Source: an uncultured Schlesneria sp.
GTDB taxonomy: Bacteria; Planctomycetota; Planctomycetia; Planctomycetales; Planctomycetaceae
Assembly: GCA_903834925.1 (NCBI GenBank)
Contig: CAILLA010000256.1
Span: 1-55,522 of the forward strand
Reading direction: 5' to 3'
DNA: 55,522 bases
Below are positions 1-55,522 of this stretch, piece after piece (within the stretch, counting starts at the first letter, position 1; the number at the start of each line of letters is the position of its first letter). The notes under the pieces are model-generated. The model did not search any database. It had not been told where the DNA came from and saw nothing but the letters and a program-made list of their open reading frames with translations. The translations under genes and the position numbers were made by a program.

Positions 1-91
1 AAGTCTTTTTTGGGAATACAGTTGAGTCTTATCAGCACCATCGAATACTGTTCGATCGCTCAAGGTCGGCATTCTTCGGGAGACTCATGTC

Positions 92-520
92 GTGACCAAA
101 AAAGAAATCGTCAAAGAGATCTCAGAAGCCCTGGGAATGACACAGCTCAAGACGAAAGAGATCGTCCAAAAGACTTTCGATGCGATCGTTAAAACGCTCG
201 TTGAAGACGGGCGTATTGAGTTGCGGAATTTTGGGGTTTTTGAAGTCAAGAAACGAGCGGCTCGGAAGGCACGGAATCCTCGAACAGGTGACAAAGTTTT
301 TGTCCCCGAAAAGTTCGTGGTGACGTTCAAGCCGGGCAAAGAGATGGAAGAAAAAGTCCGTCTGTTAGAAATGGAAGCCGCTGCAAAAGCTGCCGCCAGT
401 CAGAATGCCGAACATCAACAAAACACAGATCATCATCAACATGCGGATCACCATCAACACAATGGTTTACCAGAACACATAGCAAAACCCGTTGATGTCC
501 AATCCAGTTTGCCTGAATGA
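92..520 (+). CDS. HU/IHF-family DNA-binding protein with His-rich tail
   Basis: A 142-residue histone-like nucleoid protein. Residues 1-90 form a normal HU fold: the N-terminal dimerisation helices begin [10 protein letters not shown], and the DNA-binding arm carries the conserved [14 protein letters not shown] stretch followed by the KPGKEM ending. Family members bend and wrap DNA as dimers. The start is GTG at 92, with a purine-rich site (cgggaga) 8 bases upstream. Usual HU length is about 90-100 residues. The extra 50 residues form an Ala/Glu-rich helix, then a His/Gln/Asn-rich tract with several HHQH clusters (about residues 107-127). The tail is unusual and could bind Ni, Zn or Cu ions or modulate DNA binding, which is inference. 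The gene stands alone, with a lipoprotein gene 200 bases downstream. Confidence 0.93.
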
Positions 521-524
521 TTTT

Positions 525-541
525 GCCACTCGTCAAGTGGC
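525..541 (+). terminator. Weak hairpin after the HU gene
   Basis: A 6-bp inverted repeat (GCCACT / AGTGGC) with a 5-base loop begins 5 bases after the HU stop codon and is followed by a pyrimidine-rich stretch. It may be a weak intrinsic terminator. There is no clear T-run, so confidence is low. Confidence 0.3.
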
Positions 542-695
542 CTTCCTTCAACAAACGGGATGACGTCAGTCGGTTTGAGAGATCGAGAAGACATCAAACC
601 AGTGGAATCATCACTGGGTGGATTAAGGATGTATCAATCACAGGGCGACTTAAAGTCTGTGAAAGATAGTGTCGCTAACGGATTGAGCGAATGAG

Positions 696-711
696 ACCGC
701 CTTTTGGCGGT
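696..711 (+). promoter_or_regulatory. Hairpin in the leader of the small lipoprotein gene
   Basis: A perfect 6-bp inverted repeat, ACCGCC-TTTT-GGCGGT, ends 6 bases before the GGAGG ribosome-binding site (718-722) of the lipoprotein gene. It could affect ribosome access or be the end of an upstream transcript. The structure is visible; the role is inference. Confidence 0.3.
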
Positions 712-727
712 TGGCACGGAGGCCATC

Positions 728-949
728 ATGCGAAATCGACTGTACATTACGTTGTTGCTGCTGGCATGCAGTTTGGGGCAGGTCGGATGCATCGTGCCAA
801 TCTGGTCGTCTTCGCCGGATAACCGGGCTCGACAACTGATTTACGCTTCAGAAGGCTATCGACACATTCCCGAGATCTGGGACCGGATCTGGGGCTTGGA
901 TATGCCCGACGTGATGACCCCCTACCGTACACACGGCGGCGTCATTTGA
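728..949 (+). CDS. Small predicted lipoprotein (73 aa)
   Basis: ATG at 728 follows a strong GGAGG site with 5-base spacing, so the longer frame opening at 704 is not used. The N-terminus is Arg-rich, then a hydrophobic helix ending in LGQVGC, a lipobox whose Cys is about residue 21. The mature part is about 52 residues and ends MTPYRTHGGVI. I have an unverified impression that this C-terminal signature recurs in short planctomycete proteins. No catalytic motif is visible. It is probably anchored to a membrane facing the periplasm. The gene stands alone, 207 bases after the HU gene. Confidence 0.75.
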   Translation: MRNRLYITLLLLACSLGQVGCIVPIWSSSPDNRARQLIYASEGYRHIPEIWDRIWGLDMPDVMTPYRTHGGVI

Positions 950-1226
950 CGCTTGGGTTTCGTCACTGCTGATGTACAGTGATTGTATCTCTGTACCTGC
1001 AAAGTATGGCATTGAAATGCTCCGTTCGCATGTGACCGCGTGCTTGATCGGCGGTTCTCGTATCGGTATTGATGACGAAAATGTCGTCAACCTTCCGGTG
1101 TGAATGTTGCATCGATGCAATGGCGGATAGGATAATCAGACGACGACTGTGCGATTGTAGGCGGCCGATGCCAGCGGGGTATCAATGGCGTCAATCACGC
1201 GAGCGTTGTGACTGAGAGAAATCCTT

Positions 1227-2183
1227 GTGCCGAGTCTTGACGTTCAACTCAATCGACTTCACCTCAAAAATCCAATCCTGGTTGCTTCCGGAACGTTTGG
1301 GTACGCACGTGAAATGGTCGCGTACGCAGATTTTTCTCAACTGGGAGGGATCATCCCGAAAACGGTAACTCCTTTACCGCGTCCGGGTAACCCACCGCCA
1401 CGAACGGTTGAAACAACCTCGGGACTGCTCAACTCGATCGGCCTTGATAACGACGGACTCGACGCATTCATTTCCAAACACCTGACCGGTTTGCTGGGTT
1501 TGGGAACTTCAATCATTGCGAATATTGCAGGTAAGAACACAAGCGAATTCGTCGAAATGGCTCGCAAGTTAAACGCCTATCCGGAATTGGCGGCACTGGA
1601 GCTGAATATTTCGTGCCCGAATGTGACGGGTGGCGTCGACTACGGAACCAATCCGAAGATGGCGGCTGAGGTCGTTTCGGCCGTGCGAAATGCTTGCGAA
1701 CTTCCGATCATTGCCAAGCTGACTCCGAACGTCACCAGCGTTGTGGAAATCGCTGTCGCCGCAAGTGAAGCGGGGGCTGATGCACTGTCGCTTGTGAACA
1801 CGTTTCAGGGGCTGGCGGTCGACTGGCGCAAACGGAAACCGATTCTCGGAAATGGAATTGGCGGCCTGAGTGGCCCCGCGATCAAGCCCCTTGCGTTACG
1901 CATCGTCTGGCAGGTTGCACAGGCCATTAAGACTCCGATCATTGGCATCGGCGGAATCCAATCGATTGACGATGTCATGGATTTTCTGATCTGTGGCGCG
2001 ACTGCCGTGCAGATTGGAACCGCAAATTTTTATAACCCAACCCTCGCGACAAATCTTGTCTCCGATCTGGAGTCGATTTTAGAGATTGAAGGCTGCGAAT
2101 CGGTACGTGATCTGGTTGGCACAATTCAGCCGTCAACCGTGGCAAAAATGGCGGCAGCCGCCGCTGCTTGCGGTACCACATGA
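1227..2183 (+). CDS. pyrD: Dihydroorotate dehydrogenase, class 1 (pyrD)
   Basis: Oxidises dihydroorotate to orotate in pyrimidine synthesis, using FMN. The 318-residue TIM barrel shows the family marks in order: N-terminal [12 protein letters not shown], the substrate-binding ELNISCPNV with the class 1 catalytic cysteine at residue 130 (the position of Cys130 in the Lactococcus enzymes), the FMN/substrate [10 protein letters not shown] segment, and the phosphate-binding [10 protein letters not shown] and [12 protein letters not shown]. The length fits class 1. The lack of an N-terminal membrane helix excludes class 2. Class 1B is favoured by overall similarity, but no pyrK (electron-transfer subunit) gene is in the window, so NAD linkage is not shown. 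The start is GTG at 1227. A repeat-filled spacer follows. Confidence 0.95.
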
Positions 2184-2209
2184 GGTGACGTTAGAGTAGA
2201 CGATTGATC

Positions 2210-2682
2210 AGCCCGACGCGCAATCAAGGGAAATAGACCAAGGAACTTGCTTGCGCGTTTTGAAGTTGCGCATTTTCGATATATGGAGTTAAAATCAGAA
2301 TTTCAACGCAAAGGCGCCAAGTCGCAAGGACGCAAAGAATTCAAAAAGTTGGTAACTCCTTGGATTTCTTCCAAAGTAGCCATCATCGCTCCGCGTGATG
2401 AGCATTCGTCGGAAACGATTCGAGCGTTGCATTAGCGTTGGAACAAATATTTCGTTTGAATTCCTGATTTGAAAACATGCTGTTTCGTATTCGATTGGTA
2501 CTCGAACAATGCTCATCACGCGGAGCGACGATGGCTACATTGGTCTGAGTCAATGCCTCTCTGGAGCCTTCACATTTCGCCTTGGCGTCTTTGCGTTAAA
2601 TTCTAATTCAATTTGCTTAATATTGTGGGAATCCCAATCTCGAAACACCAAAACTCGCAACTTCAAATCTTGCGCGTCGGGC
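2210..2682. repeat. Nested inverted-repeat cluster, three levels
   Basis: The 600-base spacer between pyrD and the glcF-like gene is almost entirely repeat. The outer arms are GCCCGACGCGCAA (2211-2223) and its exact reverse complement at 2670-2682. The middle arms are related GC/purine blocks: CGCAAAGGCGCCAAG near 2310 and CTTGGCGTCTTTGCG near 2581-2595. The inner part is the 210-bp palindromic element described separately. Such nesting suggests successive insertion of one palindromic repeat inside another. No ORF here looks genuine; the reading frame running in from 2613 to the glcF start is repeat sequence. Confidence 0.7.
2362..2571. mobile_element. Palindromic 210-bp element, copy A (MITE-like)
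   Basis: The core is 173 bp (2371-2543) with 30-bp terminal inverted repeats. The left arm begins CCAAAGTAGCCATCATCG, and the right arm is its reverse complement with 2 mismatches. Similarity to copy B (5848-6057) runs through the AT-richer middle and beyond both arms: left flank GGATTTCT, right flank TCTGAG...GCCTC...CTGGAG. Both copies have the same total length. There is no coding capacity. It resembles a non-autonomous transposable element or a large REP/BIME-type structure. No target-site duplication was identified. Confidence 0.7.
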
Positions 2683-2786
2683 GGGCTGGCGTTCCAGCTC
2701 TGCAAATACAATGTCTGCGTCGCTACAATGACTCCGTACCGAATTTTAGGTTCATCGAACCGCTACGCTGTGGAAATCCGTCACGC

Positions 2787-4178
2787 ATGACCGACATCAT
2801 TGCCAATCGAAATCGCGATTTCATTGAAAATACGGCAAGCCCAAGCGTGCCGAAGTCATCGGAATCTCGTGTTGGTAGCGGAATCGATTACGAACGATTT
2901 CTTGATTGCGTTCATTGCGGACTTTGTACTGCGTCCTGCCCGACGTATCTGGAAACGGGTAATGAAAACGACAGTCCACGCGGTCGGATCTACCTGATGC
3001 GAGCCGTCACTGATGGTCGCCTTGAATTAACGGAAACGGTGAAGGGGCATCTTGATCTTTGTCTGGACTGTCGAAGTTGCGAAACGGCTTGTCCGTCGGG
3101 AGTTCAATATGGTCGGCTGATCGAACCGTTTCGGATCGAGATGCAGCAGAAGTCGAACGATTCCAAAGGAGGCCAGCGGCAGGATTGGTTTCAAAAATGG
3201 ATTCTTTACGGCTTGTTCCCTTACCCGAACCGGCTGCGCTGGGCACTGGCCCCCGCGAAACTGATGCAATTGCTGAAGCTGGATCGTTTCGCCGAACAGA
3301 TTGGACTCACAAAACTTCTTCCCGAGCGACTTCGTCGCATGCAGCGGCTGTTGCCGCCGATGAAGTCTCGCGAACCGCAACTGCCTGAGTTCTTGCCTGC
3401 AATCGGACCAAAGCGTGCTCGAGTTGCCCTGTTCACTGGCTGTGTCGCCGATGCCATGTTTCATCATGTCAACTGGGCGACAGCTCGTGTTTTGCAGGCG
3501 AATGGATGTGACGTCGTTGTACCTCGCAACCAGGCATGCTGCGGGGCCATTCATTATCACAGTGGGGCTGGTGGTCCCGCATTGGAATTAGCTCGAACAA
3601 ATGCGGACGCGTTTCATGTTAATGACGTCGACGCAGTGATCGTCAATGTCGCCGGGTGCGGATCGATGCTTAAAGATTATGGGCATATCGCGTCTGAGCT
3701 GGCGTCAGATGACAAGCCAACTTCGGCGTCCTTAAACAAATTCGCAGGAAAAGTGAAAGACGTTTCTGAGTTTCTCGCGGCTCTGGGACCAATTGCCCCG
3801 CGCGGTGAAGTACGGTTAAAAGCGACATACCACGACGCCTGTCATCTGTGCCACGCGCAAAAGATTCGCGAGCAACCACGAGAGTTGCTCGCCCTGGTCC
3901 CCGGGCTGGAGCTTGTTCCGCTTGCCGAATCGGAAATCTGCTGTGGTGCAGCCGGCAGCTACAACTTGACTGAAGGCGAAATGGCTGACCAGCTTGCCAA
4001 TCGAAAACTCAAGAATATTCTGGCAACCGGTGCGGAGTCGGTGATCATGGGAAATGCCGGGTGTTCTTTGCAAATTCAAGCGGCCCTCCGTCAGGCGGGA
4101 AGCCCCATCTGGGTCGCACATCCAATGGAAATCCTGGATCTCAGCTATTCCGGTCGTGACTGGCGAACGTCGAAGTAA
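2787..4178 (+). CDS. glcF: Glycolate-oxidase-type Fe-S subunit (GlcF-like)
   Basis: A 463-residue iron-sulfur protein of the GlcF/(Fe-S)-binding family, which passes electrons from a flavin subunit oxidising glycolate (or lactate) to the quinone pool. Two ferredoxin-type 4Fe-4S motifs are complete: CVHCGLCTASCP (residues 41-52) and CLDCRSCETACP (92-103). The C-terminal half carries two CCG domains, ACCGAIHYHSG and ICCGAAGSYNLT, as in heterodisulfide-reductase-like proteins. The start is taken as ATG 2787; earlier in-frame sequence is intergenic repeat. The flavin partner (GlcD/GlcE) is not adjacent, so the substrate is not proven. About 40 N-terminal residues before the first cluster are longer than usual. 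Confidence 0.88.
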   Translation: MTDIIANRNRDFIENTASPSVPKSSESRVGSGIDYERFLDCVHCGLCTASCPTYLETGNENDSPRGRIYLMRAVTDGRLELTETVKGHLDLCLDCRSCETACPSGVQYGRLIEPFRIEMQQKSNDSKGGQRQDWFQKWILYGLFPYPNRLRWALAPAKLMQLLKLDRFAEQIGLTKLLPERLRRMQRLLPPMKSREPQLPEFLPAIGPKRARVALFTGCVADAMFHHVNWATARVLQANGCDVVVPRNQACCGAIHYHSGAGGPALELARTNADAFHVNDVDAVIVNVAGCGSMLKDYGHIASELASDDKPTSASLNKFAGKVKDVSEFLAALGPIAPRGEVRLKATYHDACHLCHAQKIREQPRELLALVPGLELVPLAESEICCGAAGSYNLTEGEMADQLANRKLKNILATGAESVIMGNAGCSLQIQAALRQAGSPIWVAHPMEILDLSYSGRDWRTSK

Positions 4179-4317
4179 TTGGAAATGGCCTTGCCTGCCG
4201 AATCTTATTGGCGTGTTAACGTAGGAAGCTTGCATCCGACTATTCTCAGTTTAACGATTATCTGAGGATCGGTCCCCTCTTCAGTCGATCTATTTCTGTC
4301 GGCAGAGTCTTCGGAAT

Positions 4318-4734
4318 ATGAACTCGGTTCCAATGCGAGCTTGCAAGATGGCAGACCCAAATATCATGATGCAAATCGACAACATCGCTCACGAAGTGCT
4401 GATGTGGATTGGCTTTGGTACTCTCGTCGGTCTCTCGGCAAAAGCCTTAATGCCCGGTCGCGATCCTGGCGGTGCCATTGGAACGATGCTGATGGGGATT
4501 GTCGGAAGCTTGATCGGTTGCAGTGTCTTATTGTTGTTTGACACGAGTTTTAAGATCACGCCGATCAGTCCTGTTGGTTTCGTGGCGGGAACCGCTGGGG
4601 CCTTCTTGCTGCTGTTCTTTTTCCGGCTGCTGTCAAATTCTTACGTTGTCGAAGCCGTCGACGGGCGAGTCGCTGGAACGCCAGGTACCACTGTGACCTC
4701 GTATTATCGAAAAAGAAATCGTCGCGCGGCTTGA
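4318..4734 (+). CDS. GlsB/YeaQ/YmgE-family membrane protein
   Basis: A 138-residue membrane protein with three hydrophobic segments (roughly residues 30-45, 57-78, 88-105). The first is followed by AKALMPGRDPGGAIGTMLMGIVG (split by a turn), the typical signature of the transglycosylase-associated/GlsB stress-response family: a Gly-rich helix, PGRDPGG turn and Gly-rich second helix. The family is small, inner-membrane and poorly understood; the enzyme name is historical. A basic C-terminal tail (YYRKRNRRAA) is present. ATGs at 4333 and 4348 are alternative starts, and none has a clear ribosome-binding site. A bidirectional hairpin separates it from the convergent next gene. Confidence 0.75.
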   Translation: MNSVPMRACKMADPNIMMQIDNIAHEVLMWIGFGTLVGLSAKALMPGRDPGGAIGTMLMGIVGSLIGCSVLLLFDTSFKITPISPVGFVAGTAGAFLLLFFFRLLSNSYVVEAVDGRVAGTPGTTVTSYYRKRNRRAA

Positions 4735-4749
4735 CCCGGATTATTCATT

Positions 4750-4805
4750 AGCCCGACGCGCAAGCGAGGGTTTTGCTTTGATGTCCCTCGCTCGCGCGTC
4801 GGGCT
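4750..4805. terminator. Bidirectional hairpin built from the GCCCGACGCGC repeat
   Basis: Arms of 21 bp (4750-4770 and 4785-4805, one mismatch) flank a 14-base T-rich loop. The arms begin AGCCCGACGCGC and continue AGCGAGGG. It lies exactly between two convergent genes, 15 bases from one stop and 13 from the other, so it probably ends both transcripts. The same core occurs at 2210, 2670 and 55318, so this is a repeat family used as a terminator here. Confidence 0.75.
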
Positions 4806-4818
4806 ATCGTCACAAGAA

Positions 4819-5667
4819 CTATTGCGATGAAACGATCGGTTCGAGCTTACGTTCGGCCGTCACGCGGTAGACAGCTTTCATATGTGGGTCGACGATCAAC
4901 AGTTCTCCCTTCCACAACGCCAGCCCAACTGGATTTTTCAGCGGCTCGCCCGCGATGAATGCTTCAGGCTTCTCACCTTTCTTAACTTTCCAGATCGTTT
5001 TCGCATAACCGTCGGCGACAAACGCCTCACCTTGTTTGTCGAGGACAATGTGGTGTTGGAACTGAAACGGACGTCCCTCGACAATCACCTCACGATCTTT
5101 GCCATCAGGGGATAGCCGGATCACGGCATCAGTGCCGTGTGAGACGATCCAGAGTTTTCCACCTTCGTCTATTGTCATACCGCGCGGAGCCGTCACTTCC
5201 GCGATGATTTCTGGCGTCCCCCCTTCGGCGGGGATTTTTACGATTCGCTGAATCTCAATGTCTCCTGCGTAGATTAATCCATCTTTGGCGACGGCCAGCG
5301 ACATGGGAATTCCGACACCACCCTTTGTAAGTGGCTGAGGCTGATTGGCATCATCGAAGCGGTAGATCTCACGAGTGCTCGAATCACCCGCGAGCAACTT
5401 TCCCTGGTGATCAATTGCCAGACAGCGGACCGCATTCAGCGGCGTTCGAAATTTCTTGGAGCCTTGGAAATAGATGGACCACTTTCCGTCAGCGTACTTC
5501 CAGACCCCTGGAAGATCCCGATCGGCGATAAAGATTGTGCCGTCTTCTGAGACTGCGGCCGCCAGAGGATACAGCATTCCGTCCGCTGCGTGGCTGCGGT
5601 GAATCGAGCCAGACAGGAGAATGAATCCCACAAGCCAGGCCGACAAGAAACGACGTGTCATCGACAT
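4819..5667 (-). CDS. Secreted SMP-30/NHL-like beta-propeller protein
   Basis: A 282-residue protein with a signal peptide (SMTRRFLSAWLVGFILLSG, cleavage near SHA-ADG). It then has repeated blades of the kind VAKDGLIYAGDIE, IDEGGKLWIVSHG and LDKQGEAFVADG, each with a D-x-x-G-x-x-(F/Y/W)-(I/V) core. This is the pattern of SMP-30/gluconolactonase and NHL six-bladed propellers. Enzymatic activity cannot be assigned, and many such proteins bind sugars or lactones. The start is placed at ATG 5667 because the signal peptide begins there; the upstream in-frame Met codon (5727) would add an unlikely extra hydrophobic stretch. It is convergent with the preceding gene. Confidence 0.75.
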   Translation of the reverse strand: MSMTRRFLSAWLVGFILLSGSIHRSHAADGMLYPLAAAVSEDGTIFIADRDLPGVWKYADGKWSIYFQGSKKFRTPLNAVRCLAIDHQGKLLAGDSSTREIYRFDDANQPQPLTKGGVGIPMSLAVAKDGLIYAGDIEIQRIVKIPAEGGTPEIIAEVTAPRGMTIDEGGKLWIVSHGTDAVIRLSPDGKDREVIVEGRPFQFQHHIVLDKQGEAFVADGYAKTIWKVKKGEKPEAFIAGEPLKNPVGLALWKGELLIVDPHMKAVYRVTAERKLEPIVSSQ

Positions 5668-5816
5668 TTTGAAGCAATCCGAAATCAATACAGAAATAGA
5701 AAAAACGTGTCCTGCAATTATAGCCATTGTGGTTGTCGGGATGCTATTCGGCTGGGATTTTCTAGAGGGTGGGTCCGTATTTCAAACTGGAGAGCCACGG
5801 TTTTGGAGTCTTCAGG

Positions 5817-5849
5817 CCAGAAACTTGACTCATTGAGTCAAGTTTCTGG
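5817..5849. repeat. Perfect 33-base hairpin beside the palindromic element
   Basis: Two 16-bp arms (CCAGAAACTTGACTCA and its exact complement) meet around a single central base. It sits in the divergent spacer between the propeller gene and ribokinase, overlapping the left flank of element copy B by two bases. It has no T-run. It could be an operator, a small independent palindrome or an insertion target. The structure is certain; the function is unknown. Confidence 0.6.
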
Positions 5850-6057
5850 ATTTCTGCCAAAGTAGCCATCATCGCTCCGCGTGATGTGCATGCGTCGAAA
5901 ACGATTCAAACGTTGCCGACGCATCGGGACAGAGATTTCGATTGAATTTCTGATTTGAGAAAATGCGGATTGGAATTTGGTAGGTTCTCGAACAATGCTC
6001 ATCACGCGGAGCGATGATGGCTACTTTGGTCTGAGGCGAAGCCTCGCTGGAGTCTTC
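5848..6057. mobile_element. Palindromic 210-bp element, copy B (MITE-like)
   Basis: The second copy of the element at 2362-2571, in the same orientation. The core 5857-6029 is 173 bp, with 30-bp terminal inverted repeats that match perfectly. An extra small hairpin, GAGGC-GAA-GCCTC, lies on the right flank and is degraded in copy A. The element fills most of the 597-base spacer 5668-6264; the remaining 207 bases before ribokinase show no recognisable gene. The better-preserved ends suggest this is the younger copy. Confidence 0.72.
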
Positions 6058-6264
6058 GACAAAGCCGTGCGATCGATTGCAGCGTATTCCGTTTCGCACG
6101 ACCATGTCGAAGACTCCATGATCGTGGCAACCTGCTGTTGCGATGTTGATAGACCGAATAGCACTGAGACATTCTGGCGCTGAACCGTTGATTCCGACTT
6201 GAGATTAATCCAGAGTATTTCCTCAAGGGTTCAGTTCACCTGACAAATAGAAACCGGTCATTAC

Positions 6265-7239
6265 ATGTCAATTAAAAATCCGATCGCCGGTTTGCCGCCA
6301 CGAATTGTTGTGGTGGGATCAATCAATATGGATCTTGTAGCTCGAATGGAGCGATTGCCAAAGCCAGGAGAAACCGTATCCGGCGAATTCTTTCAAACGA
6401 TTTCGGGTGGCAAGGGGGCAAACCAGGCGGTAGCCGCAGCTCGGTTAGGTGCCCGTGTTTCAATGATTGGGCGAGTTGGCGACGATACGTTCGGAGTGAC
6501 ATTGCGGAAGAATTTGAACTCTGCGGGCGTTGATACGAATCACGTCCTGGATACTCCTGGGGTTTCGAGTGGAGTTGCACTCATTGGAGTTGAGCAATCC
6601 GGGGCCAATGCAATCACGGTTGTCCCTGCCGCAAACGGGCGGTTAACGGCGGATGACGTGCGATCATTCCAGGACATGATCGCAACAGCCAGCGCGTTGA
6701 TTGTGCAACTGGAAACGCCGATCGAGACCGTGGCAGCGGCGATTCAGATCGCTCAAAAAAACGGTGTGTTGACCGTACTCGATCCGGCACCGGCACCAAA
6801 CGAACCATTGCCCCGAGAACTCATGAATGTCGATATCATCAGCCCGAATCAGTCAGAAGCCGAGGCGTTGACGGGTGTCGCCGTCGTTGACTGGGAATCT
6901 GCGAAACTAGCAGCGCAGGCCATACGGAAGCAGGGTGCCAACGCCGTCGTTTTGAAAATGGGGGCGCTTGGGGCACTGGTTCATGCTCAAGACGATTCGA
7001 TTCATCAGTTTGCTGCCTGCAAAGTACTCGAAGGGGAAATCGTTGACACAACGGCTGCGGGAGATGCGTTTACAGCGGCGCTGACGGTAGCCCTTTGCGA
7101 GGGCCAGTCGCTGAAAGACGCAGCCCAGTTTGGATCGCTCGCGGGGACTTTCGCCTGCACTCGATTTGGTGCTCAGCCTGCAATGCCGACTCGCGATGAA
7201 CTGAAAGTCTGGGCGGAAGCGCATACCGCAGCGCAATAA
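6265..7239 (+). CDS. rbsK: Ribokinase (PfkB family)
   Basis: A 324-residue sugar kinase that phosphorylates ribose to ribose 5-phosphate with ATP. The N-terminal PfkB signature is visible as VVGSINMDLV followed by SGGKGANQAVAAARLGA. The second signature, DTTAAGDAFTAAL, contains the catalytic Asp of the GD motif and the anion hole. The NPNxxE-type motif appears as SPNQSEAEALTG. Length and motif spacing match RbsK rather than fructokinase or adenosine kinase. It is cytoplasmic. No ribose transporter or RbsD gene is adjacent, so it may serve nucleoside or ribose salvage. The start is ATG 6265; no strong ribosome-binding site precedes it. Confidence 0.9.
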   Translation: MSIKNPIAGLPPRIVVVGSINMDLVARMERLPKPGETVSGEFFQTISGGKGANQAVAAARLGARVSMIGRVGDDTFGVTLRKNLNSAGVDTNHVLDTPGVSSGVALIGVEQSGANAITVVPAANGRLTADDVRSFQDMIATASALIVQLETPIETVAAAIQIAQKNGVLTVLDPAPAPNEPLPRELMNVDIISPNQSEAEALTGVAVVDWESAKLAAQAIRKQGANAVVLKMGALGALVHAQDDSIHQFAACKVLEGEIVDTTAAGDAFTAALTVALCEGQSLKDAAQFGSLAGTFACTRFGAQPAMPTRDELKVWAEAHTAAQ

Positions 7240-7260
7240 TGATTCCGCAAAACTCGTTCG

Positions 7261-8589
7261 CTATTTCGTAGAAAGTCCCAGGCGTTCCATCAGCCGATAC
7301 AGCTTTCGTCGGTGTACGCCAAGCATCCGGGCGGCTTGGGACTTGTTTCCCTGGCATTTTTGGAGGACATCCAAGACATGCGTTCGTTCCATTGACTCCA
7401 GATTTGTCTCGATCTGCATATCGCGCAGCGTTTCGGCATCATCCGATGAGTTCACGATTTCTGCGGGGAGATCATCAATTGTTACGGTGTTTTCCTCTGC
7501 CAGAATTGTGGCTCGTTCAAGCACGTTTTTGAGATGTCGCACGTTTCCATGCCAGCGATAACGGGTGAGCATCGATTCCGCGTCTGCTTCGATGCTCCAT
7601 TCATCGGGCAGGAAGTGACGGATCAATAACGGAATATCCGTCGCGTGATCCCGGAGCGACGGTAACGTGATCGCCATGACATTAATCCGGTAAAGGAGAT
7701 CCTCGCGAAATCGCTGCTCGCGAACTTCTTTCGCAAGATCGCGATTTGTCGCCGCAATAATGCGGACATCGACACGACGTTCCTGAGTTGCCCCAACTCG
7801 TCGAAGCGATCCGTCCTCGAGAACTCGCAACAGCTTCGGTTGCAGGCTTGGCGGAAGTTCGCCGATTTCGTCGATGAACAGTGTTCCTTGATCAGCGATC
7901 TCGAAGAGGCCCGGCCTGGACTTGACGGCTCCTGTAAAAGCACCTTTCTCGTGACCGAATAATTCGCTTTCCACCAGTTGCTCTGGCAAGGCCGCACAGT
8001 TGACCGTCACGAATGGTTGATCAACACGTCGACTCGCCCTCTGGATCGCTTGCGCGGTCAGTTCTTTGCCCGTCCCCGTTTCACCCTGAATCAGAACGGG
8101 GGCATCGGTCGGGCCGACCCTGGCAATCAAGCGGTAGACTTCTCGCATTCGCGGTGATTCGCCGATCAGGACAGGCGTTGGCCGATTTCGTTCAGCCAGC
8201 GTTTTCCATCGCAATCCATCGCGCCGTAAAAGTCCTCGTTCAGCGGCTTTGACACACCGCTCTTCCAGCGCTGCCAGGGGAAACGGTTTCGAGAGATAAT
8301 CGCACGCTCCGCGTTTCATCGCTTCGACCGCTGTTTCCACAGTTGCTTCACCAGTCAGGATGATGACTTCGATTTCATCGGATTTACTACGAAGTTCTTG
8401 CAATAGATCGATGCCAGAAAGGTCGGGCAAATTCGCGTCGAGAATTGCCACTTCGAATTGTCGCTGTCGGGCCAACTCTAATGCCGTTCGAGCGTCAGAG
8501 GCTTCAGCGACGCGGTGCCCCTTGCGCACCATCCAAGTCGCGGCGATGGTACGGAATTCGTCATCATCTTCAACAATTAAGAGTTCCAT
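7261..8589 (-). CDS. Sigma-54-dependent response regulator (NtrC family)
   Basis: A 442-residue bacterial enhancer-binding protein with three domains. The receiver (1-120) has acidic residues D8/D9, phospho-acceptor D51 in ILDANLPD and a C-terminal LSKPF lysine. The AAA+ sigma-54 interaction domain has Walker A GETGTGKE, an intact GAFTGA loop and Walker B LFIDEIGEL. A Fis-type helix-turn-helix sits at the C-terminus (SQAARMLGVHRRKLYRLMER). All motifs needed to remodel sigma-54 polymerase are present. The start is ATG 8589, where the receiver fold begins. It is transcribed away from the cbb3 cluster, whose upstream region holds a sigma-54 promoter match, so that cluster is the obvious target. 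A histidine kinase lies at the far end of that cluster. Confidence 0.92.
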   Translation of the reverse strand: MELLIVEDDDEFRTIAATWMVRKGHRVAEASDARTALELARQRQFEVAILDANLPDLSGIDLLQELRSKSDEIEVIILTGEATVETAVEAMKRGACDYLSKPFPLAALEERCVKAAERGLLRRDGLRWKTLAERNRPTPVLIGESPRMREVYRLIARVGPTDAPVLIQGETGTGKELTAQAIQRASRRVDQPFVTVNCAALPEQLVESELFGHEKGAFTGAVKSRPGLFEIADQGTLFIDEIGELPPSLQPKLLRVLEDGSLRRVGATQERRVDVRIIAATNRDLAKEVREQRFREDLLYRINVMAITLPSLRDHATDIPLLIRHFLPDEWSIEADAESMLTRYRWHGNVRHLKNVLERATILAEENTVTIDDLPAEIVNSSDDAETLRDMQIETNLESMERTHVLDVLQKCQGNKSQAARMLGVHRRKLYRLMERLGLSTK

Positions 8590-8596
8590 GATTTGA

Positions 8597-8644
8597 TTGT
8601 GACAAATCCGCACACCTTCCGCACGTGTTGTGACATGCACGCAC
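8597..8644. promoter_or_regulatory. Two direct 17-bp repeats, candidate activator sites
   Basis: TTGTGACAAATCCGCAC (8597-8613) and TTGTGACATGCACGCAC (8628-8644) match at 13 of 17 positions and are 31 bp apart, about three helical turns. They lie 90-135 bp upstream of the sigma-54 promoter match and next to the start of the activator gene. This suits enhancer sites for the NtrC-type protein and possibly autoregulation. The repeats are seen; their role is inferred. Confidence 0.45.
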
Positions 8645-8732
8645 ACGGACGAATTGTGTTTCCGACTGAAGGTAACTGGACCTTTCCTGGAAATCCCGTG
8701 CAAAACGAGATCAGTCGTTTCAACGGCGGATC

Positions 8733-8748
8733 TGGCATCTGAATTGCA
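8733..8748 (+). promoter_or_regulatory. Sigma-54 (-24/-12) promoter for the cbb3 cluster
   Basis: TGGCATCTGAATTGCA matches the consensus TGGCAC-G-N4-TTGCA. The GG and GC dinucleotides are 12 bases apart, as required. It points toward the cytochrome c gene at 8862, with a predicted transcript start near 8760 and a leader of about 100 bases. A divergent sigma-54 activator gene is immediately upstream, which strongly supports the call. Confidence 0.65.
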
Positions 8749-8861
8749 ATCGTTTCCGTGAAGCAGTGATTTTGCAGCGGCGCAAGGTGATCCCCTGCGT
8801 TTCTGGTTTTGAAAAGACAGTCACTGGTAGATTTTGGAATCGGTCTCCTTGGGAGAGTAAT

Positions 8862-9884
8862 GTGCTTCATCCGGATCGATGGATGTCTCTGTGCGGCGCG
8901 TTGGCGCTAGTGTGTGTGATCGGTTGTCATCGATCTGAACCGCCACAATTCGTGACAAGCGAAGCGGCCAAAGATTTGTCTGCCGAGTTGCAGAAGTCCG
9001 TTCAGGACGAAATGACAAAGCAAACCGGAACGTTTCTCAAGCCGAAGATGCTGATTTCGGAAGGAGATACGCATGCGGATCTCGCTCGGGGTCAAGCGGT
9101 CTATCAAGAGCGTTGTGTGCAATGCCACGGCGTCAGCGGCGATGGGAATGGTCCTTCTGCAAAATATATGTACCCACGCCCCCGCGACTATCGAAAAGGG
9201 ATTTTCAAATTTGCGTCGACCCCATATGGATATCGCCCACTACGCGAGGACCTGGTTCGTACGGTACGGGCGGGGATTCGCGGGACTTCGATGCCTGGTT
9301 TCAATTTGTTGCCAGAAGCTGATGTGCAGACCGTCGTCGACTACGTGCTGACGCTGGGTCGCCGTGGAGAGTTGGAGCGGCAAGTGATTGATATGGCTGA
9401 TTCCGACAGCGCCGTGAATACTGATGAGGTCAAAAGCGACCTGATCCCTGCCGTCCTGACCCGTTGGTCGGAAGCTGAGGCCAATGAGGTTCTTCCCGCA
9501 TCGCCGCAACCACGGTTTACTCCGGAGTTTGTTGAACGGGGCAAGAAGGCGTTCTTGACTCGAGGCTGCTCAAAATGCCATGGTGAAGATGGCCGTGGTC
9601 AGACTGCTGATAATCGCGGCGCAGACGCATGGGGCTTCCAAACACGAGCGGCCGACCTGACATCAGGAATGTTGCACGGCGGCAATAGACCGATCGACAT
9701 CTATCGCCGGATTTACAACGGTATCAACGGTACTCCGATGCCCAGTTTCGCCAATGTATTGAAAAGCGAGCCAGAGACTGTTTGGGATCTGGTGGCCTAT
9801 GTCCTGTCGCTGACAGACAAGCGACGTCGTGGAGATATTCCGTCTCCAGGTGCGATTAAGCCGTATGTCCCGGCGACGAAGTAG
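8862..9884 (+). CDS. Diheme cytochrome c lipoprotein (CcoP-like electron entry)
   Basis: A 340-residue exported lipoprotein with two c-type heme domains. A GTG start at 8862 follows GGGAGAG with good spacing. The signal peptide ends in a lipobox VIGC with Cys22. Heme sites are CVQCH (residues 85-89) and CSKCH (236-240), each followed by a GDG or EDG turn. Likely distal Met ligands lie in GTSMPGF and GTPMPSF. As first gene of the cbb3 cluster it probably carries electrons to the oxidase on the periplasmic side, replacing the heme part of CcoP, which is otherwise missing here. That role is inferred from context. It could also be a general electron donor. Confidence 0.85.
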   Translation: MLHPDRWMSLCGALALVCVIGCHRSEPPQFVTSEAAKDLSAELQKSVQDEMTKQTGTFLKPKMLISEGDTHADLARGQAVYQERCVQCHGVSGDGNGPSAKYMYPRPRDYRKGIFKFASTPYGYRPLREDLVRTVRAGIRGTSMPGFNLLPEADVQTVVDYVLTLGRRGELERQVIDMADSDSAVNTDEVKSDLIPAVLTRWSEAEANEVLPASPQPRFTPEFVERGKKAFLTRGCSKCHGEDGRGQTADNRGADAWGFQTRAADLTSGMLHGGNRPIDIYRRIYNGINGTPMPSFANVLKSEPETVWDLVAYVLSLTDKRRRGDIPSPGAIKPYVPATK

Positions 9885-9917
9885 TCGTTCGTAATCTCGT
9901 TCATAAGGACTATCTCT

Positions 9918-10574
9918 GTGACAGTTGACGCTCGCAAAGTTCAGGAACTGGAAGAACTCCGGATTCGGGTCAGGGAGCTTGAAACTCAACTCGAAGCTGA
10001 AAAAACGGCTGGCCAGTGGCCACCAAAAGGCTTTTACGCCGAGTACTACGCCACGACGGGATTCATCCTGGGGATGTTTGGTGCGGCGATTAGTTTGCTG
10101 GTCAATGTGATCGGTGCGCCGATTGCCAAAAAGAGTCCGCTGGAATTGATCCGTATTTACCTGACATTTCCACTTGGAGAGAAAGCCTTAGAGCTTGCTT
10201 CAGGGGTTAAAGACGTTTACGTCATCGGCGACGGCGTAATCCTGGCCGTTGGGTGCTGTCTGTACATCGGGACGGGAATGTTGCTTGGGATTCCGTTTTT
10301 CGTGTCGCTGGTCTGGCTGACAGAAGGCAAGTCGGTCATCTATCGATTTTTCATCGCGACGATCCTGGCAGCGTTGCTCTGGGCCATCAATTTCTGGGGA
10401 ATTCTGTCCTGGCTACAGCCATTGCTGTTTAACGGCAACTGGATCACGAATCCCGATTACTTACCGAGTTGGGTGGCATTAGTGACACACCTGATCTTCG
10501 GCTGGACTTTGGCATTACTTTATCCATGGACCAAATTCCAGGCGTACACACAACCGACGAGCCACGAAATATAA
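9918..10574 (+). CDS. Unknown membrane protein of the cbb3 cluster, N-terminal coiled coil
   Basis: A 218-residue protein I do not recognise. Residues 5-33 are a charged heptad-like helix (VQELEELRIRVRELETQLEA), probably a short coiled coil in the cytoplasm. Four to five hydrophobic segments follow (about 47-70, 108-135, 140-165, 187-205). There is no heme or metal motif. The GTG start has AAGGAC 7 bases upstream. It lies 33 bases after the cytochrome gene and before ccoN, so co-expression with the oxidase is likely. It may be a lineage-specific oxidase subunit or assembly factor. Confidence 0.7.
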   Translation: MTVDARKVQELEELRIRVRELETQLEAEKTAGQWPPKGFYAEYYATTGFILGMFGAAISLLVNVIGAPIAKKSPLELIRIYLTFPLGEKALELASGVKDVYVIGDGVILAVGCCLYIGTGMLLGIPFFVSLVWLTEGKSVIYRFFIATILAALLWAINFWGILSWLQPLLFNGNWITNPDYLPSWVALVTHLIFGWTLALLYPWTKFQAYTQPTSHEI

Positions 10575-10614
10575 CGAACGAAGTCAAAAGATAATGGCAA
10601 CCCAAGTTGTCATG

Positions 10615-10628
10615 TTCGTTCGAACGAA
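10615..10628. promoter_or_regulatory. 14-bp perfect palindrome before ccoN
   Basis: TTCGTTCGAACGAA is a perfect palindrome 36 bases before the ccoN start, and a half-site like AACGAACGAA occurs 40 bases further upstream. It may be a regulator-binding site or an RNA hairpin in the 89-base gap. No regulator is identified. Confidence 0.3.
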
Positions 10629-10663
10629 GTTCACGGAAATAAACGACTATCAGGAATTTTCGC

Positions 10664-12091
10664 ATGAGTGCCGGAACAAATATTGTCGCTTCTGATCGCA
10701 ATTTCCCCAAACATCAGGATTTGGTGGAAGAGCAGTTGGTGCTCTGGTATTTCGTTGCCGCGCTGCTGTTCATGACGGTGTCGATGTTAGCGGGCACGTT
10801 GATGGGCTTGCAGTTGATTCGGCACAATCCACTTCCTTCGATCGAAATCCTTTCGCCAGGCCGCTGGCGAATGATTCACACGAACGCGATCGCTTACGGA
10901 TTTCTCGCGAACGCATTTTTGGGGATCATGCACTGGGTCATACCGAGACTAACTTTGCGACCATGTCTCGATCGCCGGCTCTCGTACCTGATCTTCGCTG
11001 CATGGCAATTTGTTGTGCTGGCGACGGCAGTCGGGATTATTTTCGGCCAGGCTCAAGGACTGGAATGGGGTGAGACTCCTGTCTGGATCGACCCTGTTGC
11101 ACAACTGGGTCTGTTGCTCGTCGCCATTAATTTTGGTGCACCGATTCTGCAGACGCGTGGGCCGATGTACGTCACGCTCTGGTATTACCTGGCAGCACTG
11201 GTCTGGACGTTTCTGACCTATGCGATGGGGAATTTCGTGCCCGAGTACTTTGTCTGCGGATCGAGTGCTGGAGCCGTTGGCGGGCTGTTCATCCACGATC
11301 TGGTCGGTCTATTCGTCACTCCGCTTGGTTGGGGAATGATGTATTATTTCGTGCCGATCCTGTTGAAACGACCGATGTGGAGTCACGGACTGTCACTTGT
11401 CGGATTCTGGGGACTGGCGTTCTTTTATCCTTTGCAAGGGATTCACCACTTTCTCTACACGCCAATCCCAATGTTCCTGCAGTACGGGGCTGTGCTTTCG
11501 ACGATTGCTCTGGAATTGGTTGTTGTGACCGTCATCATTAACTTTGTCGGAACGCTGTACGGTACCGGTGGGCTGGTCGTGACCAATCTTCCATTGCGAT
11601 ATTTCTACACCGGGATCTTGTTCTACTTCTTGACCTGTTTGCAGTGTGCGCTGCAAGTGACCATGACGTTCCAGGCACTGATCCACTTTACCGATTGGGT
11701 TGTGGGACATGCTCATATGGTGATGTTCGGTGTCTTCAGCATGTGGCAGCTTGGGGTCATGACGTATCTGGTCCCTCGGATTCTCAAAACGGAATGGTAC
11801 AGCGCGAAATGGTGTGAATGGCACTATTGGGCCTCGGCTGGCGGATTGCTTGTCATGTCTGGTGACTTGATTCTGGGTGGCTTGTTCCAGGGTTGGTCAT
11901 GGGCTGCACTTCAACCATGGGATGCCTCGATTCGTCTTTCGATACCGTTCTGGTCAGTTCGACTCGTGGCAGGTGTTGTGATTTTTGCAGCTCAGATATT
12001 GTTCATGTTGAACTTCTATCTGACCTGGCGCAAGGCACCACGAACGAACCCCGTAACGATACCCGATTCGTCGGGGCTGACTACGGCCTGA
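10664..12091 (+). CDS. ccoN: cbb3-type cytochrome c oxidase subunit I (CcoN)
   Basis: The catalytic subunit of a high-affinity terminal oxidase, reducing O2 to water at a heme b3-CuB site. The 475-residue protein has about 12 membrane helices. Ligand motifs are visible: the low-spin heme histidine in IHTNAIAYGF, the CuB ligands in HDLVGLFVTP and in GIHHFL, and the heme b/b3 histidines in VGHAHMVMFG. The MMYYFVP segment fits the helix bearing the cross-linked Tyr of C-type oxidases. The protein is complete. It sits between the membrane protein at 9918 and ccoO. Expression is expected at low oxygen. Confidence 0.95.
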   Translation: MSAGTNIVASDRNFPKHQDLVEEQLVLWYFVAALLFMTVSMLAGTLMGLQLIRHNPLPSIEILSPGRWRMIHTNAIAYGFLANAFLGIMHWVIPRLTLRPCLDRRLSYLIFAAWQFVVLATAVGIIFGQAQGLEWGETPVWIDPVAQLGLLLVAINFGAPILQTRGPMYVTLWYYLAALVWTFLTYAMGNFVPEYFVCGSSAGAVGGLFIHDLVGLFVTPLGWGMMYYFVPILLKRPMWSHGLSLVGFWGLAFFYPLQGIHHFLYTPIPMFLQYGAVLSTIALELVVVTVIINFVGTLYGTGGLVVTNLPLRYFYTGILFYFLTCLQCALQVTMTFQALIHFTDWVVGHAHMVMFGVFSMWQLGVMTYLVPRILKTEWYSAKWCEWHYWASAGGLLVMSGDLILGGLFQGWSWAALQPWDASIRLSIPFWSVRLVAGVVIFAAQILFMLNFYLTWRKAPRTNPVTIPDSSGLTTA

Positions 12092-12263
12092 GAAACGCCC
12101 GTGAATCGACTCAGTGTCAAACCATAAATGTATTAATTATCAAGATCCAGGTTGCGTCGGCTCCCGGATTTGGAATCCCAAAAGTTCAATCAGTGAAGGT
12201 CCAAGACTTCTGGCGAATTTCAATTGAGTTCGCCTGGATCGCTTATCCTGAAGGGCAGTTTTC

Positions 12264-12950
12264 ATGTTCGAACGTAAATCCGGCATCATCTTGATTGCAG
12301 GCATTGGCTTTTTCGCCTTGGCCTTTCTTTCGAATGCCGTTGTTCCTGTGTTGATGTATCAGCACATGCCGGAAAAGACGGTCAAGGAATTGATCAACGG
12401 CAATCTGCGTTATCAGTTCGAAGATTTGGCTCAGCGATTCCCGGAAGCGTTTGAAAATGCCTATGGCCAGCCCCCTGCCGACCCGGAACAAGCAGGGAGT
12501 TGGTATAACGACAAATGCGAAACTGCTTTAAGGCTAGGACATCAGATCTATGTCGGCGAAGGTTGCTGGCATTGCCATAGCCAGTTCGTCCGGCCTGTTT
12601 CCAACGAAGATCGCCGCTGGGGTCCGGTTTCAAAATCGTGGGAATACCAGAACGAGCTTCAACGTCCTGTGATGTTTGGGACGCGCCGCGTGGGTCCGGA
12701 TCTCAGTCGCGAAGGGGGCCGGCGATCGAGCGACTGGCAGGCGGTGCATCTCTTTCATCCAGAAGCGCTCTCTGTCGGGTCACCAATGCCCAAATATCCC
12801 TGGTTGTTTGATGGTGCACCTGACAAACCAACGGCCCGTGGCCTGGCATTGCTGACCTACATTCAATGGCTCGGATCATGGCACGAAACCTATCCGTACT
12901 ATGAAGACTACATTCCCGTTCCTATCAAGACTGCGGCGAAATCGGAGTAA
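12264..12950 (+). CDS. ccoO: cbb3-type oxidase subunit II (CcoO)
   Basis: A membrane-anchored monoheme cytochrome c of 228 residues. One N-terminal membrane helix (about residues 7-31) precedes the heme c site CWHCHSQFVRP (from residue 101), the classical CcoO signature. The GTRRVGPDLSREGG segment and the axial-Met motif GSPMPKYPWL follow. It accepts electrons from the CcoP-type subunit and passes them to CcoN. The 172-base gap after ccoN shows no gene; it contains an AT-rich tract near 12125 and a weak GATCCAGG/CCTGGATC inverted repeat. The sequence looks complete. Confidence 0.95.
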   Translation: MFERKSGIILIAGIGFFALAFLSNAVVPVLMYQHMPEKTVKELINGNLRYQFEDLAQRFPEAFENAYGQPPADPEQAGSWYNDKCETALRLGHQIYVGEGCWHCHSQFVRPVSNEDRRWGPVSKSWEYQNELQRPVMFGTRRVGPDLSREGGRRSSDWQAVHLFHPEALSVGSPMPKYPWLFDGAPDKPTARGLALLTYIQWLGSWHETYPYYEDYIPVPIKTAAKSE

Positions 12951-12956
12951 AATGTC

Positions 12957-13250
12957 ATGACAGTTCAACGTGAGCCTTATCGTACGCACTGGCTGACCTG
13001 GTTTTTCTCGGCGGTCGTTCTGATTCCGACAATCCTTGGGTTTGCAAACAAGTTTTTGGACTTGGTGCTCGTCATTCAAGGGGATGAAGACGGAGCTTTC
13101 GCCGTCACGCCAATTTGTAATTATTTATTTGCAACGGCGGGATTCCTCTGCCTGTTTGTCTGGACGGCGACTCAAGGTGCCTTTCAAAACCTTGATGGCC
13201 CCAGTCATACGATGATGGAAAATGAGCACCGATTCGATTCACAGCCGTAG
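12957..13250 (+). CDS. Small two-helix membrane protein of the cbb3 cluster
   Basis: A 97-residue protein starting 7 bases after ccoO, with ribosome-binding sequence CGGAG overlapping the ccoO stop. Two hydrophobic helices are visible (about 12-40 and 52-72), the first followed by an acidic loop QGDEDGAF. It occupies the place where CcoQ (about 50-60 residues, one helix) is found in proteobacterial operons but is longer and not clearly related. It is probably an accessory subunit or assembly factor. No catalytic residue is recognisable. Confidence 0.7.
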   Translation: MTVQREPYRTHWLTWFFSAVVLIPTILGFANKFLDLVLVIQGDEDGAFAVTPICNYLFATAGFLCLFVWTATQGAFQNLDGPSHTMMENEHRFDSQP

Positions 13251-13352
13251 CCGACATCAGGTCCTGCTGTGATACCAGCTTCGGTCAGGATGCGAATTAC
13301 ACGCCCCAAATACTTGCTCGACTCGGAATGACATTCGATGGAGACCGTTTAG

Positions 13353-13532
13353 ATGAACCCGACACCGGAATCCGCCTCGGCGGAACAAGAATCCCGTTTC
13401 CATACGTATTCAAGCCACGTCATTCCCTGGTACGTTCGTTTGATCTGGTTGTTCTTCTGGATCTTTGCCATCGGTTATGTGGTTGCTTATTTTCTACCTG
13501 CCATTCAAACGGAGCTGCTGACTCCTCCATGA
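13353..13532 (+). CDS. 59-residue membrane protein resembling the CcoP N-terminal anchor
   Basis: A short gene: ATG 13353, preceded by GGAG with 9-base spacing, ending in TGA at 13530-13532. That stop overlaps the ccoI start as ATGA, implying translational coupling. The protein begins with a soluble Glu/Ser-rich segment, then HVIPWYVRLIWLFFWIF and a second half IGYVVAYFLPA, forming one long membrane helix. CcoP proteins start with an equivalent N-P-x-P-x-W-W-x-W-LF...GY helix before their two heme domains. I infer a CcoP reduced to its membrane anchor, with the hemes on the separate lipoprotein at 8862. CcoQ-like is the alternative. Confidence 0.7.
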   Translation: MNPTPESASAEQESRFHTYSSHVIPWYVRLIWLFFWIFAIGYVVAYFLPAIQTELLTPP

Positions 13533-15721
13533 AATCTGTGAAGCCGATCATTGATGTCGCGACTGAGACTGCAACCTGCGATTATTGCGGGTTGCCATTG
13601 TCGGGGTCGTCGGCATTGCAGGACGGCCCATCGTACTGCTGTTTCGGTTGTCGTTTTGCAGCGGGAATTTCTGCCCAGTCGGATACGACGGCGAATCCGA
13701 TGGGACCTGCAACTGCCTTGGGTTTCTCCGTTTTTTTTACAATGAACGTCGTCATGCTGACGATGTCGCTCTGGAGTTACGCAGCCGAACCTCAAACCGC
13801 GTTCGAAGAGGCGTTAGCCGCTTTTCTGCGCTATGGAGCGATGGCCTTTTCGCTGCCCGTGTTATTGCTGCTCGGACGGCCACTTGTCAGTCATGCTCTC
13901 ACGGGGTTAAGACGAGGACTTTTCACGACCGATCTGCTGTTGGCCACCGGCGTGATCGCGGCGTTTGCCGTATCGATCGTCAGCACATTGCGCGGTGTCG
14001 GACACGTTTATTACGAAGTCGGCTGCGTGATCCTTGTCCTGGTGACGATCGGCAGATGGTTGGAAGCTGCAGGGAGGTCGCAGGCGTCGACCGCTTTGGA
14101 CCAGCTGGAACGTCTCGTCCCCGAGACAGTCCGGTTGCGAGTATCCGGCATCGATATCGTGACACCGAGGGAACAGGTTTCCGTCGGTAGTCATTTGCAT
14201 GTTATCGCTGGTGAGCGGATTCCCGTCGATGCGTGCGTTGTCCAGGGACGAGGGGTTGTCGATGAGCAATTCTTTACCGGTGAAAGTACTCCCGTCGAAA
14301 AGCGAACTGGCGAACTGCTACTGGGTGGTAGTTTAAACCTTGACGGCGATTTAGTAATCGAAGTTACGGCACCACCCAATGCCGGGGCTTTGGGAAGATT
14401 GGTCGCTGCTGTCCGTGCTGCGCGTTTATCTAAAGGGCATTATCAACTGCTGAGCGATGCGTGGTCGCAATGTGTATTTCCGATCATTACCGTCATCGCC
14501 TTAACGGCATTTGTTGTCCATGGCCTGCGAGTGAACTGGGACTACGGCTTGCTGACAGCGTTGTCGGTCGTCTTGATTGCCTGTCCCTGTGCGTTGGCAT
14601 TAGCGACCCCGTTGGCCGTTTGGGCTGCACTCGGAACGGCCGCGAAGAAAGGGGTCCTTGTTCGTAGCGGATCGGCATTAGAGACGATGGCAGGAATTCG
14701 GGCGATTCGCTGGGACAAGACAGGGACGTTGACAACCGGCAAGCCAAGCGTGTTAAAAATGGCTTGCGAAGAGACTTCACAAGGAACTTCGATCGAACAA
14801 ATCGCCGCATCGATCACCGAAGTCTCTGATCATGTCTTTTCCATGGCAATTCGAGAGTTCCTGTTGGGTGTTGAGCCACTCACCTCGTCAATCAGCGTGC
14901 AGACCGTTCCTGGGCGTGGGCTCCGTGCGACCTCAGAAAATGGTCACGTCGTATTGCTGGGGTCAATTCGATGGATGGAAGATTGCGGATTGGCCTGGGG
15001 TCCGAATCTTTCTCGCGTCATTAACGATCCGGTCACGGCCGACTGCCCGATGACGGCCATTGGATATAACGGACAAGTCAAAGGTTTATTTTTGCTGGAA
15101 GAAACAATTCGGCCTGAGGCCTATGAGGCTTTACACGATTGCCAACGTTTAGGCCTTGATCAAGCCGTGTTGACGGGTGATCGAGCGGCAAGAGCGGCGG
15201 GTCTGGCGAAAACATTCGGGATACCTGTTGCAGCGGATCTCTTGCCGCAAGACAAACTGGCGGCGATTCGTGCTGCTCACGAACAGTTTGGCAGTGTCGC
15301 AATGGTCGGAGATGGACTAAACGATGCTCCGGCATTAGCGGGATCCGATATCGGCATCGCGCTGGGATGCGGAGCCGATGTTAGTCGCGATTCCGCTGCG
15401 GTTTGCTTGCTTTCAAGCGATCTCAGATTGATTCCCTGGACCTATGAATTCTCACGACGAACCGTAAGTACAATCCGCACAAATCTTGCGTGGTCTTTTG
15501 GGTACAACAGTATTGGAGTCATTCTTGCGGCATGCGGTCAATTGCACCCCGCTGTTGCGGCGGTCTTAATGGTCGTCAGCAGTTTAATGGTATTGGGGAA
15601 TTCGCTCCGGCTGTCAGCCGACAGTCCATTCGCTCCCAGGGAAACCTACAACAGCGACAGCCCAAATTCAGATACCGGTACGGCCTTCGATTCGATTACC
15701 CCAAAAGAGGCCACATCATGA
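13529..15721 (+). CDS. ccoI: Copper-transporting P1B ATPase CcoI/FixI
   Basis: A 730-residue P-type ATPase expected to export Cu for cbb3 CuB assembly. The N-terminus has the cysteine-rich metal-binding module typical of FixI (CDYCGLPLSG...YCCFGC, about residues 13-43). It then goes straight into membrane helices with no HMA (GMxCxxC) domain. The core is complete: TGES loop in FFTGESTPVEK, ion motif CPC in LIACPCALALATP, phosphorylation site DKTGTLT and hinge GDGLNDAPAL. The ATG start overlaps the previous stop. The stop overlaps the next start (ATGA), so the gene belongs to a tightly coupled operon. Confidence 0.92.
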   Translation: MKSVKPIIDVATETATCDYCGLPLSGSSALQDGPSYCCFGCRFAAGISAQSDTTANPMGPATALGFSVFFTMNVVMLTMSLWSYAAEPQTAFEEALAAFLRYGAMAFSLPVLLLLGRPLVSHALTGLRRGLFTTDLLLATGVIAAFAVSIVSTLRGVGHVYYEVGCVILVLVTIGRWLEAAGRSQASTALDQLERLVPETVRLRVSGIDIVTPREQVSVGSHLHVIAGERIPVDACVVQGRGVVDEQFFTGESTPVEKRTGELLLGGSLNLDGDLVIEVTAPPNAGALGRLVAAVRAARLSKGHYQLLSDAWSQCVFPIITVIALTAFVVHGLRVNWDYGLLTALSVVLIACPCALALATPLAVWAALGTAAKKGVLVRSGSALETMAGIRAIRWDKTGTLTTGKPSVLKMACEETSQGTSIEQIAASITEVSDHVFSMAIREFLLGVEPLTSSISVQTVPGRGLRATSENGHVVLLGSIRWMEDCGLAWGPNLSRVINDPVTADCPMTAIGYNGQVKGLFLLEETIRPEAYEALHDCQRLGLDQAVLTGDRAARAAGLAKTFGIPVAADLLPQDKLAAIRAAHEQFGSVAMVGDGLNDAPALAGSDIGIALGCGADVSRDSAAVCLLSSDLRLIPWTYEFSRRTVSTIRTNLAWSFGYNSIGVILAACGQLHPAVAAVLMVVSSLMVLGNSLRLSADSPFAPRETYNSDSPNSDTGTAFDSITPKEATS

Positions 15722-16521
15722 CACCGCTGTGGTTAACAATGTTGGGTGGTCTTTTAGGGTCGTCTCACTGCGTGGGAATGTGCGGTGGATTTGCGGCCAT
15801 CGTTGGACTGCGTACCGGTTCCTTAGCAGGGAATCTGCGGGCGCAACTGATCTATAGTGCGGGTCGAATAATGAGTTACGCGACTCTCGGCGCGATCGCC
15901 GGCTTTGCGGGTCAGCGACTTTCCGATTCTCTACCAAAGATGATTAATATTCCGGCTGTGTTGTCCCTCGTTGCCGGATTGTTTCTCGTACGAGAAGGAC
16001 TATTGGCAACAGGTTTGTTTGCTCGACGCGTCAAGGGATCGTCAACTACTGGATGCCTTTTAGGACCATTATTTTCGACGATTTTGAAGACGCCGGGCGC
16101 ACGCAATACCTTTGTTGCGGGAATTGTTACGGGATTGTTGCCGTGTGGATTGGTTTACGCGTTCGTTTCACTTGCCGCGAGTTCTGGTGACTTACTGGTC
16201 GGCGCAAGAACCATGCTAGCGTTTGGACTTGGAACGGTTCCCTTGATGGTTGTCACGGGTTGCGGCGCTGCACTGCTCAGCTGGGCGGCCCGTCAGCGTT
16301 TGTGGCAAGTGGCAGCATGGTCCGTCGTCATGACGGGATTGTTAACGATAGGTCGTGGAGTTGGTTTTCTCCAATTGAACGCCGAACCACAAGCCGTTTC
16401 ATGTCCCTTTTGCAAAGAGATTCCATTAAAAGCCACTGCACAGATTCGTGGGGATTCGTTTCCGTCAGTCAACATGACAATCAGCCCGGTCGCTAAAACC
16501 AATCACAATCCACTGCCATGA
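15718..16521 (+). CDS. DsbD_2/TauE-like membrane protein of cbb3 assembly
   Basis: A 267-residue protein with six or so helices. It begins LWLTMLGGLLGSSHCVGMC, the Ser-His-Cys-Val-Gly-Met-Cys-Gly-Gly signature of the urease-accessory/sulfite-exporter-like family that accompanies ccoI in many cbb3 operons. A second half-repeat carries GIVTGLLPCGLVYAFV. The two Cys and His may handle Cu or thiols; the family's exact function is not settled. The C-terminus has a short CPFCKE dithiol pair after the last helix. The start ATG overlaps the ccoI stop codon. Confidence 0.85.
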   Translation: MTPLWLTMLGGLLGSSHCVGMCGGFAAIVGLRTGSLAGNLRAQLIYSAGRIMSYATLGAIAGFAGQRLSDSLPKMINIPAVLSLVAGLFLVREGLLATGLFARRVKGSSTTGCLLGPLFSTILKTPGARNTFVAGIVTGLLPCGLVYAFVSLAASSGDLLVGARTMLAFGLGTVPLMVVTGCGAALLSWAARQRLWQVAAWSVVMTGLLTIGRGVGFLQLNAEPQAVSCPFCKEIPLKATAQIRGDSFPSVNMTISPVAKTNHNPLP

Positions 16522-16539
16522 CATGCGATATTGACGAAC

Positions 16540-17019
16540 ATGAAGCCATTAGAAACCGAGGTTGTGCAGCCAGGAACTCCATCAACAGAGCAGGCGACGG
16601 TTGCGCGAAAAACTGGGCAAAAAGGGACTTTCTGGAGTCGTTACAGCACACTAATCAATTTTTGGCTCGACGTTCTTCTTCTGATCCTTTTCATGATTCA
16701 AGCTTGGATGTTCGCCGTACTTCGGGTGGTTTTCCCACGTGGAGCTGGTTCTGACTGGAAAGTCTGGGGTGCAACACCTCTCGACTGGTCGGAAGCCCTG
16801 TTTACGACCTATTGTATCTTTGCGATTGCCGTCGTTGTGCATGTGATGTTCCACTGGACTTGGATCTGCGGGGTGGTCGCGACCAGGTTCTTCCATTGCA
16901 AACCAGGTAAAGATGACGGTTCGCATACTTTGATTGGTGTCAGTTTGCTGGTATTCCTCGTCCACCTGCTTGTCATCGGCATTCTCGCCACAAAGGTCGG
17001 ATTGGTGAATTCGACGTAA
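16540..17019 (+). CDS. Two- to four-helix membrane protein, possible DUF4405-like
   Basis: A 159-residue membrane protein. A basic N-terminal tail (VARKTGQKGTF) precedes hydrophobic segments near 40-62, 82-112 and 128-150. Histidines at helix positions in VVVHVMFHWTWI recall small cytochrome b561-type or DUF4405 proteins, where such His bind heme b, but this is only a resemblance. ATG 16540 is chosen over a TTG three codons earlier. It lies 18 bases after the DsbD_2-like gene in the cbb3 cluster, so a role in respiration is plausible. Confidence 0.65.
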   Translation: MKPLETEVVQPGTPSTEQATVARKTGQKGTFWSRYSTLINFWLDVLLLILFMIQAWMFAVLRVVFPRGAGSDWKVWGATPLDWSEALFTTYCIFAIAVVVHVMFHWTWICGVVATRFFHCKPGKDDGSHTLIGVSLLVFLVHLLVIGILATKVGLVNST

Positions 17020-17034
17020 GATGGACAATTGATT

Positions 17035-18495
17035 ATGACATACAACACCAACCCCCAGGAATTTCTTCCCGATGCACGCTTTCGTCAAGTTGTCGAAGCG
17101 TCACCCGCCGGAGTGATCCTGGTTGACGAACGGGGAAGAATTCAGCTGATCAATGCTCAAATCGAAAAATGGTTTGGTTACAGCCGATCCGAAGTGACTG
17201 GCCAATTCATTGAGTTCCTCGTTCCCGACAGTATCCGACCGTTACACGTGGAACTACGAAATCAATATTTGAGCGCGCCGGACGTGCGCCAGTTAGGTTC
17301 CGGCCGCGACCTTTCCGCTCGCCGAAAAGACGGAACTGAGTTTCCCTGTGATATCAGCCTTCATCCGTTGCCCTCGGAACACGGCACGCAAGTTATGGTC
17401 CATATTGTCGATATCACCGAAAGACGAAGGCTTGAAGCCGAACGGCGACAACTGGAATCGCATCGGCGACTCCGTTTCATGGTCGATAACTTACCAGCGG
17501 GTGCTGTCAATATTTCGGCCGATTTGATTCAAATGAATCGAGCAACCGAAGAGATCACCGGATACAGCCGCGCAGAATTGGACACGTTAGACCGATGGTT
17601 TGATGTGCTTTTCCAGCAACGCGCGTCCAAAGTCCGTGAGCAATACTTGATCGATCGGGCAGCAAATTTTCCACAAACTCGGACGTGGGAGCTAACCCGT
17701 CGAAATGGTCAATCGCGCTGGGTTGAACTAACCGGTTTTCGCGACGGAAATGACGAAGTCTGGCTTTTGCACGATGTCACGGACCAAATGCGAGCGCAAC
17801 AGCAAGTCGTCCAAGCAGAGCGATTGGCGGCGATTGGTCAGATGATGACCGCCTTGGCACATGAAAGCCGAAATGCCTTGCAACGCGCACAAGCCTGCCT
17901 CGAAATGCTTGAGCTTGACCTGGAAGATCGGCCCGAACTTTTGAATCTCGCCCGGCGGTCGCAAGTTGCCGTCGACGAATTGCAGCGGCTTTATGAGGAA
18001 GTGCGCGGGTATGCAGCGCCGCTCGTCCTGGAGCTTCGCGAATGGAATTTACAGACAATTTGTGAGGAAGTCTGGGAACGGCTGAAGACACCTCGGAGCC
18101 AAAAGCTGATTGAGTTTACAACCGATGCAACAAAGATCACGCCGGTCCGTCACATCGACCGGCACCGCTTCGGTCAGGTCCTGCGAAACATCTTCGAGAA
18201 TTCCATTTCGGCCCTTCCGGCCGCTGGCGGATCAATTAATATTGTTTTTGGTTTAGAAGAGGCGGCTACGACTCCAAGATTAACGATCTCGATTCGAGAC
18301 GACGGACCGGGTCTGAATGCCGAACAGAGGTCCCGGATTTTCGAACCGTTCTATACGACGAAATCCCGTGGAACAGGACTTGGCATGGCGATCGCCAAAC
18401 GGATCATGGAAGCCCACGGTGGAGAAATTACGGTAGGAAACGCAATATCCGGGACGGAGATCATTTTGCTTCTGCCGAATGAGGAATTTCGTTGA
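17035..18495 (+). CDS. Two-PAS sensor histidine kinase, possibly FixL-like
   Basis: A 486-residue soluble kinase: PAS1 (about 14-130), PAS2 (about 145-255), HisKA with phospho-acceptor H276 in ALAHESRNAL, and HATPase_c with N box NIFENS, G1 DDGPGL and G2 GTGLGMA. PAS1 contains H71 and R91, spaced 20 apart, with Tyr at +7 and a GRDLSARRKDGTEFP strand. This matches the spacing of the heme-ligand His200 and the O2-gating Arg220 of Bradyrhizobium FixL. Many non-heme PAS domains of this subgroup also keep the His, so oxygen sensing is only a hypothesis. Its placement at the end of the cbb3 operon supports redox or oxygen input. Likely partners are the receiver protein downstream and the NtrC-type regulator at 7261. 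Confidence 0.9.
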   Translation: MTYNTNPQEFLPDARFRQVVEASPAGVILVDERGRIQLINAQIEKWFGYSRSEVTGQFIEFLVPDSIRPLHVELRNQYLSAPDVRQLGSGRDLSARRKDGTEFPCDISLHPLPSEHGTQVMVHIVDITERRRLEAERRQLESHRRLRFMVDNLPAGAVNISADLIQMNRATEEITGYSRAELDTLDRWFDVLFQQRASKVREQYLIDRAANFPQTRTWELTRRNGQSRWVELTGFRDGNDEVWLLHDVTDQMRAQQQVVQAERLAAIGQMMTALAHESRNALQRAQACLEMLELDLEDRPELLNLARRSQVAVDELQRLYEEVRGYAAPLVLELREWNLQTICEEVWERLKTPRSQKLIEFTTDATKITPVRHIDRHRFGQVLRNIFENSISALPAAGGSINIVFGLEEAATTPRLTISIRDDGPGLNAEQRSRIFEPFYTTKSRGTGLGMAIAKRIMEAHGGEITVGNAISGTEIILLLPNEEFR

Positions 18496-18563
18496 AATAC
18501 AAGTAGAAACCTATTGAATTCCGGGGCGAACAACTTCCAAACGTTTGTCCGAAGGGATGTCTC

Positions 18564-18947
18564 GTGTCGAAAAAGTCTTTACGTATCGTGATCGCGGATG
18601 ACGAAGTCGACATGCGCGACTATCTTCAAAAAGTTCTTCCGCGTTGGGGGCATCTCGTTGTCGGTGTCGCGGAGAATGGGACTCAACTTGCCAGTGAATG
18701 CCGAAAAACCAGGCCGGACCTTGTAATCACCGATCTGAAAATGCCGAACGGTGATGGTGTCACTGCGATTGAAGAAATCTGGCGAGACCAGCAGGTTCCC
18801 GTCGTTGTGATTTCAGCGTACCCACAAGACATCCCCGACTGGTTGCGGGGACATCCGCTGCTATACTCTGTTTTAATCAAGCCGATCAAAACTGCTGATT
18901 TGGAGCCTGTTGTTTCACGCGTTGCTACATCGAATATCAGTAACTAA
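18564..18947 (+). CDS. Single-domain response regulator receiver
   Basis: A 127-residue CheY-like receiver with no output domain. Acidic pocket D12/D13, phospho-acceptor D57 in VITDLKMPNGDG, the switch Ser in VVVISAYP and the lysine in VLIKPIK are all present. The GTG start has AAGGGA 6 bases upstream. It follows the histidine kinase by 68 bases and is probably its partner, acting as a phosphate sink or as an intermediate to the sigma-54 regulator. Its stop codon overlaps the convergent ftsH stop by 3 bases. Confidence 0.9.
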   Translation: MSKKSLRIVIADDEVDMRDYLQKVLPRWGHLVVGVAENGTQLASECRKTRPDLVITDLKMPNGDGVTAIEEIWRDQQVPVVVISAYPQDIPDWLRGHPLLYSVLIKPIKTADLEPVVSRVATSNISN

Positions 18948-20950
18948 CCGATTTGGGGAACGTCAATCTGGCTACCTGCGTCATCCTGCGTCCGAAACGG
19001 TGAAGTGGCCACGGCTGCAAATGTACCAGGCTTCAGTTGAGGACCGGTCAGATACTGATCAAGGATTGCTTGCAGTTGATTTGCATCAATCACTTCTTTT
19101 TCCAGCAATTCCCTTGTGATATGTTCCATCACATTTCGTCGTGACACCAAAACAGCGTGAGCCGTCTCGTAGGCAGCATCGATGATCCGACGAACTTCAA
19201 GATCGATTTCACGAATCGTTTCTTCGCTATGAGATCGGTCAACGGGTGCCGTACTTCCGCCCAGGAATGGACTGGTGCGAGATTCGCTGTAGTGAACCCG
19301 GCCAAGTTTCTCACTCATACCAAACTCGGTAATCATCCGTCGAGCGAAATCTGTCGCACGTTGAAGATCGTTTGAAGCACCCGTTGAGTTCTCGTTGTAG
19401 ATGATTTCCTCGGCTGCAATCCCACCGAGTAACACGCAAATTCGATTCTGGAGTTCGGTCTTCGTAATCAACTGTCGGTCGTCTTCGGGACGCTGTAAGG
19501 TGTAACCCAGAGCTCCAAGGCCTCGCGGAATAATGGAAACCTTATGCACAGGATCAACGTTCGGTAGCGAACACGCCACCAGAGCGTGTCCCACTTCATG
19601 CCAGGCGACTCGCTGCTTGACTTCTTCGGGCATCACACGTGCTGTCTTTTCGAGTCCCGCAACAACACGGTCAAATCCCTCTTCAAATTCATCATTTGAG
19701 ACAGATGTTTTATTCTTTCTTGCAGCGAGAAGAGCCGCTTCGTTGACGAGGTTCGCAAGATCAGCTCCGACAAACCCGGCAGTCAATTTGGCCAGGTGCT
19801 TGAGATTCACTCCATCATCCATTTTGACCTTGGCCGCATGGACTTTGAGTATGGCCTCTCGGCCACGGATATCAGGTCGATCGACAAGAATGTGACGGTC
19901 GAATCGGCCCGGTCGCATTAAGGCCGGGTCCAGTGTCTCTGGACGATTTGTTGCACCCAAAACGATCACGCTCTGATCAGAACCAAAACCGTCCATTTCG
20001 ACCAGCAGTGCGTTTAATGTCTGATCTCGCTCTTCGCCACCCCCCGGCGCACCGTGACTTCGAACTTTACCAATCGCGTCGAGTTCATCAATGAAAATGA
20101 TGGCGGGTGATCGCTGGCCTGCTTGCTGGAACATGTCGCGAACGCGAGCCGCACCAACACCGACGAATAACTCGACAAAGTCCGATCCCGAAAGACTAAA
20201 GAAGGGAACACCAGCTTCGCCTGCAACCGCTTTTGCCAGCAAAGTCTTCCCGGTCCCAGGTGGTCCGACTAACAAGACCCCGCGCGGAATTCGTCCTCCT
20301 AGCGCCTGATATCGGGAAGGATTGCGAAGAAAATCCACAATCTCGCGCAGCTCTTCAACGGCCTCTTCAATTCCTGCGACATCGTTAAATGTAATTCCAA
20401 CGTCTTCCTGTGCAAACAGCTTTCCGCGACTTCGTCCGAAGGCGATGGCCGATCCCGGACCATTCAGACGACGGAACATCACCCAGAAACATCCCAGGCA
20501 GATCGCTGTAAATAGCGTCAGATACATCAAGTCACGATATGGAGAAGGAGGTTCATCGTAACCCCAGTCTGCAATGTTTTCCTTGCGAAGAAGTTCGTCA
20601 AGGCGCGCCTTTTCCGCATCGCTCATGCTGCCAACAGAAACAGTGGTTTGCTCAGGGCTGCGTTTCGCGTTCGCCGAATCTTTTGGCTGATCCTGGAAAG
20701 TGATTGTGCTATGTCCACGCCGAAGTTCAAAGACGTTTTCTGCGTGTAACGTGTGATCTTCAAGTCGCTTGACGAAATCACTGTATGTCAGTGTCTTGCC
20801 GCGCCATTTTACCGAATAACCAAACAGAATTGCTCCGACAACCGCGAATATCATCAGGAACCAAAACAGATTACTGGAATTGCTTTTGTCAGGTTTTTTG
20901 CCAGCTGGTTCGGGCGAGTCTGCCGGGCGTTTTGGGTCGGATTTAGACAT
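18944..20950 (-). CDS. ftsH: ATP-dependent zinc metalloprotease FtsH
   Basis: A 668-residue membrane AAA+ protease that degrades membrane and regulatory proteins. Helix 1 (about 28-48) and helix 2 (about 145-163) bracket a periplasmic domain of usual size. Walker A GPPGTGKT lies near residue 229, Walker B is [11 protein letters not shown], the second region of homology is [19 protein letters not shown], and the zinc site is HEVGH near 452 (HEAGH in most homologues). The N-terminus has a short Pro/Lys-rich extension ([16 protein letters not shown]). The gene is monocistronic in appearance, and convergent and overlapping with the receiver gene. Planctomycetes often have several FtsH paralogues. 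Confidence 0.95.
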
Positions 20951-21013
20951 ATACTAGCTTCGTCCTGCTTAACTGACGACTTCGCTGATCGATGTTTTAA
21001 CAATAAGGCAATC

Positions 21014-21031
21014 GGTTGCGAGCATGCAACC
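21014..21031. terminator. Weak hairpin between ftsH and the propeller gene
   Basis: GGTTGC and GCAACC flank a 6-base loop in the 156-base gap. On the minus strand it lies downstream of the PQQ-propeller stop and upstream of the ftsH start. It could end the propeller transcript or be part of the ftsH leader. There is no strong T-run. Confidence 0.25.
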
Positions 21032-21106
21032 AACAAGCCCTTCACTCTAGGCCGTTCAACTACTGTGGTCAACTGTTTGAAGTGCTTGATTGACCCTTTC
21101 GTCTGA

Positions 21107-22447
21107 TTATGGGGCCGCGCCAATCGCTATAATCGCTTGCTCACCTTCTTCGTCATTCCTCTTCTGCGAGGTTACAAAGATCTGGCGGCCATCGGTCGCC
21201 GGAGCGCCAAAAAACTCGGAATCTTTCAAGGGACGCAATTTCCATCGTAACTCGCCGGTTTCAATATTGACGGCAAAAAAAACTCCGCTTCCAGACGAAA
21301 AATAGGCCGTCTTTTGCGATATCAATGGGAATGTATAAACGAGCCCCTTTCGATCCGCTTCATCAGGCGGTTGAAACATTCGGATCAGTTCGCCCGTCTC
21401 GGCATTGAACTGATACAGCTTTCCTCCATGGTGCGGCAGGTAGACAATTCCATTGTGAACTGCGGCCCGCGACGCCAGCCAGCTTTGCGATTTGTATTTC
21501 CAGATCAATGCTCCAGTCTCCAGATTCAGGCAGTAAAGGTGCGTATCCTGGCTTGAGACATAAACGCGGCCGTCTGCAATTGTCGGAGCTGGGCCGATCC
21601 AGCCACCTGTCTGAAATGACCAGCTTCTTTTTCCTGTTTCGCAGTTGATGGCAATGACACGAGACTGGTCAAACACTGATTGAATGAACAACTTCCCGTT
21701 ACATGCGGCGCCTCTTGGCCTCGCGAGAATCTCCTGAAAACGAGCACTCGCCCCTGCGAATTCAGGTGGGTCGGGTGGCGCGTCTTCGACAAAATCATGT
21801 TCCCAAACAACGTTTCCATTGGCTCGATTCAGGCAATAGGATCGACCGTTGTATCCGGATGTATAGACATATTCGCCGACGGGAATTGGCATCGTCTCTC
21901 CGGCACCCTTTTCGACAGCGTGGTGCCAGATCAGCTTGCCATTTTCTCTTCGCAAAGCCGTGATACCAGCTTCTGATCCAAAATAAACATTGTCCTGGTC
22001 AACAGAGGGCTCCGTCGAGCTTCGCTTGCCATGAACATGAGTCCACAAATCGGACTGATCGTTGGCATCGAACGCGATAACAGCACCTTTGCCGTCACCA
22101 AAATACAAAATTCCATCCGCGATGGCGGCGTCAGTCAACGAATAACTGACAACCTTTCCTTTGCCATCGATCGTCTCGGAAGTTGCCTGCCAAAGCACCA
22201 CCGGCTGCTCGATCGGCAAATTTGCATTCGCAACGAATCCCGTGATTTTCGAGTAATCCGGCACTCCACGCGGTTTCGCAGCCTTTTCGTTTGATTGCTC
22301 GTGATGGGTCACAGGCGATTGTTGCTTGAGATTCTCCGGTGACTGTGACTGTACAAATCGAGGATTCGCGAGTAACAGTACGAACGCGAAACAAACCGCG
22401 AATCGATTGAACGACAACGATGTCGTTGACCGAACTCTTTCAAGCAT
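21107..22447 (-). CDS. Exported PQQ-like beta-propeller repeat protein
   Basis: A 446-residue protein with a signal peptide (FAVCFAFVLLLANPRFVQSQS, cut near SQS; ATG 22447 preceded by a GGGGGG site). It has seven or eight blades with the PQQ-dehydrogenase-type motif: GDGKGAVIAFDANDQSDLW, GSEAGITALRRENGKLIW, SGYNGRSYCLNRANGNVVW, SSQDTHLYCLNLETGALIW and others. Proteins of this kind in planctomycetes are BamB-like scaffolds or uncharacterised periplasmic proteins. No catalytic Asp/Glu/Ca site typical of quinoprotein dehydrogenases is evident, so enzymatic activity is doubtful. It is divergent from the DUF58 gene. Confidence 0.85.
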   Translation of the reverse strand: MLERVRSTTSLSFNRFAVCFAFVLLLANPRFVQSQSPENLKQQSPVTHHEQSNEKAAKPRGVPDYSKITGFVANANLPIEQPVVLWQATSETIDGKGKVVSYSLTDAAIADGILYFGDGKGAVIAFDANDQSDLWTHVHGKRSSTEPSVDQDNVYFGSEAGITALRRENGKLIWHHAVEKGAGETMPIPVGEYVYTSGYNGRSYCLNRANGNVVWEHDFVEDAPPDPPEFAGASARFQEILARPRGAACNGKLFIQSVFDQSRVIAINCETGKRSWSFQTGGWIGPAPTIADGRVYVSSQDTHLYCLNLETGALIWKYKSQSWLASRAAVHNGIVYLPHHGGKLYQFNAETGELIRMFQPPDEADRKGLVYTFPLISQKTAYFSSGSGVFFAVNIETGELRWKLRPLKDSEFFGAPATDGRQIFVTSQKRNDEEGEQAIIAIGAAP

Positions 22448-22553
22448 TGTCTTGCCCCCCCGGATACCCCTCAAATCCTATTACCTGGTCGAATTGAAAA
22501 TACCGCGAACCGCTGGCAATTTCGACGCCGACCATTAACGGCCCGGCAACCCT

Positions 22554-22581
22554 TTGCACCACGTTTCTCCTCTGTCATAAT
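22554..22581 (+). promoter_or_regulatory. Possible sigma-70 promoter for the DUF58 gene
   Basis: TTGCAC (22554-22559) and CATAAT (22576-22581) are 16 bases apart, in the divergent spacer upstream of ATG 22668. Planctomycete promoter consensus is not well established, so this is tentative. Confidence 0.3.
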
Positions 22582-22667
22582 GTCTTAAGCTGACAACCGG
22601 CAATCTGCCGAATGTCTTTACCCGACGTGATCAGCATTGAATTGACGACTTCTGTTTGGAGAACCGA

Positions 22668-23543
22668 ATGCTCTTCGATGGCGATTTTCTCAAGAAGCTC
22701 GAATATTTGTCGCTGATCTCACGGCGAGTTTTCCGAGGTTCGGTGCTGGCACAGCGACGAACCAAACAAATGGGTGGTGGAATCGAATTTGCCGATCATC
22801 GCGAATACACTCCTGGCGATGACTTTCGCCATATGGATTGGAACATCTACGCCCGACACGGCGAGTTACTCTTAAAGCGGTTTCAGGAAGAAGAGGATTT
22901 GCACGTCTATTTCCTGCTCGACTGCTCGCGCAGTATGGCGTTTGGTTCACCGGCAAAGTTCGATCTGGCCCGTCAGGTAACCGCGGCATTGGCCTATATC
23001 GCTCTGGCAGATCTTGATCGCGTCTCTGTCGTCGCTTATTCCCAGGAGATTCTTGGCGACTTCCCACTGACACGGGGAAAAGATCGAATTCTGTCACTGC
23101 TGCGATTCCTCGAAGATCTGAAACCGCAGGGGACAGATACGAATCTGGCTCGCGTTGTCAGCGGCTTTGTCATGAGGCCCCAACGTCGTGGGCTGGCCAT
23201 CGTTGTCAGCGACTTGTTCGACCCCACAGGTTACGAACGGGGACTGGACCTGATGCGGCACCGGACTTACGAACCGCACATCATTCAGATTCACGCCCCG
23301 GAAGAGGCTCGGCCCAGTATGCTCGGCGAGATCGAACTTGTTGACGTCGAAACCGAAGTCATGCGAAAGGTCACCATTACAGAACGGGCGCTGCGAGACT
23401 ATCGAAAAGTGTTCGACGAATTCCAGGCGGGGGTCGCCGCTTACGGAAAGAAGTACGGGCTGGGATGTACTCAAACAACGAATGAAGTGAACTTCGAAGA
23501 CCTGGTCCTGAGAATGATGCGAACGGCAGGTGCCCTGAACTGA
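22668..23543 (+). CDS. DUF58 / von Willebrand A-like protein
   Basis: A 291-residue cytoplasmic protein of the DUF58 family. The diagnostic HREYTPGDDFRHMDWNIYAR stretch (about residues 47-66) is followed by a vWA-like fold with a MIDAS-type motif DCSRSM. The ATG is preceded by GGAG with 7-base spacing. DUF58 proteins usually occur beside a MoxR AAA ATPase and transglutaminase or batA/batB genes as chaperone-like modules. None of these is adjacent here, although an MMPL transporter follows in the same direction. Function is unknown; a role in assembling or inserting a complex is family-based guesswork. Confidence 0.88.
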   Translation: MLFDGDFLKKLEYLSLISRRVFRGSVLAQRRTKQMGGGIEFADHREYTPGDDFRHMDWNIYARHGELLLKRFQEEEDLHVYFLLDCSRSMAFGSPAKFDLARQVTAALAYIALADLDRVSVVAYSQEILGDFPLTRGKDRILSLLRFLEDLKPQGTDTNLARVVSGFVMRPQRRGLAIVVSDLFDPTGYERGLDLMRHRTYEPHIIQIHAPEEARPSMLGEIELVDVETEVMRKVTITERALRDYRKVFDEFQAGVAAYGKKYGLGCTQTTNEVNFEDLVLRMMRTAGALN

Positions 23544-23666
23544 GGATTTGATGCGTATGGTGGTCGCACAGTGTTCGATAACCTAACATCAGATATCGTG
23601 ATTTCGGGTGCATCGAGTCTCGTGCGGTAGCGAACTGGCCGTACGATGCCGTTTGGAAAGTTGTTC

Positions 23667-25889
23667 ATGCCGCTTCGAGCGATTGACCGATTGGTGGATT
23701 TTCTTGTCCGTTACAATCGATTATTACTGGCCTTGGCTGTGATTCTGGCTCTCCTGTCGATCGCCCCGGCAGGTCGACTTGCCTTCGATCAATCGATCGA
23801 GTCACTCTACGCTGCACAGAACATTCGCCTGCAAGACTACGTTGAAGGCAAGTCTTTGTTCGGTGGCGATGAATTTGTGTTCGTCGCATACACTGATCCT
23901 GAATTGTTCACCGACGCTGGACAAACTCGTCTGGAGGAGTTGGCCAATCAACTCGAACTGGTTTCCGGAGTCGATGAAAATAGTATCCAGAGTCTTAACC
24001 GAACGTTGGGATTCACGCGTTTTCTCGGCAATTCCCGGCGAGATCAACTGATTGAATTTAGTCGCGGGATCCTGTTAGGAGACGACAACCAGACGACCGC
24101 CGTGGCTTTGCGACTGCTTGACCCGAAAGATCCCGATCCGCACAAAAAGTCACCCGTTCCCCGTGCAGAGACTCTTGCGGAAATCAAACGGATTGCAGCC
24201 AAACAGACGATTCCAACGTTCGTCGTCGGCGAACCCGTTTTGGTTCACGACATGTTCCGCTACGCTCAAGAAGATGGAGAATGGATGGGCTGGGCCGCAT
24301 CGGGCTTGCTGGTTCTGGTCATCGTCTTCTTTCTCCGCAGTCTTCGAGCTGTCGTCCTGCCATTTATCATCGTCCAGTTTGTGATCCTGTGGACCAAGGC
24401 GATCCTGTTTCAAAGCGGCATGCAATTGAGCATGGTCAGTTCGATCCTCGGTTCGCTAGTGACGATCATTGGCGTCTCGACCGTGGTCTATATGTCACTT
24501 TACTACCGCAAACAACGAGACGAACACAATCGCGTGAATGCATTTCGCCAAACGGTCAAAACGATCGGGACGGATGTCTTCTGGGTTTGTCTGACCACGG
24601 CTGCGGGCTTTGGTGCTCAGCTCTCAAGTCATCTTCATCCTGTCCGTTCGTTTGGTATTACCATGGTGATTGGTTCGTTACTAGTTTTGGTGGCCATGGT
24701 CCTGGTCCTGCCCGGAGGATTCTTGATCGGTCGCGAGCGGGAATCGTTACCCGTCCCACGTGGCGAACAACAGGTGAATCAATCTCTGGAAGGGCTTTCG
24801 CATTGGGTGCTTGATCATCAATGGGCGGTCTGGTCCATGTGTGGAATCCTTGTCTGTTTCAGCGCCTTCGGATTATCGCGACTGAAAATCGAAACCGATT
24901 TCAGCAAGAATTTCCGAGCAAACAGCCCCGTCGTACAAGGCCTGAATTTTCTCGAATCGCGACTTGGCGGTGCGGGAGCTTGGGAAGTCAATTTTCCCGC
25001 TCCGGCGAGTTTGACGGAAGACTTTTTAGATAAAGTGCGCCAACTGGCCGACGAATTGCGTGCCCTAGAAGGCAAAGATGGACCAGCACTCACAAAAGTT
25101 GTCGCTGTCACGGACGGGCTAGATATGGTCCCGACCATTCCTTTCCTGGCCGGAACGCCCGATACAAAAGCAAGCTGGTTGAATCGAGTTCAACCCGAGT
25201 TCATGCGTAGCCTTTACAATCCCCATTCCGGTCGAATGCGGATCATGCTCAGGTCCTATGAACGTCAATCGTCCGAAGCGAAGGAACAGCTGATTTCACG
25301 AGCTGGCGAGATCGCTCGCTCCAAGTTCCCCGAAACCAAAGTCACGGGATTGTTCGTGTTGCTGACGTTCCTGATTGAAAGCCTGCTGCACGACCAGTGG
25401 ACCGACCTGATGCTGGGGGCGATCAGCTTGATCACAATCATGACGATCGCGTATCGCAGTCTCTGGATGGGAATCGTTTCTCTGATCCCCAACGTCGTGC
25501 CGATCGTGCTGCTATTGGGTGGAATGGGCTGGCTGAATGTGCCTGTGAATATCGGTACTGCAATGATCTCCAGCGATACGATGGGGCTGACCATTCACGA
25601 CAGCATCTTTTTTATCTCGGCCTACTTAAGAGCTCGTCGCTCAGGACTGAATTTTTCCGGTGCTTTACATCACGTCCAATCGGAAACCCGCCAGCCGCTG
25701 CTCTATTCCAACATCGCCTTGATCGTCGGTTTTCTCGTCCTGGCGACGTCGCACTTCGTGCCGCTGATCTATTTCGGTGTGATGGTAAGTGTCGCGATCG
25801 CTGGTGGCCTGGCAGTGAATCTGCTGCTGTTGCCCCTGCTGCTGCAGTTCGGCGAACGAGGCACGAATGAAGGACGAAACACCTTGTGA
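23667..25889 (+). CDS. RND/MMPL-family transporter
   Basis: A 740-residue inner-membrane protein with the duplicated RND layout. One helix near residue 20 is followed by a periplasmic domain (about 40-205), a bundle of five helices (about 210-370), a second single helix near 398, a second periplasmic domain (about 420-570) and a final bundle (about 575-735). No multidrug-type Asp pair is obvious. The second bundle contains TMGLTIHDSIFFISAYLRAR. The family includes hopanoid and lipid exporters (HpnN) and sterol-sensing-like proteins, so lipid or hydrophobic export is likely but unproven. ATG 23667 is preferred because GGAAAG precedes it; ATG 23646 is possible. Confidence 0.85.
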   Translation: MPLRAIDRLVDFLVRYNRLLLALAVILALLSIAPAGRLAFDQSIESLYAAQNIRLQDYVEGKSLFGGDEFVFVAYTDPELFTDAGQTRLEELANQLELVSGVDENSIQSLNRTLGFTRFLGNSRRDQLIEFSRGILLGDDNQTTAVALRLLDPKDPDPHKKSPVPRAETLAEIKRIAAKQTIPTFVVGEPVLVHDMFRYAQEDGEWMGWAASGLLVLVIVFFLRSLRAVVLPFIIVQFVILWTKAILFQSGMQLSMVSSILGSLVTIIGVSTVVYMSLYYRKQRDEHNRVNAFRQTVKTIGTDVFWVCLTTAAGFGAQLSSHLHPVRSFGITMVIGSLLVLVAMVLVLPGGFLIGRERESLPVPRGEQQVNQSLEGLSHWVLDHQWAVWSMCGILVCFSAFGLSRLKIETDFSKNFRANSPVVQGLNFLESRLGGAGAWEVNFPAPASLTEDFLDKVRQLADELRALEGKDGPALTKVVAVTDGLDMVPTIPFLAGTPDTKASWLNRVQPEFMRSLYNPHSGRMRIMLRSYERQSSEAKEQLISRAGEIARSKFPETKVTGLFVLLTFLIESLLHDQWTDLMLGAISLITIMTIAYRSLWMGIVSLIPNVVPIVLLLGGMGWLNVPVNIGTAMISSDTMGLTIHDSIFFISAYLRARRSGLNFSGALHHVQSETRQPLLYSNIALIVGFLVLATSHFVPLIYFGVMVSVAIAGGLAVNLLLLPLLLQFGERGTNEGRNTL

Positions 25890-26082
25890 CGGTGCCCAAA
25901 CAGGCAATACGGGGCAATTTGCCTTAAACATTCCAAGGGGCGTTGAGTCTGGTTACCGGATGAAAACTGCTGGTGACGTGGTTTTGGACATTACCTAGAA
26001 TCATCACCGGAATGGATTCCGTGCCCAAAGACTATTTTGGCGGCGGAAAAAAGTTTTGGATCGCTTCAATGGAGTGGCGAGG

Positions 26083-28050
26083 ATGACTTCGCGAAAATCA
26101 TGTCTGCTGGGCCTGCTCGTGGCTTGTTCGACAATCGGATCTTTGGGTTGGGCGGCAGATCCACCGAAAGTCGCCGACACGATGGCATTTTTACCTCGTC
26201 AAAAAGACGTCGATTACGAAACTCCTAAGCCTGCGGACTTCGCAAAATGCAAGGTGGAAGTCGAGCGTAAAGGGAAGGTTAACGGTTGGGTCGTAATGGG
26301 GCCGGCTGGCCAGGTTTTACGCAAATTTCTCGATACCGACGGGGTCGGTGGTATTGATCAATGGCGCTATTTCAAAGACGGAATCGAGGTCTACCGCGAT
26401 ATCGATACGAATAATAACAACAAAGTTGACCAGTGTCGCTGGTTGAACCTTGGGGGAACTCGCTGGGGCATCGATCAAAACGAAGATGGTCGTATCGAAC
26501 AGTGGAAAGTCCTGTCCGCTGCAGAAGCCTCCAAAGAAGCCATTCGCGCGTTGATCACAGGCGATGAAGCGGCATTTCAAGCGATTATGATCAACGACGA
26601 CGATTTGAAGTTGCTCGGGATCAATTCACAACTGGGACTGAAACTGGTCGAATCGGCCGCTGATCCAGCCAAGAAGGCCAAAGGAGTCATGGCCAAATCG
26701 AAATCGCTTTCAGCACAGTCTCGCTGGACACGTTTTGATGCGCAGATGCCCAGCACGATTCCCCAGGACGAAGAGAAAGCGAATGCCGATCTGCAGGTCT
26801 ACGAAAGTGCGATGGCCATTGTCGAAACGCAAGCCAAATTTAATGCCGTTCAAATCGGAGAAATGATTCGAGTCGGCGACGTCTGGAAAATCACACAGGT
26901 TCCGATCCCCATTGAAGGTGAAGTGACGACGACGAACGGCGGAATTTTGATGGAGCCATTGCTGGCTTCGACTGGCGGCCCGACTGGACCCGCTGGACCT
27001 TCTCCGAAGGTTGAGAAAATCCTGAAGGAGTTGACGGACATTGAACAAGGGCTCATGAAGCCAGGTCAAACAGTTCCTGCGGTGAAGGCGTTGATGGCAA
27101 AACGAGCGACCTTGTTAAAGGACGCAATCGAGCTGGCAGAAACCGAAGAGGAAAAAACGCTGCTGACCAAGCAAACAATCGATGGTTATGCCCTGGCATC
27201 GCAGATGGGAACTTACCCAGAGGGGGTTCAGGATCTCAAAGAAATTGAATCGGAGATCGCTCGGAAAACACCCAAGTCTCCTTTATTGCCTTATGTCGCT
27301 TACCGGTTAATGCAGGCTGAGTATTACGTCAACTTGCAACAAGCCGAAGAAGACAAGGAAAAACAAGCAGATATCCAAAAAGCATGGTTGGAAGGCTTGG
27401 ACAGTTTTGTCAAAAAATACCCGAATTCGGATGACTCTGACGACGCCATGATCATGTTGGGGACTCACGAAGAATTGCAGGGGCGAAGCAAAGAAGCTGC
27501 GGAGTGGTATCAAAAACTGCTGAAAGAGAAGCCGAAATCAGAAATGGCGACCCGCGCTCAGGGAGCCTTACGCCGAATCAAATTGACCGGTCAGCCCCTT
27601 TCGCTGTCGGGGCCTGGTCTTGACGGTGGAACCGTTGAATTGAAAAGTTTCAAAGGACAGGTTGTGCTGGTTGTGTTCTGGGCGAGTGAATACAAGGTTT
27701 GCGAAGAGGATATTCCGCAATTGAGGGCGCTCTATCAGGACAATAAGGCCAAGGGCTTTGAAATCCTGGGGATTGCACTGGACTTCGACAAGTCGACGGC
27801 GTTGCCGTTTGTCCAGAAAAACAAAATGGTCTGGAAGCATATTTATCAGCCAAATCCCACCACGGAAACGGGTGGGCTGAACAGTCCGATTGCCGAATCA
27901 TTCGGGATCATCTCGCTTCCGACGATGTTCCTGGTCGACCGGGAAGGTAAGGTTGTCAGTCGGAATGCTACCCTCACCGACGTCAAAACGGATCTGCCCA
28001 ACTTGTTGAAACCATCAGACAACGTGGCCCAGGGTAAGAAGACAAAATGA
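26083..28050 (+). CDS. Exported thioredoxin-fold protein with EF-hand-like and TPR regions
   Basis: A 655-residue protein with a signal peptide (CLLGLLVACSTIGSLGWAADP). Residues about 80-145 contain three Asp-rich loops (DTDGVGGIDQW, DTNNNNKVDQC, DQNEDGRIEQW) that look like EF-hand/dockerin-type calcium sites. The middle is helical with TPR-like segments near 400-480. Residues 506-640 form a TlpA/AhpC-like redoxin domain, including VVLVVFWASEYKVCEEDIPQL. The expected WCxxC active site is replaced by EYKVC, leaving only the second Cys (about 537), so disulfide exchange by the usual route is not possible. ATG 26083 has GGAG 8 bases upstream. It may be a peroxidase-like or binding protein. Confidence 0.8.
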   Translation: MTSRKSCLLGLLVACSTIGSLGWAADPPKVADTMAFLPRQKDVDYETPKPADFAKCKVEVERKGKVNGWVVMGPAGQVLRKFLDTDGVGGIDQWRYFKDGIEVYRDIDTNNNNKVDQCRWLNLGGTRWGIDQNEDGRIEQWKVLSAAEASKEAIRALITGDEAAFQAIMINDDDLKLLGINSQLGLKLVESAADPAKKAKGVMAKSKSLSAQSRWTRFDAQMPSTIPQDEEKANADLQVYESAMAIVETQAKFNAVQIGEMIRVGDVWKITQVPIPIEGEVTTTNGGILMEPLLASTGGPTGPAGPSPKVEKILKELTDIEQGLMKPGQTVPAVKALMAKRATLLKDAIELAETEEEKTLLTKQTIDGYALASQMGTYPEGVQDLKEIESEIARKTPKSPLLPYVAYRLMQAEYYVNLQQAEEDKEKQADIQKAWLEGLDSFVKKYPNSDDSDDAMIMLGTHEELQGRSKEAAEWYQKLLKEKPKSEMATRAQGALRRIKLTGQPLSLSGPGLDGGTVELKSFKGQVVLVVFWASEYKVCEEDIPQLRALYQDNKAKGFEILGIALDFDKSTALPFVQKNKMVWKHIYQPNPTTETGGLNSPIAESFGIISLPTMFLVDREGKVVSRNATLTDVKTDLPNLLKPSDNVAQGKKTK

Positions 28051-28133
28051 CCGCCTGATGGCGAGTTCATCGCAAGTCGCATCGATTCGTGTTTCAATAC
28101 GGTCGACGCGATTCATGCCGAAAAGTACTCACC

Positions 28134-29399
28134 ATGACGAGGCTGCAAAATATGTTCGACCGAATCAAGTCCCTGCTTGGGTTTGGGTCGCTTACTGACG
28201 AGCAGTTTGAAAGGAAACGTGAGGAACTCTTAAAGAAGATTCCTGTTCCTGTTTTTTGGCTGTTCGGAAAAACAGGCAGCGGAAAATCGACGATTGTCCG
28301 CTTTATTACTGGTTCGACCCAGGCGGAAATCGGTAATGGATTTCAGCCGCAGACAAAGACGTCGTTTCGCTACGACTTTCCGACTTCGTCTCAGCCGCTC
28401 GTTCGGTTTTTGGATACGCGCGGCTTGGGGGAATCTGGCTATGACCCTACGGAAGACATTGAATCCTTCGACAGTTCAACCCATGTCGTGATTGTTGTCG
28501 CTCGCGCCATGGATCACGCACTTGCGGAGGTGATTGAACCTCTAAGAAAGATTCGGGCAGCTCGTCCTTCGCGGCCAATTGTGCTGGTGCTCACGTGTCT
28601 GCACGAAGCTTATCCGTTTGAGCAGCATCCCGATCCCGATCCGTTTGACGTCATTCGTGAAGCGAAAACCAAAGAACCTTCGACACCGGTCGATGCGAAA
28701 GTTGATACTTTCGAAACGGATTCGCGTCGACGTCCCTCGCTATTAGCGGGCCATCCCGCGCTTCAACGAAGTCTGCGCGAGCAAGAAGATCGGTTTGCGG
28801 CGCTTGTTGATCGAGTCGTTCCGATTGACATCACCTCCCGTGAGGAAGGCTTTGAACAACCGAATTTTGGCGGTGGACGATTGGAAGAAGCGTTGATCGA
28901 ACTATTGCCGGCCGCCTATCGCCAGGCCCTGATTCACCTTGATGACGTGCGAAATTCACTGCGAGATTTAACGGCAAAACAGGCAATGCCGACGATTCTG
29001 ACCTACAGTAGCCTGGCTGCGACCTCGGCAGCGTCACCGTTGCCGTGGGTCGATATTCCCCTTGTGATGGGTCTGCAGACACGATTGATTTATGTGCTCG
29101 CCGACCTTTACGATCAAAAAATGAATGCGGCCCTTATGGTCAAGATGGCAGGAGCCGTTGGCGGTAGACTGGCCGTCAGGTTTGCGATCAAAGCCCCGCT
29201 CAAATTCATTCCGTTTGTAGGACAAACAGCGAATGCCGCAATGGCATTCGCTTATACCTATTCACTTGGAAAGGCTTGCTGCTGGTACTTCGGTGAAATG
29301 AAAAACGGCCACGTTCCAACGACAGAAGATTTGAACAAGGTCTGGGCCGAACAGCTTCAGCAAGCCGTTGCGGTTTGGCGAGACAAGAAATCTCACTAA
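28134..29399 (+). CDS. P-loop GTPase with DUF697-like C-terminal membrane domain
   Basis: A 421-residue protein. The G1 loop GKTGSGKS (residues 45-52) and G3 DTRGLGE (about 101-107) are clear. The G4 specificity motif (N/TKxD) is not, since the expected strand reads LVLTCLHEAY. The C-terminal third has Ala-rich hydrophobic helices (TSAASPLPWVDIPLVMGLQ; PLKFIPFVGQTANAAMAFAY), as in the DUF697/YcjF family of membrane-associated GTPases. It probably binds guanine nucleotides at the membrane. The function of the family is unsettled (dynamin-like or stress-related). The start is ATG 28134. No partner is visible, and the next gene is convergent. Confidence 0.78.
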   Translation: MTRLQNMFDRIKSLLGFGSLTDEQFERKREELLKKIPVPVFWLFGKTGSGKSTIVRFITGSTQAEIGNGFQPQTKTSFRYDFPTSSQPLVRFLDTRGLGESGYDPTEDIESFDSSTHVVIVVARAMDHALAEVIEPLRKIRAARPSRPIVLVLTCLHEAYPFEQHPDPDPFDVIREAKTKEPSTPVDAKVDTFETDSRRRPSLLAGHPALQRSLREQEDRFAALVDRVVPIDITSREEGFEQPNFGGGRLEEALIELLPAAYRQALIHLDDVRNSLRDLTAKQAMPTILTYSSLAATSAASPLPWVDIPLVMGLQTRLIYVLADLYDQKMNAALMVKMAGAVGGRLAVRFAIKAPLKFIPFVGQTANAAMAFAYTYSLGKACCWYFGEMKNGHVPTTEDLNKVWAEQLQQAVAVWRDKKSH

Positions 29400-29442
29400 A
29401 TCCAATCTGGAATGATTCAGATAGGACTGAGACGAAGCAGGA

Positions 29443-30138
29443 TCAACCCGCTGATGCGGCAAGGCTATCCAGGAATTTTCGCGATTCGGAATACTCTGGC
29501 ATCGGCATTTTCCTAATAAACGATCGCAATAGTGTTTTCATTTGACCGACTTTTTCAACAATCTGAACGGTCAGATCCGATGTGTTTCCATACTTCGACT
29601 GTGTTTCAAACAACTGTTCCATCGATTTGCGGAAATCATCAAATTCAGAAGTTCTTAGTGCCATTGGCCAGTTGATTCGACCGGTCGAAGAATCGAGTTG
29701 GCTGATGGGAAGCGGTTTTGGCTTGTGAGCGTCAATGAATTCCTGCTGACGTTCTCGTGTTGCCAAATTTTCGACGCGCTCTTCCGATTGCCGAACTTTT
29801 GCTTCGCGAGTCCGTTTCAGTCTTTCTTCGTGAATCTTCGTCGAGTTTTCAATATGAAGCGCCCGAGCCTTTTCGCCTTCCTGAGCCGCTTTCCCATAAT
29901 TAATGGCTGACTGCGAATTCATGACATTGTACATGCCTTCTGAGCGAATGACGTTTGCAGCGCCATCGTAGATGCCACCAATACCACCCTGCGAACCACC
30001 CCAACCATAACCACCACCCCAGCCGCCCATTCCCATTCCCGCACCGTACATGCCAAAGTTGTCATAGGCGGTAGCTGGTGTTACGGACATCACGGTCACT
30101 GTCAAAAACAGACTTGCAAGAATGTACAGCTTTCTCAC
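29443..30138 (-). CDS. Exported Gly-rich/coiled-coil hypothetical protein
   Basis: A 231-residue protein I do not recognise. A GTG start at 30138 is favoured by AAGGGG 6 bases upstream and by the signal peptide it opens (MRKLYILASLFLTVTVMS, cut near ATA-YDN). Next is a Gly/Trp/Tyr-rich low-complexity tract (residues 30-55, MGGWGGGYGWGG). After it comes a charged helical stretch likely to form a coiled coil (about 85-135, KTHEERLKRTREAKVRQ-like), then a compact C-terminal region. It may be a cell-envelope or surface component. It is divergent from the HEAT-repeat gene and convergent with the GTPase gene. Confidence 0.7.
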   Translation of the reverse strand: MRKLYILASLFLTVTVMSVTPATAYDNFGMYGAGMGMGGWGGGYGWGGSQGGIGGIYDGAANVIRSEGMYNVMNSQSAINYGKAAQEGEKARALHIENSTKIHEERLKRTREAKVRQSEERVENLATRERQQEFIDAHKPKPLPISQLDSSTGRINWPMALRTSEFDDFRKSMEQLFETQSKYGNTSDLTVQIVEKVGQMKTLLRSFIRKMPMPEYSESRKFLDSLAASAG

Positions 30139-30332
30139 GTCCAACCCCTTCGTCGGATGACCAACGTACACGGTAAAAATCGATTAATCTTGTCGAACGC
30201 ATCACGAAAACGATTTCGTTGAGTGGCGACCTTAGTATCCGCCCTGTTAGAATTTATGAGCGAACAACAAGATGTTGTACCGCTTCGATATCACTCCATC
30301 AAGCATAAACTCGCGTTCAAAGGGCATCGAGC

Positions 30333-32189
30333 ATGAGAATGGGACTCACTGGAACGTTGGCAACGTTATTTTTGTTTTGCGCGGTTTCGTCCGCTTCGGC
30401 TCAAGATCCGGAGCTCGCTCTGCTGACCAAGCAGCTTGAGTCAGGGAACTTGGACGAAAAGACGCAATCTGCTCAACTACTCGGAGAAATTGGTCCCGCC
30501 GCCGCAGGATCCATTCCGCTTTTGATTAAGTCGCTGGAAATCGACGATCCTGCTCTTCGCTACGAGCTCATCGAATCACTGGGAAGAATTAATTCGAATC
30601 CCAAGGAAACTGTGCCGGCAATCACAAAGCTGCTCGCAGATCCGTTCCCGTTACTCCGTCACAGTGCAATCGGAGCCCTCAGGAAGTTCGGTTCCTCGGC
30701 CCAATCTTCTGTTCCTCAACTGAAACAATTGCTTTCAGACAAAGAACTTTTAATCAGCGTCAGTGCTGCCCACGCCATTGCAGAAATTGAAGCAGGCAAG
30801 GCGGAGAACGCCGGATTGTTGGTTCCACGTCTTGTTACGGGATTGAAAAGCGATCGAAGCGACGTTTCTGCTGAGGCCATTCAAGGTTTGGTGTCGATTG
30901 GTGCCCCCTCAGTACCATCACTTCAGCAGCTTGTGGGCGGCCCAAGTTCCTCTGCAAGTATTAACGCTTGTGATGCTCTTGCAGGTATCGGCCCGGGTGC
31001 CGCGACAGCCGTTGATCGATTAATTGCAGCGGCGAAATCTTCCGATATGAAACTGCGTTGGCATGCGATCAGTGCAATTGGGGATATTGGTCCTGCCGCG
31101 AAAGCTGCCGTTCCGACATTAATCGCTTCACTTTCTGATCCTGAAGCACAGGTTCGATTTAATGCTGATCAGGCACTTCTGCAGCTCGGAAAAGTCTCTG
31201 TTCCATCACTGATCGAAAGCTTGAAAAACGAAAAACTGCAACGGATTGTTCTTCCTGTAATTACGGGCATCGGTCCGAATGCGAAAGATGCGGTTCCGGC
31301 TTTGGCAGGTCTGCTTCAATCAAACGATGTAGACACCAAGCGTGAAGCAATTATTGCAATCGCCGCGATTGGTTCCGAAGCAAAGTCCACTGTTCCTGAA
31401 TTGATTAAAACACTCGAGAATAAGCAATTCCAATTCCGGTCGGCTGCTGCCTATGCGTTGGGAAAGATTGGTGCCAAGGAAGCAATCCCCAATTTGAAAG
31501 GTTTGCTCGACATACAAGAGGATGCCACCCTTGCACTCGCGAGTGTCTGGGCGTTGCTGCAACTTGATCCCGCGAACGTGGAATATCAAACCATCGCGGT
31601 TCCGCGTTTGGCGAAAGCACTTGATAGCGGACGACCCGAGATCCGTCGCGAAGCCGCAGCAACATTGGGACGAATCGGAGAAGGTGCAAAGAGTGCCGTG
31701 CCTGGACTTCAAAAACGGTTAGGTGACGAAGTTCCGCTCGTTCGTCGCGAAGCACTGATTGCTTTGGCTGAAATTGGTCCTGACAGTCAAGCTGCTGCTG
31801 AGGACATTATCAAGATCTTAAACGAAGGCGATTCAACACTTCGTCCGATTGCCGGATTTGCCTTGGGGCGAATCGGTGCACCAGCGGCTGCGGCTGTCCC
31901 AAGCCTGCAAAAGATGCTCAAGGGTCGAAATCCTTATGAAAAGTCAGTGGCCGCCTGGGCCTTAGTTCATATCGCTCCGAACCCTCAAACAATTGAAACA
32001 GCAATCCCATTGCTGGTTGCCGCGCTACATGGAGCCGAGAACCCGAAAGCACGTGCTGAAGTGGCAAAGACACTCGGCGAAATCGGTAGCGGCTCTGCGT
32101 TGGTGAAGGAAGGCCTGACAGTTGCCCTGAAAGATCCCGAGGAATCGGTTCGTAAGGCCGCTGACCAGGCACTGGCAAAACTGAAATAA
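30333..32189 (+). CDS. Exported HEAT-repeat protein
   Basis: A 618-residue protein with a signal peptide (LTGTLATLFLFCAVSSASA, cut before QDP). It contains roughly 15 HEAT repeats of about 37 residues, each following the pattern AVPALxxLL..D..VRxxAAxALGxIG, for example AAAYALGKIGAKEAIPNL and EAAATLGRIGEGAKSAVP. It resembles PBS-lyase/HEAT proteins, forms a solenoid and is probably a protein-binding scaffold in the periplasm. There are no enzymatic residues. The spacer upstream (30139-30332) is the divergent promoter region shared with the Gly-rich protein gene. A strong hairpin follows the stop. Confidence 0.88.
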   Translation: MRMGLTGTLATLFLFCAVSSASAQDPELALLTKQLESGNLDEKTQSAQLLGEIGPAAAGSIPLLIKSLEIDDPALRYELIESLGRINSNPKETVPAITKLLADPFPLLRHSAIGALRKFGSSAQSSVPQLKQLLSDKELLISVSAAHAIAEIEAGKAENAGLLVPRLVTGLKSDRSDVSAEAIQGLVSIGAPSVPSLQQLVGGPSSSASINACDALAGIGPGAATAVDRLIAAAKSSDMKLRWHAISAIGDIGPAAKAAVPTLIASLSDPEAQVRFNADQALLQLGKVSVPSLIESLKNEKLQRIVLPVITGIGPNAKDAVPALAGLLQSNDVDTKREAIIAIAAIGSEAKSTVPELIKTLENKQFQFRSAAAYALGKIGAKEAIPNLKGLLDIQEDATLALASVWALLQLDPANVEYQTIAVPRLAKALDSGRPEIRREAAATLGRIGEGAKSAVPGLQKRLGDEVPLVRREALIALAEIGPDSQAAAEDIIKILNEGDSTLRPIAGFALGRIGAPAAAAVPSLQKMLKGRNPYEKSVAAWALVHIAPNPQTIETAIPLLVAALHGAENPKARAEVAKTLGEIGSGSALVKEGLTVALKDPEESVRKAADQALAKLK

Positions 32190-32243
32190 ATCAGGTGAAT
32201 CCCATTCCTATTGTGAATGGCCCACCGAACAGCAGACAACATG

Positions 32244-32277
32244 AATGGCCGTGCGTTACTTCAAACGCACGGCCATT
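32244..32277. terminator. Bidirectional hairpin overlapping the carbonic anhydrase stop
   Basis: Perfect 14-bp arms (AATGGCCGTGCGTT, 32244-32257, and its complement 32264-32277) flank a 6-base loop. It lies between the convergent HEAT and carbonic anhydrase genes. The stop codon of the latter (32256-32258) is inside the stem. Part of the stem therefore encodes the last anhydrase residues (AVRLK). Confidence 0.7.
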
Positions 32278-33122
32278 TCTCGTGCCAGAGCTTCAAATTC
32301 CGCCGAGTCTTTTGGAGCGTCGGCCAGATTGATCAGGGTGTCACGTTCCGGCACATGGGTGCAAAGCGGTGGCATGCAGACGTGATGCGAACGGAGATCA
32401 TAAACACCATAGAGCACCCGTACGTCCGCGTGCCTGATACGATCATTCGCGGCCCGCACGCTGTGAGCGGCAGAGGCGGCATTGAGGCAAACAGCACTCT
32501 CAATGAGTGCTGCCCGGTAGCAGGGAGAACTTGGGGCATCAGGACCCCACACTTCCAGAAATCCCATTGCGGCACGGTGTACCGACACGAAAATATGTCG
32601 CAGAATCGATTTCACCCCCAGCGACATCGAATCTAACGAATATTCTTTGGGATCAAGATACGCATCAACAGCCGCCGTGACCGCGCCGCAACCGCTGTGC
32701 CCCATGACCACGACCAGCTTGACACTTTCGCTGAGTTCTTTCAGCGCATAATCAATACTTCCCCAGCATTCATCGGCGAGGACATTGCCGGCGACTCGAA
32801 CGACAAATAATTCATTGAATCCCTGTCCGAAAACCATTTCGATCGGGACTCGTGCATCGGAACAACCAACCACGATTGCAAAGGGATCCTGCCGAGGGAC
32901 GTCATCGCCAGTCGGCGTGTGGCCAAAATTCAGACCCGTACATTCGATAACGTAACGGGGTTCACCCGGGGATAACGAACCAATCTGACAACTGTTCATC
33001 CAATCGGCGAACATTCGATTGCCGACTTCAAGCTCGCGCTTCGCGTGCTCAGCGTCCAGCGGCGCCGGCTTAACGGACGTGTTTTTTGGATCAAAACGGT
33101 AGATGTAATCGATCGTTTTCAT
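32256..33122 (-). CDS. Beta-class carbonic anhydrase
   Basis: A zinc enzyme of 288 residues that interconverts CO2 and bicarbonate. The zinc and catalytic motifs are CSDARVP (about residue 86), with its Asp-Arg dyad, and GHSGCGAV (about 141-147). The substrate-pocket segment VVRVAGNVL lies between them. Family members are normally 200-230 residues; here about 50 extra residues precede the core (including a segment with no known motif) and about 50 follow. The cytoplasmic enzyme may supply bicarbonate for pyrimidine or carboxylation reactions. The ATG 33122 start has no strong ribosome-binding site. It follows the metal-ATPase cluster on the same strand after a 163-base gap, but membership in that cluster is uncertain. 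Confidence 0.9.
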
Positions 33123-33285
33123 CAGGTATTGATTTCAATAGGATCAGTGACTATTTCAACTGCGCAAAAAAGTGTAGCCGATCCGCTTCAGGCTGCGAAG
33201 AACGAGATGCCCGGCATTGAATCGCCGTAAACGCTGTGAAATCGGCCCTCGACGTCTGGATTCAGGCGACCGACTTGGGAAACTA

Positions 33286-34122
33286 TCATGCGCCAGCTGG
33301 AGAGTTCCGAAGAAATCCGCCGGTTTCAATGACGGCATTGCCTTCTTCCGTGGATTCGATCACAGGGATTTGTGACACCGCATAAAGCCCTAAAACGCTT
33401 CCAAACGCCATTCCGGCGTACACAATCGGAATCGGTGGCGAAAAGATTAATCCGACCACGATGATGACGATTGTCAAAAGATAAGCCTCGAACTGGACGC
33501 GACGACTGATCGCTCCATGTTCCTGCCAATCTCGGATCATTTGCCCGAACATCTTGCTTTTCATCACCCTGTCGCGAAGCTTCGGCGACGCCTGTAACGC
33601 GAAATGGGCGGTCAACAGGACAAATGGAACCGTGGGGATTCCTGGAACAATCAATCCAACCCAAGCCATTCCAAATGACGCAAGAGTCAAAATCCCATAA
33701 TTCAGTTCTCGCATTCGCTGTCGAAAAGAGCGAGAACCTGGCAACAGGGGACCAAATCGATTGATCGAAGGTGTTTCGATCCTCGGTGACAAGTCAATGC
33801 TCGAAACCTCTGCGAAATTGAATTCGGAATTGTTCAATGCGCGCGAACCTGATTGTGTACTTCGCGACACAGCCTCTGTCGTCAGCGAACGCAGCGCACT
33901 CGCCATCCGCCGAAGGATTTCGTCCGGTTGTGTTTCTGAGTCAAACACCACCGAGATGCGCGGACTTTTGAACCAGGCAGTCCGTGGATGGACCGATTCG
34001 ACCCCATCAACATGGCTGAGTGTCTGACTCAAGAGCACAAGCTGTTCGGTCGACAGACGGGAGCACCACCGATCAAAGATCAGCGTCAATTCGGGCGACT
34101 TACCAAGAATTCGAATTGCCAT
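33286..34122 (-). CDS. HMA-like domain fused to DUF454 (YbaN) membrane domain
   Basis: A 278-residue protein, last gene of the nine-gene cluster. The N-terminal ~80 residues show a ferredoxin-like HMA pattern without CxxC (LSHVDGVESVHPRTAWFK...ISVVFDS), similar in layout to the HMA_2 domains of the two ATPase-like proteins upstream. After a linker, residues 140-250 match DUF454: GMAWVGLIVPGIPTVPFVLL, then ASPKLRDRVM..SKMFGQMIRDW and GAISRRVQ, then a second pair of helices. DUF454 is a small inner-membrane family of unknown function. GGGAAA precedes the ATG. It lies 35 bases after the small paralogue gene. Confidence 0.78.
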   Translation of the reverse strand: MAIRILGKSPELTLIFDRWCSRLSTEQLVLLSQTLSHVDGVESVHPRTAWFKSPRISVVFDSETQPDEILRRMASALRSLTTEAVSRSTQSGSRALNNSEFNFAEVSSIDLSPRIETPSINRFGPLLPGSRSFRQRMRELNYGILTLASFGMAWVGLIVPGIPTVPFVLLTAHFALQASPKLRDRVMKSKMFGQMIRDWQEHGAISRRVQFEAYLLTIVIIVVGLIFSPPIPIVYAGMAFGSVLGLYAVSQIPVIESTEEGNAVIETGGFLRNSPAGA

Positions 34123-34157
34123 ATCGTCTTTTCCCGTTCCATCAATTGGTTCGACGA

Positions 34158-34472
34158 TTATTTCTTGCTGAATGTCCTGTCGCAGTATTTACTCGCCGCT
34201 TTCGCACCGTCGACAAAACCCCAGACGATGCTGTTATTTTGAGGAATGCTTTTCGCCAACAGAAGGATTGGGAAGGTCACTCCAAACGCTAAGCCATACG
34301 CAGAATTATACATCCCTTTGCCGACAGCGTCGGTGATCTTTGGCCACGTCTCTTCGACTGAGGCTCGCGCATCGGCGATCCCGGATTCAAAAGCGCTTTT
34401 CGTCGTGGCAAGAAAGTTCGTTGAGGTTTCTGCAATCGTTTCGTTGATCGTTACGGCAACCGCGTCAGACAT
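34158..34472 (-). CDS. Small membrane protein, paralogue of the first cluster gene
   Basis: A 104-residue protein. The N-terminal half is an amphipathic, Thr/Ala/Glu-rich helix. Residues 52-75 form a hydrophobic segment (YGLAFGVTFPILLLAKSIP), followed by QNNSIVWGFVDGAKAASKY. The 136-residue product at 41647-42057 has the same layout, with the shared core FPI(x6)IPxNNSxVxGFVDG. So this is a duplicated, cluster-specific family I cannot name. Amphipathic helix plus a hairpin-like hydrophobic segment could suit membrane shaping or a phasin-like coat; this is inference. Confidence 0.72.
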   Translation of the reverse strand: MSDAVAVTINETIAETSTNFLATTKSAFESGIADARASVEETWPKITDAVGKGMYNSAYGLAFGVTFPILLLAKSIPQNNSIVWGFVDGAKAASKYCDRTFSKK

Positions 34473-34585
34473 TTCGAGATCTCACAATTAAGGAATGCCC
34501 CGCCTCGCTGTGGGGCGACAAATCATAGGCACCAACGTTCTCACGTCTCTGACGTCGAACGACACAAACAGATGAAGAATAAAGA

Positions 34586-34699
34586 TTAAGCAATCATCCC
34601 TGACACCGCAACAACGGCAAGAATCCAACCAATTGCAAATGCAAACCCAACAAAAACAGACTCAGCAAATCGCTTTAATGTTCGAATCGCACGAGACAT
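34586..34699 (-). CDS. 37-residue membrane microprotein
   Basis: An ATG at 34699 is preceded by GAGGAT with 8-base spacing on the minus strand and followed by 37 codons ending in TAA at 34586-34588. The product starts with a basic segment (MSRAIRTLKRFAES) and has one membrane helix (VFVGFAFAIGWILAVVAVSG). It lies between the paralogue gene and the PGPGW-like gene, in the same direction, with gaps of about 100 bases on each side. The good ribosome-binding site and the coherent basic-then-hydrophobic pattern argue for a real gene. There is no known homologue. Confidence 0.6.
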   Translation of the reverse strand: MSRAIRTLKRFAESVFVGFAFAIGWILAVVAVSGMIA

Positions 34700-34799
34700 G
34701 ATTGATATCCTCAAATACTTTTTTTCTACGGGTTTGTAATAGCCAATGTCAGCCTACCAACGAATAAAAGGACTTAGCAACACAATTCGCTGAAACATT

Positions 34800-35228
34800 T
34801 TATTTCGATTCTTCGGGAAACCGCTGCTGGAGATTTGAAATAAACTCCCTGATCTGGATCACACCTTCCTTATGAGCGGCTGGAAATCGTCGGCTAAACC
34901 ATCGTTCAATCGGCTCGAACGTCTTTGGCCACATGGTGACACCACCGGCAATTAACAGAGGAGTACCGACAGGGCCCGGCAATAAAACACCAGCGACGCC
35001 CGAAATGATAAGCAGCATTCCGATTTCTGGCGGCAATTTGCCAAGTAACTCGGTTGAATCCTCGCTGCTGACGTCAAGCACGTCATCTTTCGACGTATTC
35101 GGAGCTTCAGTCTGATCACTGTCACTGATCGATTCGTCGTTTCTGCCATCCATCGCACACGAGCCTCTTAAGCACTCCACGTGAGCAGCTTGTGTCGGCG
35201 GTGGTTCAATGGTGTTCAATTCGGTCAC
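34800..35228 (-). CDS. PGPGW-like membrane protein with acidic N-terminus
   Basis: A 142-residue protein. The first 60 residues are acidic and disordered-looking (ESISDSDQTEAPNTSKDD). Next is a hydrophobic hairpin with GVLLPGPVGTPLLIAGGVT, which resembles the PGPGW family of two-helix membrane proteins, then a basic, aromatic tail (PIERWFSRRFPAAHKEG). The GTG start at 35228 has GGGAAA upstream and lies 22 bases after the pseudo-ATPase stop. It is probably an integral membrane component of the cluster. Family assignment is by eye and tentative. Confidence 0.68.
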   Translation of the reverse strand: MTELNTIEPPPTQAAHVECLRGSCAMDGRNDESISDSDQTEAPNTSKDDVLDVSSEDSTELLGKLPPEIGMLLIISGVAGVLLPGPVGTPLLIAGGVTMWPKTFEPIERWFSRRFPAAHKEGVIQIREFISNLQQRFPEESK

Positions 35229-35249
35229 GATGTCTTTCCCTGGTCAACG

Positions 35250-37436
35250 CTAGATATTCAACGGGGTGGACTGGGTGGAATTCACTGGATGAGTATTTGC
35301 CAAGATCATTTGCGTTGACCGTTTAACCTGGCGATCGTAGAGAGCGGTCGCAGCTAATGCACCAAGATTCGTCAACAAAACAACATGCAAGCTTGTTAAT
35401 CCTACAAGAAACGCGCCTGATACTGCCAACATATTACAGGCAACGATGGCGGCCCAACCCTGTTGATTAGGACGCCGTGATTCTTGCAAGACTCGCCATA
35501 ATTCTTCAACTCGATGCGGTTCTGAATGGAGTGCAACAAGGTCCGCACTCGGAGTGCCGAATGAGTTTTCCGGGGTCAGCGAAATCCGAATGAGGTCATC
35601 TTTCGCAAGGCTGTTCAGAAGCTTACCGTTTGCCACAACCGCGACTCGACAATTCTCCGACCGAAGTTCGCGAATATAATTCAAACATTGTGCTTCATTG
35701 CCGTCGATTTCGTGAATATTCAGGCTTCTTGCACCAAAAGTCACTGTGCGGCGACTGATACGATTGGCGTCGAGATCGAGCGTTTCAATGGCATCTGAAT
35801 CTTGAGGTTCGACCCGATTCGTTTCATTGATATCGTTGCCGCGAACGACGATGACGGTTTCCGTTTTTGCCAATTCATGCAATGTTTCGGATTTCTTGAC
35901 CAGCCAACCACGGTTCCACAAATGGCCGACACTGGTGAGAGTTCCAAATCGTTCGGACATCGATGGCCCGGTTGCGAAGTCAGGCCGCAGTACCGCAGCG
36001 AGCGTCGTCAGGTCGCCGACCATCAAGGCCGCTGTACCTGTCGCAAAGGTATAGGGTACAAAACCGGAAGCCGAAACATGGCTCCGTTCAGTTGGACCTC
36101 CTTCACCCGGCAATTCTGCGATCGATGCCAGAAGCGTTTCCCGGACTTTTGCGACGCGTGTCTGTTTGTCGACAGCCGTGACCCTGACGCGCAACTGTCC
36201 CGCTGTCAAAAAAGATCCTGCGTAGACAGAATCTCCGGTTGTACGCGGCGAAATTCCTTCACTTCCCCGAACGCACCTTTCGTCAAGTAATCCGTCACCG
36301 CAAACGACAACCCCGTCATAAGGAACTGTTGTTTGCGGTTCGACAGTAACAATCGTCCCGATCAAACATTCTGGAAATCGCTCACCATTCATTAAGAGAT
36401 TGTGATGGGACCGACTGATGACGATCGGCAGTTGCGATTCGCTTTTTAATTGATCCGCAATTTTTCGCAGTCGACGACTCGACCAACCATGCCAACAGGT
36501 AATCGAAGCTTGCATCATTGCCGCTGCGAGGAATTGTCCGCTGATCAGGGTTGTTCCCATGATCACGGTATAAAGTGAGGCGACACGCCATTTCAACGTG
36601 CAAAGTTCAACAATACCCTTTCCCATCGTTTTCAGGTTGAATCCGACGAGCGCGGCGGCTGTCACGGGCGACAGACCCGGCACAAAAAACTCTGAGGCAA
36701 CAGCCAGGCTCATACATGTTCCGCTTGCAACCCATCGGCTGGTTGGAGGGCCCGAGAGCAGCCTGATCTGATCTGACTTGTCAGAGAAAACGCGTTCCAG
36801 TTCCAGGGCCAACTGGTTTTCGTTCGTGCTTGACTGGTTGAATGTGACCAGTACGGAACCCGTCGTTGCAGAGACGGAAACGGCCAAAACACCCGGTATC
36901 CTCCCCAGTGATTCTTTAATCCGACCTGTTAGATCGCAGTCCCCTCGCACCAGTGGGTGACGGATTCTGACTCGACCAGGAAGCGAATGAACGATGATTC
37001 CAGCCGTCGTCCCTGTTTCCGTTTTCCGCAATTGCAGCCGATCGATCGAAGCGTAGTCATCGCTGATCAAAGCAATAGAAGAACTTGCATCGCGAAGTCG
37101 ACTCGAGATCAATTTCAAAGATTGATTGGGTAAGGCGCTGTCTTGAGGAACCTTTACATTCTCATCAGAAACATTCGAACGGGATGTTTCATCCTGCTTC
37201 CATTGAATCGTTGCGGTTTGTTTGCGTCGATCGAGTATCACAGTCTCGACGCATTCGATGGCAAGTAATCGACCAACGAATTCTCTCGTCAGATTCCAAG
37301 GCTGGTCCCCCCCAAGCAGGGGAGACTGTAAAGTCACCCTGCCTGATTCTCGGTCAACAATAAGTTGAGTACCTTGAGACATTTGACCACAGCCGAGGGC
37401 TGCCTTAATGAGTCGAATTCCTGAAGTAGATTTCAA
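35250..37436 (-). CDS. P-type ATPase-like pseudoenzyme with two HMA-like domains
   Basis: A 728-residue protein with the layout of the intact ATPase at 38557 but lacking its active residues. N-terminal HMA-like domain (about 22-85) and HMA_2 domain (about 145-215, IIVHSLPGRVRIRHP...TGSVLVTFN) have no CxxC. Membrane helices follow (about 238-305). The actuator loop reads RGSEGIS instead of TGES (about 390). The ion-helix region reads DFATGPSMSERFGTLTSVGHL. The phosphorylation segment reads TVIVVRGNDINE instead of TVxFDKTGTLTx (about 530). No GDGxND hinge is present, and the C-terminal helix pair is retained. The frame is long and uninterrupted, so it is likely a maintained pseudoenzyme. The TTG start overlaps the upstream stop (TTGA); ATG 37382 is the alternative. 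Confidence 0.85.
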   Translation of the reverse strand: MKSTSGIRLIKAALGCGQMSQGTQLIVDRESGRVTLQSPLLGGDQPWNLTREFVGRLLAIECVETVILDRRKQTATIQWKQDETSRSNVSDENVKVPQDSALPNQSLKLISSRLRDASSSIALISDDYASIDRLQLRKTETGTTAGIIVHSLPGRVRIRHPLVRGDCDLTGRIKESLGRIPGVLAVSVSATTGSVLVTFNQSSTNENQLALELERVFSDKSDQIRLLSGPPTSRWVASGTCMSLAVASEFFVPGLSPVTAAALVGFNLKTMGKGIVELCTLKWRVASLYTVIMGTTLISGQFLAAAMMQASITCWHGWSSRRLRKIADQLKSESQLPIVISRSHHNLLMNGERFPECLIGTIVTVEPQTTVPYDGVVVCGDGLLDERCVRGSEGISPRTTGDSVYAGSFLTAGQLRVRVTAVDKQTRVAKVRETLLASIAELPGEGGPTERSHVSASGFVPYTFATGTAALMVGDLTTLAAVLRPDFATGPSMSERFGTLTSVGHLWNRGWLVKKSETLHELAKTETVIVVRGNDINETNRVEPQDSDAIETLDLDANRISRRTVTFGARSLNIHEIDGNEAQCLNYIRELRSENCRVAVVANGKLLNSLAKDDLIRISLTPENSFGTPSADLVALHSEPHRVEELWRVLQESRRPNQQGWAAIVACNMLAVSGAFLVGLTSLHVVLLTNLGALAATALYDRQVKRSTQMILANTHPVNSTQSTPLNI

Positions 37437-37651
37437 GAAGTAATTGACCCGGATCTATACAATCGTAACTGTCCAGAATCTGCGAGTCCGAGCAGATAAT
37501 CTGTTTCGAATGTATGTTTCTCATCAATGACGCCGACCATTTTCTCCAGTCGTCGTCGATTTTGACGAACTTTCACACCCAGATATGTCAGTCCTACGAC
37601 ACCCATGATGCCAACCAGGATTCCACCCAAACCACCTTCGGTCATGGTCAT
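37433..37651 (-). CDS. Small single-helix membrane protein
   Basis: A 72-residue protein. A Gly-rich hydrophobic helix (GGLGGILVGIMGVVGLTYLG) is followed by a basic cytoplasmic stretch (KVRQNRRRLEKMVG) and a soluble tail ending RSGSITS. AGGAG precedes the ATG pair at 37651 and 37645; spacing is better for the second. The stop overlaps the TTG start of the pseudo-ATPase, indicating translational coupling. I do not recognise the family. It may be an ATPase accessory subunit. Confidence 0.68.
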   Translation of the reverse strand: MTMTEGGLGGILVGIMGVVGLTYLGVKVRQNRRRLEKMVGVIDEKHTFETDYLLGLADSGQLRLYRSGSITS

Positions 37652-37772
37652 TCACTCCTATTCCAAATTCATTTGTCACCAGGTTTGAACGATCTGTATC
37701 GCTTAAGCCACTTCGAAACCAATTGCGATTGATCAAACAGATCCCAAGTCAGTACCAATATCCAGGCAGGTA

Positions 37773-38555
37773 TCAAACGGGCGCAAACTCAAGTAAATGC
37801 GCTGTCCCTTCTCCGATCAATTCAATTGTCCCCTGAATTGTTTGCCGATGTCCACTCTCTTTGACGATTGTCGACATTTGCGGACCATTCGATGCCATTG
37901 ATAATTGAATGGCCCACTTTAACATGGAAATTGCAGCTTCTGGATTTCGCATGTGCCCCAGGCAAAGACGGAAGCCATATCCCTTTGGATTTTTTTGTCT
38001 CGACGCTTCTCGATCCAAAACAATCAAAATTGGATCAGCACCGACTAATGACGGATGCTTTCTGATAAATTCCAAAGATTGCTCTTCGGACAAGACATAA
38101 AATCGCTGTCCGTGCAAGTATTCAGCAAACACCGGCAAGTTTTCTCGAACAGCCTTACCGACGTCGTTGTTCCATCCGGAGTCCACGAGAAATACGTCCA
38201 AAATCCTGCTTGAAGTTGTCGATGGGACCACTGCACTCAATGCTGGATTTGCAACTGGTGAAGAGGCTTGCTGGTCTTCTTGCCGAGTTGAGACGTGTGC
38301 CTGGTTTGCTTCGGAACTTTCCGCTTGTTTCATTTCCGCGTTTATCTCTGGCGAAGCATCACAATGATCATTCATGCTGGATTTTGAGGTGAGTTCGTTT
38401 TTTTCGGGGCTTTCAATTGAGGGCGAAGTCGGCTCGGAAACCCGCTTGGATGTGGACTTGCGTGCGGGTTTTGACGTCACCTGCTTTTCGCTCGGGTGAG
38501 GTCCTGTGGCTGAGGCCGCTTTCTTTTCGGTCATGTTCGGTTCTCTGGGTGCCAT
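37773..38555 (-). CDS. Hypothetical protein with Lys/Ser/Pro-rich N-terminus
   Basis: A 260-residue protein with ATG one base after the ATPase stop codon (TGAGATG), so probably translated by the same ribosomes. Residues 1-110 are low-complexity: first basic (KKAASATGPHPSEKQ, SKPARKSTSKR), then acidic. The C-terminal ~140 residues look folded: ILDVFLVDSGWNNDVGKAVRENL, a VLSEEQSLEFIRKHP helix, DPILIVLDREAS, LCLGHMRNPEAAISMLKWA. This alternates strands and helices like a small alpha/beta domain. There is no membrane segment. The basic disordered region followed by a compact domain could tether a cargo or membrane; the function is unknown. Confidence 0.72.
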   Translation of the reverse strand: MAPREPNMTEKKAASATGPHPSEKQVTSKPARKSTSKRVSEPTSPSIESPEKNELTSKSSMNDHCDASPEINAEMKQAESSEANQAHVSTRQEDQQASSPVANPALSAVVPSTTSSRILDVFLVDSGWNNDVGKAVRENLPVFAEYLHGQRFYVLSEEQSLEFIRKHPSLVGADPILIVLDREASRQKNPKGYGFRLCLGHMRNPEAAISMLKWAIQLSMASNGPQMSTIVKESGHRQTIQGTIELIGEGTAHLLEFAPV

Positions 38556-38556
38556 C

Positions 38557-41346
38557 TCAGGCTGGTTGCAAATGAACTTGAGGCTGATGCGCGGCCTCAA
38601 GTGACTCCGTTACCATCAACGACATTTCCTTTTGAGCTTGCTTCATGGCCTGCTCGTCTGCGATTCGCTTCAGCGGCATCATACCATTTGCCAGCGCAGC
38701 CATCGCTGCGACGTTGTTGGTAAAAACCGATGCCATGATTCCGAAGCCCATTGTGAACGCACCAACGATACACAAGGCGTTTGGCGCCAGGATCAGATAC
38801 CAGCTGTTTTTGACATTGCGGTCCAGATCGCGTGCGATATCACGCAGTTCGCACAATCGATGCAGGCTCTCTTCCATGAACACGATCTGAGCCGTATCGG
38901 TTGCGATCGATGACGCACCACGTAGCGAGATCGAAACGTTGGCTTTTTTGAGAGCAATCGAATCGTTGATCCCGTCCCCAACGAAGCAGACCTTCTTGCC
39001 TTGTTTCTGCAATCGTTCGACATAGTCGGCTTTGTCACCGGGCAACACCCCGGCAAAGTATTCATCCATCCCCAGGCTTTCAGCGAGCTTTTTCGTCGGT
39101 CCTTCGTGGTCGCCAGAAATAATTGCGATGTGTTTGATCCCGCGATCTCGAAGTCCCTTGATGATGCTGATGACTTCGGGACGCTGCGAGGCACGAAGCT
39201 CGATCAACCCCGCAAAAACGCCGTCTAAAGCACACATGACGAGCGTGTGACCTTCGCGATGAGCGATTTCGACAACTTCTTGAACTTCAACTGGTATCTC
39301 GATGTTTTCCAGCTTGATATAGCGGCTGCTGCCTACCATCACTTTGTGACCATCGATTACGGCTTCCAGTCCGTATCCAACCTGATATTTCGAATCATCG
39401 ATCGGCAACATCGGCAGGCCGGTCTTCTCAAATTCCAACACAATCGATTTGGCGATTGGATGTGAGAATCGCTGTTCTGCCGATGCGACAAGTTGCAACA
39501 ATCGATTTCGTTCGTGACCGTTGAATGCAATCACATGGCCGACTTCGGGGCGTTCACGTGTCAAAGTGCCGGTCTTGTCGAACAGCACGGTATCGATGTC
39601 GTTCATCAACTCGAGCGCTCGACCATCTTTGACCAGGATTCCCTTATGAGCACAGAGGGCCAGCGATGTCAGCATCCCCAGCGGTGCCGCCATGCGGATT
39701 CCTGTTCCGAAGTCACTGTTGAGAACCGCGACGGCTCCTTGAGGGCCAAGTGTTGCCAGACCTGCAGCGGCGATCGCGAGAGTCGGAATCACCGCCTTAT
39801 CAGCCATCCGCTCACCTTTATGCTGACTGGTCAGCTTGTATCCTGCCGAATCGTTTAGAATCTGTGCGATTTTGGCGGACGTCGTATCGCAGCCGGCATT
39901 TTCGACTTCGACGTAAACCTTACCTGCAACCATCAGGGTCGCGGCAAACACACGATCACCAGGCGATTTTTCGGAAGGAGTCGATTCGCCGGTCAGCGCA
40001 TGCTGATCGATCATCGCCATCCCCTCTTTGACAAAACCATCGACGGGAACAGCGTCGCCCGTGTGGACAACGATGATGTCACCCTTCTGCAACTCCTCAA
40101 GCGGTGTCTCAACCTCTTCGCCATCTTTAAAGAGTCGAACGAATTGTGCCTGCTTGCCGAATGCCTGGACCAACAGCCGCTTCGAATCGTCCTGAGTTTT
40201 CTTAACGAGCATGCGACCGAAGCTCAGACACAGACACAACACCGAACCGGCAAAAATCTGCCCTGTCGCGACACAGCCTGTGACCACGATCGCGTCAAGT
40301 ACGTCGACACCCAATCGGCGTTCGTGAACGAGCACATGATAAGCTTCTTTAAATGTCGTAATCGATGTATAGCCGAATAGAAGTCCGGCGGCGGGAAGCA
40401 GCGGAGGGACTGCGAATTGAGCGACGGCGGCAATGGGGACCGAGGCGACTGCGAGCGGAAAATCGAGGTCTGGAGGATCAAGTTTTTCCGACAGTTCCAT
40501 TCGTCCAATGGCACGATCAAGAATCGTGAGAACCTGATCCTTGCGAAGCTCCCGCTTGTTATAAGTGATCAACAGTGAACCGGTCGACGGTCGGGTTTTG
40601 TAACTGTCGATCCCGAGGATGCTCATGAGTTCGCGTTCGATCTCCTGGCAAACTTCTTTCCGGCGATAAAGTGCCGGGTGCTTTAAACGCAATCGGCCCG
40701 TTGATTCATGAACGATTTCCCACGTTGTTGCATGCGTCCCATTACGGCCAACCCGCGTGACCCCTTTTCGGTCCGGCATCAGCAGAATATCACCTAACGA
40801 GACTTTCAGGCGTTCAGCTGTGGGCTTGGTATTCGTCACATGCGCTGTTCCGTTATGCCCATGACCATTGTGAAATCCGTTGGGAGTAGGCTTTCCATTT
40901 GGGCTTTTCAGCGATGTCTCCGTCGAACTGAAAATCGCGTCCGTTGTTTCATTGAGGAACGAATTTCCGTTAACCGAACTCACACCTGCGGAAACCAGCG
41001 TTCTTGCCGCGACTTTCGCCTTCTTCGCACGTGACGGGGATTCTAATTGTACTTCAGAAGAATCGGACTTAGGTGAAGCTTTAGCTGGTACTCCAGCCAG
41101 GCTTCTCATGTATCCAACAACGGCCGACAAGAATTGAGACGTTGAAGATTGACTATGTCGAATCTCGGCCACAGCCTGTCGTCCGGCCACACCACCACCA
41201 TGTATCGCGATCTGTGCTGCGGGATCAGCCTCGAGTAAACAACCAAGAAAGGCTTTCGTGTAAGGATGATTCAAATCCGCAAAAAGTGTCGCGCTGCCTA
41301 TGCGAAGCGAACCTGGACCAGACGGAAGGACCACACAATCCAACAT
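38557..41346 (-). CDS. P1B-type ATPase with HMA_2 domain, no CPx motif (FezB-like candidate)
   Basis: A 929-residue metal-type P-ATPase. ATG 41346 has GGAG 8-9 bases upstream; in-frame starts further upstream lie outside the conserved region. Residues 1-190 are a poorly conserved, Gly/Asn/His-containing region (NGFHNGHGHNGTAH). An HMA_2 domain without CxxC spans about 205-265 (IVHESTGRLRLKHP...TGSLLITYNK). The catalytic core is complete: TGES (about 452), DKTGTLT (about 590), the P1B SHPIAKS motif (about 630), GDGINDS (about 792). The ion-binding helix reads NSDFGTGIRMAAPLG instead of carrying CPC/SPC, so it is not a classical Cu or Zn pump. Members of the P1B-6 group drive ferrosome formation; membership here needs alignment. 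Confidence 0.88.
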   Translation of the reverse strand: MLDCVVLPSGPGSLRIGSATLFADLNHPYTKAFLGCLLEADPAAQIAIHGGGVAGRQAVAEIRHSQSSTSQFLSAVVGYMRSLAGVPAKASPKSDSSEVQLESPSRAKKAKVAARTLVSAGVSSVNGNSFLNETTDAIFSSTETSLKSPNGKPTPNGFHNGHGHNGTAHVTNTKPTAERLKVSLGDILLMPDRKGVTRVGRNGTHATTWEIVHESTGRLRLKHPALYRRKEVCQEIERELMSILGIDSYKTRPSTGSLLITYNKRELRKDQVLTILDRAIGRMELSEKLDPPDLDFPLAVASVPIAAVAQFAVPPLLPAAGLLFGYTSITTFKEAYHVLVHERRLGVDVLDAIVVTGCVATGQIFAGSVLCLCLSFGRMLVKKTQDDSKRLLVQAFGKQAQFVRLFKDGEEVETPLEELQKGDIIVVHTGDAVPVDGFVKEGMAMIDQHALTGESTPSEKSPGDRVFAATLMVAGKVYVEVENAGCDTTSAKIAQILNDSAGYKLTSQHKGERMADKAVIPTLAIAAAGLATLGPQGAVAVLNSDFGTGIRMAAPLGMLTSLALCAHKGILVKDGRALELMNDIDTVLFDKTGTLTRERPEVGHVIAFNGHERNRLLQLVASAEQRFSHPIAKSIVLEFEKTGLPMLPIDDSKYQVGYGLEAVIDGHKVMVGSSRYIKLENIEIPVEVQEVVEIAHREGHTLVMCALDGVFAGLIELRASQRPEVISIIKGLRDRGIKHIAIISGDHEGPTKKLAESLGMDEYFAGVLPGDKADYVERLQKQGKKVCFVGDGINDSIALKKANVSISLRGASSIATDTAQIVFMEESLHRLCELRDIARDLDRNVKNSWYLILAPNALCIVGAFTMGFGIMASVFTNNVAAMAALANGMMPLKRIADEQAMKQAQKEMSLMVTESLEAAHQPQVHLQPA

Positions 41347-41646
41347 TTCGACAACTCCAAAACATGCAAAACTTCGACGATACCGAATCCCATTTGGATT
41401 TGTAGAATCCTCCACAAATCGGCTGGCAGTGGTCATGCATCCGTGCATCTTCTGGAGCAGCACTCTCAGGCAATACGCAACTCGCGTCTACCAACTCCAC
41501 GAATTAATTTGGCTTCAAGCGATCCGCTCGAATTCACTGACCTTCGTGGTACAAACTGCTTCAAGGGGGATAAAGCGAATTTGCGTGATGGGCAATCATT
41601 AATAGTACGCAAGTGGCATACCATATTTCTTACGACAGGTTGACAA
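41347..41646 (-). other. 300-base gap between the first cluster gene and the ATPase
   Basis: I see no gene here. In-frame sequence upstream of the chosen ATPase start runs to 41463 and could extend the protein by 39 residues if ATG 41463 is used. The ribosome-binding site GGAG favours 41346. No hairpin or repeat is obvious. Confidence 0.5.
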
Positions 41647-42057
41647 TTAAGCGGGTTCGAGCGCTCCCGCTCCGTCTTCCACAATTTCTGAGTACTCCTT
41701 AGAAATTTCATCCTGTTCGTCGCGGGCGAGACGGCCAGACCGTGCTCGTTCCATGAATTGATCGACCGACGAATTCGCCGATGCGCCGCCATCAACAAAG
41801 CCATCCACCAAACTATTGTTCTTGGGAATGTAGTGGCAGGCGACGAAAATTGGGAAACAGACTCCGTAGGAAAACGTATAGCAAGCGGTGTAGGCCAACT
41901 TGCTTGCAAAATTGGCATTCGCATATTTGCTGGTCCATCCTCCGACTGCAGCGCTGGTTGCGCCGACACCGGCTTCAAGATTTGCAGCTGCAGATTCCAG
42001 TTTGTCCGCGACATCCGCCAGAAAAGCGTTTGTCTCAGGGGAGGTTTCATTCGCCAT
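41647..42057 (-). CDS. Small membrane protein, first gene of the metal-ATPase cluster
   Basis: A 136-residue protein, paralogous to 34158-34472. An amphipathic Ala/Glu-rich N-terminal helix (FLADVADKLESAAANLEAG) precedes a hydrophobic region (LAYTACYTFSYGVCFPIFVAC), the shared motif HYIPKNNSLVDGFVDGG, and an acidic-basic C-terminal tail (RSGRLARDEQDEISKE). AAGGAA lies 10 bases before the ATG. As the most upstream gene it is probably the first product of the transcript, and the amphipathic-plus-hydrophobic layout suggests membrane association. The family is unknown to me. Confidence 0.75.
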   Translation of the reverse strand: MANETSPETNAFLADVADKLESAAANLEAGVGATSAAVGGWTSKYANANFASKLAYTACYTFSYGVCFPIFVACHYIPKNNSLVDGFVDGGASANSSVDQFMERARSGRLARDEQDEISKEYSEIVEDGAGALEPA

Positions 42058-42653
42058 TATTCAGATTTCCTTCAGGTTACTCAGACGGTAAAACTCTCTG
42101 CATTGGCGCTTGTTCCTTTCACGCCAGCGATACCACTTAAAAACCTGAATAACTCCGTTCAATCAGTTCAGGATCACCAAAACACAAAGTTTTTGGCGAA
42201 AATCACTCGCTGCGCACTTCGACAGCAACGTCCCTTCAACAGTATTCCCAAGACGAGGCTCGGTCAAACAGTTTTTCTACCCAAACATCATATTTTTCAA
42301 TTCTTAACACCCGGTGTACCGCGTTAGTCTTGATTTCACGTGACAATGGTACACACGCATCAATCGATGCCATTGAATCTGGAATTCCGTCATTGCCAAG
42401 CAATCTGCCAACTGAGCGGAAATTGACCACGCACGCGAAGAATCAACGTTGAAGGCTCAGCCGCCGTTCGTATGATCGCCCAGTCCACGTCAACTCCAAT
42501 TTCTCATGGCGATGGGGAACGACACATTTCCTCGCTGGCAAAAAACTCGCCTTGCACCCTTCCCAACGCGACCACTTCAAGACAAAATGCCTTGGCCCAC
42601 TCGGTAAGATCGTTTCGATCAGAATGTTTCCATGTTTCCTTGGGAAAGTTCCG
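42058..42653. other. 596-base divergent spacer, no gene recognised
   Basis: Separates the minus-strand metal-ATPase cluster from the giant plus-strand gene and should hold both promoters. I found no Fur-box-like GATAATGATAATCATTATC pattern, no sigma-54 site and no long palindrome. Short frames on the minus strand overlap the giant gene's 5' end and look spurious. Confidence 0.5.
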
Positions 42654-45600
42654 ATGATTTCAACTCGCTTCACTACACTGTGCCGGATTGCAGTCTGTTG
42701 CCTGGTTATCGGAATAAGCAGAATAGGCGCGGCCCAGGAGCCGAATGCTGACGATGTCAAAGAAAAGGCGATCGTTGACCGTTTCGTCGTCGTCCTCGAA
42801 AAGAACCCGCGACGGGGTACCGCGTTGGACAAAGTCTATGGTTACCACGTTGAGCGTGGGTCACTCGATGGCCTCGTCAAAACCTATCGCGAAAAAACTC
42901 AGAGTCTAAAAGGTGCGGATGCCGGATCGGCGTGGCTGGTGGTCGGATTGCTGGAGTCACTGCGAGGGCAGGACGCTGCGGCAGTGACGGCATTCGAACA
43001 GGCCGAGAAATTATCACCACAAAACTATCTGGCTTCGTACTACCTGGGACAGTCTCTGGTACTCGTCGGCCAACCGGACAAAGCCGCCGAAGCCTTCGAG
43101 CGTTCGATCCAACGTAAACCGGCTCAGGCCGATCTGCTGGATATCTATCAGGCGTTAGGCCGAGTCTACCAGCGGGCGCAAAAAACGGACCAGGCCCTGG
43201 AAGTCTGGAGCCGGCTCGAAAAACAGTTTCCGAATGACGCTCGTGTTCAGGAACAGATCGCCACAACCTTGCTCGAAGAAAATGAATTCGCAGCGGCATT
43301 GCCCAGGTACGAAGCGCTCGCCAAAAGTTCCAAAGATAAATATCGACAATCTCAGTTTCAGATGGAGGCAGCCGGGTTGAAGGTTCGACTCGGCAAGGCC
43401 GACGAAGGGATCGCAGAACTCGAAAGCCTGCTCAATCAACTGCTGCCCGAGAACTGGCTGTACCGGGACGTAAGGCGACGAATTGAAGCGGTTTATCTTC
43501 GTACCGACGATCAATCGGGGCTGGTCAAGTACTACGAAAACTGGATCGAGAAGAAACCAACCGACCTGGACGCCATCGCGCGACTGGCCCGATTGCTGGC
43601 CGGGTATGGTCGCGGTCCTGAATCGCAGGAATGGTTACAACGCGGATTGAAGCTCGCCCCGAAATCCAAAGACCTCCGTCAGACCTTGATTAATCAATTG
43701 ATCTACGAGCAAAAATATGCCGAAGCGATTGCACAGTATGAACAACTCGACAAGCACGAACCGAACAATCCCGATACGTTGCGAGAATGGGGGCGCCTGG
43801 TCCTCAAAGATACCAAACAGGAAGAACCTGCTAGAAAAAAACTTGCTGCAAACATCTGGCGTCGACTGACAACCGCAAAGCCTAAAGATCCCCTGGTCGC
43901 TTCCCAAGTCGGCGAATTGTTCCGACAGGCGGAAATGACCGAAGAAGCGCTCGAACTCTATCGCAAGGCAACCGAACTGGCTCCTGATCAGGCACAATAC
44001 CGCGAGTATCTTGGTGAGTACTATCACTCGCTAAAACGAAAAGACGAAGCTCTGGCAGAATGGCGAGAGATTGCGGCCGGTAAACTGAAGTCTCCTGCCA
44101 ATGTCGCCCGGCTTGCCGAGGTCCTCGCCAGCTTTGGCTACCTGCCCGAGGCGGTCGAGACCAACGCGGAAGCCTGCAAACTCGATCCGAAGGATTTTCT
44201 GCTTCAGGTCAAACAGGTCGATCTGCTGGCTCAAGCCGACAAGCACGACGACGCGTTGTTGCAATTGGCGGTCGTCAAGAAGATCGCGGCAAACGACGAG
44301 GAACGCGAGGCGTGGATTTCTCGAGACCTGCGCGAGTTGCAGGCGACCGAAAAGCTGTTGGCTCGCATCACCGAAGTTCGGAATGAACTGGAAGGAAAAG
44401 GAACCCCAACCGATACCAGATCGAACGAGGAAAAGGGGGCACAATGGTTCTGGCTAGCGCGGGCATACGAATCAGAACGACAGTTGAAAGATGCGGCTCA
44501 GGCAATCACGAAGGCAAGCGAACTCGTCTCACAATCGATTCCCATCCTGATGGCCTCGGCAAGGATTCAGGAAGCGCAGAACAATCTGCTGGCGGCGGTT
44601 GAGATCAATACCAAACTCGCGGCGATCGACCGAAGATATCGCACGGAATATCTCAAGCAGGTGGCGACGCTCGAACAGAAACTCGGACGAAAAGACAAAG
44701 CCGTTCAGGCCGGACGCGACCTGATCGCTGCCGCGCCTGGAAACCCCGAACTCTACGAATTCTTCAGCCAGCTTTGCTTTCAATTGGGAGAGAACGAAGA
44801 AGGACTGGGTGCGTTACGTCGTTCGGTCCGCGTCAATCCAACGGAACCGAAAGGCTTGCTGCTTCTCGCTTCGGCACTCGGTGACCAGTTCCGCACTGGT
44901 GAAGCAATCGAACTCTATTGGCGAGCATTTGAAAAGGCGGCTGGCTTGGAAGAACGCCTGGGTGTCGTTCCGAAATTGACAGAGCTCTATCTGAGAACAA
45001 ATCAGTTTGACCGGATTCTGGAACGACTGGAACGTCAACGTCGGGAACCAAATCAACAACGAGAAATGACGATCTGCCTGGCCCAGGCATATCAATCGGC
45101 GGGTGACGATGGCAACGCACGTCAAGAGTTGGAAAAGCTGCTGACCGAAGACACCCGCGATACACAGTTGTTGACGCAACTGGTGAAGCTGTGCGAATCA
45201 GACGGCGATTTCGAATCGGCGATCAAGTTCCAGCAACAGTTGCTCAAGTCGATGCCGGGCAAAGAAGGGATGATGCGGCTTTCGCAATTATTGTCCAAAT
45301 CCGGCGAGACAGACGAAGCGATTGCGATCATGAGTCGCCTTACGATCGAAGAAAAGGACCCAGAAACCGTCCTCAAATCAATCGACGCGATGTTATCGCA
45401 GGGGAACTACGAAAACGTCTTACTTGTGGCGTCCAAGCTGGCCCGCGATCAGCCAACCAATTGGGAAGTCTTGTATCGTGAAGGATTTTCGTTGGGCAAA
45501 ACCAAGGATAAGACGGCAGAAGCCAAAGCAGTCTTTGAATCGATCCTTGCCATGAAATTCTCTGACGACGAGCTTTGCCTGGCCGACAAAAATAAGGCGA

Positions 45601-48600
45601 AAAAAGGGCAGGGAATTACCCGTTCCTCGACGGCGAATTACGATTTCTCGAATCCGTTGAACCAACGAGCTAGTTTGCTGACCGCATTTCGCCAGTCAAT
45701 TGGCCTCCAAGAAAATCGAAATGTTGGCTCTCAGTCACAGTTCCTGACCCCGCGAGACTTTGGTCAGGCTCGACTGGCAAGTTTCGGGTGGCTTTTATTA
45801 TTCGCTCGAAATGCAGGAACCGAAGCAGAGTTTCTTAACTTACGTCGCGAGGTCGGAATGCAAGCCAGCAGCCGGCGTGAGATTTTTGATTGGTACTACC
45901 TGGGAGGATTGGCAGGGAACGGTCGGGATAAATACCTGATCCTCAAAAAATTGTCGCAGCGCCCAGATGCCGATAACGATATTAAGCAGTTGTACCTGAA
46001 CTCTCTGATGGGCCGTGGCATCGATCCAGACGAAGCCAAAGTTGCCGACGAAAAAGCATCCATTGACGAATCACCGAATTCATTACCGAAAATATCGAAA
46101 CTCGACGAAGACGAGATTGAGCACGTACTCGCCTGTTACAGGTCACTCGACGATAAGCCTCTGTTGAGAAGCAATTCGCAATCTTTTCTGCAGATCGTCA
46201 GCGATGAATTGATTCGGTTAGGCCGTAAAGAAGAAGCGGACGCATTGCGACAAGCGACGATCCAGAATGCAAAAACTCAGCTTGAAATTGCATCGCTGAT
46301 ACCCGGTGCTGTCGAGCGGAATGATTTTGAACTTTCCCTGACACTCTTGAACCGCCTGAACGATCTGAAAACCGACCCCACATCCAACCCGACGACACTC
46401 GCGCGAGGCAATTTCAACTACGCTCAAAACCAGTTAATGCCCGATGCAATGGCGCAATCGATTTGCAGTCTGATGGACAAACGGGTTCAAAGCGAACAGC
46501 TCAAAGATGTTCTGACTCTGTGGGACTGGTACGTCCCCACCGCTGTCGCTCGCAACCAGGCGTCGAAAGCCACTGTCAATAAGCGTAATGCCTCGTCGAA
46601 TCAAAGTCTTCCACGTGGCTATGTCTTTATCTGGCGAAACAATTCGAATCAGTATGAAAGTGTTGACTTCCCGGCACCCAACGAAGTCTTCGATCAAGCG
46701 TCGATCCAGGTGCTGCGTCAAGCCTATTCACTTTACAATGACGCAGAAAAAGCAAAAGAACTGACCGAACATTTTCAGCAGAAGCTGGCCGATGCAAACA
46801 CACCCAAAGAACAGAAAAACTTCTTGAAATTCGGTTTGGGTTATCTCCACTGGTGGTTGGCCGAAAAGGATGATGCGTTAACGGTTTTGACTGACGCGAC
46901 AGGTGAACTCCAAGACAGTGATGAAATGCGGTTTGAGCTTGCTCGCGTCCACGAAAAACGGGGCGAGCACGACCTTGCTCTTCAAATCGTCGATTCACTT
47001 CCGGTATCAGATCAGCGAGCGATGCAACGGCGGGAAATCACTGCGCTTCGAATGGCGGTCAACAGCGGAAATATTGACCGAGCACGAACGGCGGCTGAGC
47101 GACTGTTCGGATTAAGGCTCGATTCGAACGTTCAGATCCAGTTGTCACAGCAGATGCACCAGCTTGGCATGCACGAACAGGCTGAAGCGGTACTGGCGCG
47201 AGCCGGACGTCAGGCAGGTAACAGAACCGAAGTCCTGGCCAATCTGATGCAGCAGTATCAGTCGCAAGGCAAGAACGAAGTCGCAACACAAATGGCCTAT
47301 CAGTTGTTGCGACGTTCCGGCAGCAGAAATACGGGAAACCGGACAATGTCAAACCAGAACGAAATGGCCACGCGACAGCATGCCTTCACGGTCCTCAAGC
47401 GGTCTGGCAAACTTCCCGACATGATCAAGAAAGTCGAAGGCCAAATCAAGAATTCGCCCAAGTCGCAAAAACTTGTGGAAACTTTGATTGAATATTACAT
47501 GGCTAACGGCGAGGACAAAAAAGCCGCCGAACTCGCGTCCAGCCTGGCGGAAACGAAGCAGGACGATCCCCAGTTTCGGTACAACCTGGGCAAGCAATTG
47601 ATGGAACAAGGGAAGCACGCCGAAGCGGCAACTCATTTGAAAATCGCGTTCAAAAAGGATTCGCGACTGATGAGGAACGACTTCTGGCAAATCATGAATT
47701 CGTTCCAGAACGCCGACAAAGTCGAAGAGCTTGCCGCCATCTTCGACGATATTGACTTTAAAGGATTTCGCCAGAATCCCTGGGAAATCACCAACATTAT
47801 CAGCAATTTGTCCTATCAGGAAAAATCAAAAGCCCAGGCAATTAAACTGTTCAAACGAGCCTGGGAACAAATGCCTGATCAGCGTTCGCAAATTCTTTCC
47901 AGCCTCAATAACGAGATCTTCTGGCAGATGCCCGAGATCTACGATTACGCCAGGGAAGGAATCATTCCGCAATCGGAAGCGTCGCTTGCCAATACCAAGT
48001 GGCCAGGTTTCGGAAGCATCCACAATTGGGGAAACCAGGACGGAAAAATCGACACTTTGATGACTCGATTCCTGACACTGGCAGGATCGAAGAAAAAGCT
48101 GGAAGAACTGGCACAACAAGTCGAAACAACGAGAAAGAAACTGCCGCAGTGGGAAGCGGCCACGGCCCTATTGGCGTTAATCGATCTGAGACGCGGCAAG
48201 ATTGATTCGGCCAAAGAGACGTTTGAAAAAATGCTGCCGACTTTCAAGGCGGCCAATTCAGCACAACGAGGTCAATACACGCAATGGGAGATCGGCCAGG
48301 AATTGATGGCACACGAAAAGTGCGGCGAACTGGCGGTGAAATACCTCGAGGCAGCCAGCAAAGATCCAAACGTCATTCAGATGGCTCAGATGAATGGATT
48401 CCAGTACTCACCCGGAAAGTCGTTGATTGCGATCTATACTCGTCAAGGCCGCAAAGACGATGCACGTCGTTTACTGCTTTCATCCACGAATATCAAAAAC
48501 TCGCGTCAGCAGGGAAACGAAGCCTGGGAAGCCTATCAGCGTCTTCAAAGCGTGACGTCACTGGCGAATGAAGTCTCGCAACTCGGGTTTCCGATGGATG

Positions 48601-51600
48601 CGATTCGCTTGTATCAGGAACAACTGGGGCGATCCGAAGATTTTGTCATCGGAGCCAGCGTTTTTGGAAGCCTTTCCCAGGGGCGCCAACAGATGGAGCA
48701 TTACAAAAAGCAAATTCAAACCGGAATGCAGACTGCGATTCATGAACTACGTCCCGAATTACTGCCGCAGTTGCTGATGGATCGCAGCGCGAAATCCGTT
48801 GAACAAATTCCGAACACAAAGGAGCAAGCCGAATCAGCTTCCGTCGACCTTTGCCTTTTGCTCGAATCTCGGGAACTTGATCAGACACAACTCACGAGCG
48901 TGATGGGCAAGCTGGTTGCCAGTTTGGCAAAAAGTCCTGCATTCGTTGAACCGACTCGAAAAGGACTGGCTGAAGCGATCGCACAACGACCAGAAGATGT
49001 CTCGTTAAAGATTCTTGAGGCGCTGATTGCCAACAGTCTGAAAGAGACAGAAAAGTCCGACGACGCAGTCAGGCAACTTGCTGCATTTGTGGAACAAACA
49101 CCACTTGAACCGCCGCCCGCCAAAGGTGGTTTCACGGTGAAGCAACGCGAAGCCGCGACGCAACAGGTCGGATTGTGGCTGGTTGCTCGCGAATGCCTGA
49201 GACAGACTCCACTTCGTACAGACGGACTGAAACTGGCTGAGCGGGCTTATGAAGCGTCCCGGCGTCTTGCTCATCACGACTTTTCCCTGGCGATTTTGCG
49301 TGAATGGGGCAGCATCGCACTTAAAGCTGGTGACAAACAGGAAGCGACTCGCCGCTGGTCCGAGATGATGGATATTGTCCTTCCCAAAACGGGTGACAAG
49401 TCGAAACTGCAAACATCCGAAGAGGAAAAGTCTGAAACGGTCGAGGCGAAACCGACCAAGAATCCCTCGAAACCGGCAGTTGTGTCGGGTCAAAAAGAAA
49501 AATTGACGGTCGTCACGCTTGGACAGTTTGAACAGTTGTCTCAATTGGCCAAACTGGCTGCGGAAAACGGACTTGAAGAACTGTCGTTCGACATCATGGG
49601 ACGAGCACTTCAATCCGGACCACCAATTGAAGCGATGCTCGCCATCGACATTAACCAGAGTGTTTCCGCAAGGAATAACGAGGATGACCAGTCCTCGCCC
49701 GTCGCAGCCAAGGTTCAAGAGCGGCTGACGACCATTGAACGTGTCTGGCGACAAAAGGGCGTTTCCGATGAAGCGATTTACAATGTCCTTGAACGGGCGG
49801 TCGTTCCCGACGCTCGTCCCTTCGAAGTCTTTCTCCATCCACATTCTCTTTCGGATGAAAATCAGAACGGCCAACTTCACGCCGTACTGCAAACACCGCA
49901 AAGCGTCGGAGCACTGCTGGCGGCTGCAACCGTGAAGTCGGGCAAAATCGACAGACTGAAACAGTTGGTCGAGCCACGGCTGAAGCAGCCGTTGGGTGAA
50001 GTTTCCGGCCGAATTCTGCTTTGCCAGGTCGCTTTGGCGGCAAAGGACTTTTCGCAGGCCAGAGATCAGATCGCGTTTTTAACAAGTCGCCTTAAGCAGG
50101 ATTCGTCACACACATCAAACGAACTTGCGAGCCATGTTGCGATTGCCGCTTTATCAGAGCCTGAACTTGCATCACAGGCGGCGGAACTCTTGGAACTTGT
50201 GATCGACCATCTGGCTCAGACAGTCAGTCCCGGACGCGGAAATGGTTCGGCAGAACCACTACGGACATTCCGTTTCTCACTTGCGCGATCGCATTTTCGA
50301 AATCACAATTCCGCTGCCGGCAAACGTCAGTTGGAAGAATATCTCTCGTCGCTGGTCAATCTCTATCAGAACTATGGTGGAGATTACGGCCAATACATGC
50401 GAAAGCTGGAATTCCTCAAGGTTGCGGAAGAATACGCTAAGGGAGGGCAACGAGCGGACCTGCTTGATTGCCTGGGCCGATACGCGGACTTGCCAGCGAC
50501 GCAAAATTATGGACAAGTCGGAAACTACAGCGGCACAATGATGTCCGCGTTGGCAACGTTGCCGCAAGCAGACCGCTATGAATTGCTGAAGACTTGGACG
50601 ATGCCGACCGCCGATCGAAAATCGGTCCGGATGATTGCCGGCGTTCTGCCTGGGTCTGATTCACCGCAAGCCTTTGATGGGTTGCTCGGTGACGGTCCAC
50701 GGCCCCCACGCGACTCGCAGATCAGCAGTACTGCGAATTTCTTGATTCAGGCGGCAATCGATTCCGGTCGGCTGGAGGAATTGCAAAAAGATCTGCTGCC
50801 GCACGCCGAACAGAATGTCGAGCAATCAAAATTCCTGCTTCAACTGACACGGATTGCTCAGGGAAAAGGATCGGAAGTCTTGCCGGACCTGCAACAGTTG
50901 ATCGCTGAAAGAAAACGTCCGAAAGAGGGCGTCGAAGCCCAGCGGGAGAATCAGAATTCGCATGACTACTTGTCTGACGCTGTTTTGGCCAAGGCTGCGA
51001 TTTCTGATGTCAGTCTGCGAGATAAGGGCCGCGAATTAATGGCGATATCAATGGCCCGAACGACATACGGGGTGACGCCGATCACGTTCATGAGTCGACA
51101 CGATTATTTCGTCCCAGTTCTCGAAGCAAAAACCGTTGAACGACTCGATCACGAACCCTGGAACACGGGCCTCGCACATTGGGTCTCGACTGCTAGTGAA
51201 TTCACTGCGAATGTGTTTGGAGCGACGGAATCAACGGGGACTGTCCCAACCTGGTGGCTGGCGAACGAAGGGCTTCTGTGTCACGTCTTCGGCTCTGGGG
51301 CCAACCAGATGCATCTGAAATATCCCCTGATCGGCGAATTTGAAATCCGCTTTGATGCCTGGTCAGGATACGGAATGGATAACGCCATGGGATTGGGTTA
51401 TGGAGGTGTTACTTACAGTGCAAATGACATTGCGTACTCCCAGAATTATGGCTATCAACAAAACGGTCGCGCGTTGCAGGAAATGAAATTTGCCCGGATC
51501 AAACACAACCGATTCAATCAGGTGCGGTTGCAGGTTGGCCCCGAAAAAGTGAGTTACTTTGTCAATGGAGATTTGATCCAGGAAGAGTCAAAACCTGCGT

Positions 51601-54275
51601 CGTCTGCGCCTTGGGTGTTCACCTATTGTTATGGAGCTTCATCAGCAGCCATCCGTAATTTGAAGATCCTTGGTCAACCGACAATCCCACGCGAAATCGA
51701 ACTTGTTTCTCCGGAATTTCTGACAGGTTGGCAGAGTGCTTCTTATGGCGAATCGCAGCCACACCCTACCCCAAAGCTCAATCCATTCGCGGAAGTGGGG
51801 ATTGACGAAGTTACTCAACAACCACAAGCCGAGAATGAATTCGACTGGAAGTCCAAGGACCGCGTTATTCACGGCAGGCGAGTCCCATCGACCGGCCTGG
51901 AAAAGAAACGCCTGATCCAAAGTCGGCTTTATTACGAACACCCATTATCCGAAGGTGACCAGATTCGATATGAATTCTGGTATGAGTCCGGTGAAAATCC
52001 CGTTCACGTTCATCCTGCGATTGGTCGTCTGGCATTCCTGCTGGAAGTGGACGGCCTGACGTTGCATTGGATGACCGCCAACAACTCACCGAACGAGATT
52101 CAAAATGGTCTTCCTACGGACAACGTTCTGGTCAACGAATCGATCCGTCGCGAACCGGTTTCGCTGAAGGAAAGGGCCTGGAACGAAGTGGAGCTTTCCC
52201 TCAAAAACGGTACGGTGAAGATCAGTCTTAACGGAAAACTGGTTTGTGAAAATCCGCTGGAACCGGAAAACAACCGACATTTCGGCTTCTACCACGACAA
52301 AAATGCAACTTCGGTGCAGGTACGAAATGTGGTTTTGCAGGGGGACTGGCCAGAATCGTTGAGTTCCGAAATTGCGTCAAATCTGTTGGCACCTGATCGG
52401 GAATTAACCCCTGCAGAACGTCGCGGTTATTCACGCGTGATTGACGAAAAATTCCATGCCGAATCTGTCGAAGATCGTCTAGCGGAAACGGGCTCATTAT
52501 CACCGGAGGGGCGGTTCAAGGCCCTGTCAGGTTGGGTGCTTCCCAATGATGATCATCACACAATGCGGCTTTACGGTTCGTTTGCGGGTACAAACGGAAT
52601 CCCGGTCGTGGCCGACAATGCTCAAGTTTTGTCTGGCCCATCAGTTTCAGGCATTGAAGGTCGCCGCCAGTATGTGACTCCCGATCTTGTCGCGCCTGTT
52701 TTTGAGTTGATCACGCTGGCGAAAGACTTAAATCAGCTTGAGGAATTGAAACCACATTCCGTTCCACACGCTGACGACGATACCGGTCTGAAACGTGCCA
52801 GGCTTGCGCTTCGAACGCTGATCCACATCGCCAGCGAACAGTTTGCCGAAGCGACAGAAGACTTCAATCAACTTGTCACGCTGGCCGGGACATTACCCGA
52901 TGACACACCCACGCTGGAACGCTGGCCTGAACTGATCGCTGCACATGCGGGATTGCAAAATGCAGAACTTCGCAAGGCGGTCTTGCCGTTGCTCAATCTG
53001 CTTCTCGAACAACATCGTAAACGCCCCTTCGATAATTACTGGGAATCTCGCGTCGTCGGGCTGCGAGATCGTTGCAAATCACTGATGGAAACTGACAAAT
53101 ACCCTCTTGCGGGGGGGACATCTCCAAAGTCGCAATGGATTTCGTCACGAATCGAACATGCGGAAAGCCATCCCTCAAGCCCCGCATCCCGCTGGTCGTT
53201 CCGCGACGGGACCGTGACACACCTGGGTGGAGAGGGGGATGAGTATTTGTACTTCCAGTCTCCACTTCGGGGGACTTTCCAACTTGATGCCGAAGTGACG
53301 ACGCCGCGCTGGACAGAGTCTCGTCTGATGTATCACGGCAATTGGGCCGGGACGGAACATACCAAGTCGATGATCACTCTCGGCACTTTGACCACGCAGG
53401 GGACAGGACCGAAGATCGAACCGATCCTGGAATTTGATGAATGGTGTCGTTTGCTGCTGGACGTTCAACCCAACAAGGCAACATGGTTCATCAATGACCG
53501 GCAAGTTCACGAACTGACGTTGCCCGACAAGGCCGACCCCTGGCTGGCACTGGCAACATCAGCAAATCATTCAGGCCAGGCCCGCAAGCTGCGGATCACA
53601 GGGCGTCCTGAAATTCCAACGGAAATCGACTTATGCGCCAATGAAGATCTGCTGGGTTGGTCGGCCAGTCTGTACGGCGATCCGATGAATCCCTCAAACA
53701 ATCGCCGATTCAATCAATCGAATGAAGCGTGGAAGATTTCAAGTGGAGAAATTGTCGGGACAAAATTTGATCTTGTTCGAAATCAACAACGCCAAAGCTT
53801 GCTGAGATATCACCGCCCGATCGCGGAAGATGCCGACCTCAGCTACGAATTTTTCTACACGCCTGGAGAAACTCACGTCCATCCCGCGTTAGGTCGAATC
53901 GCGTTCTTGCTCGACGAAGACGGCGTCAAATTACATGTGCTGACCGACCAGGATTCCGCACGGATCGGCCTTCGACCTGACAACGTCATCGACGACCCGG
54001 AACATCGACGCCTCAACGGAAAAATTCCGTTGAAATCAAAGGAGTGGAACCGACTGCAACTGAAACTTGTCGGCGATCAGGTTCAACTGATCTTAAACGG
54101 GGTCGACATTTATCAGTCGCCGGTCGCCAGCTGGAACCAGCGCCAGTTTGGTCTGTTCCACTATGCGAATCAGACCGACGTCCGAGTCCGAAATATCATT
54201 CTTCGCGGGGACTGGCCGAAAACCCTGCCCGAACTGAACGAGCAGGAACTGTCGGAAAACAAGCCGTCACGGTAG
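42654..54275 (+). CDS. Giant exported TPR protein with four C-terminal DUF1581/1583-like domains
   Basis: A 3,873-residue protein. ATG 42654 has GGGAAAG 6 bases upstream and opens a signal peptide (FTTLCRIAVCCLVIGISRIG, cut near AAQ-EPN). Residues about 40-2,800 are helical repeats with many TPR units, e.g. AFEQAEKLSPQNYLASYYLG and LELYRKATELAPDQAQYREY. A Lys/Glu/Ser/Pro-rich linker lies near 2,242-2,282. The C-terminus holds two pairs of beta-rich, lectin-like domains (about 2,835-3,230 and 3,510-3,860) ending in near-identical RNVVLQGDWPESL and RNIILRGDWPKTL. By memory these resemble DUF1581/DUF1583 of Rhodopirellula. It is probably exported to the periplasm or surface, scaffolding or binding glycans. 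No enzyme motif is seen. Confidence 0.9.
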   Translation: MISTRFTTLCRIAVCCLVIGISRIGAAQEPNADDVKEKAIVDRFVVVLEKNPRRGTALDKVYGYHVERGSLDGLVKTYREKTQSLKGADAGSAWLVVGLLESLRGQDAAAVTAFEQAEKLSPQNYLASYYLGQSLVLVGQPDKAAEAFERSIQRKPAQADLLDIYQALGRVYQRAQKTDQALEVWSRLEKQFPNDARVQEQIATTLLEENEFAAALPRYEALAKSSKDKYRQSQFQMEAAGLKVRLGKADEGIAELESLLNQLLPENWLYRDVRRRIEAVYLRTDDQSGLVKYYENWIEKKPTDLDAIARLARLLAGYGRGPESQEWLQRGLKLAPKSKDLRQTLINQLIYEQKYAEAIAQYEQLDKHEPNNPDTLREWGRLVLKDTKQEEPARKKLAANIWRRLTTAKPKDPLVASQVGELFRQAEMTEEALELYRKATELAPDQAQYREYLGEYYHSLKRKDEALAEWREIAAGKLKSPANVARLAEVLASFGYLPEAVETNAEACKLDPKDFLLQVKQVDLLAQADKHDDALLQLAVVKKIAANDEEREAWISRDLRELQATEKLLARITEVRNELEGKGTPTDTRSNEEKGAQWFWLARAYESERQLKDAAQAITKASELVSQSIPILMASARIQEAQNNLLAAVEINTKLAAIDRRYRTEYLKQVATLEQKLGRKDKAVQAGRDLIAAAPGNPELYEFFSQLCFQLGENEEGLGALRRSVRVNPTEPKGLLLLASALGDQFRTGEAIELYWRAFEKAAGLEERLGVVPKLTELYLRTNQFDRILERLERQRREPNQQREMTICLAQAYQSAGDDGNARQELEKLLTEDTRDTQLLTQLVKLCESDGDFESAIKFQQQLLKSMPGKEGMMRLSQLLSKSGETDEAIAIMSRLTIEEKDPETVLKSIDAMLSQGNYENVLLVASKLARDQPTNWEVLYREGFSLGKTKDKTAEAKAVFESILAMKFSDDELCLADKNKAKKGQGITRSSTANYDFSNPLNQRASLLTAFRQSIGLQENRNVGSQSQFLTPRDFGQARLASFGWLLLFARNAGTEAEFLNLRREVGMQASSRREIFDWYYLGGLAGNGRDKYLILKKLSQRPDADNDIKQLYLNSLMGRGIDPDEAKVADEKASIDESPNSLPKISKLDEDEIEHVLACYRSLDDKPLLRSNSQSFLQIVSDELIRLGRKEEADALRQATIQNAKTQLEIASLIPGAVERNDFELSLTLLNRLNDLKTDPTSNPTTLARGNFNYAQNQLMPDAMAQSICSLMDKRVQSEQLKDVLTLWDWYVPTAVARNQASKATVNKRNASSNQSLPRGYVFIWRNNSNQYESVDFPAPNEVFDQASIQVLRQAYSLYNDAEKAKELTEHFQQKLADANTPKEQKNFLKFGLGYLHWWLAEKDDALTVLTDATGELQDSDEMRFELARVHEKRGEHDLALQIVDSLPVSDQRAMQRREITALRMAVNSGNIDRARTAAERLFGLRLDSNVQIQLSQQMHQLGMHEQAEAVLARAGRQAGNRTEVLANLMQQYQSQGKNEVATQMAYQLLRRSGSRNTGNRTMSNQNEMATRQHAFTVLKRSGKLPDMIKKVEGQIKNSPKSQKLVETLIEYYMANGEDKKAAELASSLAETKQDDPQFRYNLGKQLMEQGKHAEAATHLKIAFKKDSRLMRNDFWQIMNSFQNADKVEELAAIFDDIDFKGFRQNPWEITNIISNLSYQEKSKAQAIKLFKRAWEQMPDQRSQILSSLNNEIFWQMPEIYDYAREGIIPQSEASLANTKWPGFGSIHNWGNQDGKIDTLMTRFLTLAGSKKKLEELAQQVETTRKKLPQWEAATALLALIDLRRGKIDSAKETFEKMLPTFKAANSAQRGQYTQWEIGQELMAHEKCGELAVKYLEAASKDPNVIQMAQMNGFQYSPGKSLIAIYTRQGRKDDARRLLLSSTNIKNSRQQGNEAWEAYQRLQSVTSLANEVSQLGFPMDAIRLYQEQLGRSEDFVIGASVFGSLSQGRQQMEHYKKQIQTGMQTAIHELRPELLPQLLMDRSAKSVEQIPNTKEQAESASVDLCLLLESRELDQTQLTSVMGKLVASLAKSPAFVEPTRKGLAEAIAQRPEDVSLKILEALIANSLKETEKSDDAVRQLAAFVEQTPLEPPPAKGGFTVKQREAATQQVGLWLVARECLRQTPLRTDGLKLAERAYEASRRLAHHDFSLAILREWGSIALKAGDKQEATRRWSEMMDIVLPKTGDKSKLQTSEEEKSETVEAKPTKNPSKPAVVSGQKEKLTVVTLGQFEQLSQLAKLAAENGLEELSFDIMGRALQSGPPIEAMLAIDINQSVSARNNEDDQSSPVAAKVQERLTTIERVWRQKGVSDEAIYNVLERAVVPDARPFEVFLHPHSLSDENQNGQLHAVLQTPQSVGALLAAATVKSGKIDRLKQLVEPRLKQPLGEVSGRILLCQVALAAKDFSQARDQIAFLTSRLKQDSSHTSNELASHVAIAALSEPELASQAAELLELVIDHLAQTVSPGRGNGSAEPLRTFRFSLARSHFRNHNSAAGKRQLEEYLSSLVNLYQNYGGDYGQYMRKLEFLKVAEEYAKGGQRADLLDCLGRYADLPATQNYGQVGNYSGTMMSALATLPQADRYELLKTWTMPTADRKSVRMIAGVLPGSDSPQAFDGLLGDGPRPPRDSQISSTANFLIQAAIDSGRLEELQKDLLPHAEQNVEQSKFLLQLTRIAQGKGSEVLPDLQQLIAERKRPKEGVEAQRENQNSHDYLSDAVLAKAAISDVSLRDKGRELMAISMARTTYGVTPITFMSRHDYFVPVLEAKTVERLDHEPWNTGLAHWVSTASEFTANVFGATESTGTVPTWWLANEGLLCHVFGSGANQMHLKYPLIGEFEIRFDAWSGYGMDNAMGLGYGGVTYSANDIAYSQNYGYQQNGRALQEMKFARIKHNRFNQVRLQVGPEKVSYFVNGDLIQEESKPASSAPWVFTYCYGASSAAIRNLKILGQPTIPREIELVSPEFLTGWQSASYGESQPHPTPKLNPFAEVGIDEVTQQPQAENEFDWKSKDRVIHGRRVPSTGLEKKRLIQSRLYYEHPLSEGDQIRYEFWYESGENPVHVHPAIGRLAFLLEVDGLTLHWMTANNSPNEIQNGLPTDNVLVNESIRREPVSLKERAWNEVELSLKNGTVKISLNGKLVCENPLEPENNRHFGFYHDKNATSVQVRNVVLQGDWPESLSSEIASNLLAPDRELTPAERRGYSRVIDEKFHAESVEDRLAETGSLSPEGRFKALSGWVLPNDDHHTMRLYGSFAGTNGIPVVADNAQVLSGPSVSGIEGRRQYVTPDLVAPVFELITLAKDLNQLEELKPHSVPHADDDTGLKRARLALRTLIHIASEQFAEATEDFNQLVTLAGTLPDDTPTLERWPELIAAHAGLQNAELRKAVLPLLNLLLEQHRKRPFDNYWESRVVGLRDRCKSLMETDKYPLAGGTSPKSQWISSRIEHAESHPSSPASRWSFRDGTVTHLGGEGDEYLYFQSPLRGTFQLDAEVTTPRWTESRLMYHGNWAGTEHTKSMITLGTLTTQGTGPKIEPILEFDEWCRLLLDVQPNKATWFINDRQVHELTLPDKADPWLALATSANHSGQARKLRITGRPEIPTEIDLCANEDLLGWSASLYGDPMNPSNNRRFNQSNEAWKISSGEIVGTKFDLVRNQQRQSLLRYHRPIAEDADLSYEFFYTPGETHVHPALGRIAFLLDEDGVKLHVLTDQDSARIGLRPDNVIDDPEHRRLNGKIPLKSKEWNRLQLKLVGDQVQLILNGVDIYQSPVASWNQRQFGLFHYANQTDVRVRNIILRGDWPKTLPELNEQELSENKPSR

Positions 54276-54297
54276 ATATTCTTCCGAATTCAAGTGC

Positions 54298-54327
54298 CAC
54301 TGCTTGACCGTCTTCGGTCAAGCAGTG
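54298..54327 (+). terminator. Strong hairpin terminator of the giant gene
   Basis: Perfect 13-bp arms (CACTGCTTGACCG and complement) with a 4-base loop start 23 bases after the giant gene's stop. A short T-rich stretch (TTCTT) follows. This is typical of an intrinsic terminator. Confidence 0.8.
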
Positions 54328-54359
54328 TTCTTCGGCCATCAGAACGAGAAGGATGAAAA

Positions 54360-54480
54360 CAAAAGATTTTTAACCACGAATCTGACGAATCGCACGAATA
54401 AGAATCAAGCAAGACTAATAGTCTTTTGAATTTTCTGATTAGCGAAAATTGGTGCTGATTAATGTTCCAATCCTTCTTCT
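54360..54480. repeat. Degenerate ACGAAT-type intergenic repeat
   Basis: AACCACGAATCTGACGAATC with further CACGAAT units is followed by a diverged inverted counterpart (TGATTAGCGAAAATTGGTGC). The pattern resembles dispersed CACGAAT-type intergenic repeats known in many bacteria. No gene is seen in 54328-54515. Confidence 0.35.
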
Positions 54481-54515
54481 TGCTTCTCGTTCAATGTGTT
54501 TCCTCGATCGTTAAT

Positions 54516-54539
54516 ATCTTACTGAGATCTCAGTAAGAT
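54516..54539. promoter_or_regulatory. 24-bp perfect palindrome, candidate GntR operator
   Basis: Half-site ATCTTACTGAGA is followed by its exact complement, 48 bases before the regulator gene's start. GntR-family dimers bind short palindromes near their own promoters, so autoregulation is plausible. The sequence does not match the usual FadR consensus (TGGTNNGACCA), so the call is by position and symmetry. Confidence 0.55.
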
Positions 54540-54587
54540 CTTCCTACAGACCGAGGACAACGTGACATCAAATTGGCAAAGCCTCAA

Positions 54588-55298
54588 ATGGCAAAACGGG
54601 CTATCTCTTCCATAGAAACTTCGACAGGTGCGGTGGCTTCTTCCGCGACGCCGCTTTTGCTGAAAGAACGGGCGTATCAAGAGATCCGCGAGTTGATTCA
54701 AACTGGTGACCTGAATTCCCAATCTAACGTCTCGGAACGGCAATTGGTCGAACGGCTGGGGATGAGCAAAACACCGATCCGAGCCGCTCTCGAAAACCTC
54801 GAAATGCAAGGCTTGGTGACCGTCTCGCCTCAACGAGGAATTCTGGTCCGCGAGCTATCCGCTCGTGAAACTTCCGAATTGTTTGATGTCAGAATGGCCA
54901 TCGAACCTTATATCGCCGCACAACTGGCACGTCGTACATTAAACGTTTCCCAGCGAGAACAACTGAAAGCCAATCTTCGCGAACAGCGTCTGGCTGCCAA
55001 GACCGAAGATGCTCTTCGTGCCACGCAACTCGATATCGCGTTCCATCGACTGCTGGCAGCGATACTCGAAAATCAGGAAATGATGATCTGGCTGGAACGG
55101 TGTTTCGACAAACTGCACCGATCCGTCTTAAGAGTCAATCAAATGGCACGGAATCGATTACAAAAGAGCTACGAAGATCACGACGCGGTCGCCAAATCGA
55201 TCCTGTCGGGATCTCACAATGACGCGGCACATCACATGAAAGAACATCTCGCTTTTGGCCGCCAATTTTTGTTGGTTGGCGAATCAAGCTTCGAATGA
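54588..55298 (+). CDS. GntR-family transcriptional regulator, FCD subfamily
   Basis: A 236-residue regulator. The winged helix lies at about 25-90 (LLLKERAYQEIRELI..., recognition helix around SERQLVERLGMSKTPIRAAL, wing VSPQRGILVREL). An FCD all-helical effector domain spans about 98-230, with conserved acidic and His residues DIAFHRLL, EDHDAV and HMKEHLAF that in relatives bind a metal and carboxylic-acid ligands. The ligand is unknown. ATG 54588 is chosen; TTG 54573 is an in-frame alternative. It has a palindromic operator candidate upstream and no co-directional gene in the window, so its target is unclear. Confidence 0.85.
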   Translation: MAKRAISSIETSTGAVASSATPLLLKERAYQEIRELIQTGDLNSQSNVSERQLVERLGMSKTPIRAALENLEMQGLVTVSPQRGILVRELSARETSELFDVRMAIEPYIAAQLARRTLNVSQREQLKANLREQRLAAKTEDALRATQLDIAFHRLLAAILENQEMMIWLERCFDKLHRSVLRVNQMARNRLQKSYEDHDAVAKSILSGSHNDAAHHMKEHLAFGRQFLLVGESSFE

Positions 55299-55317
55299 AT
55301 GAACCGTATGCAACATC

Positions 55318-55380
55318 AGCCCGACGCGCAAGTTTTGAAATTTCACATTTGGGGTTTCGAGAGTGAAATCAAGAATTCCA
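55318..55380 (+). repeat. GCCCGACGCGC repeat-family copy
   Basis: AGCCCGACGCGCAAG begins 20 bases after the regulator stop. The following bases (TTTGAA, TTTGG, GTTTCGAGA) also match, in order, the reverse complement of 2635-2682. So the repeat is at least 50 bp long and occurs on both strands. Nothing else is recognised to the end of the window. Confidence 0.6.
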
Positions 55381-55522
55381 TGTAAAGGTGTCGGAGGGCG
55401 ACGGATTTGAAACCTCTGGGATGTGCGTAGGTGTTGGATGACAAGCTTTCCACCCTGGCTCGCCCAGGTGGGAGCAAATTTGGAAACCAGAAAATGCATG
55501 AAAAGCAGCGTCTTTGTTTTGG

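Follow-up and report, generated by a model that had tools for sequence, protein, structure and literature searches.

A cluster of nine genes in a 55,522-nucleotide stretch of an uncultured Schlesneria sp. (contig CAILLA010000256.1; hereafter the window) encodes a membrane system built around three components: a live P1B-type ATPase (ATP1), its catalytically dead sister (ATP2) and a family of small membrane proteins (sm). This system occurs in bacteria of at least three phyla, with gene order conserved across genera and phyla, and we found no description of it in open-licence literature. It appears to be related to the pumps of iron-storage organelles, yet separate from them and undescribed, and may handle calcium. 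As a P1B-ATPase system it belongs to a known class; the surprising part is the putative pairing of a live ATPase with a dead one. We favor, at a rough probability of 0.45, a conserved membrane pump complex in which such a live/dead pair would move a hard cation, perhaps Ca2+.

Composition of the nine-gene cluster

The first-pass annotation had described nine same-strand genes at 33286–42057, and these are present, running on the minus strand from 42057 to 33286 in an order that four relatives of the same genus (L039, L042, L043 and L044) share in full; in a fifth (L040) the end of a contig interrupts it. The genes, and the one that follows them, are:

smA: 41647..42057, minus strand; small membrane protein of 136 aa, sm family (ORF and orthologues)
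ATP1: 38557..41346, minus strand; live P1B-type ATPase, 929 aa
dis: 37773..38555, minus strand; disordered N-terminal half and conserved C-terminal domain; alternative start ATG at 38534
tm72: 37433..37651, minus strand; 72 aa, one N-terminal hydrophobic helix
ATP2: 35250..37382, minus strand; dead P-type ATPase paralogue, 710 aa from the conserved ATG
pgp: 34800..35228, minus strand; PGPGW-like small membrane protein, 142 aa (PF09656 E 0.025, below its cut-off)
p37: 34586..34699, minus strand; 37 aa, one hydrophobic helix
smB: 34158..34472, minus strand; 104 aa, paralogue of smA
D454: 33286..34122, minus strand; HMA-like N-terminal domain fused to DUF454 (PF04304)
Beta-type carbonic anhydrase (Pro_CA): 32256..33122, minus strand; PF00484, directly downstream of D454

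Membership of the carbonic anhydrase in the cluster is uncertain, and we treat it as a lineage-specific companion: it adjoins the cluster in L039 and L042, and no copy was found in the stretches retrieved for L043 and L044. The overlapping TTG start at 37436 previously assigned to ATP2 is probably wrong. The ORF does extend up to this TTG; the match begins at residue 19 in L039, L040 and L042, and L043 and L044 carry an ATG at that very position (37382 in the window).

A Pfam scan of eight of the nine proteins (p37 was scanned against NCBIfam only) placed, besides the ATPases, only D454 above cut-off, through DUF454; pgp (PGPGW) and dis gave sub-threshold matches, and smA, smB and tm72 had none. 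The products of the first and eighth genes, smA and smB, are paralogues of one another, a kinship that the first-pass annotation did not mention; the window's two copies share a motif of about YGxxFPxxxxxxIPxNNxxxxGxxDG, and the sm family as a whole matches neither Pfam nor NCBIfam. D454 had been read as an HMA-DUF454 fusion. Its DUF454 half is secure (PF04304, E 7.7e-23); the HMA half has no match to the Pfam HMA models and is supported by hhalign, its N-terminal profile matching the N-terminal domains of both ATP1 and ATP2 (97–98%).

The earlier description of dis as a disordered tether fits its N-terminal half, whereas residues ~120–250 of the model form a confident domain (block means 84–97), which aligns in 28 sequences, the window's included. 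Thioredoxins and thioredoxin-like domains predominate among the 50 PDB matches listed for it, all of them weak (best E 0.042, none at 0.001 or better), and the C-terminal domain of the model thus looks thioredoxin-like. Its presumed active site has an invariant Trp with no CxxC after it: CxxC is missing in 27 of the 28 sequences, the sole CxxC (L113) lies elsewhere in the protein, and one sequence (L118) carries a lone Cys at that presumed site.

A further small one-TM protein is encoded in 30 of the best 80 of 133 loci described below, mostly just upstream of ATP1. By hhalign, kinship of this protein with three small proteins of HN-type clusters (6% probability) and with one DUF1490 protein (1%) was rejected, as was a common origin with sm or with tm72. 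Promoter and terminator predictions showed no excess over shuffles, and an Rfam scan of the window and of loci L132, L103, L146 and L144 gave nothing above gathering score except one tRNA (L103), and hence no riboswitch that would name the metal.

A live ATPase and its dead sister

Descriptions of P-type ATPases usually treat them as single working chains. The first of the two in this cluster had been annotated as a central P1B ATPase without CPx, and the assignment holds: ATP1 consists of an N-terminal ferredoxin-like domain, an HMA_2 domain and a P-type core, with DFGTGIRMAAP in TM4 and NN in TM6. It exceeds the NCBIfam cut-off for TIGR01525 (heavy metal translocating P-type ATPase) and stays under those of the Cu and Cd subfamilies, missing the Cd one by little (310.9 vs 313.5 bits). 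DKTGT is present in 81 of the 82 sequences of the ATP1 set (the exception is L093), a set that includes one separate CPC pump, L099_3692. Apart from this stray, unrelated pump, no ATP1 sequence has CPC in TM4, and all rows reaching TM6 read NN or NQ there; the uniformity of TM4 is partly selected for, D[FL]GTGIRM being one of two scan patterns. The best PDB matches of an AlphaFold model of ATP1 (mean pLDDT 81) are the P1B pumps ATP7B and CopA and Zn and Cd pumps, and matches of such a predicted structure tell the fold, not the substrate.

In both of two trees ATP1 and ATP2 lie outside the main clades of CPC pumps (reference pumps drawn from the window's genome and its relatives and labelled by motif, not by experiment), and ATP1 groups with HMA2/P1B-6-type ATPases (0.998–1.0 in the first tree, UFBoot 99–100 in the second). 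Firm clustering with Cu, Zn or K pumps, which the first-pass annotation had named as evidence against its own reading, did not occur. The superclade contains two branches (0.998 and 0.982 in the first tree, 99 and 100 in the second), one holding sequences from Rhodoblastus, Azomonas and Cereibacter together with two planctomycete HN-type ATPases, and the other holding ATP1/ATP2 with Gloeothece and Deinococcus sequences. A Rhodococcus ATPase, which we labelled CtpC-like from its DUF1490 neighbour, joins the superclade (1.0; UFBoot 88). Methylococcus capsulatus has further HMA2 ATPases besides ATP1; the two that were aligned have CPC, and HMA2 ATPases of M. capsulatus and Methylotetracoccus with this motif fall among the CPC pumps.

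The two branches differ at the residues expected to bind metal. The HN-type branch has DYxC (DYxC..K) in TM4 and HN in TM6, whereas ATP1 has D[FLM]GTGIRM and NN or NQ; Thr has replaced the TM4 Cys and Asn the TM6 His, and the obvious soft ligands are gone. HN is present in the Rhodoblastus, Azomonas, Cereibacter, Priestia, Rhodococcus, f49 and f39 sequences, and because it is found also in those of Priestia and Rhodococcus, ATP1 looks derived; it would descend from P1B-6-like pumps. With these replacements the ATP1 site should favor a hard cation, although the loss of Cys and His is, as far as sequence goes, compatible also with Fe2+, Mn2+, Mg2+ or monovalent ions. The system offers a chance to examine how a lineage of thiol-ligand pumps might switch to a hard cation.

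ATP2 had been described as a paralogous inactive ATPase, and our alignments bear this out. ATP2 retains the HMA_2 domain and part of the E1-E2 domain (Pfam), and DKTGT, TGE[SA] and GDGxN are each found in 0 of 55 ATP2 sequences. Many of them still have an Asp at or near the phosphorylated position, and ATP2 is therefore called dead on the strength of losing all these motifs together. The two ATPases form sister clades (0.999 in the first tree, UFBoot 100 in the second) and on both trees derive from one duplication; the ATP2 branches are long, and the order inside the ATP2 clade is weak. Comparison of the window's ATP2 with those of L039 and L042 gave dN of 0.17–0.18 and dS of 1.2–1.5, the latter approximate and near saturation; these were the two measurable pairs, more distant pairs giving no dS estimate. 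ATP2 thus appears, from these substitution rates, to be under constraint, against decay.

A second case of a dead ATPase adjoining a live one is found in Gloeothece verrucosa (NC_014533.1). Its live HMA2 ATPase, among the nearest outgroups of ATP1/ATP2, shares the DFGTGIR and NN motifs; in the dead copy DKTGT reads FAAKS. Unlike ATP2, this dead copy groups with its own live neighbour (UFBoot 100), and the dead partner therefore arose separately. The partners differ as well: DUF5132 and DUF1345 are among them, and the Gloeothece stretch yielded no sm, dis, tm72 or pgp. A search of other plasmids for the Gloeothece pseudo-ATPase returned only its own record. A dead sister that is kept across phyla and has re-arisen in a cyanobacterium suggests that the live/dead pair is a working design.

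Distribution and gene order

Among planctomycetes, ATP1 matches at E = 0 were found in nine of 59 genomes, namely six of 15 from the same genus (including the window's own) and three others of the class; a phylum-wide sample yielded such matches in only 2 of 392 genomes, with 12 more having matches of 28–31% identity. Three genomes of another family (L045–L047) carry shorter versions of the cluster, ordered sm-ATP1-dis-tm72-ATP2-pgp in L045 and L046 and sm-ATP1-ATP2-pgp-pgp in L047. A GTDB scan extended the set to 133 relatives, the best 80 of which belong to Planctomycetota, Methylococcaceae and other Gammaproteobacteria, Alphaproteobacteria and Verrucomicrobiota; many of the carriers among Pseudomonadota are methanotrophs. 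The first-pass annotation had spoken of a planctomycete version; the system is not specific to planctomycetes. Named carriers are Methylococcus capsulatus, Xanthobacter oligotrophicus, Rhodoblastus acidophilus and Azomonas macrocytogenes, and the system can thus be addressed as a defined gene set in named bacteria.

Scanning ORFs with HMMs derived from the sequences of the window and its relatives gave, for the best 80 of the 133 loci (a sample that includes overlapping and related genomes and many loci ending at contig edges), 67 loci with sm, 56 with ATP2, 37 with pgp, 33 with dis, 30 with tm72, 18 with D454 and nine with p37. Among the 42 of these loci that are well flanked (>3.5 kb on both sides of ATP1), sm is present in 40 and ATP2 in 38; no ATP2 was found within the stretch in the other four (L085, L124, L144 and L149). 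L085 is a solitary ATP1 copy. Across the 80, an sm gene precedes ATP1 within 1.5 kb and in the same orientation in 56; ATP2 follows ATP1 on the same strand in 42, sits upstream of it on the opposite strand in eight and is placed elsewhere in four. The order of the neighbours thus recurs in relatives, and the lack of conservation that the first-pass annotation had named as an argument against its own reading did not occur. The Methylobacterium plasmid pMRAD05 encodes an ATP1 homologue (48% identity) with an sm gene (E 1e-14) immediately upstream and an ATP2-like gene beyond a CorA gene; this sm gene is missing from the PLSDB gene table.

Candidate cations and competing explanations

The commonest recurrent neighbour is a Ca2+/H+ exchanger, encoded in 21 of the best 80 of 133 loci (two as fragments), which belong to Planctomycetota, Methylococcaceae and, in one case, Alphaproteobacteria. 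All five exchangers tested score above the TIGR00378 equivalog cut-off. When 114 proteins encoded near the cluster in 32 of the 80 loci (121 had been drawn up and seven were omitted) were scanned against Pfam, Na_Ca_ex headed the families, with 12 proteins as compared to four for the next, and the top 25 of the 111 families included no iron-uptake or storage family. A background of 19 copies in 20 genomes (~121 Mb) predicts ~0.2 exchangers in the loci's 1.24 Mb, an expectation to be read with the loci being related rather than independent and with the linked copies of two genomes sitting in the background. Since the exchanger is recurrent in relatives, Ca2+ is the best guess for the substrate. 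At E 1e-30 the exchanger is missing from nine of the 20 genomes: the window's own, for which the link to calcium is thus by orthology only, and eight others, including three more planctomycetes, four alphaproteobacteria and Azomonas.

The first-pass annotation had proposed a ferrosome-like system, in which ATP1 would be a diverged FezB loading Fe2+ into compartments shaped by the small proteins. Fez clusters, as in D. magneticus, R. palustris and C. difficile, combine a P1B-6-related ATPase with small membrane proteins. The proposal holds in so far as the window's cluster is a dedicated membrane system whose neighbours are conserved. In its favor, the cluster encodes numerous small membrane proteins, HMA2 domains and an HMA_2-bearing ATPase without TM4 CPC in the HMA2/P1B-6 superclade, and one ATPase of the HN-type branch, on a Cereibacter plasmid, sits among FeoA and TonB-receptor genes, a single example that fits iron for that branch. 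Passages in published accounts describe an HN motif in TM6 of P1B-6 ATPases (PMC9374683), FezC as a DUF4405-like cytochrome (PMC10979944), FezA and FezB as needed in C. difficile (PMC12574912) and six fez genes in R. palustris (PMC12016538). By contrast, ATP1 forms its own branch and has lost the TM4 Cys and TM6 HN; the partners of ATP1 include a dead sister ATPase and thioredoxin-like, PGPGW-like and DUF454 proteins; and DUF4405 has no match in eight of the nine window proteins (Pfam) or in the cluster in 20 genomes, 15 of which have one elsewhere. This comparison is by gene composition, with FezC taken as in D. magneticus, which may not hold for every fez cluster; for the ATPase it was made with HN-type HMA2 sequences in place of FezB. 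Two genomes, those of Rhodoblastus and Azomonas, carry this system plus a separate HN-type HMA2 ATPase, and iron families are absent from the top neighbour families given above. The window's cluster therefore appears, on these alignments and trees, to be a separate system inside the same ATPase superclade; we rejected a ferrosome as such and retain the iron organelle only as a rival, which we consider unlikely.

A simple export pump that detoxifies a transition metal (Mn2+, Fe2+ or Zn2+), held in a membrane platform in the manner of mycobacterial PacL-CtpC zinc efflux, is possible, if doubtful. Both systems join a P1B ATPase to small membrane partners, which form platforms in PacL-CtpC according to passages of PMC9374683; the CtpC-like ATPase falls in the same superclade, and the extra one-TM protein of many loci would suit such a role. 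However, the same passages give CtpC both CPC and HN, of which ATP1 has neither and so no thiol ligand in TM4, and they mention no dead ATPase partner. Nor was a DUF1490 partner found among the scanned window proteins and two extra small proteins: smA, smB, tm72 and these two had no Pfam match, and the hhalign comparison of the extra family with a DUF1490 protein was negative. Dead enzyme domains are often scaffolds or sensors, and a regulatory complex, in which ATP2 senses and transport by ATP1 is secondary, for instance in envelope or exopolysaccharide homeostasis, could account for ExoD (13) and EcsC (12) among the best 80 of 133 loci; each is in a minority, and DKTGT is kept in all ATP1 sequences but one, which makes this explanation very improbable.

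We thus return to a hard-cation pump complex with a putative live/dead pair. ATP1 would hydrolyse ATP and move the cation across the membrane, with ATP2 beside it as a structural or regulatory half, the working unit probably being the live/dead pair; sm, tm72, pgp and p37 would form a membrane scaffold, and dis, with its presumably redox-dead thioredoxin-like domain, would serve as a docking protein. Ca2+ would be exported from the cytosol or moved into an internal compartment. A bolder and rather improbable extension is a cross-phylum calcium store, in which the pair and its scaffold, joined by the exchanger in many relatives, load an internal membrane compartment or a specialised zone of membrane with Ca2+; if true, this would be a functional counterpart of the eukaryotic Ca2+ store, built on a heteromeric live/dead pair that evolved at least twice. 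An intracellular carbonate machinery of carbonic anhydrase and Ca2+ pump was considered and rejected, the anhydrase lying beside the cluster in two close relatives only. Passages of PMC11773610 report no P-type Ca2+ pump in carbonate-forming magnetotactic genomes, a statement that leaves room for remote homologues.

Part of the loci have other recurrent companions in place of the exchanger. The ExoD loci belong to Alphaproteobacteria, Azomonas, three Verrucomicrobiota and one unassigned genome, and an amino-acid permease is encoded in 11 of the best 80 of 133 loci; it is in Alphaproteobacteria, Azomonas and some Verrucomicrobiota that ExoD and the permease are found with the system. In one relative (G002), the Ca2+/H+ exchanger lies on the same contig as ATP1, ~13 kb away.

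HN-type ATPases in planctomycetes

HMA2 ATPases of the HN type, which carry HN in TM6 and branch beside the live P1B-type ATPase ATP1 and its dead sister paralogue ATP2, are present in two planctomycete families, f49 and f39 (loci L060-L069). At several f49 loci, an HMA2-like protein accompanies the ATPase, together with a one-TM protein of ~110-180 aa and a TM protein of ~62 aa; this grouping seems to resemble the fez (ferrosome) clusters more closely than the window cluster does.

Live and dead ATPases on plasmids

Gloeothece verrucosa plasmid (L071, NC_014533.1), 7908-13390: live HMA2 ATPase and dead ATPase
Methylobacterium radiotolerans pMRAD05, 11191-11652 (L070) and 9666-11510 (L076): gene of the small membrane-protein family (sm) and ATP2-like gene

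In Gloeothece, the dead ATPase, annotated solely as an HMA2 domain-containing protein, lies 1.7 kb from the live one, with DUF1345 and DUF5132 genes between them; it arose independently of ATP2. On pMRAD05, the ATP2-like gene is annotated 'hypothetical', and the PLSDB gene table has no entry for the sm gene.

Neighbouring and solitary genes

Window, 42552-54275: open reading frame (3907 aa) pointing away from the nine-gene cluster

TPR-like repeats, judged by eye, are abundant in this frame. Elsewhere, a second ATP1 copy (L085/L041, G005:C88) stands alone, its flanks lacking sm and ATP2. At C1:752997-754575, apart from the ATP1 cluster, M. capsulatus (G443) has an additional Ca2+/H+ exchanger immediately adjoining an HMA_2-bearing ORF.
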